Below, piece after piece: positions 1 to 64,000 of a DNA stretch of 64,000 nt (position 1 is its first letter; each line of letters begins with the position of its first letter). The DNA lies in the NCBI GenBank assembly GCA_035048485.1, contig CM068581.1, positions 3,506,430-3,570,429 on the forward strand. The letters are read 5' to 3'. A program made the position numbers and the translations under genes. The notes below the pieces were generated by a model, which saw only the letters and a program-made list of their open reading frames with translations, did not search any database and was not told the DNA's origin. Origin of the DNA: Pteria penguin. Its lineage: Eukaryota; Mollusca; Bivalvia; Pterioida; Pteriidae.

Positions 1-1035
1 GAGTATATGTAGTAGTATATAGTCTATGCCACTGATCAGAGTGCATGTAGTTTTATATAGTATATGCCACTGATCAGAGTATTTGTAGTGGTATATAGAA
101 TATGCCACAGATCAGAGTACATGTAGTGGTATATAGTGTATGCCATTGATCAGAGTACATGTAGTAGTATATAATATATGCCACTGATCAGAGTAGATGT
201 AGTGGTATATAGGATATACCAGCGATCAGAGTACATGTAGTGGTATATAGTGTATGTCACTGATCAGAGTACATGTGGTGGTATATAGTGTATGCCACTG
301 ATAAGGGTACATGTAGTGGTATATAATATATGCCACTGATCAAGGTACATGTAGTGGTATAGAGTATATGCCATTGATCAGAGTACATATAGTGGTATAT
401 AATATATGCCACTGATCAGAGTACATGTAGTTTTATATAGTATATGCCACTGATCAGAGTATTTGTAGTGGTATATAGAATATGCCACAGATCAGAGTAC
501 ATGTAGTAGTATATAATATATGCCACTGATCAGAGTACATGTAGTGGTATATAGTCTATGCCACTGATCAGAGTACATGTGGTGGTATATAGTATATGTC
601 ACTGATCAGAGTACATGTAGTGGTATATAGGGTATACCAGCGATCAGAGTACATATAGTGGTATAGAGTATATGCCATTGATCAAGGTACATGCAGTGGT
701 ATATAATGTATGTCACTGAGTAGTGTACATGTAGAGGTATATAGTATATGCCACTGATCAGAGTACATATAGTGGTATATAGTATATGCCAGTGATCAGA
801 GTACATGTAGTGGTATATAGTGTATTCCACTGATAAGGGTACATGTAGTGGTATATAATATATGCCACTGATCAGGGTACATGTAGAGGTATATAGTATA
901 TGCCACTGACCAGGGTACATGTAATGGTATATAGTGTATGCCAGCGATCAGCGTACATGTAGTGGTATATAGTATATGTCACAGATCAGAGTAGATGTAG
1001 TGGTATATAGTCTATGCCACTTATCAGAGTACATG
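1..1035. repeat. 38-bp minisatellite, left part, in SLC25A46 intron
   Basis: About 27 tandem copies of a 38-bp unit carrying the core CTGATCAGAGTACATGTAG followed by a TATATA-rich half. Copies differ by scattered substitutions, and some blocks of several units recur (compare 1-360 with 1960-2370), so segmental duplication has occurred inside the array. It lies in the intron upstream of the exon at 2917. Minus-strand open frames of up to about 100 codons here are by-products of the repeat and carry no domain. Confidence 0.95.
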
Positions 1036-1642
1036 CAGGGGTTACCCTGGCTTTCAGGGTGAATGATAGAATTCTCTCACTCCAAAATTTACAATGAGAG
1101 ATTTCAAATTTCAATGAGAGATTAGTATCTCGCTCAAGTGGTCACAATGAGATTTTTCACATATTGTACTTTGTAGTAAAAAAAAAACAATACAAAAGCA
1201 TGAATTTGGTGTTTATGACATTTTTAATCAATCAAAAATTAAATGCAAAGAACTCTTTGAACATTAAGAACTGTTCTTCACTGTCACTGAACCATCAAGT
1301 CTGGCCGAAATCAACTACAAAGAGGCTCTGGAAGTGGCTCTTCTTAATTCTTGAAGATGCAACGACTCTTTGTATTTCTCCACATTTCCAGTGCTTCTTT
1401 ATATCTATCGGTTATATTACTAGTCATGGTCATCAACACGCTTTGACTCGATAAGATTCAGTTTCATGTATTTAAGCGCTTACATGATTTAGGAGTGTAT
1501 AAGAAGATTCGCCGTTCATACATTTCGAGCTATGATATGACGATGTTGGAGATGAGATATTTTCGCGCTCTGACATTTTTAATGCGATTTTTGAAAAAAA
1601 AGTGCGAGAATATCGCGAAATCACGCCCCAAAGTAACCCCTG
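1036..1642. mobile_element. 607-bp non-autonomous DNA-transposon-like insert in the 38-bp array
   Basis: This unique sequence interrupts the minisatellite. It starts CAGGGGTTAC and ends with the exact reverse complement GTAACCCCTG. Similarity of the two ends beyond 10 bp is weak. TACATG stands directly before (1030-1035) and directly after (1643-1648) the insert. A normal array unit contains TACATG once, so this reads as a 6-bp target-site duplication. The interior has no transposase; the 96-codon open frame at 1164-1454 matches nothing I know. A CAGGGG end recalls hAT elements, but those make 8-bp duplications, so the superfamily stays open. Confidence 0.7.
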
Positions 1643-2765
1643 TACATGTAGTAGAATATAGTCTATGCCACTGATCAGGGTACATGTAGTGGTATATAGT
1701 ATATGTCACTGATCAGAGTACATGTAGTGGTATATAAAATATGCCACTGATCAGGGTACATGTGGTGGTATATAGTCTATGCCACTGATCAGGGTACATG
1801 TAGTGGTATATAGTCTATGCCACTGATCAGAGTACATGTAGTTTTATATAGTATATGCCACTGATCAGAGTATTTGTAGTGGTATATAGAATATGCCACA
1901 GATCAGAGTACATGTGGTGGTATATAGTGTATGCCATTGATCAGAGTACATGTAGTAGTATATAGTCTATGCCACTGATCAGAGTGCATGTAGTTTTATA
2001 TAGTATATGCCACTGATCAGAGTATTTGTAGTGGTATATAGAATATGCCACAGATTAGAGTACATGTAGTGGTATATAGTGTATGCCATTGATCAGAGTA
2101 CATGTAGTAGTATATAATATATGCCACTGATCAGAGTAGATGTAGTGGTATATAGGATATACCAGCAATCAGAGTACATGTAGTGGTATATAGTGTATGT
2201 CACTGATCAGAGTACATGTGGTGGTAGATAGTATATGCCACAGATCAGAGTACATGTGGTGGTATATAGTGTATGCCACTGATAAGGGTACATGTAGTGG
2301 TATATAATATATGCCACTGATCAAGGTACATGTAGTGGTATAGAGTATATGCCAGTGATTAGGGTACATGTAGTGGTATAGAGTATATGCCAGTGATCAG
2401 GGTACATGTAGTGGTATAGAGTATATGCCACTGATCAGGGTACATGTAGTGGTATATAGTCTATGCCACTGACCAGGGTACATGTAGTGGTATATAGTGT
2501 ATGCCAGCGATCAGCGTACATGTAGTGGTATATTGTATATGTCACTGATCAGAGTACATGTAGTGGTATATAGTATATGTCACTGAGTAGTGTACATGTA
2601 ATGGTATATAGTATATGTCACTGATCAGAGTACATGTAGTGGTATATAGTATATGTCACTGAGTAGTGTACATGTAATGGTATATAGTATATGTCACTGA
2701 GTAGTGTACATGTAGTGGTATATAATATATGCCACTGATCAGAGTACATTTGGTGGTATATATTT
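1643..2765. repeat. 38-bp minisatellite, right part
   Basis: Continuation of the 38-bp array after the insert, about 29 copies. Near 2580-2720 a variant with GAGTAGTG in place of GATCAGAG takes over. The array stops about 150 bp before the splice acceptor at 2916. The remaining stretch 2766-2916 is ordinary intron with a pyrimidine-rich tract before TTACAG. Confidence 0.93.
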
Positions 2766-2916
2766 TTTGTTCTATTCATCTGTCCACCTATCTCTGACTC
2801 CCATTTTAGGAATTTGCCTTTTTTAAAGTGAAGTAATGCTGGCATGATGATCAGTGCTTAAGAAATATACTTTGATGTAGGATATGAATATATTTGTAAT
2901 TTTTCTTCCATTACAG

Positions 2917-2973
2917 GGAGGTTACTCGACACAGTACACTACGGAAACATGGAGAACATCTCTTATTGAAAGG
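2917..2973 (+). CDS. SLC25A46: SLC25A46-like carrier, internal exon
   Basis: This 57-bp exon is flanked by a TTACAG acceptor and a GTATGT donor. Read from 2918 it encodes EVTRHSTLRKHGEHLLLKG, the last Gly codon being completed by the next exon. This resembles the segment of vertebrate SLC25A46 that ends in GEHLLLK, before the fourth membrane helix. SLC25A46 is a modified SLC25 carrier of the mitochondrial outer membrane that acts in mitochondrial dynamics and lipid handling; that role is family knowledge. It starts in phase 1 and ends in phase 2, matching the exon at 7273. Exons for the N-terminal half lie left of the window. Confidence 0.85.
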
Positions 2974-3095
2974 GTATGTTCATTAGTTCACTCACCTAGC
3001 ATTTCTGATTTCTGGTTCACTTACTAATATTCCTCTCATTCGGTTAAGATCTGGTCTACATACCATCGTTAAATTCATTAAGTTCATTATGTAAA

Positions 3096-3261
3096 GTTAG
3101 CATGTGTCCGTGGTAAATCCAACCAATATTTCCATATCCATAGAGAGGAAGTTAGCATGTGTCTGTGATAAATCCAACCAACCAATATTTCCCTATCAAT
3201 AGAGAGTAGTTGAGCATGTGTCAGTGATAAATCCAACCAACCAATATTTCCCTATCCATAG
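3096..3261. repeat. Three tandem copies of a 53-58 bp unit
   Basis: Three imperfect copies each start near TTAGCATGTGTC or TGAGCATGTGTC and continue with AAATCCAACCAA and AATATTTCC. They precede the 42-bp array in the same intron. Confidence 0.85.
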
Positions 3262-3269
3262 TGTATGAT

Positions 3270-6200
3270 CTTCAACACACTGTATCTTATGTATCATCTC
3301 TAAGACATTTTCTCTAACACACCATAACAAAATATATCATCAGTAAGATATCTTCTTCAAGATTTCCTCTATAACATCATTTCAGAAATATTATCTCTAA
3401 CACTACATTTCCGACATATCTCTAACACATTATCTCTAACACTTCATCACCGACATATCATCTCTAACATATTATCTCTAACACTTCATCTCCGACATAT
3501 CTCTAACACATTATCTTCATCACCGACATATCATCTCTAACACATTATCTCTATCACTTCATCACTGAGATATCATCTCTAACACATTATCTCTAACACT
3601 TCATCACCGACATATCATCTCTAACACATTATCTCTATCACTTCATCACCGACATATCATCTCTAACACATTATCTCTAACACTTCATCACCGACATATT
3701 ATCTCTAACATATTATCTCTAACACTTCATCACCAACATATCATCTCTAACACATTATCTCTATCACTTCATCACCGACATATCATCTCTAACACATTAT
3801 CTCTAACACTTCATCACCGACATATCATCTCTAACACATTATCTCTATCACTTCATCACCGACATATCATCTCTAACACATTATCTCTAACACTTCATCA
3901 CCGACATATCATCTCTAACACATTATCTCCATCACTTCATCACCGACATATCATCTCTAACACATTATCTCTATCACTTCATCACCGACATATCATCTCT
4001 AACACATTATCTCTAACACATCATCACCGACATATCATCTCTAACACATTATCTCTATCACTTCATCACCGACATATTATCTCTAACACATTATCTCTAT
4101 CACTTCATCACCGACATATCTCTAACACATTATCTCTATCACTTCATCACTGACATATCATCTCTAACACATTATCTCTATCACTTCATCACTGACATAT
4201 CATCTCTAACACATTATCTCTATCACTTCATCACTGACATATCATCTCTAACACATTATCTCTATCACTTCATCACTGACATATCATCTCTAACACATTA
4301 TCTCTAACACATCATCACCGACATATCATCTCTAACACATTATCTCTATCACTTCATCACCGACATATTATCTCTAACACATTATCTCTATCACTTCATC
4401 ACCGACATATCTCTAACACATTATCTCTATCACTTCATCACTGACATATCATCTCTAACACATTATCTCTATCACTTCATCACCGACATATCATCTCTAA
4501 CACATTATCTCTAACACTTCATCTCCGACATATCATCTCTAACACATTATCTCTATCACTTCATCACCGACATATCTCTAACACATTATCTCTATCACTT
4601 CATCACCGACATATCATCTCTAACATATTATCTCTAACACTTCATCTCCGACATATCTCTAACACATTATCTCTATCACTTCATCACCGACATATCTCTA
4701 ACACATTATCTCTAACACTTCATCACCGACATATCATCTCTAACACATTATCTCTAACACTTCATCTCCGACATATCTCTAACACATTATCTCTATCACT
4801 TCATCACCGACATATCATCTCTAACATATTATCTCTAACACTTCATCTCCGACATATCTCTAACACATTATCTCTATCACTTCATCACCGACATATCATC
4901 TCTAACACATTATCTCTATCACTTCATCACCGACATATCATCTCTAACACATTATCTCTAACACTTCATCACCGACATATCATCTCTAACACATTATCTC
5001 TAACACATCATCACCGACATATCATCTCTAACACATTATCTCTAACACTTCATCACCGACATATCATCTCTAACATATTATCTCTAACACTTCATCTCCG
5101 ACATATCTCTAACACATTATCTCTAACACTTCATCACCGACATATCATCTCTAACACATTATCTCTATCACTTCATCACCGACATATCATCTCTAACATA
5201 TTATCTCTAACACTTCATCACCGACATATCATCTCTAACACTTTATCTCTAACCATTCATCATGGACATATCATCTCTAACACATTATCTCTATCACTTC
5301 ATCACTGACATATCATCTCTAACACATTATCTCTAACACTTCATCACCGACATATCATCTCTAACACATTATCTCTATCACTTCATCACCGACATATTAT
5401 CTCTAACACATTATCTCCATCACTTCATCACCGACATATCATCTCTAACACATTATCTCTATCACTTCATCACCGACATATCATCTCTAACACTTTATCT
5501 CTAACACTTCATCTCCGACATATCATCTCTAACATATTATCTCTAAAACTTCATCACCGACATATCATCTCTAACACATTATCTCTAACACTTCATCACC
5601 GACATATCATTTCTAACACATTATCTCTATCACTTCATCACCGACATATCATCTCTAACACATTATCTCTATCACTTCATCACCGACATATCATCTCTAA
5701 CACATTATCTCTAACACTTCATCACCGACATATCATCTCTAACACATTATCTCTATCACTTCATCACCGACATATCATTTCTAACACATTATCTCTAACA
5801 CTTCATCACCGACATATCATCTCTAACACATTATCTCTAACACTTCATCACCGACATATCATCTCTAACACATTATCTCTATCACTTCATCACCGACATA
5901 TCATCTCTAACACATTATCTCTAACACTTCATCACCGACATATCATCTCTAACACATTATCTCTAACACTTCATCACCGACATATCATCTCTAACACATT
6001 ATCTCTAACACTTCATCACCGACATATCATCTCTAACACATTATCTCTATCACTTCATCACCGACATATCATCTCTAACACATTATCTCTAACACTTCAT
6101 CACCGACATATCATCTCTAACACATTATCTCTATCACTTCATCACCGACATATCATCTCTAACACATTATCTCTAACACTTCATCTCCGACATATCATCT

Positions 6201-6755
6201 CTAACACATTATCTCTAAAACTTCATCACCGACATATCATCTCTAACACATTATCTCTATCACTTCATCACCGACATATCATCTCTAACACATTATCTCT
6301 ATCACTTCATCACCGACATATCATCTCTAACACATTATCTCTATCACTTCATCACCGACATATCATCTCTAACACATTATCTCTAAAACTTCATCACCGA
6401 CATATCATCTCTAACACATTATCTCTAACACTTCATCACCGACATATCATCTCTAACACATTATCTCCATCACTTCATCACCGACATATCATCTCTAACA
6501 CATTATCTCTATCACTTCATCACCGACATATCATCTCTAACACATTATCTCTAACACTTCATCACCGACATATCATCTCTAACACATTATCTCTAACACT
6601 TCATCACCGACATATCTCTAACACATTATCTCTAACACTTCATCACCGACATATCATCTCTAACACATTATCTCTATCCCTTCATCACCGACATATCATT
6701 TCTAACACATTATCTCTAACACATCATCTTCGACATATCACCTATAAAACAGCAT
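3270..6755. repeat. 42-bp minisatellite in SLC25A46 intron
   Basis: About 80 copies of a 42-bp unit built from sub-motifs ATCTCTAACACATT and ATCACTTCATCACCGACAT. Shorter units lacking one ATC recur, and the left edge (3270-3420) is degenerate. The unit seems to have arisen from a half-unit, because ATCTCTAACA and ATCTCTATCA alternate. It occupies most of the 4.3-kb intron between exons 2917-2973 and 7273-7330. No coding potential is seen. Confidence 0.96.
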
Positions 6756-6809
6756 TATCAATATTTCATCTGGTTTTATATCATTTTGGTTTTATCTCTT
6801 GAATCAACA

Positions 6810-6897
6810 AGGGTAGGGCTTTGATACTTTACACATAGGTTCTTATGACCAAAGCTTTTAATTGATACCATGACTTTTGACATTGTTATCTTGACTT
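6810..6897 (+). repeat. Dispersed repeat, copy 1
   Basis: A stretch with CTTTGATACTTTACACATAG and ATGACCAAAGCTTTTA recurs in diverged form at 24319-24420. I take it as a remnant of an old dispersed repeat. It carries no coding signal. Confidence 0.55.
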
Positions 6898-7112
6898 TGT
6901 TTCGAATTTGCTTTTCAATCTGGTCATACTGTCTTTACTGGTTTATTGTCTTTTAAGAGTTATTGTCCTTCATCTTTGGAAAGTTTTGATACATTTACCA
7001 TATTTGCTTTAACTATCATATTATCATTAATCATCCTAAATATCTCTATGCATTGGAAGGTTGGAATCTATTTTGCTGACAGTGACAACTCTATTTATGT
7101 TTTTTTTTACTA

Positions 7113-7240
7113 TAAAGTAATTTGTTTTTAATATACTTTTGTGTATCTATTTGAGAGTGTTTAATTGTTTTTATTGTAAAGTAATTTGTTTTTAATTTAC
7201 CTTTGTGTATTTATTTGAGAGTGTTTAATTATTTTTAGAT
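7113..7240. repeat. Two-copy direct repeat of about 63 bp
   Basis: Two adjacent copies share AAAGTAATTTGTTTTTAAT and TATTTGAGAGTGTTTAATT. They lie just upstream of the exon at 7273. Confidence 0.75.
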
Positions 7241-7272
7241 AACAAAAATACTAACGACAGATATATTTTCAG

Positions 7273-7330
7273 CTTGGCCTGTATGTTGGCAACTCCCTTT
7301 CTGGCCTCCAGTTTAATCGAAACTGTTCAG
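7273..7330 (+). CDS. SLC25A46: SLC25A46-like carrier, internal exon
   Basis: This 58-bp exon has a TTTTCAG acceptor and a CAG|GTAATG donor. The first C completes a Gly codon with the previous exon; then come 19 codons reading LACMLATPFLASSLIETVQ. The family has a similar hydrophobic stretch here ending in SLIETVQ, a membrane segment of the carrier fold. It ends in phase 0, matching the exon at 18248 across a 10.9-kb intron that is almost wholly tandem repeat. Confidence 0.88.
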
Positions 7331-7627
7331 GTAATGTTCCTATCATTTTACAGTAAGCAGACCATTTAGTAATGATGCTTGTTATGTATCATTTTGTGCT
7401 TTTCTTACCAGTAGTCTTATTTTCATTTATTGATTTATTTGATATGCAGTTTATTGATACATACATGTCCTAGATTTCTTTGTAATATATAACTTTCCTT
7501 TGCCTGTATGAAAATATTGTTATTCATCATTTTACAATAAGTCAAGTAAATGTGTTTATTTGTTTGGCATTTAATCATAATTTATATTTTTCCATTAATT
7601 AATGTCTGAAAATGCATTTTTACCATA

Positions 7628-10600
7628 AGAACATTCACATATTTATCTGTAGTGATTCTGGTATGACCCCATATCACATGTTTATCTGTAGTGATTCTGG
7701 TATGACCCCATGTCACATGTTTATCTATGGTGATTCTGGTATGTCACATGTTTATCTGTAGTGATTCTGGTATGACCCCATGTCACATGTTTATCTGTAG
7801 TGATTCTGGTATGACCCCATGTCACATGTTTATCTGTAGTGATTCTGGTATGACCCCATGTCACATGTTTATCTGTAGTGATTCTGGTATGACCCCATGT
7901 CACATGTTTATCTATTGTGATTCTGGTATGACCCAATGTCACATGTTTATCTGTAGTGATTCTGGTATGACCCCATGCCACATGTTTATCTGTAGTGATT
8001 CTGGTCTGACCCCATGCCCCATGTTTATCTATTGTGATTCTGGTATGACCCCATGTCACATGTTTATCTGTAGTGGTTCTGGTATGACCCCATGTCACAC
8101 GTTTATCTGTAGTGATTCTGGTATGACCCCACATCACACGTTTATCTGTAGTGAGTCTGGTATGACCTCATGTCACATGTTTATCTGTAGTGATTCTGGT
8201 ATGACCCCATGTCACACGTTTATCTGTAGTGATTCTGGTATGACCCCATGTCACATGTTTATCTGTAGTGATTCTGGTATGACCCCATGTCGCATGTTTA
8301 TCTGTAGTGATTCTAGTATGACCCCATATTGCATGTTTATCTGTAGTGATTCTGGTATGACCCATCCCACATGTTTATCTATTGTGATTCTGGTATGACC
8401 CCATGTCACATGTTTATCTGTAGTGATTCTGGTATGACCCCATGTCACATGTTTATCTGTAGTGATTCTGGTATGACCTCATGTCACTTGTTTATCTGTA
8501 GTGATTCTGGTATGACCCCATGTCACATGTTTATCTGTAGTGATTCTGGTATGACCCCATGTCACATGTTTATCTGTAGTGATTCTGGTATGACCCAATG
8601 TCACACATTTATCTGTAGTGATTCTGGTATGGCCCTCTGTTACTTGTTTATCTGTAGTGATTCTGGAAAGACCCAATATTACTTGTTTATCTGTAGTGAT
8701 TCTGGTATGACCACGTGTCACATCTTTATCTGTAGTGATTCTGGTATGACTCCATGTCACACGTTTATCTGTAGTGATACTGGTATGACCCTATGTCACT
8801 TGTTTATCTGTAGTGATTCTGGTATGACCCTATGTCACATGTTTATCTATAGTGGTTCTGGTATGACCCCATGTCACATGTTTATCTCTAGTGGTTCTGG
8901 TATGACCCCATGTCACATGTTTATCTGTAGTGATTCTGGTATGACCCCATGTCACACATTTATCTGTAGTGATTCTGGTATGACCCCATGCCACATGTTT
9001 ATCTGTAGTGATTCTGGTTTGCCTCCATGCCACATGTTTATCTGTAGTGATTTTGGTATGACCCCATGTCACATGTTTATCTGTAGTGATTCTGGTATGA
9101 CCCCATGCCACACGTTTACCTGTAGTGATTCTGGTATGACCCCATGCCACATGTTTATCTGTAGTGATTCTGGTATGACCCCATGTCACATGTATATCTG
9201 TAGTGATTCTGGTATGACTCCATGTCACACGTTTATCCGTAGTGATTCTGGTATGACCCCATGTCACACGTTTATGTGTAGTGATTCTAGTATGACCCCA
9301 TGTCCCCATGTCACATGTTTATCTGTAGTGGTTCTGGTATGACCCCATGTCACATGTTTATCTGTAGTGATTCTGGTATGACCCCATGTCACACGTTTAT
9401 CTGTAGTGATTCTGGTATGACCCTGTGTCACTTATTTATCTGTAGTGATTCTGGTATGACCCCATGTCACATGTTTATCTGTAGTGATTCTGGTATGACC
9501 CCATGTCACATGTTTATCTATTGTGATTCTGGTATGACCCCATGTCACACATTTATCTGTAGTGGATCTGGAATGACCCCATGTCACATGTTTATCTGTA
9601 GTGATCTGGTATGACCCCATGTCACATGTTTATCTGTAGTGATTCTGGTATGACCCCATGTCCCCATGTCACATGTTTATCTGTAGTGGTTCTGGTATGA
9701 CCCCATGTCACATGTTTATCTGTAGTGATTCTGGTATGACCCCATGTCACACGTTTATCTGCAGTGATTCTGGTATGACCCTGTGTCACTTATTTATCTG
9801 TAGTGATTCTGGTATGACCCCATGTCACATGTTTATCTGTAGTGATTCTGGTATGACCTCATGTCACATGTTTATCTATTGTGATTCTGGTATGACCCCA
9901 TGTCACACATTTATCTGTAGTGGTTCTGGAATGACCCCATGTCACATGTTTATCTGTAGTGATTGGGTATGTCCCCATGTCACATGTTTATCTGTAGTGG
10001 TTCTGGTATGACACCATGTCACATGTTTATCTGTAGTGATTCTGGTAGTGGTTCTGGTATGACCCCATGTCACATGTTTATCTGTAGTGGTTCTGGTATG
10101 ACCCCATGTCACAAGATTATCTGTAGTGATTCTGGTATGACCCCATGCCACATGTTTATCTGTAGTGATTCTGGTATGACCCCATGTCACATGTTTATCT
10201 GTAGTGATTCTGGTATGACCCATTGTCACTTGTTTATCTGTAGTTATTCTGGTATGACCCCATGTTACTTGTTTATCTGTAGTGATTCTGGTATGACCCC
10301 ACATTGCACGTTTATCTGTAGTGATTCTGGTATGACCCCATGTCACCTGTTTATCTGTAGTGATTCTGGTATGACCCCATGCCACACGTTTATCTGTAGT
10401 GATTCTGGTATGACCCCGTGCCACATGTTTATATGTAGTGATTCTGGTATGACCCCATGTCACATGTTTATCTGTTGTGGTTCTGGTATGACCCCATGTC
10501 ACATGTTTATCTGTAGTCATTCAGGTATGACCCCATGTCACACATTTATCGGTAGTGATTCTGGTATGACCCCATGTCCCCATGTCACATGTTTATCTGT

Positions 10601-13600
10601 AGTGGTTCTGGTATGACCCCATGTCACATGTTTATCTGTAGTGATTCTGGTAGTGGTTCTGGTATGACCCCATGTCACATGTTTATCTGTAGTGGTTCTG
10701 GTATGACCCCATGTCACAAGATTATCTGTAGTGATTCTGGTATGACCCCATGCCACATGTTTATCTGTAGTGATTCTGGTATGACCCCATGTCACATGTT
10801 TATCTTGAGTGATTCTGGTATGACTCCATGCCACATGTTTATCTGTAGTGATTCTGGTATGACCACATGTCAAATGTTTATCTGTAGTGATTCTGGTATG
10901 ACCCCATGCCATACGTTTATCTGTAGTGATTCTGGTATGACCCTGTGTTACTTATTTATCTGTAGTGATTCTGGTATGACCCCATGTCACATGTTTATCT
11001 GTAGTGATTTTTGTATGACCCAATGTCACACGTTTATCTGTAGTGATTCTGGTATGACCTCATGTCCCCATTTTACATGTTTATCTGTAGTGGTTCTGGT
11101 ATGACCCCATGTCACATGTTTATCTGTAGTGATTCTGGTAGTGGTTCTGGTATGACCCCATGTCTCACGTTTATCCATAGTGATTCTGGTATGACTCCAT
11201 GTCACATGTTTATCTGTAGTGGTTCTGGTATGACCCCAAGTCACATGTTTATCGGTAGTTGTTCTGGTATGACCCCATGTCACATGTTTATCTGTAGTGA
11301 TTCTGGTATGACCTCATGTCACACATTTATCTGTAGTGCCTCTGGTATGACCCCATGCCACATGTTTATCTGTAGTGATTCTGGTATGACCCCATGCCAC
11401 ATGTTTATCTTTAGTGATTCTGGTATGACTCCATGCCACATGTTTATGTGTAGTGATTCTGGTATGACCAGATGTCAAATGTTTATCTGTAGTGATTCTG
11501 GTATGACCCCATGCCACACGTTTATCTGTAGTGATTCTGGTATGACCCCATGCCACACGTTTATCTGTAGTGATTCTGGTATGACCCCATGTTTATCTGT
11601 AGTGATTCTGGTATGACCCTATGTCACATGTTTATCTGTAGTGGTTCTGGTATGACCCATGTCACACGTTTATCTGTAGTGATTCTGGTATGACCCCATG
11701 TCACATATTTATCTGTAGTGATTCTGGTATGACCCCATGTCACATGTTTATCTGTAGTGATTCTGATATAACCCCATATCACATGTTTATCTGTACTTAT
11801 TCTGGTATGACCCCATGTTACTTGTTTATCTGTAGTGATTCTGGTATGACCCCATGTCACATGTTTATCTGTAGTGATTCTGGTATGACCCATTGTCACT
11901 TGTTTATCTGTAGTTATTCTGGTATGACCCCATGTTACTTGTTTATCTGTAGTGATTCTGGTATGACCCCACATTGCACGTTTATCTGTAGTGATTCTGG
12001 TATGACCCCATGTCACCTGTTTATCTGTAGTGATTCTGGTATGACCCCATGCCACACGTTTATCTGTAGTGATTCTGGTATGACCCCGTGCCACATGTTT
12101 ATATGTAGTGATTCTAGTATGACCCCATGTCACATGTTTATCTGTAGTGGTTCTGGTATGACCCCATGTCACATGTTTATCTGTAGTGATTCAGGTATGA
12201 CCCCATGTCACACATTTATCGCTGGTGATTCTGGTATGACCCCATGTCCCCATGTCACATGTTTATCTGTAGTGGTTCTGGTATGACCCCATGTCACATG
12301 TTTATCTGTAGTGATTCTGGTAGTGGTTCTGGTATGACCCCATGTCACATGTTTATCTGTAGTGGTTCTGGTATGACCCCATGTCACAAGATTATCTGTA
12401 GTGATTCTGGTATGACCCCATGCCACATGTTTATCTGTAGTGATTCTGGTATGACCCCATGTCACATGTTTATCTTGAGTGATTCTGGTATGACTCCATG
12501 CCACATGTTTATCTGTAGTGATTCTGGTATGACCACATGTCAAATGTTTATCTGTAGTGATTCTGGTATGACCCCATGCCATACGTTTATCTGTAGTGAT
12601 TCTGGTATGACCCTGTGTTACTTATTTATCTGTAGTGATTCTGGTATGACCCCATGTCACATGTTTATCTGTAGTGATTTTTGTATGACCCAATGTCACA
12701 CGTTTATCTGTAGTGATTCTGGTATGACCTCATGTCCCCATTTGACATGTTTATCTGTAGTGGTTCTGGTATGACCCCATGTCACATGTTTATCTGTAGT
12801 GATTCTGGTAGTGGTTCTGGTATGACCCCATGTCACATGTGTATCTGTAGTGGTTCTGGTATGACTCCAAGTCACATGTTTATCTGTAGTGGTTCTAGTA
12901 TGACCCCATGTCACATGTTTATCTGTAGTGATTCTGGTATGACCCCATGTCACATGTTTATCTGTAGTGATTCTGGTATGACCCCATGTCCCCATGTCAC
13001 ATGTCTATCTGTAGTGGTTCTGGTATGACCCCATGTCACATGTTTATCTGTAGTGATTCTGGTAGTGATTCTGGTATGACCCCATGTCTCACGTTTATCC
13101 ATAGTGATTCTGGTATGACCCCATGTCACATGTTTATCTGTAGTGGTTCTGGTATGACCCCAAGTCACATGTTTATCTGTAGTTGTTCTGGTATGACCCC
13201 ATGTCACATGTTTATCTGTAGTGATTCTGGTATGACCCCATGTCACACATTTATCTGTAGTGCCTCTGGTATGACCCCATGCCACATGTTTATCTGTAGT
13301 GATTCTAGTATGACCCCATGCCACATGTTTATCTTTAGTGATTCTGGTATAACTCCATGCCACATGTTTATGTGTAGTGATTCTGGTATGACCAGATGTC
13401 AAATGTTTATCTGTAGTGATTCTGGTATGACCCCATGCCACACGTTTATCTGTAGTGATTCTGGTATGACCCCATGCCACACGTTTATCTGTAGTGATTC
13501 TGGTATGACCCCATGTTTATCTGTAGGGATTCTGGTATGACCCTATGTCACATGTTTATCTGTAGTGGTTCTGGTATGACCCATGTCACACGTTTATCTG

Positions 13601-16600
13601 TAGTGATTCTGGTATGACCCCATGTCACATATTTATCTGTAGTGATTCTGGTATGACCCCATGTCACATGTTTATCTGTAGTGATTCTGATATAACCCCA
13701 TATCACATGTTTATCTGTAGTTATTCTGGTATGACCCCATGTTACTTGTTTATCTGTAGTGATTCTGGTATGACCCCATGTCACATGTTTATCTGTAGTG
13801 ATTCTGGTATGACCCATTGTCACTTGTTTATCTGTAGTTATTCTGGTATGACCCCATGTTACTTGTTTATCTGTAGTGATTCTGGTATGACCCCACATTG
13901 CACGTTTATCTGTAGTGATTCTGGTATGACCCCATGTCACCTGTTTATCTGTAGTGATTCTGGTATGACCCCATGCCACACGTTTATCTGTAGTGATTCT
14001 GGTATGACCCCGTCCCACATGTTTATATGTAGTGATTCTGGTATGACCCCATGTCACATGTTTATCTGTAGTGGTCTGGTATGACCCCATGTCACATGTT
14101 TATCTGTAGTGATTCAGGTATGACCCCATGTCACACATTTATCGGTAGTGATTCTGGTATGACCCCATGTCCCCATGTCACATGTTTATCTGTAGTGGTT
14201 CTGGTATGACCCCATGTCACATGTTTATCTGTAGTGATTCTGGTAGTGGTTCTGGTATGACCCCATGTCACATGTTTATCTGTAGTGGTTCTGGTATGAC
14301 CCCATGTCACAAGATTATCTGTAGTGATTCTGGTATGACCCCATGCCACATGTTTATCTGTAGTGATTCTGGTATGACCCCATGTCACATGTTTATCTTG
14401 AGTGATTCTGGTATGACTCCATGCCACATGTTTATCTGTAGTGATTCTGGTATGACCACATGTCAAATGTTTATCTGTAGTGATTCTGGTATGATCCCAT
14501 GCCATACGTTTATCTGTAGTGATTCTGGTATGACCCTGTGTTACTTATTTATCTGTAGTGATTCTGGTATGACCCCATGTCACATGTTTATCTGTAGTGT
14601 TTTTTGTATGACTCAATGTCACACGTTTATCTGTAGTGATTCTGGTATGACCTCATGTCCCCATTTTACATGTTTATCTGTAGCGGTTCTGGTATGACCC
14701 CATGTCACATGTTTATCTGTAGTGATTCTGGTAGTGGTTCTGGTATGACCCCATGTCACATGTTTATCTGTAGTGGTTCTTGTATGACTCCAAGTCACAT
14801 GTTTATCTGTAGTGGTTCTAGTATGACCCGATGTCAGATGTTTATCTGTAGTGATTCTGGTATGACCCCATGTCACATGTTTATCTGTAGTGATTCTGGT
14901 ATGACCCCATGTCCCCATGTCACATGTCTATCTGTAGTGGTTCTGGTATGACCCCATGTCACATGTTTATCTGTAGTGATTCTGGTAGTGATTCTGGTAT
15001 GACCCCATGTCTCACGTTTATCCATAGTGATTCTGGTATGACCCCATGTCACATGTTTATCTGTAGTGGTTCTGGTATGACCCCAAGTCACATGTTTATC
15101 TGTAGTTGTTCTGGTATGACCCCATGTCACATGTTTATCTGTAGTGATTCTGGTATGACCCCATGTCACACATTTATCTGTAGTGCCTCTGGTATGACCC
15201 CATGCCACATGTTTATCTGTAGTGATTCTAGTATGACCCCATGCCACATGTTTATCTTTAGTGATTCTGGTATGACTCCATGCCACATGTTTATCTGTAG
15301 TGATTCTGGTATGACCAGATGTCAAATGTTTATCTGTAGTGATTCTGGTATGACCCCATGCCACACGTTTATCTGTAGTGATTCTGGTATGACCCCATGT
15401 TTATCTGTAGTGATTCTGGTATGACCCTATGTCACATGTTTATCTGTAGTGGTTCTGGTATGACCCATGTCACATGTTTATCTGTAGTGATTCTGGTATG
15501 ACCCCATGTCACATATTTATCTGTAGTGATTCTGGTATGACCCCATGTCACATGTTTATCTGTAGTGATTCTGATATAACCCCATATCACATGTTTATCT
15601 GTAGTTATTCTGGTATGACCCCATGTTACTTGTTTATCTGTAGTGATTCTGGTATGACCCCATGTCACATGTTTATCTGTAGTGATTCTGGTATGACCCA
15701 TTGTCACTTGTTTATCTGTAGTTATTCTGGTATGACCCCATGTTACTTGTTTATCTGTAGTGATTCTGGTATGACCCCACATTGCACGTTTATCTGTAGT
15801 GATTCTGGTATGACCCCATGTCACCTGTTTATCTGTAGTGATTCTGGTATGACCCCATGCCACACGTTTATCTGTAGTGATTCTGGTATGACCCCGTGCC
15901 ACATGTTTATATGTAGTGATTCTGGTATGACCCCATGTCACATGTTTATCTGTAGTGGTTCTGGTATGACCCCATGTCACATGTTTATCTGTAGTGATTC
16001 AGGTATGACCCCATGTCACACATTTATCGGTAGTGATTCTGGTATGACCCTATGCCACATGTTTATCTGAAGTGATTCTGGTATGACCCCATGTCACATG
16101 TTTATCTGTAGTGATTCTGGTATGACCCCCTGTCACATGTTTATCTGTATCGATTCTGATATGACCCCATATCACATGTTTATATGTAGTGATTCTGGTA
16201 TGACCCATGCCACATGTTTATCTGTAGTGATTCTGGTATGACCCCATGTCCCCGTGTCATATGTTTATCTGTAGTGGTTCTGGTATGACCCCATGTCACA
16301 TGTTTATCTGTAGTGATTCTGGTAGTGGTTCTGGTATGATCCCATGTCACATGTTACTCTGTAGTGATTCTGGTATGACCCCATGTCACATGTTTATCTG
16401 TAGTGATTTTGGTATGACCCCATGTCACACGTTTATCTGTAGTGATACTGGTATGACCCTATGTCACTTGTTTATCTGTAGTGATTCTGGTATGACCCTA
16501 TGTCACATGTTTATCTATAGTGGTTCTGGTATGTCCCCATGTCACATGTTTATCTGTAGTGGTTCTGATATGACCCCATGTCACATGTTTATCTGTAGTG

Positions 16601-17285
16601 ATTCTGGTATGACCCCATGTCACACATTTATCTGTAGTGATTCTGGTATGACCCCATGCCACATGTTTATCTGTAGTGATTCTGGTTTGACTCCATGCCA
16701 CATGTTTATCTGTAGTGTTTCTGGTATGACCCCATGTCACATGTTTATCTGTAGTGATTCTGGTATGACCCCATGCCACACGTTTATCTGTAGTGATTCT
16801 GGTATAACCCCATGCCACATGTTTATCTGTAGTGATTCTAGTATGACCCCATGTCACATGTTTATCTGTAGTGATTCTGGTATGACCCATGCGACATGTT
16901 TATCTGTAGTGATTCTGGTATGACCCCTTGTCACACGTTTATCTGTAGTGATTCTGGTATGACCCCATGTCACATGTTTATCTGTAGTGATTCTGGTATG
17001 ACTCCATGACACATGTTTATCTGTAGTGATTCTGGTATGACCCCATGTCACATGTTTATCTGTAGTGATTCTGGTATGACTCCATGTCACATGTTTATCT
17101 GTAGTGATTCTGGTATGACCCTATGCCACATGTTTATCTGTAGTGATTCTGGTATGACCCCATGTCACATGTTTATCTGTAGTGATTCTGGTATGACCCC
17201 ATGTCACACATTTATCTGTAGTGATTCTGGTATGACCCCATGTCACATGTTTATCTGAAGTGATTCTGGTATGACCCCATGTCAT
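7628..17285. repeat. 39-bp minisatellite, 9.7 kb, open in a frame on both strands
   Basis: About 245 copies of a 39-bp unit. Because 39 is a multiple of three, the unit stays open on the plus strand (repeat MFICSDSGMTPCH) and on the minus strand (repeat ITTDKHVTWGHTR). Long frames run for up to 323 codons, broken where a unit has gained or lost a few bases, for example at the recurring CCCCATGTCCCCATGTCAC junctions. There is no signal peptide, domain or non-repeat flank. The array sits in one intron of the carrier gene, so I call it non-coding satellite. Confidence 0.95.
10250..16070. repeat. Higher-order 1.7-1.9 kb duplications inside the 39-bp array
   Basis: Blocks of variant units recur in the same order. 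The junction near 10574 returns near 12244 and 14167 (spacings 1670 and 1923 bp). The block at 11062 returns at 12732 and 14655. The block at 12986 returns at 14909. A block with CATATTTATC and TGATATAACC returns near 11690, 13614 and 15498. Rare variants such as a CACAAGATTATC unit and an ATCTTGAGTG unit are preserved across copies, so these duplications are recent. Confidence 0.85.
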
Positions 17286-18030
17286 ATTGTGTGTGAAGAG
17301 AGGATTTGTGTATTGTGTGTGATGAGAAGATTTGTGTATTGTGTTTGATGAGAAGATTTGTGTATTGTGTGTGGTGAGATTTATGTATTGTCTGTGATGA
17401 GTAGATTTGTGTATTGTATGTGATGAGAAGATTTGTGTATTGTATGTGATGAGAAGATTTGCGTATTGTGATGAGAAGATTTGTGTATTGTGTGTGGTGA
17501 GAAGATTTGTGTATTGTGTTTGATGAGAAGATTTGTGTATGAGAAGATTTGTGTATTGTATTTGATTAAAAGATTTGTGTATTGTGATGAGAAGTTTTGT
17601 GTATTGTATGTGATGAGAAGATTTGCGTATTGTGATGAGAAGATTTGTGTATTGTGTGTGATGAGAAGATTTATGTATTGTCTGTGATGAGAAGATTTGT
17701 GTATTGTATGTGATGTGAAGATTTGTGTATTGTGTGTGATGTGAAGATTTGTGTATTGTGTGTGATGAGAGGATTTGTGTGTTGTGTATGATGAGAAGAT
17801 TTGTGTATTGTGTGTGATGAGAAGATTTGTGTATTGTGTGTGATATGAAGATTTGTGTATTGTGTGTGATGAGAGGATTTGTGTGTTGTGTATAATGAGA
17901 AGATTTGTGTATTGTATGTGATGAGAAGATTTGTGTATTGTGTGTGATGAGAAGATTTGTGTATTGTGTGTGATATGAAGATTTGTGTATTTTGTTTGAT
18001 GAGAAGACCTTTGTGTTGTGTGTGATGGGC
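17286..18030. repeat. 26-bp minisatellite
   Basis: About 28 copies of a 26-bp unit with core GATGAGAAGATTTGTGTATT and a GTGTGT tail. Some units drop to about 16-20 bp. It abuts the 39-bp array directly. Open minus-strand reading (repeats of HTIHKSSHHTQ type) is a by-product, not a gene. Confidence 0.93.
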
Positions 18031-18247
18031 TCTAGTTCTTGTTCTATTGTAGATAAAATCCATGATTTTGTCAGAATATAAATGATAATGTGGCACGTAT
18101 AATCCAGTTTAAATTCCCCAATGGCATCTTGTACATGTATAGGAAATAGGTTACTTCTGTTTCCATGTCGCGATAAAAGCCACTTAGAACACCAGTCAAC
18201 CATCCAGCTTTAAAATGATGAATATATCTTCTTCAATTTTGCTGTAG

Positions 18248-18463
18248 GCAGATATTTCCAGTGAAAAACCAGGAGCATTTGATTTTATCAAGGAGGGTGT
18301 TCATCGTTTGATGGGCTGGGGAATGCCCCAGACTACTCGTCTACTGCCAATCTACAGTCTGGTCCTTCCCACTGCAGTCCTTGGAGTCTCACATTATGTT
18401 ATAGCTCAGATGGCCCATTATACTGTCATGTCTTCTATAAAACTAGAGGAACTGGAAACCAGG
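18248..18463 (+). CDS. SLC25A46: SLC25A46-like carrier, internal exon
   Basis: A 216-bp exon (72 codons, phase 0 at both ends) with acceptor GCTGTAG and donor AGG|GTATAA. It encodes a segment starting ADISSEKPGAFDFIKEGVHR, followed by TRLLPIYSLVLPTAVLGVSH and a helix ending VMSSIKLEELETR. The family has the same order: an IIRD/DI-type linker, an acidic helix with KEG, then RLLP and a membrane helix with FPTVLHG-like residues. The linker after this exon is variable in the family, and it is here that the candidate microexon at 19725 would insert. Confidence 0.9.
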
Positions 18464-18789
18464 GTATAATATACACTACACGTTACACTATTTAGAAATT
18501 GTACTTTATCCAATTAAAAAAAACATAGTACATGTATTAGACCAACTTCATCAAGGGTAAGGGTTAGGATTCATAAGAAATCTTTTTGTTTCCTTTTAAA
18601 TTGTATCCCTGCTATCAAAAAGAGGAGATATTTAATTTTTTTTTATCTTTCTCCATCTGTCTGTCTGTCATAAAATGTTAATCCAAATTATCACTTAACA
18701 GTTGTTTTGGATACAGCTTTACTTGACCCAAAGCAAGAGTCAGCTACATTGATTTCTCCTCATCCAGTATTTGTTTGTCCATTCAGAGT

Positions 18790-19500
18790 AAACTTAATAT
18801 ATGAAGGGATTTTTGATGAGTCTTGGTAGTAATGAGTTATACAAGGTTGTATACCTGTTATTTTTTGCTTGGTCAGATCTATCTATGGATGGATCCAAGA
18901 CAGAGCAGGATACTCTGCTTTGATTAACTTCTTCAGAGTACAAGTAATTTGAAAGGGTAATTTTAATATGCAGCGTTGTTGGTTTCGATTCCATTTTGAA
19001 TAAAGTTGTGATGCTTTTTTGAAATCTTTTCAAATTGCACATTTTGCATGATTTGTTTGATTTACTCATTGATGATTGGTTTTGCATTGAATTAGTGTAA
19101 TTTATCAGATTTAGAGAAATAAATATTAATGCAAAGAGTCTGAAATGCAACAATAATTAAATGTTTTTTTCAACTTGGTGTTTACACTATATATATACTA
19201 TATGAATTTCTGGTGGAATTCTTTTTCAGAACTGATTCAAAAGTTTTTATGAAACTTGGTAGAGGTGAAGTACTCAAGTTCCAACACAAATGTTATCATT
19301 TTTTTGCTAGATCTTTCAAAGGATGGATCCATGGTTGGGTAACATATGCCCCAGAGAGCACTCTCCTTTGATAAAACTAATTCAGATCCTCTGCAGATTG
19401 CATCAGTGTAATCTAGAAGGGTGTCACAATAATGTTTAAGTACCATTCTGAAATCAGATACTTGATTATATAACTTGATGCTTTTTTTAACATTCATTAG
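18790..19500. repeat. Two diverged direct copies of a roughly 0.45-kb unit
   Basis: GATCTATCTATGGATGGATC near 18875 and GATCTTTCAAAGGATGGATC near 19310 stand in similar surroundings (CTTGGTAG upstream, CTTTGAT downstream). This suggests an old tandem duplication in the intron. The rest of 18464-20125 shows nothing else apart from the candidate microexon. Confidence 0.45.
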
Positions 19501-19724
19501 TATTACTGTCTTGTCATTTTTTTCACATTTTCTGAAGATTTCTTTGATTTTCTTACTTAATATAATTTAAATAGTATTGAGTATTTTTAACTGATTTTAT
19601 GGAAATAAATACTATTGCTTAAAATTGGATTAAAAATTGGTATAAATTTTTTTTTCCAAGATTTAAAAAACAGGAAGGGGTTTACAATTTCACATTATAT
19701 TTAATTGATTTTTTTTATATACAG

Positions 19725-19745
19725 AAAGAGGGAACAGATGATTTT
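19725..19745 (+). other. SLC25A46: Candidate 21-bp phase-0 microexon of SLC25A46
   Basis: After a T-rich tract and TATACAG come 21 bases encoding KEGTDDF, followed directly by GTATGT. Both flanking exons (18463 and 22565) break in phase 0, so including these seven codons keeps the frame. The position corresponds to a variable hydrophilic linker of the carrier. This is only a splice-site reading with no conservation evidence. Confidence 0.3.
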
Positions 19746-20124
19746 GTATGTGGAGGTCTTGTGATAATTGATTGATATCGGAGTTTTATGAATTACTGTT
19801 GTTATTGCTGAAACCATCGCCACTAAAATTGCAATATTTTACCTGGACTTTAAACGCAGAACATCTATTGGTACTCTTCTGAAGTTATACTTCTAGATCA
19901 TTTGACCATGAATCGTGTCATTACTTTCTTCATGTCATATGTATTGCAATGTTGGGTCAATTATTTATCATAATAACGCTCAGTAATTTAAAACTTTTGA
20001 ACAGAGCAGTAGTGAACATATTACCCAGTATCTCTATGACAAACAAATGAACTTATATATAGATAACAAGAAGCACTCATTTTCCACAAATTTTCAGCCA
20101 CCTGGCCTTTTCCAAGTGGTTTCA

Positions 20125-22425
20125 TGGGAAACTAAATCTATCTAAGTACAATACATAGAAGCTGATAGAAACTAAATCTATTTAAATACAATCCATGTAA
20201 GCTCTTAGAAACTAAATCTATCTAAGTACAATCCATGTCAGCTGATAGAAACTAAATCTATCTAAGTTCAATCCATGTAAGCTGATAGAAACTAAATCTA
20301 TCTAAGTGCAATCCATGTAAGCTGATAGAAACTAAATCTATCTAAGTATAATCCATGTAAGCTGATAGAAACTAAATCTATCTAAGTTCAATCCATGTAA
20401 GCTGATAGAAACTAAATCTATCTAAGTACAATCCATGTAAGCTGATAGAAACTAAATCTATCTAAGTACAATCCTTGTAAGCTCTTAGAAACTAACTCTA
20501 TCTAAGTATAATCCATGTAAGCTGATAGAAACTAAATCTATCTAAGTACAATCCATGTAAGCTGTTAGAAACTAAATCTGTCTAAGTACAATCCATGTCA
20601 GCTGATAGAAACTAAATCTATCTAAGTACAATCTTTGTAAGCTCTTAGAAACTAAATCTATCTAAGTACAATCCATGTAAGCTCTTAGAAACTAAATCTA
20701 TCTAAGTACAATCCATGTAAGCTGATAGCAACTAAATCTATCTAAGTACAATCCTTGTAAGCTCTTAGAAACTAAATCTATCTAAGTACAATACATGTAA
20801 GCTGATAGAAACTAAATCTATCTAAGTACAATCCATGTAAGCTCTTAGAAACTAACTCTATCTAAGTATAATCCATGTAAGCTGATAGAAACTAAATCTA
20901 TCTAAGTGCAATCCATGTAAGCAGACAGAAACTAAATCTATCTAAGTACAATCCTTGTAAGCTCTTAGAAACTAACTCTATCTAAGTATAATCCATGTAA
21001 GCTGATAGAAACTAAATCTATCTACGTACAATCTTTGTAAGCTGATAGAAACTAAATCTATCTAAGTACAATCCATGTAAGCTGATAGAAACTAAATCTA
21101 TCTAAGTGCAATCCATGTAAGCAGATAGAAACTAAATCTATCTAAGTACAATCCATGAAAGCTGATAGAAACTAAATCTATCTAAGTACAATCTTTGTAA
21201 GCTCTTAGAAATTAAATCTATCTAAGTACAATCCAAGTAAGCTGATAGAAACTAAATCTATCTAAGTACAATCCATGTAAGCTGATAGAAACTAAATCTA
21301 TCTAAGTACAATCTTTGTAAGCTCTTAGAAACTAAATCTATCTAAGTACAATCCAAGTAAGCTGATAGAAACTAAATCTATCTAAGTACAATCCATGTAA
21401 GCAGATAGAAACTAAATCTATCTAAGTACAATCCATGTAAGCAGATAGAAACTAAATCTATCTAAGTACAATCTTTGTAAGCTGATAGAAACTAAATCTA
21501 TCTAAGTACAATCCATGAAAGCTCTTAGAAACTAAATCTATTTAAGTACAACCCATATAAGCAGATAGAAACTAAATCTATCTAAGTACAATCCATGTAA
21601 GCTGATAGAAACTAAATCTATTTAAGTACAATCCTTGTAAGCTCTTAGAAACTAAATCTATCTAAGTACAATCCATGTCAGCTGATAGAAACTAAATCTA
21701 TCTAAGTACAATCTTTGTAAGCTCTTAGAAACTAAATCTATCTAAGTACAATCCAAGTAAGCTGATAGAAACTAAATCTATCTAAGTACAATCCATGTAA
21801 GCAGATAGAAACTAAATCTATCTAAGTACAATCTTTGTAAGCTGATAGAAACTAAATCTATCTAAGTACAATCCATGTAAGCAGATAGAAACTAAATCTA
21901 TCTAAGTACAATCTTTGTAAGCTGATAGAAACTAAATCTATCTAAGTACAATCCATGAAAGCTCTTAGAAACTAAATCTATTTAAGTACAACCCATATAA
22001 GCAGATAGAAACTAAATCTATCTAAGTACAATCCATGTAAGCTGATAGAAACTAAATCTATCTAAGTACAATCCTTGTAAGCAGATAGAAACTAAATCTA
22101 TCTAAGTACAATCTTTGTAAGCTGATAGAAACTAAATCTATCTAAGAACAATCCATGAAAGCTCTTAGAAACTAAATCTATGTAAGTACAATCCATGTAA
22201 GCTGATAGAAACTAAATCTATCTAAGTACAATCCATGTAAGCTGATAGAAAATAAATCTATCTACCGTAAGTACAATCCATGAAAGCTCTTAGAAACTAC
22301 ATCTATTTAAGTACAATCCATGTAAGCAGATAGAAACTAAATCTATCTAAGTACAGTCCATGAAAGCAGATAGAAACTAAATCTATCTAAGTACAATCTA
22401 TGTAAGCAGATAGAAACAATGAACA
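20125..22425. repeat. 40-bp minisatellite in SLC25A46 intron
   Basis: About 57 copies of a 40-bp unit with the motif AGAAACTAAATCTATCTAAG. Variants TTTG/CATG and GCTGATAG/GCTCTTAG/GCAGATAG recur in blocks, showing internal duplications. Every unit carries stop codons in several frames. It ends about 140 bp before the acceptor of the exon at 22565. Confidence 0.96.
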
Positions 22426-22564
22426 TTGAGATACTTCTCTTTTGGAGAATTTTAATCTACTTTCTGAATTGAATTTTTATTTAATAAAAGTATTTTTGTT
22501 TATTTTATTGACAAATTATTGAGAGTTTTTTCATAGAGAAAATGTACAGTAGTTTTGTTTGTAG

Positions 22565-22978
22565 GACACTTCAACATCTGTGGATGGAATAGAGCAGAAA
22601 AAGTCTATGTTTGACATGCTATTCCCTGAAATGTTAGCCAACTTTATCGGCAGTATGTTAGCAGACAGCATGTTATATCCTCTGGAGACAGTCCTTCATA
22701 GGTTATATATACAAGGCACAAGGACCATCATAGACAATACCGACACAGGCACAGATGTCATACCTATCTCACCAGGCTATCGGGGGGTGCTGGACTGCTT
22801 CCATTCTATAGTGGTAGAGGAGGGCATGTCTGGTTTCTATAAAGGCTTTGGAGCACTTATATTACAATATGCATTACAAGCTGCTATACTTAGACTATCT
22901 AAATATCTGTTTGAGAAGATCTCACATGAACTGTATCCCAAAAAATCCAATGGACTTCGACCTTCTCCCAAACCAATG
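22565..22978 (+). CDS. SLC25A46: SLC25A46-like carrier, C-terminal carrier repeat exon
   Basis: A 414-bp exon (138 codons, phase 0) with acceptor TTTGTAG and donor ATG|GTAAAG. It holds the most diagnostic part of the protein: FPEMLANF, then YPLETVLHRLYIQGTRTII with DNTD, then GFYKGFGALILQYALQAA near the C-terminal helix. The YPLETVLHR box is the carrier-signature remnant that defines SLC25A46 within SLC25. The tail after the last helix (SNGLRPSPKP) is longer than I recall for vertebrate proteins. If the donor were not used, the frame would end at a TGA at 22991 after four extra residues. Confidence 0.95.
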
Positions 22979-23082
22979 GTAAAGTTAATATGATTTTGTA
23001 ATTAATTGTGATGGTATACTATTTACTTGTAAACTGCAAATTACTGAAATCTATCTATTTTTCTTTTTCTGTTCTTCTGCAG

Positions 23083-23106
23083 GAAATAACCATTTCAAGA
23101 AAATGA
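23083..23106 (+). CDS. SLC25A46: SLC25A46-like carrier, terminal coding exon
   Basis: After a 104-bp intron with a T/C-rich tract and TTCTGCAG, seven codons (EITISRK) and TGA follow in the right phase. The alternative is intron retention with termination at 22991-22993. The splice signals are good but the coding piece is too short for homology support. Confidence 0.65.
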   Translation, partial: EITISRK

Positions 23107-23710
23107 ATATGAATTATTATAACAGTCGGAAAGTAGGAATGAATGTTTAAAATAAATTTGATATATTATACATTACAGCCATTACAAATGGATAAAAGCA
23201 ATGTCCACAGTGTGCAGTCAACATCCTTTTAAAGTACATCCATGAATAGGATTTGATGCATATATCCTTCATTCACCACAGACACTTACGTCAGTTGTTG
23301 CTGATTATCATATATTTGTGTATGTAAGATAAGTAACCTGCCAACAGTACAAACCTTGATTTCATTATACAGGATGATCACACCTTGATTTCATTATACA
23401 GGATGATCAAACCTTGATTTCATTATACAGGATGATCAAACCTTGATTTCATTATACAGGATGATCAAACCTTGATTTCATTATACAGGATGATCAATTT
23501 TATAGCAATGTAATATTTATGTTATAAGTGTAAATTTTCTTGTCCTTGAATAAATTTCTTAATGTAGCTATGATTTTGCTTAAATATAAAGGATAATTTT
23601 CATTTAAGAAATTGCTATATGTTACAATAAGTTGACTTGTTGATGTTTGTACTGCATATTTATTGTGTCCATATGTTCATTTGTCTTGATTAATTGTTGA
23701 TAATAAATTG
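23107..23710 (+). other. 3' UTR region of SLC25A46-like gene
   Basis: AATAAA signals follow the stop codon at 23151, 23549 and 23702. Which of them is used cannot be read from the sequence. The tandem repeat at 23352-23496 would lie in the transcript if either of the last two is used. Confidence 0.55.
23352..23496. repeat. Five exact or near-exact copies of a 29-bp unit
   Basis: The unit contains ACCTTGATTTCATTATACAG and GATGATCA. The five copies are almost identical, so the expansion is recent. It probably lies in the 3' UTR of the carrier gene. Confidence 0.95.
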
Positions 23711-24318
23711 TGAACATAATTTGAAATAATTCTTATTACTTAAGGAATGAGTGTTCATGGAGATTGAGGCCAGCATACCATGTGCAAATTCCATGAACCT
23801 CGCAGTTGTTCTTGCAGAATTTTCATTTGAATTGGAATTTTCATTTTTTGGGTCTTATTGGGTCTTTTCATTATACAGACTTAATTCCCATTTGAAGGGG
23901 TATTTTACATCAAACCATTGTGACGTCAACCAGTTCTGTTGAAACTGGTGTTAAATTTTGGGAAATGATATAGTATGACGACACAATATTTGATGTCGGA
24001 TACCTGCTCATATGGGAAATAACTCTGTATAACGAAAAGACTCAATACTGCCATGCTGTATAATAGAAGACCCAATTCTGCCCTGCTGAATTTTAGTATG
24101 GTAAAAGTCCTATTCATACTGAATTTTAGCCAAAATTTACATATCATAACTCTGGTGTGTTAGGTAAAGTTATTTTCAGTTGTGAGTAAATTGTTTCAAT
24201 TTTCAAGACAATTTTTTGTTTACGGTGACAAAATGTCTGGAGAACTATTGTCATACCCCACGTGTGCGTGTCTTTGTGCACATAGAACTTTAACCTGATC
24301 TATGTCTTTTGAACCGTT

Positions 24319-24510
24319 AGTGATAGACCTTTAATACTTCACACATAGGTTCCTCATGACAAGAGCTTTTATTTGATGCCATAACTTTTCACCTTGTGAC
24401 ATTGATCTTAGACTGACCGACTTTAAAAACACTTGAACGTGGACTATATCTTTTGAACCAATAGGATAGGGATTTGATTCTTCACGCATAAGGGGTTCCT
24501 CTTATATTCC
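24319..24510 (+). repeat. Dispersed repeat, copies 2 and 3
   Basis: ACTTCACACATAGGTTCCTC at about 24338 matches the stretch at 6810-6897. A second diverged copy follows with GATTCTTCACGCATAAG. Apart from these remnants, 23710-24885 shows no gene. Confidence 0.5.
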
Positions 24511-24884
24511 ATAATAAATGGAATATAGATTTTCAGTTTCTTTAGATTGAAGACACAGATTAGCTCATGTGAGTCATGTGATGCTACATGCATCTTGAAT
24601 ATGATGTATAAATATGTGCTGGTAAAAAATTGTCAGTGTATAAATCTTTTTGGCATTCTATATACAGTTATGTGATACGAAACACACTTCAGTGTGAAGT
24701 ATCTTAACCGGAAGAAGACTTTGACATTTAGTAATTACCTGAATGACTTTGTGTTAAAACCCATATCCCAAAGCAATGTATGAATTATGATCATTGCCTG
24801 TTGAAAATTTCGGAGAAATAAAAGGTATTTTAGGTGATGATCGATAGTGATCTTTGTCCAGAGGTCCACGTATTGTGTACAGTA

Positions 24885-26998
24885 CGATCCAATTCTGATC
24901 AGAGACTCATGCATGTGTATGTATCTCCCTGTTCAGAGACATATGTATGTGTATATATCTCCCTGATCAGAGACATATGTATGTGTATTTATCTCCCTGT
25001 TCAGAGACAAATGTATGTGTATATATCTCCCTGTTCAGAGACACATGTATGTGTATATATCTCCCTGTTCAGAGACATATGCATGTGTATATATCTCCCT
25101 CTTCAGAGACACATGTATGTGTATATATTGCTCTGTTCAGAGACATATGTATGTGTATATATCTCCCTGATCAGAGACATGTATGTGTATATATCTCCCT
25201 GATCAGAGACACATGTATGTGTATATATCTCCCTGATCAGAGATATATGTATGTGTATATATCTCCCTGTTCAGAGACATATGTATGTGTATATATCTCC
25301 CTGATCAGAGACGTATGTATGTGTATATATCTGAATGATCAGAAACACATGTATGTGTATATATCTCCCTGTTCAGAGACATATGTATGTGTATATATCT
25401 CCCTGATCAGAGACACATGTATGTGTATGTATCTCAATGATCAGAGATATATGTATGTGTATATATCTCCCTGATCAGAGATATATGTATGTGTATATAT
25501 CTCCCTGATCAGAGACACATGTATGTGTATATATCTCCCTGATCAGAGATATATGTATGTGTATATATCTCCCTGTTCAGAGACACATGTATGCGTATAT
25601 ATCTCCCTGATCAGAGACATATGGATGTGTATATATCTCCCTGATCAGAGACATATGTATGTGTATATCTCCCTGATCAGAGACATATGTATGTGTATAT
25701 ATCTCCCTGATCAGAGACATATGTATGTGTATATATCTCCCTGTTCAGAGACACATGTATGTGTATATATCTCCCTGATCAGAGATATATGTATGTGTAT
25801 ATATCTCCCTGGTCAGAGACATATGTATGTGTATATATCGCCCTGTTCAGAGACACATGTATGCGTATATATCTCCCTGATCAGAGACATATGGATGTGT
25901 ATATATCTCCCTGATCAGAGACATATGTATGTGTATATATCTCCCTGATCAGAGATATATGTATGTGTATATATCTCCCTGGTCAGAGACATATGTATGT
26001 GTATATATCACCCTGTTCAGAGACACATGTATGTGTATATATCTCCCTGATCAGAGACATATGTATGTGTATATATCTCCCTGATCAGAGATATATGTAT
26101 GTGTATATATCTCCCTGATCAGAGACACATGTATGTGTATATATCTCCCTGATCAGAGATATATGTATGTGTATATATCTCCCTGTTCAGAGACACATGT
26201 ATGCGTATATATCTCCCTGATCAGAGACATATGTATGTGTATATATCTCCCTGATCAGAGACATACGTATGTGTATATCTCCCTGATCAGAGACATATGT
26301 ATGTGTATATATCTCCCTGATCAGAGACATATGTATGTGTATATATCTCCCTGTTCAGAGACATATGTATGTGTATATATCTCCCTGATCAGAGATATAT
26401 GTATGTGTATATATCTCCCTGGTCAGAGACATATGTATGTGTATATATCGCCCTGTTCAAAGACACATGTATGTGTATATATCTCCCTGATCAAAGACAT
26501 ATGTATGTGTATATATCTCCCTGATCAAAGACATATGTATGTGTATATATCTCCCTGATCAGAGACACATGTATGCGTATATATCTCCCTGTTCAAAAAC
26601 ATATGTATGTGTATATATCTCCCTGTTCAGAGACACATGTATGTGTATATATCTCCCTGTTCAGAGACACATGTATGTGTATATATCTCCCTGATCAGAG
26701 ACACATGTATGTGTATATATCTCCCTGATCAGAGACACATGTATGTGTATATATCTCCCTGTTCAGAGACACATGTATGTGTATATATCTCCCTGTTCAG
26801 AGACATATGTATGTGTATATATCTCCCTGGTCAGAGACATATGTATGTGTATATATCTCCCTGGTCAGAGACATATGTATGTATCTCCCTGATCAGAGAC
26901 ATATGTATGTGTATATATCTCCCTTTTCAGAGACATATGAATGTGTATATATCTCCCTCATCAGAGACATATGTATGTGTATATATCTCCGTGTTCTA
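24885..26998. repeat. 34-bp minisatellite, 2.1 kb
   Basis: About 62 copies of a 34-bp unit containing CTCCCTGATCAGAGACATAT and a GTATGTGTATATAT half. One base over 33 makes the frame rotate, so every frame reads the same peptide series (MCIYLPDQR, YVYISPCSE, VCVYISLIRD). The longest such frames, up to 175 codons, have no non-repeat part and are not genes. The remainder to 27240 is unique sequence ending in a TTTTG-rich tract. Confidence 0.95.
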
Positions 26999-27240
26999 AT
27001 GAACGGTTTACGGAAAGGCAGACACACGTTCCTCCTGATTTTTTTCGGGACACATGTACATATGGACATATATACGTGTGCTGATTTAGTGCACTAGATG
27101 CGCTTCTGGACAAGATCTCTATAGCTGCCGAGTGGCCTTGGCCTTTCAGAAATTACATTGACTTTTGTCTAAAAGCCAATATCCCGAGTAAAATTGTTTT
27201 GGTTTTTGTTTTGTTTTTTGTTTTGTTTTGTTTTGGTTTT

Positions 27241-27868
27241 TAGCTCACCTGAGCGTAGCTGAAGCGAGCTATTGTCATAGTGCAGCGTCCGTCGTCCGTC
27301 CGTCGTCCGTCGTTAACTTTTCTACATTTTCGACTTCTTCTCCAGAACCGCTGCACAGAATTTCACCAAACTCCATAGGAAGTAAGTACTCAAGGTACTC
27401 TACAAAGTTTGTGTTTTTTATGCCGATCCGTGATCCAAGATGGCCGCCATTGGCTCTGATTGGTTGACACATTTTCGACTTCTCCTCCAGAACTGCTGCA
27501 CAGAATTTCACCAAACTTCATAGGAAGTAAGTACTCAAGGTCTTCTACCAAGTTTCTGTGTTTTTTGGCGATCCGTAAACCAAGATGGCCGCCATTGGCT
27601 CTGATTGGTTGACACATTTTCGACTTCTTCTCCAGAACTGCTGCACAGACATTCATCAAACTGCATAGAAAGTAAGTACTCAAGGTCCTCAACCAAGTTT
27701 GGTGTTTTTTATGCCGATCCGTGATCCAAAATGGCCGCCATTGACTCTGATTGGTTGACACATTTTCAACTTCTTCTCCAGAACCCCTGCACAGAATTTC
27801 TTGCTTGCTTCTAAATATGCACTTTGTGCTCAGGTGAGCGATATAGGTCCACTTGGGCATCTTGTTTT
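27241..27868 (-). mobile_element. Bivalve-type dispersed element with internal 145-bp tandem units
   Basis: GCTCACCTGAGC at 27243-27254 is matched by its reverse complement at 27828-27839. A GTCCGTC-rich patch follows the left end. About 3.2 copies of a 145-bp unit (starts at 27325, 27470, 27615 and 27761; core AAGATGGCCGCCATTGGCTC) form the interior. A (TTTTG)n tract precedes it and CATCTTGTTTT closes it. Read on the minus strand it starts AACAAGATGCCCAAGTGG, which resembles a repeat I know from many bivalve genomes. Open frames across the 145-bp units are by-products. Confidence 0.7.
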
Positions 27869-28109
27869 GGGTAAGCATTTAAATATAGGAACATATATAC
27901 TTGTGTTGGTACGGTGCACCATATGCACATTCCGATAACAAACTCCAGTGATACTGAAAGATCGAAACTGTTGAAATCAGAAGTGATAACATATAAAGAG
28001 AAAACTACCTCCTAAGTGACCTAGAAGCACTAGCTAAAGAAGGTGGAAGAACCAGTCTGACAAATCTATGCATGATGGAAATACTCCTCAGTTACCGTTC
28101 ATGGGGTCT

Positions 28110-28960
28110 GATCGTACTAGCTCGCTGAACATAAGGGATCGGCAAGGAATGCTAACACCTCCATAGCATCTGGTCCCATTCACTGAACATAAGCGGCCGG
28201 CAAGTGATGTTTACATCTCCATGGTGTCTGATACCACTGACTCACTGAACATAAGCGGCCGGCAAGTGATGCTTACACCTCCATGGCATCTGATCCCACT
28301 CACTGAACATAAGCGGCCGGCAAGGGATGTTTACATCTACATGGTGTCTGATACCACTGACTCACTGAACATAAGCGGCCGGCAAGTGATGTTAACACCT
28401 CCATGGCATCTGGTCCCACACACTGAACATAAGCGGCCGGCAAGGGATGTTTACATCTCATGGTGTCTGATACCACTGACTCACTGAACATAAGCGGCCG
28501 GCAAGTGATGCTAACACCTCCATGGCATCTGGTCCCCACACACTGAACATAAGCGGCCGGTAAGAGATGTTTACATCTCCATGGTGTCTGATACCACCGA
28601 CTCACTGAACATAAGCGGCCGGCAAGTGATGCTTACACCTCCATGGCATCTGATCCCACTCACTGAACAGAAGCGGCTGACAAGAGATGTTTACATCTCC
28701 ATGGTGTCTGATACCACTAACTCACTGAACATAAGCGGCCAACAAGTGATGCTAACACCTCCATGGCATCTGGTCCCCTCACACTGAACATAAGCGGCCG
28801 GTAAGAGATGTTTACATCTCCATGGTGTCTGATACCACTGACTCACTGAACATAAGCAGCTGATAAAGACGCTAACATTTTCATGTGTTCCCAATGACTT
28901 ACTGAACATTAGCGGCTGGCAAGGGATGCTAGCTCCTCCATGGTAATGATTCATCCGATT
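28110..28960. repeat. 120-bp dimeric satellite (two related monomers of about 58 and 62 bp)
   Basis: Alternating monomers share CACTGAACATAAGCGGCCGG. One continues with GTGATGCTTACACCTCCATG, the other with GATGTTTACATCTCCATGG. GGCAAGTGAT recurs at about 28261, 28381, 28500 and 28621, giving the 120-bp period, with about seven dimers. The core resembles the 3' tail of the PLE families at 31976-32281 and 32580-32700. Confidence 0.9.
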
Positions 28961-29700
28961 AAAGACAGAATTGACCGGTGGGCAGCTGATGCATTCTCCT
29001 ACATGACACGTCATTCCTTTTGAATTACAGTGGGCATAAGCGGTCGATAGTTGATTCTGAGTGATCCTTGTAATTTGATTAAATCAAATTGGAATGACCG
29101 ATCGGCAGCGAATGTTCACTACTACATAACACCTGATCCCAGTAACTTGCTAGAAGTCACTGCCGCTCTGCAAAGGATATCAATTTATACAAACCACCTA
29201 ATCCCACTGACTCATTGGACGTGATTGTCATTTTGCAGAGAATAATCACTCCTACATGACACGTAATCCCAGAAACTCAGTGGGCGACAACGCCGCTCCG
29301 CAGAGGATGTTGATTTCTACGTAATACCTGATGCCACTGACTCAGTGAACGTGACTGCCACTCAATAGAGAATGTTTACCTCTACATAACAACACTCCTA
29401 CATGACAACACTTCTACATGACACCACTCCTATATGACATCTGATCTTACGGACTCACAGTGAATGGTAGCGTTCGACAGATGATGCTTACTCCTCCCTG
29501 TACAACAGACGTCACCTGCCGGCAGAGAATGCTTTACTCCTCAATGACACCTGGTTTCAGTGCTTCAAAATAATCGGGAATGCCCGATAGGAGATGCTTA
29601 CTATTTATGGCACCTGATCCCCCCCCTCCCCCCACACACACACAGCACACGTGACGGCATGGCAAGGGATGTTTACTATTTATGGCACCTGACGTGACGA
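28961..29700. repeat. Strongly diverged extension of the 120-bp satellite
   Basis: Degenerate copies of the same motif order continue (GATGCTTACTCCTCC near 29483, GGCACCTGATCCC near 29609, GGCACCTGACG near 29681) but the spacing is lost. This looks like the older edge of the array, or independent decayed PLE tails. Confidence 0.55.
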
Positions 29701-29714
29701 CACCCATTGTTTAA

Positions 29715-30540
29715 AGACAAAATCCTTTTTGATCATTGTAAAGCTATGTGTGACTTCAATTTAAGCATTGATAAAAATGTAATCAAGTATTGCAATGCTG
29801 TTTTTAGCAACAGTAACTTCAATTATTTTCGTCTATTAAAAATTCTAACGAAGTTATTGAAAAATTCCGTTTGAGAAAGTTTGAGGCAAATAACGTTTTT
29901 ACTTCTGATTTTTCGACACTATATACCTCTCTACTTCATAACTTAATGAAAACCAAATTGTTGTCACGCTGGTGTTTCAACAGAGAGTCTAAATCATAAC
30001 TGTACTTCAGTTACATCTGGATTTTTCTTTTCTTTGACAAACAATATAAACATAAATATCGGACTTGTAATGAGTTCCGTAATGCCATCACATTTGTGAT
30101 GGATAATATTTATGTATAATTTAGTGGCAAGACTTATCAACAGATTATTGGGATTCCTATGGACACTAACTGCGCTCCCCTTATAGCAGATTTATTTTTA
30201 TACTGTTACGAGAGAGACTTTATGCATTCCATTCAAACCTCTAAACGTTTCGACCTTATTGATAAGTTCAATGATACCTCTAGATATCTCGATGATATTT
30301 TAGTTATCGATAACCCTGAGTTTGAAAATTATATTACTGACATTTATCCACCTGAACTTCAATTAAACAAAGCCAATACTTCCGACCGGGAAACCCCTTT
30401 TTTGGACTTAACTATTAAAATTATTAACAACAGTATTTAACAACATATATGATAAACGTGACGACTTTCGATTTCCTATTGTAAATTTCCTTTATCTAGA
30501 TGGTGATGTCCCCAGACTCTCATCTTATGGTATTTATGTA
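29715..30540 (+). pseudogene. Penelope-like RT fragment, relative of the 37.6-kb Naiad
   Basis: The decayed reading runs from a segment like KYCNAVFSNSNFNYF through motif A (SDFSTLYTSL) to motif B, here IGIPMDTNCAPLIADLFLY with Gly changed to Asp, and then motif C RYLDDILVIDN, in an open stretch at 30159-30440. It ends DKRDDFRFPIVNF and SYGIYV at 30540. Frameshifts and a TAA (near 29996) break it. Order and wording are very close to the element at 39.1-40.1 kb. Its Ser at NKANTSD stands where that element has an in-frame UGA. No endonuclease part is present, so it is 5'-truncated. Confidence 0.85.
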
Positions 30541-30801
30541 AAGATAGTGGATGAATCCAAACCATAAGTCCGAAAATCATGAAATCATACAAAATCAGTC
30601 AAAATGAAAATAAAGTGGAAAATAACAAAACATTGAAGAGCATATGTGAACCCCTGTGATGGAGTGAGATCAGCAAGCATCTCCTGCTTGTTAGCAACAC
30701 CCGTCACATATACCCAGTAGAAAGAGTCAAATCGTGTAAATTCCATATACATGTATATTTATATATGGAGAAGTCAAATTAGGTAACAATCTAGTATTTG
30801 G
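30537..30801 (-). mobile_element. PLE family B tail, inverted copy
   Basis: Reverse complement of the 3' tail found at 31976-32281: it begins at GTAAAGAT (element 3' end) and runs through AACACCCGTCACATATACCC to GGTAACAATCTAGTAT. A stretch containing CTCTCCCCGGGCACC, present in the other tails, is missing here. It stands head-to-head with the RT fragment to its right, a typical PLE inverted arrangement. Confidence 0.85.
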
Positions 30802-30804
30802 TAT

Positions 30805-31975
30805 TTACACAAATAAATTAAATTTAAAACTTCCATATTCGTACTGCATTCCAAAAATGCACAAAAATCCGTACAAACAACGCTTTATCGCTGGTTCCTC
30901 GAAGTGTTCCACAAAATTTGTATCGATGCTACTCACAAAAATATTATCAGAAATTAAATCTGGCCTTCATAGATATTGCGAAACAGTATATTCCAGAAGT
31001 GGAATTAATCAAATGTGGATCCTTAAAAATTCAGAAGAGTTGTTAGAAAATCTAAAATCAAAAAGTTTTACTAAAATTCACTCTACCAAGTCTTTTGACT
31101 TTTCGACTCTTTACACAACGATCCCTCATCAGAAATTAAAAGACGGATTAGCGGAAATTATTCAAAATGCATTTAGTAGTAAAAACGGAAGCCGCAAATT
31201 CAAATATTTAGTAATAGGCCACGATAAAACTTACTTTGTTAGGGAAAATTCTGATTCCAAACATAAAAACACTGAAACAGCTGTCATCCAGATGTTGAAC
31301 TTTCTTATCGATAACATTTTTGTGGTGTTTGGAGGTAAGGATTTTCAACAAATTGTCGGCATTCCAATGGGCACTAACTGTGCTCCGCTTCTGGCTGACA
31401 TATTCCTTTACTCATACGAAGCTGAATTCATTCAGTCTTTGCTTTCGCAAGGAAAAAAAAACAATTGGCTCTTGGCTTCAATTTTACTTAAAGATATATA
31501 GATGACTTGCTTTCAATTAATAATCCTTCATTCGCGGGTTACCTTAGCATCATCTATTCAAGTGAACTTGAGGTCAAAGAAACCACAGAAAGTAGTAATT
31601 CTACTTCGTATTTAGATATTATGTTGTCTTTCGACATTAATAGTCAATTGAACACCTCACTCTATGACAAACGTGACGATTTCATTTCGCTATCACAAAC
31701 TTTCCTTTCATAAGTAGCAACATTCCATCATCGCCCGCATACGGCGTATTCATATCTCAGTTAATACGTTATTCCAGAGCATGTTCAAATTACAGTGACT
31801 TTGTTCTGAGGGCTAGGCGACTTTCAGTTAAGCTGCTCAACTAGGGTTTATATGTGCTAGACTAGCAACGTCACTGAGGAAATTCTATGGTCGTTACGAG
31901 ACTCTTATTACTCCATATGATATCTCGTTATCCAGACTTTTAAATGATATTCTGGACTGAGACCGATTCCGATCA
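30805..31975 (+). pseudogene. Penelope-like reverse transcriptase, family B, 5'-truncated
   Basis: The reading starts in LPYSYCIPKMHKNPYKQRF, continues with FIAGSSKCSTK, motif A SFDFSTLYTTIPHQKL, then IVGIPMGTNCAPLLADIFLY (motif B). A frameshift in an A-run near 31455 moves the reading to another frame, where motif C RYIDDLLSINN follows. A second shift occurs near 31690, after which PAYGVFISQLIRYSRACSN and a thumb-like LRKFYGRYETL appear, ending near DILD. There is no C-terminal GIY-YIG, as in EN-minus PLEs or PLEs with N-terminal nuclease. It is inactive through at least two frameshifts and stops near 31845-31870. Confidence 0.9.
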
Positions 31976-32281
31976 TTTTACACAGATTTGACACCTTCTA
32001 TACTAGAAGGTTACCTACTTCGACTTCTCCATATATAAATACATATGGAATTTACACGATCTGACTCTTTCTACTGGGTATATGTGACGGGTGTTGCTAG
32101 CAAGCAGGAGATGCTCACTCTCCCCGGGCACCTGATCTCACTCCATCACAGGGGTTCACATATGCTCTTCAAGTAGACATATTTTGTTATTTTCCATTTG
32201 TTTTTCATTTTCACTGATTTTGTATGTCCTCTGATTTTATGATGTTTGGACTTGTGCTTTGGATTTATCCATCATCTTTAC
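31976..32281 (+). mobile_element. PLE family B 3' tail
   Basis: The non-coding end directly follows the RT stop. It contains TTCTATACTAGAAGGTTACC, GTGACGGGTGTTGCTAGC, GATGCTCACTCTCCCCGGGC and CACAGGGGTTCACATATG, and ends ATCCATCATCTTTAC. The same tail recurs at 36822-37118, 46829-47127, 56503-56800 and, shortened, 30537-30801, all stopping at the same terminus. I take this as the true 3' end. Confidence 0.88.
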
Positions 32282-32780
32282 ATTATAAGGTACGCAAGGG
32301 CCTGTTCTCTATACGACGGTTTTATTCCAAGGGCCAAACGACTGGCCACTAAGTTGCTCATGCAGGGATAAAGAACGTGTGAAATCCTCACTGAGGAAGT
32401 TCTACGGTCGCTATAGGAATCTTGTACTAAAATATCATGTGCCTCTTTCAAGAATGATTGATAATATTCTGGAATTCGACTAAATAACCTGTTTAGTGAA
32501 CACCAAATATGACTTTATAAACCAGTTTTGTACTTTCGTATGTACAATTAGGAAACCAAAACTTGATTTTGACATGTTTCTTGAGAACTGCTGTGACGGG
32601 TGATGTATGCAGACAGGAGACGCTTACTCTCCCCGAACACCTGGTCTCACCTCGGAATTTTTCAGCATTTCGGGGTTCACAACAGTTCCTTTTTGAAATT
32701 TACACGATTTTGTATCTGTCCTTGGACTTTGAGAATGATTAACGGTTTGGTACTTATTCGATATTGATTGATTATGTCAT
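32282..32780 (+). pseudogene. PLE family C: RT C-terminus plus 3' tail
   Basis: A decayed reading RYARACSLYDG, then RAKRLATKLLMQG and SSLRKFYGRYRNLV, ending LSRMIDNILEFD with a TAA, equals the last part of a PLE RT. It joins the family B terminus directly. Its tail (TGTGACGGGTGATGTATGC, ACGCTTACTCTCCCCGAAC, ACCTGGTCTCACC) parallels the family B tail with many differences, so it is a separate family. No frame upstream of the thumb remains. Confidence 0.8.
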
Positions 32781-33055
32781 CATCATAACATTTTATGGTT
32801 CTTTACGTCATTCTTGCAGAAATATGTCAAATGTCTTATCACAAAGAATGTACATGTGAAAACATTGCCATTTTTTTTTTTTGCAAAGATAGAAATGGAC
32901 GAGTTGTTACCATTGCGTGTAAAATATGGAAGCCTTATGCTTTATTTGTTTTAAAGTATGGTCTAGGTTACAGTTTTTGTGTACGCACCTAACACTGACA
33001 CTAGGGCCAACAACTTCTATATATCGTCCTAACACACTAGTTATTATTCGGTCTT
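32781..33055. other. No recognisable feature
   Basis: AT-rich sequence with a poly-T run near 32870. A 65-codon open frame here shows no family resemblance. Nothing else is seen. Confidence 0.5.
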
Positions 33056-34251
33056 TTATTGTATGTGCACGTGCAAGGGCTACAGCGCCATGCCGTTCGC
33101 CGTAATGACGTAAGCCGATTGTGAATCACAATCGCACTTTATCAGTTGATTTGGAATAAAATCTTCACATGTGAGTTCTACTTCATTTATTTTTCATGCA
33201 TTCAATTTAATATTCTGTCTTAATCCATGCTATTGTCCTTTACATACGCATTAGATTTTGTAGGCGATTTCAAAAATTTCTCGGCTGCCATTTTTTATGT
33301 CGTCGTGATAACTTTTCCAACTATGGGGAAGACCATATGGTATATACACATGCTACTTCCCTAATAAGGCAAAAATGAGGCGTGGCTTTAGAAATTTTAG
33401 CGGGAAAATTCACAGCTGCGCAAATAAAGATGGTTTCAAAAATACGTATTAACATTTATTAACATAAAAACAATTGGCTTTGTGTCCAATATCTTGAACA
33501 TTTAAAGCTATTCCGATTGCAACTTAAGCTTTTTAAAAAGCTATGCTTGTTTACGATATACTGGAGTTACCTGCTCTTGCTTGCTATCGCTGCGCGAAGT
33601 GAGAAGTGACCACCGTATTCGTAGAGGCTATTCCCTGTCCAGCAAGTGTTATTTATAGCACAGGCGGTAAGGGCAGATAAAAAGTGTACACACTGCCTGT
33701 AGATATTTTTAAAATACGTCTGCAGCAGCATACACAGCATAGGTATACATTACCTGATGTAATTTACGAGAGGCTCGTGATGCTTAGCTTTGAGGATGTA
33801 ATTAATTTTGTCGATATTTGTTGAAACAAAACGAAATCCAGTAAGATAAAAATAACCGATAACGCCCCACTTGAACCTAGGTCAGCCTCGTTATGAATTA
33901 GTGGTCACCTGCCTAGATATTCTAAGATCTTTGTGACACGCATTGCCAGTCTATATTTAGGATTCTATGAAATATTTTATTTTTTCTTTTTTAAACTGAA
34001 ATATATATCTAAATATATTATTATTACATTATTTATTTCCAAGATCGCGCAATCATTTTCCATATTGGCGCCTTTATGTCAAAATAGGCCTTGATCACAT
34101 GTGTTACAAGCGTTCTACTACGATTTCTTCAAAATAAGGCAATATAGGGCGTGGTCTTCCCCATATTTGGAGAAATTCCCATGAAGTGCGATTGTAATTC
34201 ATAATCGGCTTGCGTCATTACGGCGAATGAATATTTTAACACACACAATAA
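33056..34251. mobile_element. Fold-back type element, 1.2 kb, inverted arms
   Basis: The left arm (33056-33142) holds TTCGCCGTAATGACG, AAGCCGATTGTGAATCACAA and TCGCACTT. The right arm (34181-34251) is its reverse complement with a few changes. Further inside, TATGGGGAAGACCA at about 33323 pairs with TGGTCTTCCCCATA at 34152. The spacing between arm segments differs on the two sides, so one arm has suffered indels. No transposase frame is present. Part of its interior (about 33360-33550) recurs inverted at 46340-46560. Confidence 0.65.
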
Positions 34252-34429
34252 GCGATAGAAAAATAAGTATTTTAGCGCATATATATATATATATATATAT
34301 TGATACTTTAAGTTAAGCAGACCTATGCTTAAACCTATTTCTGTGCAATGAAATTTCAATAACAAGGATAACAATGCCGGTTTTGCAAGAACTTTTACTA
34401 CTTTAAAAGAGGTACTACTTTGTTACGTG

Positions 34430-34700
34430 AATTAAAAAGGCAGTGCAGAGGTAAAATTTTTACAATCGCTAGAGGATTGCCTTGAAAAATGCGAGTAGAT
34501 AGGCACACAAAAAAGGGTAGATTCAAAAATTGAATCACACACTATTTCTAGGGCGTTGACAAGGTTAAGTAATATTTCTAAAGAGATTGGAGACCTAATG
34601 TCCCGCAAAGGCCTTAACATACGATAACCTTCCAACATTTTCTTGATTATGAAAATGTTGGTTATATTGCCATGTCCTTAAATCTTCAGGAAGAAACCCA
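34430..34700 (-). pseudogene. DIRS-type tyrosine recombinase, N-terminal remnant
   Basis: The minus-strand reading KMLEGYRMLRPLRDIRSPIS continues with LEILLNLVNALEIVC and FESTLFC. DIRS-type retrotransposon recombinases have the same wording (KLLEGYRRLRP, RDIR.PIS, ILL..VNAL, FES.LF) before the catalytic region. The catalytic Arg and Tyr boxes are not found; the reading is lost beyond 34430. The strand and order match the RNase H and RT remnants to the right. Confidence 0.75.
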
Positions 34701-34959
34701 TAGCCGCTACATAGGACTTTGCTGTGGAAACCGAGTAGGATTTTGAATAAAGATAAGGTACCAAGTTGATTAATTTATCCAAAGGTGGGGCCAGATACCT
34801 GGGACTTCAAAGAGTATTTGAAAATTCTTAAATGATGCCAAAGCATTTTCAAATGAACTGAATGTGTTCTTTGCAATTGTTCAAAAGGTGGTCTGCAGTT
34901 GGGATAAAATGTTCCAGAATTCCTGAGGGACAGCGGTTTATGTTTCATGTTCTGTAGAA

Positions 34960-35210
34960 GCTATTTCTCAAAAACTGTCCCACTGATAACGAGAGAGCGA
35001 GTCAGCAATTTCATTAAAATGTCCAGGTATATGAGTTGCTTTGAACAGAATATTTAATTCCATTGTTCTTTCAAGGGACCTAACTATTGACATCATCCTG
35101 GATGAACTGGAGCTCATATTATTTATTACCGAGACAAGTGCTTGGTTATCTGTGTAGATAAGCAGCTTTTTGTTCTCAAGAATCTCTGACCATGTCAAAA
35201 TACTTAACAG
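34960..35210 (-). pseudogene. DIRS-type RNase H C-terminal half
   Basis: Minus-strand open reading with YTDNQALVSVINNMSS, then ILFKATHIPGHFNEIADSLS and RYQ. The DNQA box holds an RNase H catalytic Asp, and HIPG.N..AD.LSR is the usual end of the domain in DIRS and Ty3-like elements. The N-terminal half of RNase H toward 35660 is decayed. Confidence 0.85.
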
Positions 35211-35659
35211 AATGGGTATAATCTCCTAAACAGTTCATGTCCCTCAGCATATCTGAGGAAAATTGCTGTGGCCACTCCATGCAAGACCAGGCTCTATCAA
35301 AGTAGGTCCCACATCCCAATCTGGTAGTATCTGTATAGAGCGGAAAAAATCTTCAACAATAATTTTTCATTTACCATTGAAATTCTGAAGGAAATTTAAC
35401 TAGATTTAGCATCTTCTCTTAGGCCTTTTGATATTCTTATAAAGTGGAATGGTTTTGAGACACCCGACATGGCCACAAAAAAGGTGTATTAAAGGCTCTA
35501 CCTTGTAGAATTGCTCGACAACAGAAAGCCAAAGAACCTACGAGAGACTGAAGTTGTTTAGTGTGGACTTTTTCCTACTGTTGAATTCATGTAACTGTAT
35601 GCTTAGTTCATGTATTTTGTTTTATCTGGTATGGAGATTGTCCAATCAATTGTATCAAG

Positions 35660-36430
35660 AACAAGTGCTAAGTATTTAAGTCTAGTGCAAGGGCCACTGG
35701 AACTCCCAACTGACTGCAAACAGTGTCAAAAGTGTTCATTAACTGGATACGATTTTCTACATTACTGGCTATAAAAATAAAATCATTTAAACTGTGGTCT
35801 AAAGTGTTAAAAGCAGAAAATTGTTCTGTGGCCCAGTGTATAAAACATGAAAACTTTTCAAACAGTTTATATATCGAACAACCCAAGGGCAAACATTTAT
35901 CTATGTACAATTTTCCCAAATGGCTAAACCCTAGAGGGCAGAATTCCGCTGGATGTACAGACATTATATCCTTTTTCGCTAAAAAGGCACCTCTCCCGAG
36001 TTTCCCTATAATTTTAACAGTATTGTCAAAACTGGAATAATTTACACTGCTTTCCATTGGGTCAATAAAATGATTAACACTGAAACCTAAGGGAGCCACG
36101 AGATGTGTAATGAGGCGCCATCTCCCTGTTTTTGTGTACTAAGCCAATGGGCGAAATTCGTAGATTAGAAATTAGCATATTAACAAAAGGTTCCATTATT
36201 CGACATTTACTGATTTCTTCATTAATAAAATTTCAAAATAATAAAATCTCAAAAGTATAAAGTTTAGCTGTAGCAAATTCTTTGAAAAAAAAAACCGTGA
36301 ACTCTTGGCCTATGTAATTCCAATCTAAACCCATCCGGAAAAAAAAACATCTTTTAGTGCATTATCATCCTCAGTGTTAGGATATCCAACTAGCATTTGT
36401 TTTAAGACTTCTGTATTACAAGGGAATTAA
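35660..36430 (-). pseudogene. DIRS-type reverse transcriptase remnant
   Basis: Read leftward: LKQMLVGYPNTEDDNALKD near 36420-36350, ISNLRISPIGLVHKN near 36160-36125, then an open stretch 36099-35668 with SSVNYSSFDNTVKIIGKLGR, LAKKDIMSVHPAEF and LGKLYIDKCLPLGCS, then LFEKFSCFIHWATEQFS. DIRS RTs have this order. About six residues normally present between the KDI and VHP boxes (the AFR.LP segment) are missing, which removes part of the palm. The YxDD-like step is also altered (SLNDFIFI). The element is dead. Confidence 0.85.
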
Positions 36431-37600
36431 CCAAGGTTCCAAAGCTTGGCGAGGGAATCTTGGCCAGCGAGGTGTTTGCTGTCTAACTGGACATGGTGTG
36501 CTTGGTCTATAGTGCTGTGCCTGGGGTTGGTCGAACTTGAAGCATGTTATATAAGGATGATTTCCCTTGCATGCCAAGCATTTGTTTGAAAATTTTCAGG
36601 GCTTTTTAGACATCTTTGTAGTTAAAGTCATAACATGGGAGGGCTGGTGCGCTCTCTGAGTATAACTGTTTGAAACTTGACATGTAAATTAACCAGAGCT
36701 CCCCGTCCACAGTATCCCAAGGAGTGGATGGGTTCAGAGCTTTGCGAAGTCTATGCTGTGTATCATAATCTTTCCAACCCTAACCTGTCTACCTTGATGC
36801 TGCTATTCTTTGACACCTCTGTATTTGACACCTTCTATACTAGAAGGTTACCTACTTCGACTTCTCCATATATAGATACATATGGAATTCACACGATTTG
36901 ACTCTTTCTACGGGGTATATGTGACGGGTGTTGCTAGCAAGCAGGAGATGCTCACTCTCCCCGGGCACCTGATCTCACTCCATCACAGGGGTTCACATAT
37001 GCTCTTCAAGTAGACATATTTTGTTATTTTCCATTTGTTTTTCATTTTCACTGATTTTGTATGTCCTATGGTTTCATGATTTTTGGACTTGTGGTTTGGA
37101 TTTATCCATCATCTTTACAATTCAAGTGTTTTAGTAAGCCCTGTATTTAATCGGGATGCTTCGTAATAAAGATGCTCAAGAAAGTTATGAATGCATTTGT
37201 CCAAGTCTCAATATCTCTTATTTGTTTGTGAAAGGGTTTTCTTTCTTTAAAATCAATTCCCATTCACAATCAAGGGCTTTTGAGATGCCATTGTAGGAGT
37301 GTCAGTTTTTGTGATTATCGTCTCAATGGGTTGCCCTTGAAGCGACTTGGGAAGGAAGACATCACATTTTCACTAGCAACTGGCGCCAGCTGGAGGAACT
37401 CCTGTGGAACTGTTGGCCAACTGCTGTTACTGTCTGTGATGGGTGTGGCCTGGCATAAGAAGACTTGGAGTCTCTCTTTGTGTTCCTTGGTGGCATTCCT
37501 GAATCATGTTTTATTAATTGAAATATGTGTAAGACAAGAATTTTATGTTGTTCACCTTTATATATATATTCTGGCATGCACTGAGTTTAACATAGAAATT
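36431..37600 (-). pseudogene. Probable DIRS 5' / gag region, disrupted
   Basis: Minus-strand readings rich in Ser, Pro, His and Asn (HSTIDQAHHVQLDSKHLAG near 36500; PPRNTKRDSKSSYARPHPSQ near 37470) follow the order expected for gag upstream of DIRS RT, but gag is too variable for a firm call. A PLE tail (36822-37118) interrupts it. The right boundary with the Naiad element is not clear and lies near 37500-37610. Confidence 0.4.
36822..37118 (+). mobile_element. Solo PLE family B tail nested in the DIRS remnant
   Basis: Starts in TTTGACACCTTCTATACTAG and ends ATCTTTAC, near-identical to 31980-32281. It has no RT sequence, so this is an extreme 5' truncation. No clear target-site duplication is visible. 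Confidence 0.85.
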
Positions 37601-37613
37601 TCTGACAACTCCC

Positions 37614-37985
37614 ATACAGATTTATCTAACTGTAAAATGTCTTACTTGCCATCATTTAAACTGCAAGTCCAATATTGAATCTTCGGTTAATTGAAATATA
37701 TTTAACACCAAATTAGACAAAGACATAGATTGAAATACTGCCAATGTTATATATGTCATCACTTGAGAAGCTAGAGGATGTGGGGCTCAATATGTCGGGG
37801 AAACTTCTCAAACTTTGAAACAACGTTTTCGGAATCATTCCTATAAAATTCGTAATAATTCACGACGTAAATACCAGAATTTTCTTTATAACCACTTTAA
37901 TAAATACCAACATAATATTAACAATGTGAAAATAACTCCAGTAGAAAATATCTGTAAATTACCATGTGATACGAAATCAGATGTT
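37614..37985 (+). CDS. Naiad PLE: zinc-finger-like start and GIY-YIG endonuclease domain
   Basis: In one frame: TVKCLTCHHLNC, then three TGA codons at 37692, 37731 and 37764, around NVIYVIT, then GCGAQYVGETSQTLKQRFRN and H. IYVI and YVG are the two halves of the GIY-YIG motif, and the R..H after it fits the PLE nuclease helix. In other PLEs the residue after YLIT/YVIT is a Cys of the zinc-binding CCHH set; here it is the UGA at 37764. The UGA at 37731, shortly before NVIY, also falls where Cys is usual. The domain cuts target DNA for integration (family knowledge). The conserved E..WI..L.T..P.GLN box continues after a +1 frameshift at 37986-37990. The start codon is not identified. Confidence 0.8.
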
Positions 37986-40515
37986 AAAAACCGAGCTCTA
38001 CTGGATTAAACAACTACAAACCCCATACCCTCTCGGTCTCAACGACCAAATATATCGACAAGGTAATATTTCTTCTCGTCAGAATAAGATCAATATTTTT
38101 ACATTAAGACATAAAACTATTAGAAAACGTATGTCACATGGTCGTCGTCGTAATCGTAACATCAGAAAACGTAATCGTTTAAATAGGTCATTAAACGATC
38201 TTCTATTTATCGCAAAAAATAATGGCCGTCATGAACTTTTGCATGCACTATCCTCTATTCCGGTAAATAAATTGAAACCTATCCTGGACGAAGCTGATCT
38301 TCGAAGTTTACGCAATTCTGATTGATATAAACTCAATTTGATTATTTTATTTTCATATAATAAACTCATTCCTCGTATTTCGTCTCTTCCACCCAAGCAG
38401 CAATTTCTCAAAATTAAATTTATTAATAAAGGCTTCGATCTACTTAACATTTCTAATATTTTCCGTGATCATAGAGTCACATCTAAAATCCCCCAATATT
38501 TTGAGAATTTAGAACCTCCACTTATTTGTTGCCAGTACAAAAAGCCTATAAGAAATCTTATTTTAAATTATAATAAAGTTACATCTAACCCTGATGTTTC
38601 AGACTCTATTCCTTCGTCGTGTTCTTGTGTAAATTCTAAATATATTTATAAACCGGCAGGTCATGTTATTACTGGTGACCTAAACTGTATTTCGGACAAG
38701 AAATTGCGCACCCTTTTTGGAAAAGGACCTAAATATAGGTTACCGTCCAGGATGGATTTCAATAAATGCCGTGACGTCATAGAAGATGCTTTAACTACAT
38801 ATTGTAAACGTTGGTGTAAAAAAGAACAGGTAAAGGTTCATGCTCTTAATGATTGGAAATTCGAGATTTTAAGAATTGTCGATATCCGTATTAAGAACTT
38901 TACGGAAAATCCGCATTTATTTCAACAGCCTAATACATTGACGGCAAATTCTATTAAAAAGAAGATAGCTGACTTACATGCTAAATATGTCTTTGTTCCC
39001 GCTGATAAAGCAGGTAATAACATAATAGTTGTTTGAAAACTATATTATATTGAAGTACTTAAAAACGAATTAAACTCCACTCATACATATGTGGAAAGCC
39101 CTACCTCAAAAGAGAGCACCTTGCACGATCCCCTCATGACCATGTCCGACTTCAAAATTAAAACTGATAAATCTGATCTACCAACCATGTATTGGCTCCC
39201 AAAACTACATAAAAGTCCATATAAATCACGTTTCATATCTAATTCTAGCCACTGCTCTACTACGGTACTATCGAAACATATTACGTCTGCTCTAACTGCT
39301 ATAAAAGATCATATTATCAAATATTGTGATGTCGCATTTCATAATAGTAACATCAATTACGTTTGGTCGATTAAAAATTCTCATGAAGTTATAGACAAAC
39401 TTCTTTCGCTAAATTTCAAAGCGACTCAAATTTCTACATTTGATTTTTTTACACTTTATACATCTCTGCCTCATGATTTGATTAAAAGCAAGTTGCTGTC
39501 TCTTATACAATGGTGTTTTCACAGAGAATCTAAAACGTACATATGTACTTCTAATAACTCTGGATTCTTTTCCAACAAACAATATACTTCATATAAATAC
39601 TGGACTTGCAAGGAATTATGTAAAGCACTAGATTTTCTCATGAATAATATTTTTGTGCAATTTGATGGCAAGATATATCAACAAATAGTTGGGATTCCTA
39701 TGGGTACTAACTGCGCGCCTCTGATAGCAGATTTATTTCTTTATTGTTATGAGAGGGATTTTATGGTTTCTATTAAAAAATCAAAACGTTTTGACCTCAT
39801 TGACAAATTTAATAATACTTGCAGATATCTGGATGACATTTTGGTTATCGACAACCCTGAATTCGAGCAATTTATATCAGAAATATATCCACCAGAGCTC
39901 ACATTGAATAAAGCTAATACTTGAGATAAATCTACACCTTTCTTAGATTTAAACATCAAAATTATCAACAACCTAATATATACTAATATTTATGATAAAC
40001 GTGAGGATTTTGGATTTCCTATTGTAAATTTCCCTTACTTGGATGGCGATGTCCCTCGACTCCCATCATATGGTATCTATATATCTCAATTAGTTCGATT
40101 TGTCAGAGGCTGCACCGATGTTTTGGACTTTCATAAACGAAATTTACAAATTACTACTAAACTTTTAACTCAGGGTTACAGATATCACAAGCTAAGAAAA
40201 ACATTCTGCAAATTCTTCAGATCTTATTCAGAACTTCTATCTAAATTTGGAAATATTTCTTTTCAACAGTATATATCCAATGGAATTTCCCATCCTAATT
40301 TTTACGGTGATCTCGTATATAAACTAAGGAAAGTAAAAGGCTCCGATAACGTTATTTTATCATGTAATAAAATAGTCAAACGTCTCCTAAATAGACAATA
40401 TGATATTGAGATCATCAAAAAAACTATAGGTCTTGTATTTGGCCCCTCTACAGCCTTATGCAGACTTTTACTTGAACGTTGCACGCTGACTAACAGGGCG
40501 GTAGGGACTATATGA
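37986..40515 (+). CDS. Naiad PLE: CxC linker and reverse transcriptase, with UGA (Sec) codons
   Basis: One frame runs from ELYWIKQLQTPYPLGLN (end of the nuclease) to a TGA at 40513. Landmarks are the CSC linker motif (38620-38628), PADKAGNNIIVV at about 39000-39033, YWLPKLHKSPYKSRFIS, motif A TFDFFTLYTSLPH near 39435, motif B GIPMGTNCAPLIADLFLY near 39690, motif C RYLDDIL with catalytic Asp pair at 39832-39837, and a thumb ending near 40515. UGA interrupts at 38323, 39034 and 39922. The one at 39034 follows NNIIVV, where PLE RTs commonly have Cys (VVVC.+YY). The one at 39922 (NKANT-UGA-DK) is Ser in the fragment at 30.4 kb. No TAA or TAG occurs. Reading through as selenocysteine is the simplest explanation; recent decay is the alternative. 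Confidence 0.85.
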
Positions 40516-40558
40516 CGGGCCTTGTCCAAACCTCTTTCAGAGGAGACATGGTCCTGAA
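40512..40558 (+). promoter_or_regulatory. Form-2 SECIS element overlapping the terminal UGA
   Basis: The sequence folds as a SECIS. The 5' quartet strand is UGAC at 40513-40516 (preceded by A, giving AUGA), and the 3' strand is UGAA at 40555-40558, so tandem G.A pairs form. Helix II pairs 40517-40526 (GGGCCUUGUC) with 40545-40554 (GACAUGGUCC): ten positions with one G.U and one U.U. Unpaired CAAA follows at 40527-40530, eleven nucleotides after the quartet to the first loop A as usual. A mini-helix CCUCU/AGAGG (40531-40535 with 40539-40543) closes a UUC loop, making it form 2. Its role is to recruit the Sec-insertion machinery in eukaryotes. Confidence 0.88.
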
Positions 40559-41030
40559 CCTCGTCCCCTCTGACTGTTAGTCGGGACTCCTACAGATCTA
40601 GGGTCTTAGCTCGCTTTCAGACTGGCAGAGCACGGTTAATTATGTTGATGTCGCATATATTTTTATACCATTATGTGTTTTACAATACCTTACGTGTTTA
40701 TATTTTTATGACCTCTCAATATGCGATACCTGTTGACCCTTGTTCTTTACATGGAGGATTATTTATAAATTTTTAAATGTACATCTTCTGATTGTTCTGC
40801 TGTTACGGTGAGTGGGAAGGTGGGCCGGTAAACCGGTTAACAACACCATTTGTTTGGCTTTTGTCAAATTAAATGACCCTCCTAAGTCGGTATCGTAATT
40901 GCACTACAATCAAATATTTTTGTATTGTGTTAAATGTTCTATTATATTATTTATATTCATGTATTGTATAGCTCCATGGTGACTTCTGCCACGTAACTGA
41001 GCCGGTAACTCCTCTTTTTTCTTGAATTTA
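40559..41030 (+). other. Naiad 3' UTR
   Basis: Non-coding sequence after the SECIS, with GGCAGAGCACGGTTAATTAT at about 40624. The part from 40618 on is shared with the copy at the right edge of the window. Further on are GGGCCGGTAAACCGGTTAAC (a short palindromic stretch) and CCACGTAACTGAGCCGGTAA, which may be near the element end. Confidence 0.55.
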
Positions 41031-42225
41031 CAGATTTATAATTACAATTTGATGAAATATAAATTACTCAAATATCAACAAACAGATCATTATTACAACC
41101 TGGAAATGGTTGGTAAATAGAATACTACAATAGAAATTGAAAAGATTATATGTACTCATGCAATGTCTTCGACTTAATCGGACGACCTCAATAAAATATT
41201 TCTATTTCTCATGTAAGTACAGAACTTTTAAGTATAGAACTTATAAAGTAATAATTTTAATGCAAGATCAAAATATATAAAGGAAATAATTTTTATAAAG
41301 ACTTCCCTTTTCCACTGCGACGATCTCCACTCCAGGCTGCCTGCCAACCTCGTGGCCCAATCCAATTCAGGCTAAATTACAATCAGGGTGATATAAAAAC
41401 TCTCAAAAATGACAGTCAGAAATAAATTTGTAAACCAAAAGTATGAAAGGCCCCGAGCAAAGATACCAGATGGTGACAGATTTTTTTTATTACTTGAATT
41501 GTTAATCTTGCAGCTTGAGAAGATTGAACGGAAAAGAAAGTGGGGATCGAGTTTGTTGCCTACGGGGACATTCGTATTTCACCAACACATATTGGTTTTG
41601 CATATGAACCCCACCTTCTCGTAGGTGCAATTTCTTCAGAAGATTGTGACATTGAACAGTACTATAAATCTAAACTAGACGACATTATACCTTGTAGAGA
41701 ACAAATTCATAATGTGTACTGTGCTTATAATTTCGTATTTACAACTGTAAACTTTAATATTGATAACAGATTTACATGAATACATGCATTTTGTTAATTT
41801 GTTTCAACAAACAAAAAGATGAAAAGGTGAAATTACGTACATTATTTCGTAAAAATGACGCATAAAAGGAAATCCGCGAAACTCACCCATTAAAATGTAA
41901 CACCTCAACTGAGTTGAGTATGGTTAAATCGACCTCAACTGAGGTAGGTCTCACCTATTTCGTGACGGCTATTTGAGGAGTATACTCAGTTGAGTTCACC
42001 TCAGCGATTTGAATTGAGTATTGAGGTTGATACTTTTAAAATTTTGGTGACGGCCGGGCCGGATTTTAGTTTCATGAAGTATATACCGGTAGCTTAAATA
42101 GGTCTTGAGAAAAAAGTGCACAGCTTAAACTAGACACGAATCATAGAAAAATGCAAACTACATAAATTATTATTTGAATTTTTCATGTTTTATTCCGTAC
42201 TTAAAATACATATACATAATATTAT
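41031..42225. other. No gene recognised; short inverted repeat at 41905-42000
   Basis: Open frames of 70-80 codons at 41409-41779 match nothing I know. At 41907-41925 CCTCAACTGAGTTGAGTAT is nearly palindromic, and its reverse complement ATACTCAGTTGAG stands at about 41981. This may be the trace of a small inverted-repeat element. Nothing else is seen. Confidence 0.4.
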
Positions 42226-42640
<415 letters not shown>

Positions 42641-42699
42641 TTGTTTTAACGCCTTATTGTTTAATTTTCCTTTCTTGGCTTTTGTATCCCAGTATATTT

Positions 42700-43090
42700 T
42701 ATCATGACTTCCGTATTGCAACATACGGTATTATGCCCTCTGCATCGCAATATATTATATCATGACCTCTGTATTGCGATATATCGTAGCATGGTCTCTG
42801 TATTGCAATATATGATATTATGACCTCAGTATTGCAATATATCGTATCATGGCCTCTGTATCGCGATATATCGTTTCGTGGCCTCTGTATCGCTATATAT
42901 CGTATCATGATCTCTGTATCGCAATGAATTTTATCATGATCTCTGTATTGCAATGTATCGTATCACGGAGTCTTGTCACGGTCTCTATATCGCAATAGTT
43001 CGTATCATGACCTCTTTATAGCAATACATTGTATCATGTCCTCTATATCGCGATACATCGTATCATTGCCTCTATATGGCATCGCGGTAT
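42700..43090. repeat. 30-bp diverged minisatellite
   Basis: About 13 copies of a roughly 30-bp unit with ATCATGACCTCTGTATTGCA and a CGATATATCGTA-type half. Units are 80-90% alike by eye. The segment 43091-43785 beyond it shows no gene. Confidence 0.85.
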
Positions 43091-43789
43091 AACGTTACAG
43101 TGCTAACTTACAAAGATATTTATTATTATATAAAGTTATCAAAGAAATATTAATAATAATTTCAATAATTTTCAGTTGAAATGATGTTTCATAATTATCG
43201 TTTCATAAATCATGTTTGACAAGTAAAGCTACATTATTTATACCTAAACATTCCCTTTGTCTAATACGGTATCCCATAATGCAGTATACAATAGGCTGAT
43301 GGCATTGTGTGACATGGTATTGTTTAAATAAGGCTGTGATTATTGGTCGCCAACGCACTATTATGGCTATATATACTGTCGTCACACCAGCACCCTGATA
43401 ATGCAATCGCCAATCTTCGTATACCCTATCATTATGGCTTTGTAGAAGTCTCAAGCAAACGCATGGATTTACTTCGTTTGTTTCCAATTACTGCAACAGG
43501 TAAGGAAATCTTTCATATAAATGATTCCTTAAAAGCAAACGTAATAATAAACTGAACAATTCGCAGTGCACTGAAATCTCATATCATCCGTATGATAGTT
43601 CAATTACGGGCACTTTTGGTTTGTGCACTGAATTTTCAAGATATTGTTATTTCTGGACGGTATTCCAGCGCAAGGAACACTGTTTCAACAACCTCTCGAT
43701 TTCCTGTTTTTTTAAATAGGCTATTTAAATATATACAAAGTACTTAATTTCAAACAAAAGGATGTTAAATTAAAAATAAATAAATAAAC

Positions 43790-44075
43790 AACAACCAAAA
43801 ACAATAACAAAAAAATATATATATATATATATAATAAACAAAAACAAAACAAAACAAGCGAAACAAAAACACAAAAAATTAAAAGCAAGAAACAAACAAG
43901 GATGAAAAACCAAAACAAACAAAAACAAAAACCAAAAACCACAAAATACAAAAAAAAGAAAAAAAAAACACACACACACAAAACAAAACAACAACAAAAC
44001 AATAAAAAAAAAAAAAAAATAAATAAATAAAAAAAAAAAAAACAAAAAAACAAAAACAAAGCAAAGGTAAAAACC
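43790..44075. repeat. A-rich low-complexity tract (AAAACAA type)
   Basis: Runs of A broken by single C or T over nearly 300 bp, with short (CA)n and (TA)n. On the minus strand this gives Phe/Cys/Leu-rich open frames of up to 137 codons, which are compositional artefacts. Confidence 0.95.
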
Positions 44076-44439
44076 GTAAACGTCAAAGAGAAGACCCAAA
44101 AAGATTTAAGCAAACAAAAAATTAAACTGAACAAAAGTAAATTCTAGGAGAATATTATTGGTAAGAACATGCTAACTATTAATAAGAGTATAAATCTGGA
44201 AAACTGTGTAGATGTGTAATAAGCATTATATAACGGAGGACGGTAGCTGACGCACTGCTTGTATCATCTATTCATCCGACATACAATGGACAATGTTACT
44301 GACGCACTAACTCAGATTGTGTAACCTATCATTCAACACTAGCGCTTACATCAGTAAACATATTCTTTGTAAATCTTTATTAAAAAACCCAATCAGTTTC
44401 GTTGATTGACACAAGGATTTACATGAGATAGTCTCAACC

Positions 44440-45425
44440 GATATCGTCTAAACCATTGTCATAATTTAAAGACGCTTTATTAGGGAATACTAAGATTACC
44501 GATATCGTCTAAACGATTGTTTTAATTGTGGACGTTTTATTAGGAAATATAATGAGATAACCGATATCGTCTAAACCAGTGTCTTACTTATAGACGTTTT
44601 ATTAGGAAATATAATGAGATAACCGATATCGTTCAAACCATTGCCTTACTTATAGACGTTTTATTAGGAAATATAATGAGATTACCGATATCGTTCAAAC
44701 CATTGCCTTACTTATAGACGTTTTATTAGGAAATATAATGAGATTACCGATATCGTTCAAACCATTGCCTTACTTATAGACGTTTTATTAGGAAATATAA
44801 TGAGATAACCGATATCGTCTAAACCATTGCCTTACTTATAGACGTTTTATTAGGAAATATAATGAGATAACCGATATCGTCTAAACCATTGTCTTACTTA
44901 TAGACGTTTTATTAGGAAATATAATGAGATAACCGATATCGTTCAAACCATTGTCTTACTTATAGACGTTTTATTAGGAAATATAATGAGATTACCGATA
45001 TCGTTCAAACCATTGCCTTACTTATAGACGTTTTATTAGGAAATATAACGAGATTACCGATATCGTTCAAACCATTGCCTTACTTATAGACGTTTTATTA
45101 GGAAATATAATGAGATAACCGATATCGTCTAAACCATTGTCTTAACTTATAAACGTTTTATTAGGAAATATAATGAGATAACCGATATCGTTTAAACCAT
45201 TGTCTTACTTATAGACGTTTTATTAGGGAATATAGAGATTTTCGATATCGTCTAAACGGTTGTCTTAACTTATAGACGCTCAGTAGGGAATATTGAGATT
45301 TCCGATATCGTCTAAACGATTGTCTAACTTATGGACGTTTTATTTTGGAATATAGAAATAACCGATATCGTCTAAAACATAGTCTTAACTTATAGACGCT
45401 TTACTGGGGAATATTGAGACAACAT
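44440..45425. repeat. 62-bp minisatellite with a CGATATCG palindrome in each unit
   Basis: About 16 copies of a 62-bp unit with ACCGATATCGT, then TTACTTATAGACGTTTTATT and AGGAAATATAATGAGAT. Central copies are almost identical, and both edges are diverged. CGATATCG is conserved in nearly every unit. The following stretch 45426-46340 shows no gene. Confidence 0.93.
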
Positions 45426-46339
45426 TTTCCATAGTTTTGCTGATCATAACTACGGATAGCGCCGTTATAAGCAATGATTCACCAATTTGATTAACCATGA
45501 TCAGGGCATTGCAGTGAATGTGACTATTTGACAAAGGATTCTTTCCGCTCCCTATTCTACATCTGATTCTTCAGAAGTCCGTGGTTGGTCCCTTTCTCTT
45601 CGGTATCGTACCTTTCTCCTGTACTATTGTTCATCCTGGCATTTAAATTCAATCAACTTGTATTTTACACACTACTGCGTCGACTGAAGTTAATCTACTT
45701 GTATATACGGAACATTTTGTACTGTACTATTGTAGGTATTATTTGTACGTACCAAGAGTTTCATTCTGATGACTAATGGAACAGAACAGGGATTAGACTG
45801 ACGAATAATGCTTTTGAAATGTAGGGTAAAAAGGAGTGTTACATTATATATATTTATATTTATATGTATGTTGAGTTCCCTGTGAAGCATATTGTCTGTC
45901 ACACTATGCACGTGTGTATTGTGACATTGCACTCTAGCATTTTATATAATCTTGTCACAAATCATTTTAAGACTCGTTTCTTACTAGGATTACAGGAAGA
46001 TATGGCATATAGTATCATACAAAGTTTGCTTGTTGTCTATAAATATACATGTATTAAATATTTATCAAAATATTCGATAAGATGTCGGAAAGATTGGTTG
46101 TCAGAATTGAACGAAATAATGTTTTTCTTCCTCTTGTTTTGCGCATTTACGTTTCTAGATATATTGTACAGCAACCTTTCAATTTCTAAGTTGGATATAG
46201 TTATATATTTTTAAGTTTAAAAAGTCGACAAAGTTTCATCTTGTAGATAGAACGTTTCTTTGGGTTGAAATGTTAATAGAGAATTTATGATCGTGAACAA
46301 ATTACAATGTACGTGCAATATGAATTGTCTGAGTACCAA

Positions 46340-46560
46340 ATTGTCTTCTGTATCACAAGCGTAGCTTTTTAAAAAGATTAGGTTGCAATCGGAATAGCAT
46401 TGAATGTTCAAAATGAGGAATTACTTTGTTTTTGAAACCATCTTTTTTTACACAGTTGTGAATTTTCCCGCTAAAATTTCTAAAGCCACGCCTCATTTTT
46501 CCTTATTAGGAAAGTAGCCGCGCCTTTTTTCCTTTTCAGGAAAGTCTCTCGGGTGTTAAT
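46340..46560 (-). mobile_element. Inverted partial copy of the 33-kb fold-back element
   Basis: Reverse complement of about 33360-33550: GTAGCTTTTTAAAAAG, TTGCAATCGGAATAGC, GAAACCATCTTT and CCCGCTAAAATTTCTAAAGC all match. The GGAAAGTAGCCGCGCC and GGAAAGTCTCTC segments after it form a small local duplication. The inverted arms of the parent are not recognised here. Confidence 0.65.
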
Positions 46561-46828
46561 ATTCGGAATTAATGTGGTTTTTGTAGTGAGCAAATCTTTT
46601 TTTTTAATCGTGAACATTTTTTAGTATTTATTTCTAGAAATCTCAATATTCAAAGTAGAATTATGTGCTAATATTGTTTCTTAGTACTAAATTATTACCA
46701 AACATTCCGCGCTAATGGAGTTTGCACATGCGCTCTCAAAGCGAATTTGCTGTCGTAATATACAATCGGACGAGGCCGATTGCAATCAAATGGAATCGAA
46801 GGGGAGTTACTCACAATAATTATATGTA

Positions 46829-47127
46829 GAGATGATGGATAAATCCAAAGCACAAGTCCAAAAATCATAAAACCAGAGGACATACAAAATCAGTGAAAAT
46901 GAAAAAAACAAATGGAAAATAACAAAATATGTCTACTTGAAGATCATATGTGAACCCCTGTGATGGAGTGAGATCAGGTGCCCGGGGAGAGTGAGCATCT
47001 CCTGTTTGCTAGCAACACCCGTCACATATACCCAGTAGAAAGAGTCAGATCGTGTAAATTCCATATGTATTTATATATGGAGAAGTCGAAGTAGGTAACC
47101 TTCTAGTATAGAAGGTGTCAAATCTGT
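46829..47127 (-). mobile_element. Solo PLE family B tail
   Basis: Full tail in minus orientation, from GATGATGGATAAATCCAAAG (element 3' end) to ATAGAAGGTGTCAAATCTG. It joins LINE-like sequence directly on its right. Confidence 0.88.
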
Positions 47128-47935
47128 ATAATTATACAGAATTTAAAGGGTGTGTAATGGACAAGGGGAACTTTTTTACATAAGGTCCGGCATCCCTCAA
47201 GGCGAGGCTCATTCGCCATTGAAATACTCTCTTTGTGTGAACGATTTTAATCTTTTTTTTTAATGGAAAATAACTGTGAAGGTATGGATCGAATTAGGTC
47301 CCCTTAATTTGATCTTGACTATGTATGCAGATTACAAAGTGTTATTCGTTGAATCTACTTCAGACTTGTAAAATTTATTAGATTTAATTAGAGGTATATT
47401 GTAAAGCCTGGAATCTGTCAACGCTGCAAAATCTAAAATTGTTGTTTACAGAAATGGAGGGAGATTGAGGCAGAATGAGAATCGGTACTATGACAATAAC
47501 AAAATTGGAGTTGTAGATAGTTTTAATCATTTGGGTATTGTTTTAAAGTTCATTGGTAAATTTCGTACTACGCAGCAGATCACAGCAGAACAAGAGAGAA
47601 AGGCCATCCTTGGTTTAAAAAAATCGTGTAAAGATGTAACTTTTATGTAGAAACTCAGTTCGATTTGTTTAATACGTATCTGAACAGGTCATCATTTAAA
47701 GTTACCACCAAATGAACGTAAATGCATAAATTGTGATAAAACTGAAGATAAATTCCATTTTAATTTAAAGTGCCCCTCTATGCAGATCTTCTAATTACAA
47801 TTCTAAAAGATATTACGTGTGTCGACCCTCATCATTGACGCCAATTCAACTTTTGTCTTCTAATAATATTTCAAAGCTAAGAAATTTAAGTAGATTTTTG
47901 TATTTGGCTTTTAAACGTAAAAATTAAATTTGTTT
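47128..47935 (+). pseudogene. LINE fragment 1, internally deleted
   Basis: A decayed reading with SGIPQGEAHSPLKYSLCVND, a mutated YADD box (MYADYKVLF near 47320), then VDSFNHLGIVLKFIGKFRTT in an open stretch 47465-47650. It jumps directly to the C-terminal zinc knuckle (RKCINCDKTEDKFHFNLKCP near 47710) and SSNNISKLRNLSRFLYLAFK. Compared with LINE copy 2 it lacks about 200 residues between the palm and the knuckle, and it carries several frameshifts. Confidence 0.8.
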
Positions 47936-48487
47936 TAGTGTTTATCCACCACCTAATGTCACCGTTTCCCACGGGAGGGGGGGGGGCACTTCCTATAAAC
48001 AAGGTATATACCGACGTGCGGCTGGAATGGGATATACTTTTAAGGCCACCCATTATATTGTTATCATTTTCCCTTCAAATATATAACAATTGGTATCTTT
48101 CAAATCACAAAATATATTAATAGATAAAACGCAGGTGGAGATTGCAAGAGAAGATATTTTTGAATATGAATGGGTATGCTTTTTACAATGGTCAGTACAT
48201 TAATGGGTACGTTTTACACTTCGCTCATTAATATATGAATGGGAAGGGTGCCGCACATACGTACCCAAAATCATTGCCAGTTAACCCCCCCCCTCCCCAC
48301 CGCACCCACCCACCCACCAAAAATGTCACGAGAATATAATACAGAACAATCAGTAAAGCTGATAAGTCAGTCAGATGAAATTAAATGATATGGTGCAGTT
48401 CTGAAAAACTGCTTTCTCTGTAATATCCTTTAACACATCACTAGGATTAACTTTGCCCTCACACGGTTCGGTTTTTGTGTTGTTAAA
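47936..48487. other. No gene recognised; C- and G-rich runs
   Basis: Contains a GGGGGGGG run near 47980 and a C-rich stretch with (CCCA)n near 48285-48320. Nothing else is seen. Confidence 0.5.
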
Positions 48488-48930
48488 TGCCATTAAATTC
48501 AGGAACAACTCCCTTCTCTCTCAAAGCACAATTATTTCTCTCTTTGTGCCATTTCCTCCATACCCCAACCGCCCATTTAGTATTGGACTTTGTATTTTTG
48601 CATTCCTGGCAATCCGTTAGTTCCTTTATTTCGCTTTCAGAGATGGGGGTTCAAAATGTTTGACGTGAATCATGCATATCATTAACTTCTGTCTTGGGTA
48701 TAGTATTTTAGTTCAATATTTCTGCCACAATATTTTTCATATCAAAATTCCCGACAGGCTCATCACTATCTATATCGTAGTTTTTAATGGTCTGCGAAAC
48801 GCTTATTCCAGAAAGACCCTCGAAATATGTTTGTTCATTTTCTAATTTATCGCAAATCTGTGTTAATGTAACATTATTTAAATCATCTTCAAGGAAATCA
48901 AGATCTTCACACGCACGGACTGCCATCACT
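48488..48930 (-). pseudogene. Possible DUF3504 / Crypton-like protein fragment
   Basis: Two minus-strand pieces. The right one (48929-48708) is a 73-codon acidic reading, MMAVRACEDLDFLEDDLNNV to FDMKNIVAEILN. The left one (48642-48488) reads SEIKELTDCQECKNTKSNTK then WAVGVWRKWHKERNNC. The NTK...WAV.VW..W..ER pattern resembles the N-terminal part of DUF3504 proteins, which derive from Crypton-type recombinases and are common in molluscs. A stop and unalignable sequence separate the pieces. This could be an old transposon piece or chance; the resemblance is short. Confidence 0.35.
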
Positions 48931-49149
48931 TACATTTAGTGATTATAAAAACAATGATTACTTATTCTTCAGGTTTTTCTTTATGCAAGTCACGTGATTT
49001 AGTTACTCGGGAGTAAATGAGAAGTGTTCATACTATGTTCATTTAAAGACTAGGTTTAGCAGTGGTGGATTCAAAAGCGGGGATCTACTTACCTGATCAT
49101 GACACAAGACATTTACATAATTTAACAATAATAACAAATAGGAACCAGG

Positions 49150-52102
49150 GTTGATTTTATAGAGAATGACATATTAACAGATGACATAAGAGATTTGATG
49201 GGCAGTTTTGAATATGAAAATGATTTAGATATTGGGGTTAGAAAAAATATGGACAATACAATTAATGCTTTTGGCAGAAACTTACTCAATTTATGTAAAT
49301 CAACAGGACTTAGAATAGTTAATGGAAGGCATCCGGGGGATCCCGAGGGTAGTTATTCATTTTGTGAGGCCAGAGGGACAAGCCTAATTGACTACGTTTT
49401 AACCGAAGCAAAGTATTTTAAATTCATAGTAGACTTTTCGACTGGTAACTTTACTACCTTTTCTGATCACGCATCTATAATCTTTGGACTGGACATTGAT
49501 GTTAGTATTAACCGTATCACTGACAATGAAGAAAGTGCATGCGAAGGTAGATGTTTGGCTAAGTCAGTAAAATGGGCAGATAGAAATACTGAACACATTA
49601 GAGAAGTGTTACTGCAAAATATATATTGTTTTAATGACTTAGTATCCATAGATATTAAATGTCAGGATGATGTTGATAAATGTGTAAATAGTTTTGTGAA
49701 GCTATTAATAATAATGTTTTACCCTATTGTGATGTACATGTAAATAGAATTAATACTCACCCAAGAAGCTGTGTGAAAAATGATAATGTTGTCAAAACGG
49801 ACAAACCTTGGTTTAATGAACCATGTAAACGTAAATATAATGAATATAAGAGTGCATTGTATAATTTTAATAAATGTAAATCCCCTTTCAACCATTCTGT
49901 ACTAGTTGAGAAAAAAGCAGCATATAAGAAAATGGAGCTTAGATTGAAGAGGCAGTATCAGCGTCATGAAGGCGATATGATTGAGTATTTAAGAAAACAT
50001 AATCCTAAGCAATTTCATAAATATTTTGCTAAGCGTAAAACTCATGTCTCAGATAAAATAAATTTAGACCAGTTTGTTGAACACTTTAGAAAATTGGGCG
50101 AAAATTTGATAAATAAAAATGTTAATACAACATGTTTTAACGTTCCTGAGCATGCAGTGTTTGAGGAACTTGATGCTTGTATCACAGAAAAAGAAATTGA
50201 ATACGCTATTAAAAACTTAAAAAGAAATAAGAGCTGCGGGGTAGATTGCATTGTGAATGAATTTTTTATAGATTGTAAAGATATAATTTTACCCCACCTG
50301 GTTGTGTTTTTAACTCCATTTTCAAATCAGGATTCTTCCCACAGTCTTGGTCAGAGGGTTGTATAATTCCAGTTTTTAAAAAGGGAGATGTCAATGATCC
50401 AAATAATTATAGAGGAATAACACTTGTCAGTTGCATGGGGAAATTGTTTACAGCAATTCTTAATAAAAGATTATTGGAATGGGACAAAAACTATAACGTT
50501 ATAACTGATGCACAGTTTGGTTTTAGACCTGGTATGGATATTCCACTGTTGATGCTATTTTTGTACTTCAGTCGTTAATTAATAAAACTTTAAAGAAAAA
50601 GGGTGGTAGACTCTATTGTTGTTTTATAGATTATAAAAAGGCTTTTGACCTAATTGATAGATCAAATCTTTGGTGCAAACTAATAAAGCAGGGTATCCAG
50701 GGTAAAATGTTCAAATTTATCCAGTCTCTCTATGAAAATGTTAAATCTTGTGTAAAACACAAAGGGGTTTTATCAGATTATTTTAAAAAACAATATCGGT
50801 TTATTTCAAGGTGAGGTATTATCACCGATTTTTGTATTCTCTATATGTCAATGATTGTGAGTCACATTTTATTAGTGAACATTGTACATCAATTGAAATT
50901 AATTTGATCAACTTATTTTTGTTAATGTACGCTGATGACATGGTATTGTTCGCTGAAACACCACATAACTTGCAACATATGCTAGACTCTCTACATAGTT
51001 ATAATGACATTTGTAAACTTACATTAAATGTTGACAAAACTAAAATTATGATTTTTAGAAACGGTGGTCAAATAAAAGATAACGAAAATTGGCAATATAA
51101 TGGTAGAAATATTCAAATAGTAAATCAATTTAGCTACCTCGGTATGCTTTTAAACTATAATGGAAAGTTTAACGTCACGCAAAAGCATGCAGCTGATCAA
51201 GGAAGAAAAGCATATTTCGCAATTTCTAACAAATTAAAAAACCATAATTTTAACACTGAAACACAATGTTCTATTTTTGATACATATGTATATAGTATTC
51301 TTAATTATGCCTCTGAGGTATGGGGTTTCCATAAAGCCCCAGATGTTGAAAAACTACATATTGTTTTTTTGTAAAAAGGTGTTGGGTGTAAAGAAAAATA
51401 CATGTAATGCTTTGGTATATTATGAACTTGGCAGACTTAAAGCTTCCTTTACACATTTTACGAAAACTTAAAATCATAAAATTTTGGGTGAAATTGAAAA
51501 ATACTGATAATTGCATTCTTAAATCTTGTTTACAAGACAGAGTATTATTCTGTGATGATTGGGTGCTTAATATTAAAGCAGAGCTATGTAAACTTGGGCT
51601 TGGATATATTTTTGAGGAAGATCATGCTGATAACAATTTATATAAGATAATTGAACAAAGATTTTTTGATGTATATAAACAAGAGATGTTATCTATAATT
51701 CATAACGTATCAAAAGGTGAAATGCAACAACATCTAGTCTACAATTTTTGTATACAATATTATTTATGTAAGCCAATCGATAATCTATATAAGATATACA
51801 TAGCACGTTTCAGATTGTCATCTCATACGCTTAATATTGAAAATGGACGATATAGAAACGAAATAAGATCTAATAGATTGTGTTCGTTATGTAATTTCAA
51901 TGATATTGAAGACGAATTGCATTTTATACTCACTTGTCCATTTTATCATGATTTAAGACAAATGTATATCAAGCCATACTATTATAGAAAACCCATTGTA
52001 TTTAAATTAGTTCAATTGCTTAGTGTTAATAACGTAAACGAATTACAGAAGTTGGGTAAATACTTGTATATATCATGTAAAAGAAGAAATGATAACATAT
52101 AA
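49150..52102 (+). pseudogene. LINE copy 2: APE endonuclease, RT and zinc knuckle (longest copy)
   Basis: Non-LTR retrotransposon polyprotein broken by several frameshifts. First comes the C-terminal half of an APE-type endonuclease with GSYSFCEARGTSLIDYVLTE and a SDHAS box. Then a linker with KPWFNEPCKRKYNEYKSALY, and RT boxes CIIPVFKKGDVNDPNNYRGI, DAQFGFRPGM, CFIDYKKAFDLIDRS, LFQGEVLSPIFVFSLYVND and the catalytic MYADDMVLFAETPHNLQ near 50930, followed by NVDKTKIMIFR. The end has a CCHC-like knuckle (LCSLCNFNDIEDELHFILTC) near 51890 and stops at 52100. Frameshifts are visible near 49710, 50310, 50535, 50790 and 51375. The 5' half of the endonuclease is missing. I do not assign the clade. Confidence 0.9.
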
Positions 52103-52240
52103 TTCCACTATATCTGTTCACTCCCATTCTGTATTATGTTCTGTTCACCTTGTACATATTGTATATATTATATATATTGTAATATCATGTAACCGATGTG
52201 TTATTTGACATAAGGAATAAAGAAATGAAAATAATTCTTA
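52103..52240 (+). other. LINE copy 2 3' UTR
   Basis: A short AT-rich trailer after the stop with AATAAA at 52216-52221 and TGAAAATAA-type sequence. The LINE end lies near 52240. From there to 52733 I see no gene or repeat. Confidence 0.6.
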
Positions 52241-52747
52241 TTTGATTATTATGCCACGCCTCAATGTACTGTAAATTCCATACAATCAAATTCGAATTCT
52301 GTAAATATTACTTAAAACTGCAGTGTTCAGACTTCAATTGCCTTCAGAACGACAATTAAACTCATAATTTGTTTCAACTATAGTATTAACAATTTGTGTA
52401 TCACACGTCATATAACTGCTAACTGCCGTCAATGATCTCTTGTTCATTAGATTTGTCTTGAAGTGAAAAAATATGATTAGTATGGCTGTGACTTCCATTG
52501 TGTATGATTAAACTATGTTTATTAATTATATAATGCAAAGAAATGTCTGCTTCCACTTTGTGTAGAAAGTTTTGTTGTCACAGATATACCCTATTTATAC
52601 CAAGCCGGAGATTGGATGTCCTACATTTAACGAAAAACTATGTAAAATTCAAAGCGGACGCGAATCTCAGAAGTCACGTTTTATGCCTAACAACATGTCC
52701 AACATTACATATATGTATTTGAACCTGCTATTCCATAGAAATTATAA

Positions 52748-53020
52748 GCCGGAGTGGCCTAGTGGTATCGCGCTGGACTCCTGATCGGGGGCCGGGGTTC
52801 GAGTCCTGCTCTGGTCATGCCGGTGTCATGTCTTTCGGATGAGACAGTAAAAACAGAGACCCCGTGTCGTGGTATGCATGGCACGTTGAAGATCCCTCAC
52901 TGCTTCGGGTGGGTCCGTTGCAAAGGTCAAAATTTCTATGTCCCGCATCAGGCAGATGCCGTCACCATATACGTGAAATATTCGTTAAACAAAAATCAAT
53001 CAATCAATCAATCAATCAAT
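52748..53020 (+). mobile_element. tRNA-derived SINE with (AATC)n tail and target-site duplication
   Basis: The head is tRNA-like, with a box A of TGGCCTAGTGG type (52755-52765) and box B GGTTCGAGTCC (about 52796-52806). The body contains TTTCGGATGAGACAGTAAAA and GCACGTTGAAGATCCCTCAC, which resembles a conserved central domain of widespread mollusc SINEs as I recall it. The tail is (AATC)n at 52998-53020. CATAGAAATTATAA precedes it (52734-52747) and CATAGAAATTACAA follows (53021-53034), a 14-bp duplication with one change, as expected from LINE-mediated insertion. Pol III would transcribe it from the internal boxes. Confidence 0.9.
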
Positions 53021-53429
53021 CATAGAAATTACAATAAACTCCAATATGAAATTAAAAATGATCATTTGCCCTCATACGTTCAACTACGTTTGTAAATGAC
53101 GCTTAACTCAGTATCACAAGCTATCACTTATAATTCTATGTTATCACCCTCATTTCATTCTAAATTTTATTTAAAACATTGATTCATAAAACCAAATAGT
53201 GAAACTGATTTTAAATTCGTATGATTAATCCAGATGATTAAAAAACTAAACAAATTCATTTCTGAGTGCCTATCAGGATTTTCAATCCTTTTTTATTATT
53301 ACTTAATTCAAATTGCAAAGCTTGTCAATGGGTCGTCTCTGTGTTTTGGGCATTCACGACAGGGGTTGCTATCCCAACAGAGGACGTTGACTGCTCCAGG
53401 GCACATTGTATAACCTCTGAGATTCTGGG

Positions 53430-54135
53430 AATAATCATTATAGGTGTTGTGGGTGCTGCAGTGACCGTATGCCAGCGGTCTGGGAATAATCGTTATGGGT
53501 GTTGTGGGTGCTGCAGTGACCGTATGCCAGCGGTCTGGGAATAATCGTTATGGGTGCTGTGGGTGCTGCAGTGACCGTATGCCAGCGGTCTGGGAATAAT
53601 CGTTATGGGTGCTGTGGGTGCTGCAGTGGCCGTATGCCAGCGGTCTGGGAATAATCGTTATGGGTGTTGTGGGTGCTGCAGTGACCGTATGCCAGCGGTC
53701 TGGGAATAATCGTTATGGGTGCTGTGGGTGCTGCAGTGACCGTATGACAGCGGTCTGGGAATAATCGTTATGGGTGTTGTGGGTGCTGCAGTGGCCGTAT
53801 GCCAGCGGTCTGGGAATAATCATTATGGGTGTTGTGGGTGCTGCAGTGGCCGTATGCCAGCGGTCTGGGAATAATCATTATGGGTGTTGTGGGTGCTGCA
53901 GTGACCGTATGCCAGCGGTCTGGAAATAATCGTTATGGGTGTTGTGGGTGCTGCAGTGACCGTATGCCAGCGGTCTGGGAATAATCATTATGGGTGTTGT
54001 GGGTGCTGCAGTGGCCGTATGCCAGCGGTCTGGGAATAATCGTTATGGGTGTTGTGGGTGCTGCAGTGACCGTATGCCAGCGGTCTGGGAATAATCATTA
54101 TGGGTGCTGTGGGTGCTGCAGTGGCCGTATGCCAG
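53430..54135. repeat. 55-bp GC-rich minisatellite
   Basis: About 13 copies of a 55-bp unit with GGGAATAATCGTTATGGGTG, TTGTGGGTGCTGCAGTG and CCGTATGCCAGCGGTCT. Differences are few (CGTTATG/CATTATG, GACCG/GGCCG, TTG/CTG), so it is young. It is the most GC-rich tandem array in the window. The flanks 53035-53429 and 54136-54690 hold no gene, only a GAA/(AAAC)n microsatellite near 54330-54365. Confidence 0.95.
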
Positions 54136-54689
54136 TCCCTTTGTAACACTTAGACCCTCTCCATTCCCTCCCTCCATGGTCTTAAACCTTACCGATGATT
54201 AGGTATTAAAGTAACAATTAGATTTCCATAGGGCTACATGTTAATAAATTAAGAAGTTTCTATGAAAAACAGTATCATTTGAAGCTCGTTTTATATTTCA
54301 GTAAGAAAAGAGACTCCCATTAAAGTAAAAAGAAGAAGAAGAAAAAAAACAAACAAACAAACAAACTTAAAGACTATTTCGCCATGACTTCACATTTTCA
54401 TAATTTGTCTTGTTCCAACTTATCTTTAGTCCGCAGAAAATGTGATTGCTGAAAATACCTTAACCCTTGATGTGAAAAATACTGACCCATTAAATAAATT
54501 TAATTATTGTTACTTGTCAAAAAGACAAACCATAAATAACATTTCATTCAAAAAGATGTACCTAGCAGTTATATCCACTCAGAAGCCTGGGATTTTTCAT
54601 CCCGAAAAGGACATGGGGTAAGCCAAACGCTTACATGACTCCAATCAAGGTCAGTTGGTACATTGATGTCTGATACTGTGTTTGAAGAG

Positions 54690-56405
54690 TTACTAACAAA
54701 GAAGTGTCTGATATCATTGTATGCCTTAAGAGAAGAAAGAGCTGCGCAGTAGATCTTGTGTTGAATGAATCACTCCTAGATTGTAAAGATATTTTATTAC
54801 CATTACCAGATCATCTAATAATAAAAACTCACATTCCACACATTTACTATTCAACCATTTGAAATGGGTCAGGTGGCCGAAAAGACGCATTTTAAAAACA
54901 TAAAAATTGTCCTTTCGTAGAAATCAAAATGATATGCTTGCTTCTATTGATGTATGCAGATGACATGTTTATCTTTGGGTAAACGCCACGGAATTTACAG
55001 GAAATGTTGGATGAGCTACATGAGTATAATCAGAAATGGAAATTAATTTTTAACACTGACAAAACCAATATCACTGCATTTAGAAAGGGCGCGAAATTAC
55101 GATGTGATGAGAAATGATTTCATGATGGTAATGAACTGGAAATATTTGACAAATTTTGTTATTTGGATATGATTTTTAATTACAACGAGAAGTAACTTAA
55201 GAACACATCACAGTTAAGAAAAGAAAAGCATATCTTCTATTGGTTAACACATTTAGGGAATTCTCTTTTATTAACCTTGAAATCAAATGTTCATTATGCG
55301 ATAACTTATGTAGCCAGTATATTTACTTATGGTGCAGAAGTTTGGGGTTTACATAAAGTCCAAGACATAGAGAAAATACAAAATATGTTTTGTAAAGCAA
55401 TATGCTGGAGTCTCTTTGTAATAGCAAGGTCTACTTTGAATTGCGTCACTCCCAAATGAGAAAATACAGAAAACTTTCTAAAGTATTGGTTAAAGTTAAA
55501 AGGTACTGTATACTATGAGCGTGTTATAACAAAAGAATGTAGATGACAGCTGGATACAGTCAATTAGAAATATATCTAGTGGGTTAGGTATAGGGTAAAT
55601 ATTCTATGCTGAATATCATAAAGGAATGTATGCCACCATTAACTAAAGATTCATTGATTCTACTGTGCAATATTTCTTATCAGATATCACTAATAGCCTC
55701 AAAGGTTTCATATACCAACATTGTATACAAAACTACATACTAAAACCTATAGACAAGAATAGTAAACAACTGATAACAAAATTTCGAATAAGTGGACGTG
55801 ATTTCGATTTTGAAACGGTACATGTAGATACAACAGACAAACTAGAAATCGTACTATCTCGGGCCTTTCCGTCGCATACCGGAAAAACAACCTCGAATGT
55901 ATTACGGTGGATTAAGCAGCACGGCACCCATATAAATACAGATAACAACTTGCTCATATTAATAAATAACATAACAACTTGATCATGTTAGTAAATAACA
56001 TAAAACTTTTATCTGCTACTTATTTTGATCTTTGGAAAACTGAATTCTGTTGAAAGAATATGGAATACTAAAATCGAAATCTGCCATCTTGTCAGAATTT
56101 TTAACATCCGGTGTTTCGTAATACATTCGAGGTTGTTTTTCTGAGCTTGCCGGAAAGGCCAGAGAAGGTGCGATTAACAAATTAATTCGCACCGAGTGTG
56201 TTTTTTTTTTTGTAATTTAAACGAAGTTGAAGACGAATATCATTTCATTTTAAAATGTCTATTTTACAACGATATAAAAAAGTTTAACTTTCGACCTAAC
56301 TTTTTCAAATTATTTCAAATATTATCTTCTATTAATGTTAAAGAATTAAGACATTTAGAAAAATACTTATTTGAATTGTGTCTAAGAAGAAAACTACGTT
56401 TGTGA
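54690..56405 (+). pseudogene. LINE copy 3, heavily decayed, split by an inverted-repeat element
   Basis: Pieces in order match LINE copy 2: RRKSCAVDLVLNESLLDCKD (near 54730), MYADDMFIFG (near 54955), FNTDKTNITAFRKGAK, FCYLDMIFNYNEK, GAEVWGLHKVQDIEKIQNMF (near 55335), IYQHCIQNYILKPIDKNSKQ then RFRIS-like KFRISGRDFDFE (55700-55820). After the insert at 55845-56176 the reading resumes INKLIRTECV and NLNEVEDEYHFILKC to the terminal TGA at 56403. The part before the palm is reduced, with many stops and frameshifts. Confidence 0.85.
55845..56176. mobile_element. MITE-like element, about 332 bp, inserted in LINE copy 3
   Basis: The left end holds CTATCTCGGGCCTTTCCG and AAAAACAACCTCGAATGTAT. The right end is the reverse complement over about 50 bp (CATTCGAGGTTGTTTTTCTG and CCGGAAAGGCCAGAG). 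It splits the LINE reading at one point. ACAAACTA before (55837-55844) and ACAAATTA after (56177-56184) form an 8-bp duplication with one mismatch, hAT-like in length. No transposase is present. Confidence 0.75.
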
Positions 56406-56502
56406 TATTTGTTTGATATGAGACTGGTATATGTATATAAATTTACATGTATATGTATGTATGTCTGTACGTGTACATACTAATTCATTCATTTCCATGT
56501 AA

Positions 56503-56800
56503 AGATGATGGATAAATCCAAACCACAAGTCCAAAAATCATAAAACCAGAGGACATACAAAATCAATGAAAATGAAAAACAAATGGAAAATAACAAAATA
56601 TGTCTACTTAAAGAGCATATGTGAACCCCTGTGATGGAGTGAGATCAGGTGCCCGGGGAGAGTGAGCATTTCCTGCTTGCTAGCAACACCCGTCACATAT
56701 ACCCAGTAGAAAGAGTCAGATCGTGTAAATTCCATATGTATTTATATATGGAGAAGTCGAAGTAGGTAACCTTCTAGTATAGAAGGTGTCAAATCTGTGT
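56503..56800 (-). mobile_element. PLE family B 3' tail attached to an RT fragment
   Basis: Full tail, minus orientation, from GTAAAGATGATGGATAAATC to the CTTCTAGTATAGAAGG palindrome, contiguous with the RT remnant on its right. Confidence 0.9.
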
Positions 56801-57430
56801 AAAATGATAGGAATCGGTCTCAGTCCAGAATATCATTTAAAAGTCTGGATAACGAGATATCATATGGAGTAGTAAGAGTCTCGTAACGACCATAGAATTT
56901 CCTCAGTGACGTTGCTAGTCTAGCACATATATAACCCAGGTTGAGCAGCTTAACTGAAAGTCGCCTAGCCCTCAGAACAAAGTCACTGTAATTTGAACAT
57001 GCTCTGGAATAACGTATTAACTGAGATATGAATACGCCATATGCGGGCGATGATGGAATGTTGCTACTTATGAAAGGAAAGTTTGTGATAGCGAAATTGA
57101 AATCGTCACGTTTGTCATAGAGTGAGGTGTTCAATTGACCATTAATGTCGAAAGACAACATAATATCTAAATACGAAGTAGAATTACTACTTTCTGTGGT
57201 TTCTTTGACCTTAAGTTCACTTGGATAGATGATGCTAAGGTAATCCGCGAATGAAGGATTATTAATTGAAAGCAAGTCAGCTATATATCTGTAAGTAAAA
57301 TTGAAGCCAAGAGCCAATTGTTTTTTTCCTTGCGAAAGCAAAGACTGAATGAATTCAGCTTCGTATGAGTAAAGGAATATGTCAGCCAGAAGCGGAGCAC
57401 AGTTAGTGCCCATTGGAATGCCGACAATGT
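56801..57430 (-). pseudogene. PLE family B RT, C-terminal third, with mutated catalytic box
   Basis: Open minus-strand reading from the IVGIPMGTNCAPLLADIFLY box (57430) through TYRYIADLLSINNP, SSNSTSYLDIMLSFDINGQL and FISQLIRYSRACSN to LSRLLNDILD and a stop at 56820. It is about 95% like the copy at 31.4-31.97 kb but without its frameshifts. The catalytic YIDD of the other copy is YIAD here, so the first metal-binding Asp of motif C is lost. It is 5'-truncated within motif B; the sequence beyond 57430 is unrelated. Confidence 0.9.
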
Positions 57431-57659
57431 GATTATATATGTGACTCACTTACAATTAATATTACTGTCATATATATCGAATAGAAATAGTGAAACACCC
57501 AACACCCGGGAGTACAATGGACCTTGGATCTCATTGAATACATACATACACGCATATATTCATCAATGTACATAAGGTCAGACTAATAGCAAAAGTTGTT
57601 AAGTATTAATGATGGCGATGACAATCATTACATGAATATGAAAATAAAAACATGATACA
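57431..57659. other. No gene recognised
   Basis: AT-rich spacer between the PLE and LINE remnants. It shares about 25 bp near 57510-57535 (inverted) with the microsatellite spacer at 42430. Nothing else is seen. Confidence 0.5.
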
Positions 57660-58480
57660 TGATTAGATCTTTTTTCTTAGATTAAAAGCATGTTTGGCAA
57701 ATTTACCCAGGTTACATAGATCTATTGTGTTATTTGTACTTAAAAGTTGTACTAATTTGAAGACAGAGGGTTTGCGATAATAATAAGGCTTCAAATACTT
57801 AACTCTCAGATTGTTGTAATAGGGAAATATCGAGATAAAAAGGAATTCATCTTCAATTTCTGTAATACAAGTAGGACAGGTGCGTCTTTGTAAAGGTATA
57901 TTTCTGTAACGACCAGTTTCAACAGATAAACAGTGTGATGAAAGTCTGATTTTACTAATATATTTCTTGTACTGGTTAAAAGAGGTTTCTTGAGATATGA
58001 TTGTAGTATAATTTGATCAATAGAACATTTATGTTTGTACATAAAACATTTAGGTGAAGTGTTGATTTCAGATAAAATTGACTATTTGTAAACATCCATA
58101 AGTCTCTCATTTACAGTAGCAACAGTATACTTGACATTCAGATTAAAAACATTATTCCAAACATTATTTAGACCCAATTCTGAGAATACATTGTATACAT
58201 TAGCAACCCAATTTTTACAATTTGGCTTATCTATAAATTCACATGTCAACTCATTCAGACAAGATTTTAATATGCAATTATCTGAATGCATAATCTTAAG
58301 CCAATATTTGATGATTTTTAGTTTTCTAAAAGACATCAGAGGTTGTCTTCCAAGCTCACTATACACCATGGCATTTGGTGTGGATCTTTTAACACCTAAA
58401 ATGTTTTGTCAATAATCTAAGTGTACTTTCTCTAAATCCGGGGCAGAGTGAATTCCCTATATTTCACATCCATAATTGGT
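57660..58480 (-). pseudogene. LINE copy 4, C-terminal part
   Basis: The minus-strand reading begins near NYGCEI (58480) and APDLEKVHLDY. Then come LGVKRSTPNAMVYSELGRQP, KLKIIKYWLKIMHSDNCILK (open 58369-58082), a decayed middle, the knuckle CPTCITEIEDEFLFISIFPY (near 57860) and RVKYLKPYYYRKPSVFKLVQ, ending near LRKK at about 57670. The order equals LINE copy 2 from 51300 to 52100. A TAG replaces the Trp codon of the EVWGFH box, and further frameshifts occur. Confidence 0.85.
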
Positions 58481-58590
58481 AATACTTGCTATATGCGTGT
58501 TCAATTAAGTAAATTCCTTCACTTTCTGCGGCCAAGTTGTCATGCCTACGATTAGCTAATGATTGGCTATTAAAAGTCTATTTTTGTGGA

Positions 58591-58760
58591 GCTCGGGTAG
58601 CTCAGTCAGTTAGAGGGTCGGATGCATGACAGCTAGGTGATTCGGTACCATAGGTCGTGGGTTAGCTCGGGTAGCTCAGTCGGTTAGAGGGTCGGATGTA
58701 TGACAGCTAGGTGATTCGGTACCATAGGTGGTGGGTTCGAGTCCCAGACGGGGAAGGAAT
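58591..58760 (+). repeat. Tandem duplication of a tRNA-like (SINE-head) sequence
   Basis: Two copies start GCTCGGGTAGCTCAGTCGGT (box A-like TAGCTCAGTC-GG) at 58591 and 58666. Both continue with GGTCGGATG, GACAGCTAGGTGATTCGG and ACCATAGGT. Only the second continues into box B GGTTCGAGTCCC (about 58735-58746). The first stops at GTGGGTT, where the second begins. The distance between the boxes is longer than in a normal tRNA, and the ends do not form a clear acceptor stem, so I call it a SINE head or tRNA relic rather than a tRNA gene. Confidence 0.55.
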
Positions 58761-58916
58761 ATAAGTGAAATATAGGGTGCCTTGTTAGCTGTAGTGTCTT
58801 TGTGCTTTATATATATATACATCATCGAAAACAAACATTACCGCTATATCCATCATCGAAAATATACATTTATATATATATAACTACATCAGCCTCGAAA
58901 ATGTCCAATGTATTCC

Positions 58917-58968
58917 GTCAGAGCAGAGACATATATACACATGTGTACATATGTCTCTGGTCAGAGTT
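58917..58968. repeat. Isolated palindromic relative of the 34-bp satellite
   Basis: GTCAGAGCAGAGACATATAT and ACACATGTGTACATATGTCT with CTGGTCAGAG form an inverted repeat around ACACATGTGT. The arms match the CAGAGACATAT part of the array at 24885-26998. Confidence 0.5.
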
Positions 58969-58969
58969 A

Positions 58970-60955
58970 AGTTTCTGACGATGATATTTGGTTCAAATAA
59001 TATGGCTTAAGCCAATTGTATCTAGAGATCTATATGTTACGTTTTTAAATAATAAATAACCCCCAGATTGGGCGATCTTTGTTACGTCACAAAGATCATC
59101 TTTATTTAGTGTCGGCATGTCCAGTAACACATAAGCTTTCAAAAGATTTTGACCGACATTTAAAACACAGCGAATAATAAATAACATGCAAACAACGTGT
59201 GAGTAAGTAAACTTGATATAAATTGCAGTGTAATATTACTGTGTCAGCGTACAGGGCTACTTTTCGCGTTTCGCTAGTTAAATAACCTCTCTAACATCAA
59301 CACCAAATTCCTCATGCAAAGCTTATCAGGCTAAGCAGAATAAAAATTAAAAGGACCATATGGCTATTTATAGCACTAATATTTTAGTTTCAAAGCACGG
59401 AACATAAAGCACACGCTTACAATAATACACACAGAGCAGGGCTAGCTAATAAAACAAAACACATAAGCCAAGATCAGTTCAGCAAATCTAAAATAAAAAA
59501 GAATAATCCAACAAAAACGATAATATTACAGTGCAAGCGGAAAAGCATAGATGACTCTGAACATTAGGTAAAAGAAAAGGTTAAGTGGTCAATAAATAAA
59601 TATCGAACATTAAGAAACTTTTATGACAATGAATTTTCATCTAAAGAGTTTTTCCTTTAAATGATAGAAACATTACTTATTCCGTAGTCGAGTGTGAGAC
59701 AATCTTCTAAAACGTATTGTAAGTATTGTCATTGAACACAAAGAAACTCGTAAATTGTTCAGTTATTCCTTGGATGGTCACACTTAATTATTCACACTTT
59801 TCCATTGATTAATGTTACGACATTACATTTCCGTACCGTATTGTACGGCTTAGAATCGTTATTATGAATCCTTACATTTTAATGGCTACCAATATATGCA
59901 TGGGAAACAGAGGATAAAGGCCAGCGATATACTGTGTTTAATTGTGAATCTCATTTCACGTGACAATTGGGTATGATTTTTTTCAAAATGGATAGAATTT
60001 GAAAGTAAAGATATTTGTATTTCTTTCCATGAATATTAGAGATCTCAGTAATATCAGACGACAGTAAAGAGCGCAAAGCAAGTGATGATAAGAGAAGACA
60101 TGTGGGAAATCCTGACTTTGCCATACTAATGTTTGTGAATGAGTTCTACAGTTAATTATCACTACAGTCGTATGATGGCTTGTATACAGTCGTATGCTGG
60201 CTTGTATACAGTTGGCACTATGTACCACTATAAACTTGCCATCCATGGTATGATAATGTAGAAGCCGAGTGATCACTGTTCACAGAATACAATGTGACGT
60301 AAGAGTAATGCTACCATGAACAATCTAACCCTTTATTTAGTCACTACCTCTAATTACAGTGTACTTGTTTTAAAACACTGTACAACGAATTTATCCCACC
60401 GAAGGCCTTTTTCACCCAATACAACTTTTTTTTTCATTCATGAGCTCAGTATTTTCGTATCCTCCCTTGTCATACACTGTATAACTTACTTATTTCACTT
60501 AAGGCCTTTTTGAGCTTATATCAATGTTTGCGTAATATCCCTCTGCATTTTGTTGCTATTAATAGAGTTCTTCGAGGTGAACTGCGTTCGAATTCTCTTT
60601 ATTTCAGCCTCACTTCCATTTGCAAACCGTCCCTCCGCTATATTGTGTACTCTCGTCTGTCAATTAAATGACGTCACCAAATCGAGGCGGGGGTATATCA
60701 AAAGTATATTCGGCGGAGGGGGTATATTAAAATAATATGCGGTTGATGGGGAATGATGGGTAGTCGAATACAATAAAATATTTGGTTCTTCTTAACCGAT
60801 TAGATTTCGAGATTTTTGTCTGAGGTGGGATAATCGTTAGTGACCGTACACATGGTATATTTCCGTAGTCAATGGTGTAGAGATCTGTTTATTTTTATGT
60901 GGAATCATATTTACGAAATAGAGTGAAAATAAAGTTCTGTCGAATATATTGTAAA
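58970..60955. other. About 2 kb with no recognised gene or repeat
   Basis: AT-rich unique sequence. Open frames of 60-97 codons on both strands show no family resemblance. A small duplication (CAGTCGTATG and GGCTTGTATACAG, twice near 60165-60210) is the only structure noticed. Confidence 0.5.
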
Positions 60956-60959
60956 CGGC

Positions 60960-61525
60960 ATCTTAACGTCCGTCTGTACTACTGTCCTCTCTTAACGTCT
61001 GTCTGTATTACTGCCCTCTCTTAACGTCTATCTGTATTACTGTCCTCTCTTAACGTCCCTCTGTATAATTGTCATCTCTTTATGTCCGTCTGTATTACTA
61101 TCCTCTCTTAATGTCCTTCTGTATTACTATCCTCTCTTAACGTCCGTCTGTATTACTGTCCTTTCTGAACTGTCATCTCTTAACGTCCATCTGTATTACT
61201 ATCCTCTCTTAAAGTCCATCTGTATTACTGTCCTCTCTTAATGTCCGTCTATATTACTGTCCTCTCTATTACTATCCTCTCTTAACGTCCGTCTGTATTA
61301 CTGTCCTCTCTTATAGTTTATCTGTATTACTGTCCTCTCTTAACGTCTATCTGTATTACTGTCTTCTCTTAACGTCCGTCTGTATTACTGTCCTCTCTTA
61401 ACGTCTATCTGTATTACTGTCTTCTCTTAACGTCCGTCTGTATTGTTGTCCTCTCTTAACGTCCGTCTGTATTACTGTCATCTCTTAACGTCCGTCTATA
61501 TTACTGTCCTCTCTTAACTTTGATC
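60960..61525. repeat. 29-bp diverged minisatellite
   Basis: About 19 copies of a 29-bp unit with CTCTCTTAACGTCCGTCTGT and ATTACTGTC. Units vary at many sites, and some are shortened. Confidence 0.9.
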
Positions 61526-63060
61526 TTGATTAATGTCCACCTATATTAATATCCATCTGTACTAATGCCCATATTTACTTCCACCTGTATCAATGTACAC
61601 CTATCATAACGCCCACTTATATTAATGTCCACCTATCATAGCGTCTTTCTGTATTAATGTACACCTATCATAACGCCCACCTATATTAATGTCCACCTAT
61701 CATAGCGTCTATCTGTATTAATGTAATTTATCATCACTTCCATCTGTATTAATATACACCTATCATAACGTCTACCTTTACAATTGTACACCTATCATAA
61801 GGCCCATCTATATCAATGTCCACCTATAATAACGTCCACCTGTATTGATGTACACCTATCATAACGCCCACCTGTGTCAATATCCACGTATCATAACGTC
61901 TACCTGTATCATTGTACACCTATCATAACGCCCATCTGTATCAATGTCCACCTATCATAACGCCCAGCTGTATCAATGTCTACCTATCATAACGCCCACC
62001 TGTATCAATGTCCACCTATCATAACGCCCACCTGTATCAATGTCCACCTATCATAACGCCCACCTGTAGCAATGTCTACCTAACATGACGTCTACTTGTA
62101 TTAATATACTCCTATGATAATTCCACCTGTACCAAAGTATACCTATCAAAACGCCCACCTGTAGTAATAATGTCCACATATCATAACGCCCACCTGTATC
62201 AATGTCATCCTATCATAACGTCTACCTGTATTAATGTGCACATATAATTACCCCCCCCCCTTTGTAACAATGTCCAACTATCATAACGCCCACCTGTATC
62301 AATGCCCACCTATCATACCGTATACCTGTATTAATGTATACCTATCATAGCGTCTACCTGTATTAATGTCCAACTATTATAACGCCCACCTGTACCAATG
62401 TTCATCTATCATAACGTCTACCTGTATTAATTTACACATATTATAACGTCTACCTCTATTAATGTACACCTATTATAACGTCCACTTGTATTAATGTCCA
62501 CCTATCATAACCCCCACCTGTATCAATGTCCGCCTATCATTACGTCTCCATGTTTTAATGTAAACCTATCATAACGTCTACCTGTATTAATGTTTACCCA
62601 TCATAACGCCCACCTGTATCAATGTCCACATATCATAAGGCCCATCTGTATCAATGTGAACATATCATAACGTCCACCTGTATCAATGTCCTCCGCCTGT
62701 ATCAAAGTACACCTATCAAAACGCCCACCTGTATCAATATCCACCTATCATAACATCTACCTGTATCAATGTACACTCCCATAACGCCCACCTGTATCAA
62801 TGTACACCCATCATAACGTCTACTTGTATCAATGTCCACCTATCATAACGCCCACCTGTATCAATGTACACCTATCATAACGTCACCTGTATTAATGTAC
62901 ACTTGTCATTATGTCCACATGTATTAATGTACACCTTTGTAAATGTCCCTTTCTATTAACGTCTACCTGTATTAACGTCCCTCCATACTAATGTGCACCT
63001 TTATTAACGTCTATCTGTATTTATGTCCAACTTTATTAACGTTCAACTGTTCTGTACAAC
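61526..63060. repeat. 32-bp strongly diverged minisatellite, same ancestry as the 29-bp array
   Basis: About 48 copies of a 32-bp unit with CACCTATCATAACGCCCACC and TGTATCAATGTC. Two variants (CGCCCACCTGTATCAATGTC and CGTCTACCTGTATTAATGTA) alternate irregularly. The CTGTATTAATGTC part lines up with CTGTATTACTGTC of the 29-bp unit, so one array probably grades into the other. Confidence 0.88.
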
Positions 63061-63761
63061 TTTAAAATCATCTTTAAAAGTAATAATAATTACCTCTCTC
63101 CCTCCTTTATTGTAACATTATTGTTTAACTGGTCTCCTCGGGAATGGGTATGCACTTGCATATAAGGCTCCTCTTCCTGTGGAGTTTGGGAACACATTAT
63201 CTTTTGCCGTGATTTGTGTTCTCGTTTGTTCTTGTTGACTACGATCGTTTGCATGCGATTGTATACTCTTTCTTATCATGTCTCCCCACTTAACATTTCA
63301 TACAATCAATCACATTCTAAATTCTAAATGGATACCAGTCAACTATAAGAACAATTTGAACGCCCTCTATACGACAAAGATGCAATAAGTAAACCCTGTT
63401 TTATATTATCTGTCTTGCCTTACATTAGACCCTTACTTTACAAACACTTCAGATTTTGAAATGTGTAGGAAGTTAAATCTCTTACACGAATTTCAATCGA
63501 GATGCATGGAAAACATTGTTTACAATGTTACTAATTTTGTCTGTATATTGTAGCGATTTTCTTATTCAAACACAATAAAGCCCAAAGTGTTGTTTGTTTT
63601 AATCTATTGTCTAAATATAGAGCTTTGTTCTTTTAAGATAATATACATCATCCAAAATTTGATCATATATACGTCTTTGTTCTTGCATCGTGGCATCATG
63701 CTTTATACATAAATATGTAGGCAGCTGAAACAAAACCTTTTGCAATGAGACTTGATATTTT
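63061..63761. other. No gene recognised
   Basis: Unique AT-rich sequence without convincing reading frames. Nothing else is seen. Confidence 0.5.
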
Positions 63762-63874
63762 CATTCTAATACATGTGTTATATTTTTAAGCCCGTCATTG
63801 ACCATTTTGTATTTACATTCTGATACATGTGTTATATTTTGTTACCCCGTCGTTGACCAATTTATATTTACATT
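63762..63874. repeat. Two-copy direct repeat of about 55 bp
   Basis: CATTCTAATACATGTGTTAT and CATTCTGATACATGTGTTAT each continue with a CCCGTC.TTGACCA segment and TTTACATTCTG. Confidence 0.8.
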
Positions 63875-63898
63875 CTGGTAAGTTTTATTTTGTTACCT

Positions 63899-64000
63899 AA
63901 TGGCAGACCACGGTTTATCATGTTGATGTCGTATATATTTTTATATCATTATGCGTTTTACAATACCTTACGTGTTTATATTTTTATGACCTCTCAATAT
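63899..64000 (+). mobile_element. Second Naiad copy, 3' UTR, running off the window
   Basis: About 100 bp match 40621-40720 closely (TGGCAGACCACGGTTTATCA, ATGTTGATGTCGTATATATT, ACAATACCTTACGTGTTTAT, ATGACCTCTCAATAT). It begins inside the 3' UTR, past the SECIS, so it is either a 5'-truncated copy or the first part of a pseudo-LTR arrangement. The rest lies right of the window. Confidence 0.85.

What the first reader, a model, noticed from the sequence alone, without database searches (positions are those of the whole stretch)
37614..40560. A Penelope-like retroelement that appears to be a selenoprotein gene with six UGA codons
Seen: an N-terminal GIY-YIG domain, CxC motif and RT are interrupted by six in-frame stops, every one UGA (37692, 37731, 37764, 38323, 39034, 39922), with no TAA or TAG in those frames. 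If the three stops were equally likely, six of six UGA would be about 1 in 700; in AT-rich DNA, TAA should be favoured. Catalytic residues of the RT are intact and a SECIS follows. Known: Naiad PLEs with N-terminal GIY-YIG, some encoding several selenocysteines, have been described from clams and spiders. Inferred: this is such an element, nearly intact apart from one frameshift.
Basis: partly seen in the sequence, partly recalled or inferred. Interest (0 to 1): 0.92.

Follow-up and report, generated by a model that had tools for sequence, protein, structure and literature searches.

The report
Jumping gene that needs selenium
This stretch is a broken copy of a many-copy jumping gene (a Penelope-like retroelement) whose better-preserved sister copies spell one long protein interrupted by five "stop" codons that are likely read as selenocysteine, so its spread would depend on its host's selenium machinery; elements of this general kind have, as far as I recall, been reported before.

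Summary
Six in-frame UGA codons, no TAA/TAG between them, and an Rfam SECIS_1 match are there. In 29 sister copies from the same genome, however, the first UGA (37692) is GGA: it is private to this copy. The other five are shared (29-30 of 30 copies each). The copy is not nearly intact: about 90 codons are missing at its start and it has a 14-nt deletion. In 13 of the 30 copies the 1,054-codon frame is complete apart from those five UGA.

An older subfamily, about 72% identical, keeps four of the five; the fifth (39922) is a Ser codon there. Between the subfamilies dN/dS is 0.11-0.15, and 0.07-0.18 in each segment after the third listed UGA, including after the last; shifted frames give 1.2-1.6. 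Three of the five sites fall on Cys columns, two of them the Cys pair of the GIY-YIG motif. Unnamed relatives show these sites as Trp (likely UGA read by code 4) or end exactly there.

Best reading: an N-terminal-endonuclease (Naiad-type) PLE encoding a five-selenocysteine protein, its terminator a UGA inside the SECIS core. Naiad selenoproteins are known (recalled): a new member of a known kind. Sec insertion and host machinery were not tested.

The parts
37635..41023 (+). 5'-truncated copy of the multi-copy retroelement (subfamily A)
   Evidence: Homology to 29 other fetched copies starts at 37635 and ends at the shared 3' end; coding identity to them 97.9-98.7%.
37635..37991 (+). N-terminal GIY-YIG endonuclease part (from family codon 90), own frame; a 14-nt deletion near 37991 breaks the frame
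   Evidence: PF01541 24.6 bits; gap of 14 nt at ref nt 627-640; AlphaFold model mean pLDDT 86, best PDB match I-TevI GIY-YIG domain, prob 0.91 but E 0.12.
37692..37694 (+). UGA private to this copy (U1, family codon 110)
   Evidence: GGA in 29 of 29 other subfamily A copies; GGT/GGC in 5 of 5 covering subfamily B loci; Gly in P0121-P0124.
37731..37733 (+). UGA U2, family codon 123; first Cys of the C-C-H-H motif in relatives
   Evidence: TGA in 29 of 30 copies, TTA in 1; Cys in 21 of 23 relatives aligned; Trp (likely code-4 UGA) in P0121-P0124.
37764..37766 (+). UGA U3, family codon 134; second Cys of the C-C-H-H motif in relatives
   Evidence: TGA in 30 of 30; Cys in 24 of 25 relatives aligned; Trp in P0121-P0125.
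38323..38325 (+). UGA U4, family codon 325, between endonuclease and RT; not a Cys column
   Evidence: TGA in 30 of 30 and 6 of 7 subfamily B loci; Trp in P0001; P0126-P0128 end exactly here.
39034..39036 (+). UGA U5, family codon 562; Cys column in the RT region
   Evidence: TGA in 30 of 30; relatives Cys 91, Trp 13, Arg 1 of 105 covering; 29 of 48 covering proteins in another search end exactly here.
39922..39924 (+). UGA U6, family codon 858; mostly Ser in relatives, UGA seen only in subfamily A
   Evidence: TGA 29, TCA 1 of 30; TCC in 8 of 8 covering subfamily B loci; Ser in 69 and Cys in 9 of 114 relatives with a residue there.
37992..40515 (+). Linker with CxC (SCSC) and reverse transcriptase frame, ending at UGA 40513
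   Evidence: Open except UGA; RT motifs; related proteins P0051, P0060, P0119 match GIY-YIG then RVT_1 (some below the curated cut-offs).
40513..40515 (+). In-frame UGA, likely terminator, inside the SECIS core (AUGA)
   Evidence: TGA in 30 of 30 subfamily A copies and 8 of 8 covering subfamily B loci; the triplet pattern of divergence fades after it.
40504..40567 (+). SECIS element
   Evidence: Rfam RF00031 36.6 bits; 28 of 30 copies over the gathering score (L027 and L028 miss); 26 of 30 copies share one sequence, the window copy differs from it by one base; folds as the expected hairpin, -29.9 kcal/mol, z -1.95, 7 of 200 shuffles fold as well.
37615..37625 (+). Candidate target-site duplication, left (TACAGATTTAT)
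   Evidence: Longest shared word (11 nt) between the two junction flanks; a few bases separate it from each end of the homology, so only a candidate.
41029..41039 (+). Candidate target-site duplication, right (TACAGATTTAT)

Best explanation
Window 37635-41023 is a broken, 5'-truncated copy of a many-copy Penelope-like retroelement, 13 of whose 30 fetched copies carry one 1,054-codon frame with five in-frame UGA codons, and these are likely decoded as selenocysteine with the help of the SECIS that overlaps the end of the frame. Shown by calls: the frame, the five shared UGA, the SECIS match, purifying selection on the segments between and after the UGA, and Cys at three of the five sites in relatives. 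Inferred: the mRNA's SECIS would recruit the host's Sec factors, ribosomes would insert Sec five times and then stop at the next UGA, which lies within the SECIS itself and so closer than the spacing usually needed for Sec; the product (GIY-YIG nickase plus RT) would nick DNA and copy the element's RNA into the site, as in other PLEs (recalled).
For: (1) 148 of 150 site-codons at U2-U6 in 30 copies are TGA, while stops elsewhere in the same frames are TAA 6, TAG 2, TGA 4. (2) 13 of 30 copies have the whole frame from an ATG, with no indel and no other stop. (3) With protein P0127, 139 of 150 scored places have an open frame, as the tool reports it, of exactly 190 codons, the U3-to-U4 distance; stops inside the matches are TAA 11, TAG 3, TGA 3 (my count of its table; the kind of stop at the two borders is not shown there). 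(4) Subfamily B, about 72% identical, keeps U2-U5 and the terminator. (5) dN/dS between A and B is 0.11-0.15 overall and 0.07-0.18 in each segment downstream of U3, including after U6; shifted frames 1.2-1.6; B against B 0.62-0.75 overall. (6) Three of five sites hit Cys columns, of which the frame has 14 in 1,054 positions (P about 2e-5 if sites fell at random). (7) SECIS_1 in 28 of 30 copies and in six older 3' ends at 45-49 bits. (8) Unnamed proteins of other contigs: Trp at U2-U5, or ends exactly at U4 or U5.
Against: No transcript, peptide or selenium-labelling data. tRNA-Sec of the host was not established: the genome search did not complete. The 30 copies are the best matches to the window copy, only about 2% apart, so their agreement alone is weak; the weight rests on subfamily B and on the unnamed proteins. 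dS between A and B is saturated (1.24-1.55). Two of the five sites (U4, U6) are not Cys columns, and U6 is Ser in the sister subfamily. Trp-as-UGA in unnamed proteins is inferred from the pattern, not read from DNA, and those proteins may come from the same or a near species. One subfamily B locus (L045) has TGC at U2 and TAA at U4. 5 of 48 covering proteins have Cys at U5. The SECIS scores only 1.6 bits over Rfam's threshold.
Confidence: 0.9

Rival explanations
1. The UGA codons are ordinary decay in a dead copy that happen all to be UGA.
For: The window copy is broken, and one of its six UGA (37692) is such a private mutation.
Against: Five UGA are shared by 29-30 of 30 copies, four by a subfamily about 28% diverged and probably by unnamed relatives; stops away from the sites favour TAA (subfamily A: TAA 6, TAG 2, TGA 4; subfamily B: TAA 16, TAG 5, TGA 7 over six loci, three of which share mutations; TAA 11, TAG 3, TGA 3).
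Confidence: 0.02
2. The UGA are read, but not as selenocysteine: generic stop-codon readthrough or a Trp-type suppressor inserts another amino acid.
For: Translation past the UGA is implied by selection on downstream segments, and this by itself does not name the amino acid; U4 and U6 are not Cys columns.
Against: A SECIS over Rfam's threshold sits at the end of the frame in 28 of 30 copies, and the Cys columns at U2, U3, U5 fit Sec, not Trp.
Confidence: 0.06
3. The UGA work mainly as a dosage switch: partial termination at U4 gives an endonuclease-only product and little full-length protein, with Sec insertion limiting RT output.
For: U4 lies between endonuclease and RT, is not a Cys column, and is UGA in A and in 6 of 7 B loci; three relatives end there. 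Sec redefinition is described as rather inefficient for most selenoprotein mRNAs (PMC8310308, passage).
Against: No product data. U2 and U3 lie inside the endonuclease, so termination there would give no enzyme. Compatible with, not instead of, the best explanation.
Confidence: 0.12

Closest known systems
Naiad clade of N-terminal GIY-YIG Penelope-like elements (Craig et al. 2021, Mol Biol Evol; recalled, paper not held)
   Same: N-terminal GIY-YIG, CxC linker, C-terminal RT, pseudo-LTR tandem layout, no hammerhead ribozyme match, high copy number; selenoprotein versions recalled from clams and spiders.
   Different: Here seen: exactly five shared UGA, both Cys of the C-C-H-H motif as UGA, a UGA probably gained at a Ser site in one subfamily, terminator UGA inside the SECIS. 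I could not check which of these the paper already reports. Microsatellite targeting was not evident by eye.
Canonical Penelope/Poseidon, Neptune and Nematis PLEs (recalled)
   Same: GIY-YIG endonuclease and PLE-type RT on one frame.
   Different: Their endonuclease is C-terminal (recalled); here it is N-terminal.
Multi-Sec selenoprotein P of molluscs (title in the reference list of PMC8310308)
   Same: Several UGA decoded in one mRNA.
   Different: A cellular gene, not mobile; SECIS elements in the 3' UTR (stated for vertebrates in the passage of PMC3316567; for molluscs recalled).
Poxvirus glutathione peroxidase with SECIS in the coding sequence (PMC8310308, passage)
   Same: SECIS overlaps the coding frame.
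   Different: Here only the left base of the SECIS overlaps the last codons, and the stop codon is the SECIS core UGA itself.

Membership tests
Naiad-type (N-terminal EN+) Penelope-like element | GIY-YIG endonuclease N-terminal to the RT on one frame | tested here: met
   Family frame of 1,054 codons; the window's PF01541 match corresponds to family codons ~128-173 and the RT motifs follow; Pfam finds no RVT_1 in this frame itself. Relatives P0051, P0060, P0119 match PF01541 then PF00078 (both below cut-off in P0051, RVT_1 below cut-off in P0060).
Naiad-type (N-terminal EN+) Penelope-like element | CxC motif between endonuclease and RT | tested here: met
   SCSC in the window and in 26 of the 27 copies that one search listed; columns Cys in 61 and 64 of 67 aligned relatives.
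Naiad-type (N-terminal EN+) Penelope-like element | C-C-H-H ligand motif of the PLE GIY-YIG domain | tested here: met
   Two His invariant in 25 sequences; the two Cys columns are conserved in relatives but are UGA here, so U-U-H-H if Sec is inserted. The motif's role is recalled.
Naiad-type (N-terminal EN+) Penelope-like element | Pseudo-LTRs from partial tandem copies | tested here: met
   L013 345-1074 repeats its own 4176-4905 at 99.7%; several other loci also carry a partial 3' end upstream. The window copy is cut short at its 5' end and shows none.
Naiad-type (N-terminal EN+) Penelope-like element | No canonical hammerhead ribozyme | tested here: met
   Rfam at gathering scores: only SECIS_1 in the window and in 37 loci scanned, L010-L046.
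Naiad-type (N-terminal EN+) Penelope-like element | Insertion bias for microsatellites | tested here: inconclusive
   45 bases of 3' flank shown for the copies look varied by eye, one runs into poly-A; no statistics made.
Naiad-type (N-terminal EN+) Penelope-like element | Insertion-in-fingers domain; grouping with named Naiads in a tree | not tested
   No named reference Naiad was at hand; the tree has none among its rows.
Eukaryotic selenoprotein gene | In-frame UGA aligned with Cys of homologues | tested here: met
   Three of five sites; not for U4 and U6.
Eukaryotic selenoprotein gene | Coding constraint downstream of the UGA | tested here: met
   dN/dS 0.07-0.18 in every segment after U3, including after U6; controls.
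Eukaryotic selenoprotein gene | SECIS downstream of the UGA | tested here: met
   28 of 30 copies over the gathering score.
Eukaryotic selenoprotein gene | Host has tRNA-Sec and Sec factors | not tested
   The genome search with RF01852 did not complete (20 asks, last); the protein factors were not asked for.
Eukaryotic selenoprotein gene | Selenium in the protein | not testable with these tools
   Needs the bench.

The most novel reading that the evidence does not exclude
One triplet with two meanings set by position: five UGA far upstream of the SECIS mean selenocysteine, and the UGA inside the SECIS core means stop, because the ribosome that reaches it unfolds the very element that would recode it. 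The SECIS would thus double as the termination signal, and the element's jumping would be gated by host selenium, with its zinc-ligand pair (U-U-H-H) and RT both built with Sec and a fifth Sec gained at a Ser site.
Probability: 0.35. Interest if true: 0.8.

Novelty: new member of a known kind. Interest (0 to 1): 0.58.

Why it matters
It gives a clean in-genome experiment: thousands of candidate places (4,556 in the first look), two subfamilies, UGA kept at fixed sites while stops elsewhere run towards TAA, and downstream selection in every segment. That makes it testable how a mobile element keeps a costly amino acid, whether Sec replaces zinc-ligand Cys pairs, how Sec sites are gained (Ser codon to UGA), and how a ribosome tells a Sec UGA from a stop UGA when the stop lies in the SECIS. 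It also warns annotators: many predicted proteins of this family are cut at the UGA or carry Trp there.

Tried and rejected
Rejected: six selenocysteines (the first UGA is private); a 1-nt frameshift in an A-run, my own first guess in note 1, replaced by a 14-nt deletion; the ~108 missing codons of note 2, now about 90; note 1's 'U6 private', since 29 of 30 copies have it; an open frame past the terminator as more coding sequence (divergence loses most of its triplet pattern; the in-frame estimates there, 0.38 and 0.60 with 79 codons each, leave this weak).

Led nowhere: the search for related loci in viral contigs gave no relative. Pfam found no family in the 1,054-codon frame of L013 or in the window's RT frame. 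The fold search's only sensible match, I-TevI, has E 0.12. A tblastn line printed nothing; L039-L044 were placed by the blastn mapping and by eye. Papers: searches found nothing; one listed one Orthoptera transposon library (not opened), 59 listed 15 of 20 papers and 61 one, none of them by title on selenoprotein PLEs; two were on SECIS placement. Craig et al. 2021 and Mix et al. 2007 are not held. I read only passages of PMC3316567, PMC4967479 and PMC8310308. The host species was not identified; only the size (838 Mb, 49 contigs) is known. Rows dropped: loci L001-L008 were not analysed. For dN/dS four of seven subfamily B loci were used (L046, L048, L049, L052): L050 and L051 share decay with L049 on one 117-kb stretch of C7, and L045 holds an inserted piece like subfamily A, which is also why its U5 codon is not counted for B. 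Two A copies (L013, L037) stood for A. Only 30 of 40 scored copies (of 4,556 candidates) were fetched. A first dN/dS script crashed and was rerun. The first codon count missed 16 loci on the minus strand and was redone.
Full report
What was checked. The only Rfam match at gathering score in the 64 kb is SECIS_1 at 40504-40567 (36.6 bits, cut-off 35). A seventh in-frame UGA at 40513 lies in that SECIS's AUGA core. Below, U1-U6 are the six UGA in order.

Copies in the same genome. The window lies in an 838-Mb genome held as G000. A DNA search with 37620-40800 scored 40 of 4,556 candidate places, all 97% identical or better; 30 were fetched, one being the window copy. At the six sites and the terminator: U1 TGA 1, GGA 29; U2 TGA 29, TTA 1; U3, U4, U5 TGA 30; U6 TGA 29, TCA 1; terminator TGA 30. 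So U1 is private to the window copy among these. In the 1,054-codon frame, stops away from the sites are TAA 6, TAG 2, TGA 4 (one of these U1), and 13 of 30 copies have the complete frame from an ATG with no indel and no stop but the five UGA and the terminator. That this ATG is the start is assumed. About 90 codons are missing at the start of the window copy, and it has a 14-nt deletion near 37991. Its homology to the others ends at 41023, a shared 3' end. An 11-nt word, TACAGATTTAT, flanks both junctions (37615-37625, 41029-41039), a candidate target-site duplication. Other copies carry a partial 3' end upstream, as pseudo-LTRs; in L013 the two are 99.7% identical.

A wider sample of the same genome. 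P0127, a relative's protein that covers U3 to U4, gave 150 scored places of 3,215 candidates; by my count of the table 139 of 150 have an open frame of exactly 190 codons, which is the U3-to-U4 distance, and the stops inside the matches are TAA 11, TAG 3, TGA 3. The table does not say which stop stands at the two borders.

An older subfamily. Seven loci (L045, L046, L048-L052) belong to subfamily B, 71-74% identical to A at the DNA level. L049-L051 lie close together on C7 and share decay mutations. U2 is TGA in 5 of 7, TGC (Cys) in L045 and broken by a gap in L046; U3 TGA in 7 of 7; U4 TGA in 6 of 7, TAA in L045; U5 TGA in the 6 that count (L045's U5 belongs to an inserted A-like piece); U6 TCC (Ser) in 8 of 8 covering loci, which include the 3' ends L039, L043, L044; the terminator TGA in 8 of 8 covering loci. 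Stops away from the sites in six B loci are TAA 16, TGA 7, TAG 5, some of them shared by the C7 trio. U6 is thus most simply a gain of UGA in A at a Ser codon; the reverse is possible.

Selection past the UGA. Using four B loci against two A copies, dN/dS is 0.11-0.15 over the frame and 0.07-0.18 in each of the segments U3-U4, U4-U5, U5-U6 and U6-end; before U3 it is 0.15-0.28. B against B gives 0.62-0.75 overall (single segments 0.19-1.42) and A against A 0.24-0.31. Third positions differ by 0.35-0.48 and first and second by 0.11-0.23 in the segments after U3; shifted frames give 1.2-1.6; after the terminator the pattern fades (0.13/0.13/0.22 and 0.21/0.12/0.23 over 85 codons in two loci). 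dS is saturated, so the ratios are rough, but the contrast is plain: the lineages that gave rise to A and B were selected for protein sequence past every UGA.

Relatives elsewhere. A protein search with the RT frame listed the best 120 of 223 relatives. The closest one, P0001 (71%), has Trp at U4 and U5 and Ser at U6 and runs on through the terminator with Trp, as expected of a code-4 reading; it lacks the endonuclease part. P0004, P0005, P0007 and P0008 start within eight residues after U5 and end at the terminator. In an N-terminal search with eight hits, P0121-P0124 have Trp at U2 and U3 (P0125 at U3) and P0121-P0124 Gly at U1, while P0126-P0128 end exactly at U4; P0126 starts after U3, and P0127 and P0128 lose similarity at U3. 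In a search with the U4-U5 piece, of 97 proteins 48 reach U5: 29 end exactly there, 13 have Trp, 5 Cys, 1 ends before; 49 do not reach it. Over 105 covering proteins of the first two searches U5 is Cys 91, Trp 13, Arg 1; U2 is Cys 22, Trp 5, Asp 1 and U3 Cys 25, Trp 6. The tree places A, B, P0001, P0002, P0010 and P0011 together and a second Trp group beside Cys-bearing sisters, so Sec at U5 was gained at least twice or was lost again (support values not examined). Reading Trp as UGA is inference, since no DNA of these proteins was at hand, and their species are unknown.

Where the UGA fall. In an alignment with 84 relatives (21-25 of them reaching the endonuclease Cys columns), 14 of 1,054 positions are columns with at least 60% Cys and ten or more rows; three of the five UGA lie on them (P about 2e-5 for three or more at random). 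U2 and U3 are the Cys pair around the strand of the GIY motif; with two invariant His they form what I recall as the C-C-H-H motif of PLE endonucleases. U4 and U6 are not Cys columns. An AlphaFold model of the endonuclease piece has mean pLDDT 86, and its best PDB match is the I-TevI GIY-YIG domain, probability 0.91 but E 0.12; no coordinates were at hand to measure a zinc site.

SECIS and terminator. 26 of 30 copies share one SECIS sequence; the window copy and three others differ from it. 28 of 30 are over the gathering score (L027 and L028 miss). In the whole genome 85 of 150 scored places (28,938 candidates) pass E 1e-3; the six I fetched, all among the first 19 of that list, are 3' ends of older copies with the UGA in the same SECIS place. 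A passage of PMC3316567 gives 51-111 nt as the minimum UGA-to-SECIS spacing from one study; a counter-example in ciliates is noted in PMC4967479 (legend); a coding-region SECIS is known from a poxvirus (PMC8310308, passage). At zero distance the UGA would likely be read as stop; this is inference.

How it likely works. Inferred throughout: a transcript with the SECIS at the end of its frame recruits the host's Sec factors; five UGA are read as Sec; the last UGA, inside the SECIS, stops translation; the endonuclease nicks DNA and the RT copies the RNA there, often incompletely, leaving 5'-truncated copies such as this one.

Known or new. I recall that Craig et al. (2021) described Naiads, with N-terminal GIY-YIG, CxC, pseudo-LTRs and, in clams and spiders, several selenocysteines. 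The paper is not held, and my searches of the held library listed no paper that by its title treats selenoprotein PLEs. By the tested features this is a member of that kind. The terminator in the SECIS, the U-U-H-H pair and the Ser-to-UGA gain may or may not be in that paper.

Noticed in passing
window 29764-30540: A second, decayed relative of the same element (65% to P0001 over the longest stretch), Ser at the U6 site (LNKANTSD); similarity stops before the 3' end of the frame.
   Followed up: partly
window 30740-31950 (+) and 56820-57449 (-): Two partial or frameshifted copies of another PLE, matching the Cys-type proteins P0031 and P0051 best among those tried.
   Followed up: partly
window 31978-32285, 36823-37122 and 46904-47131: Three copies of an unidentified repeat, 96-99% alike, one inverted.
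   Followed up: no
window 49135-52102: Broken frames that look like an endonuclease and RT of a non-LTR retrotransposon (by eye).
   Followed up: no
window 35668-36138 (-): Frame that by eye resembles a DIRS-like or other LTR-type RT (recalled motifs).
   Followed up: no
window 22565-22993: Part of a mitochondrial carrier gene (PF00153, 46.8 bits), perhaps an SLC25A46 relative (recalled).
   Followed up: partly
window 7635-17284: About 243 copies of a 39-base minisatellite, with long open frames on both strands.
   Followed up: no
genome G000: At least 85 SECIS_1 matches at E 1e-3 (150 of 28,938 candidates scored); the six read are retroelement ends, so SECIS-based selenoprotein counts in such genomes may be inflated.
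   Followed up: partly
proteins P0006, P0013, P0014, P0019: A second group with Trp (likely UGA) at U5 and, in P0006 and P0014, Trp at the first Cys of the CxC motif; close sisters have Cys at U5.
   Followed up: partly
proteins P0033, P0098, P0218: PLE relatives filed under bacterial names (Campylobacter sp., a Lucinoma symbiont, PVC group): likely animal sequence in bacterial records.
   Followed up: no
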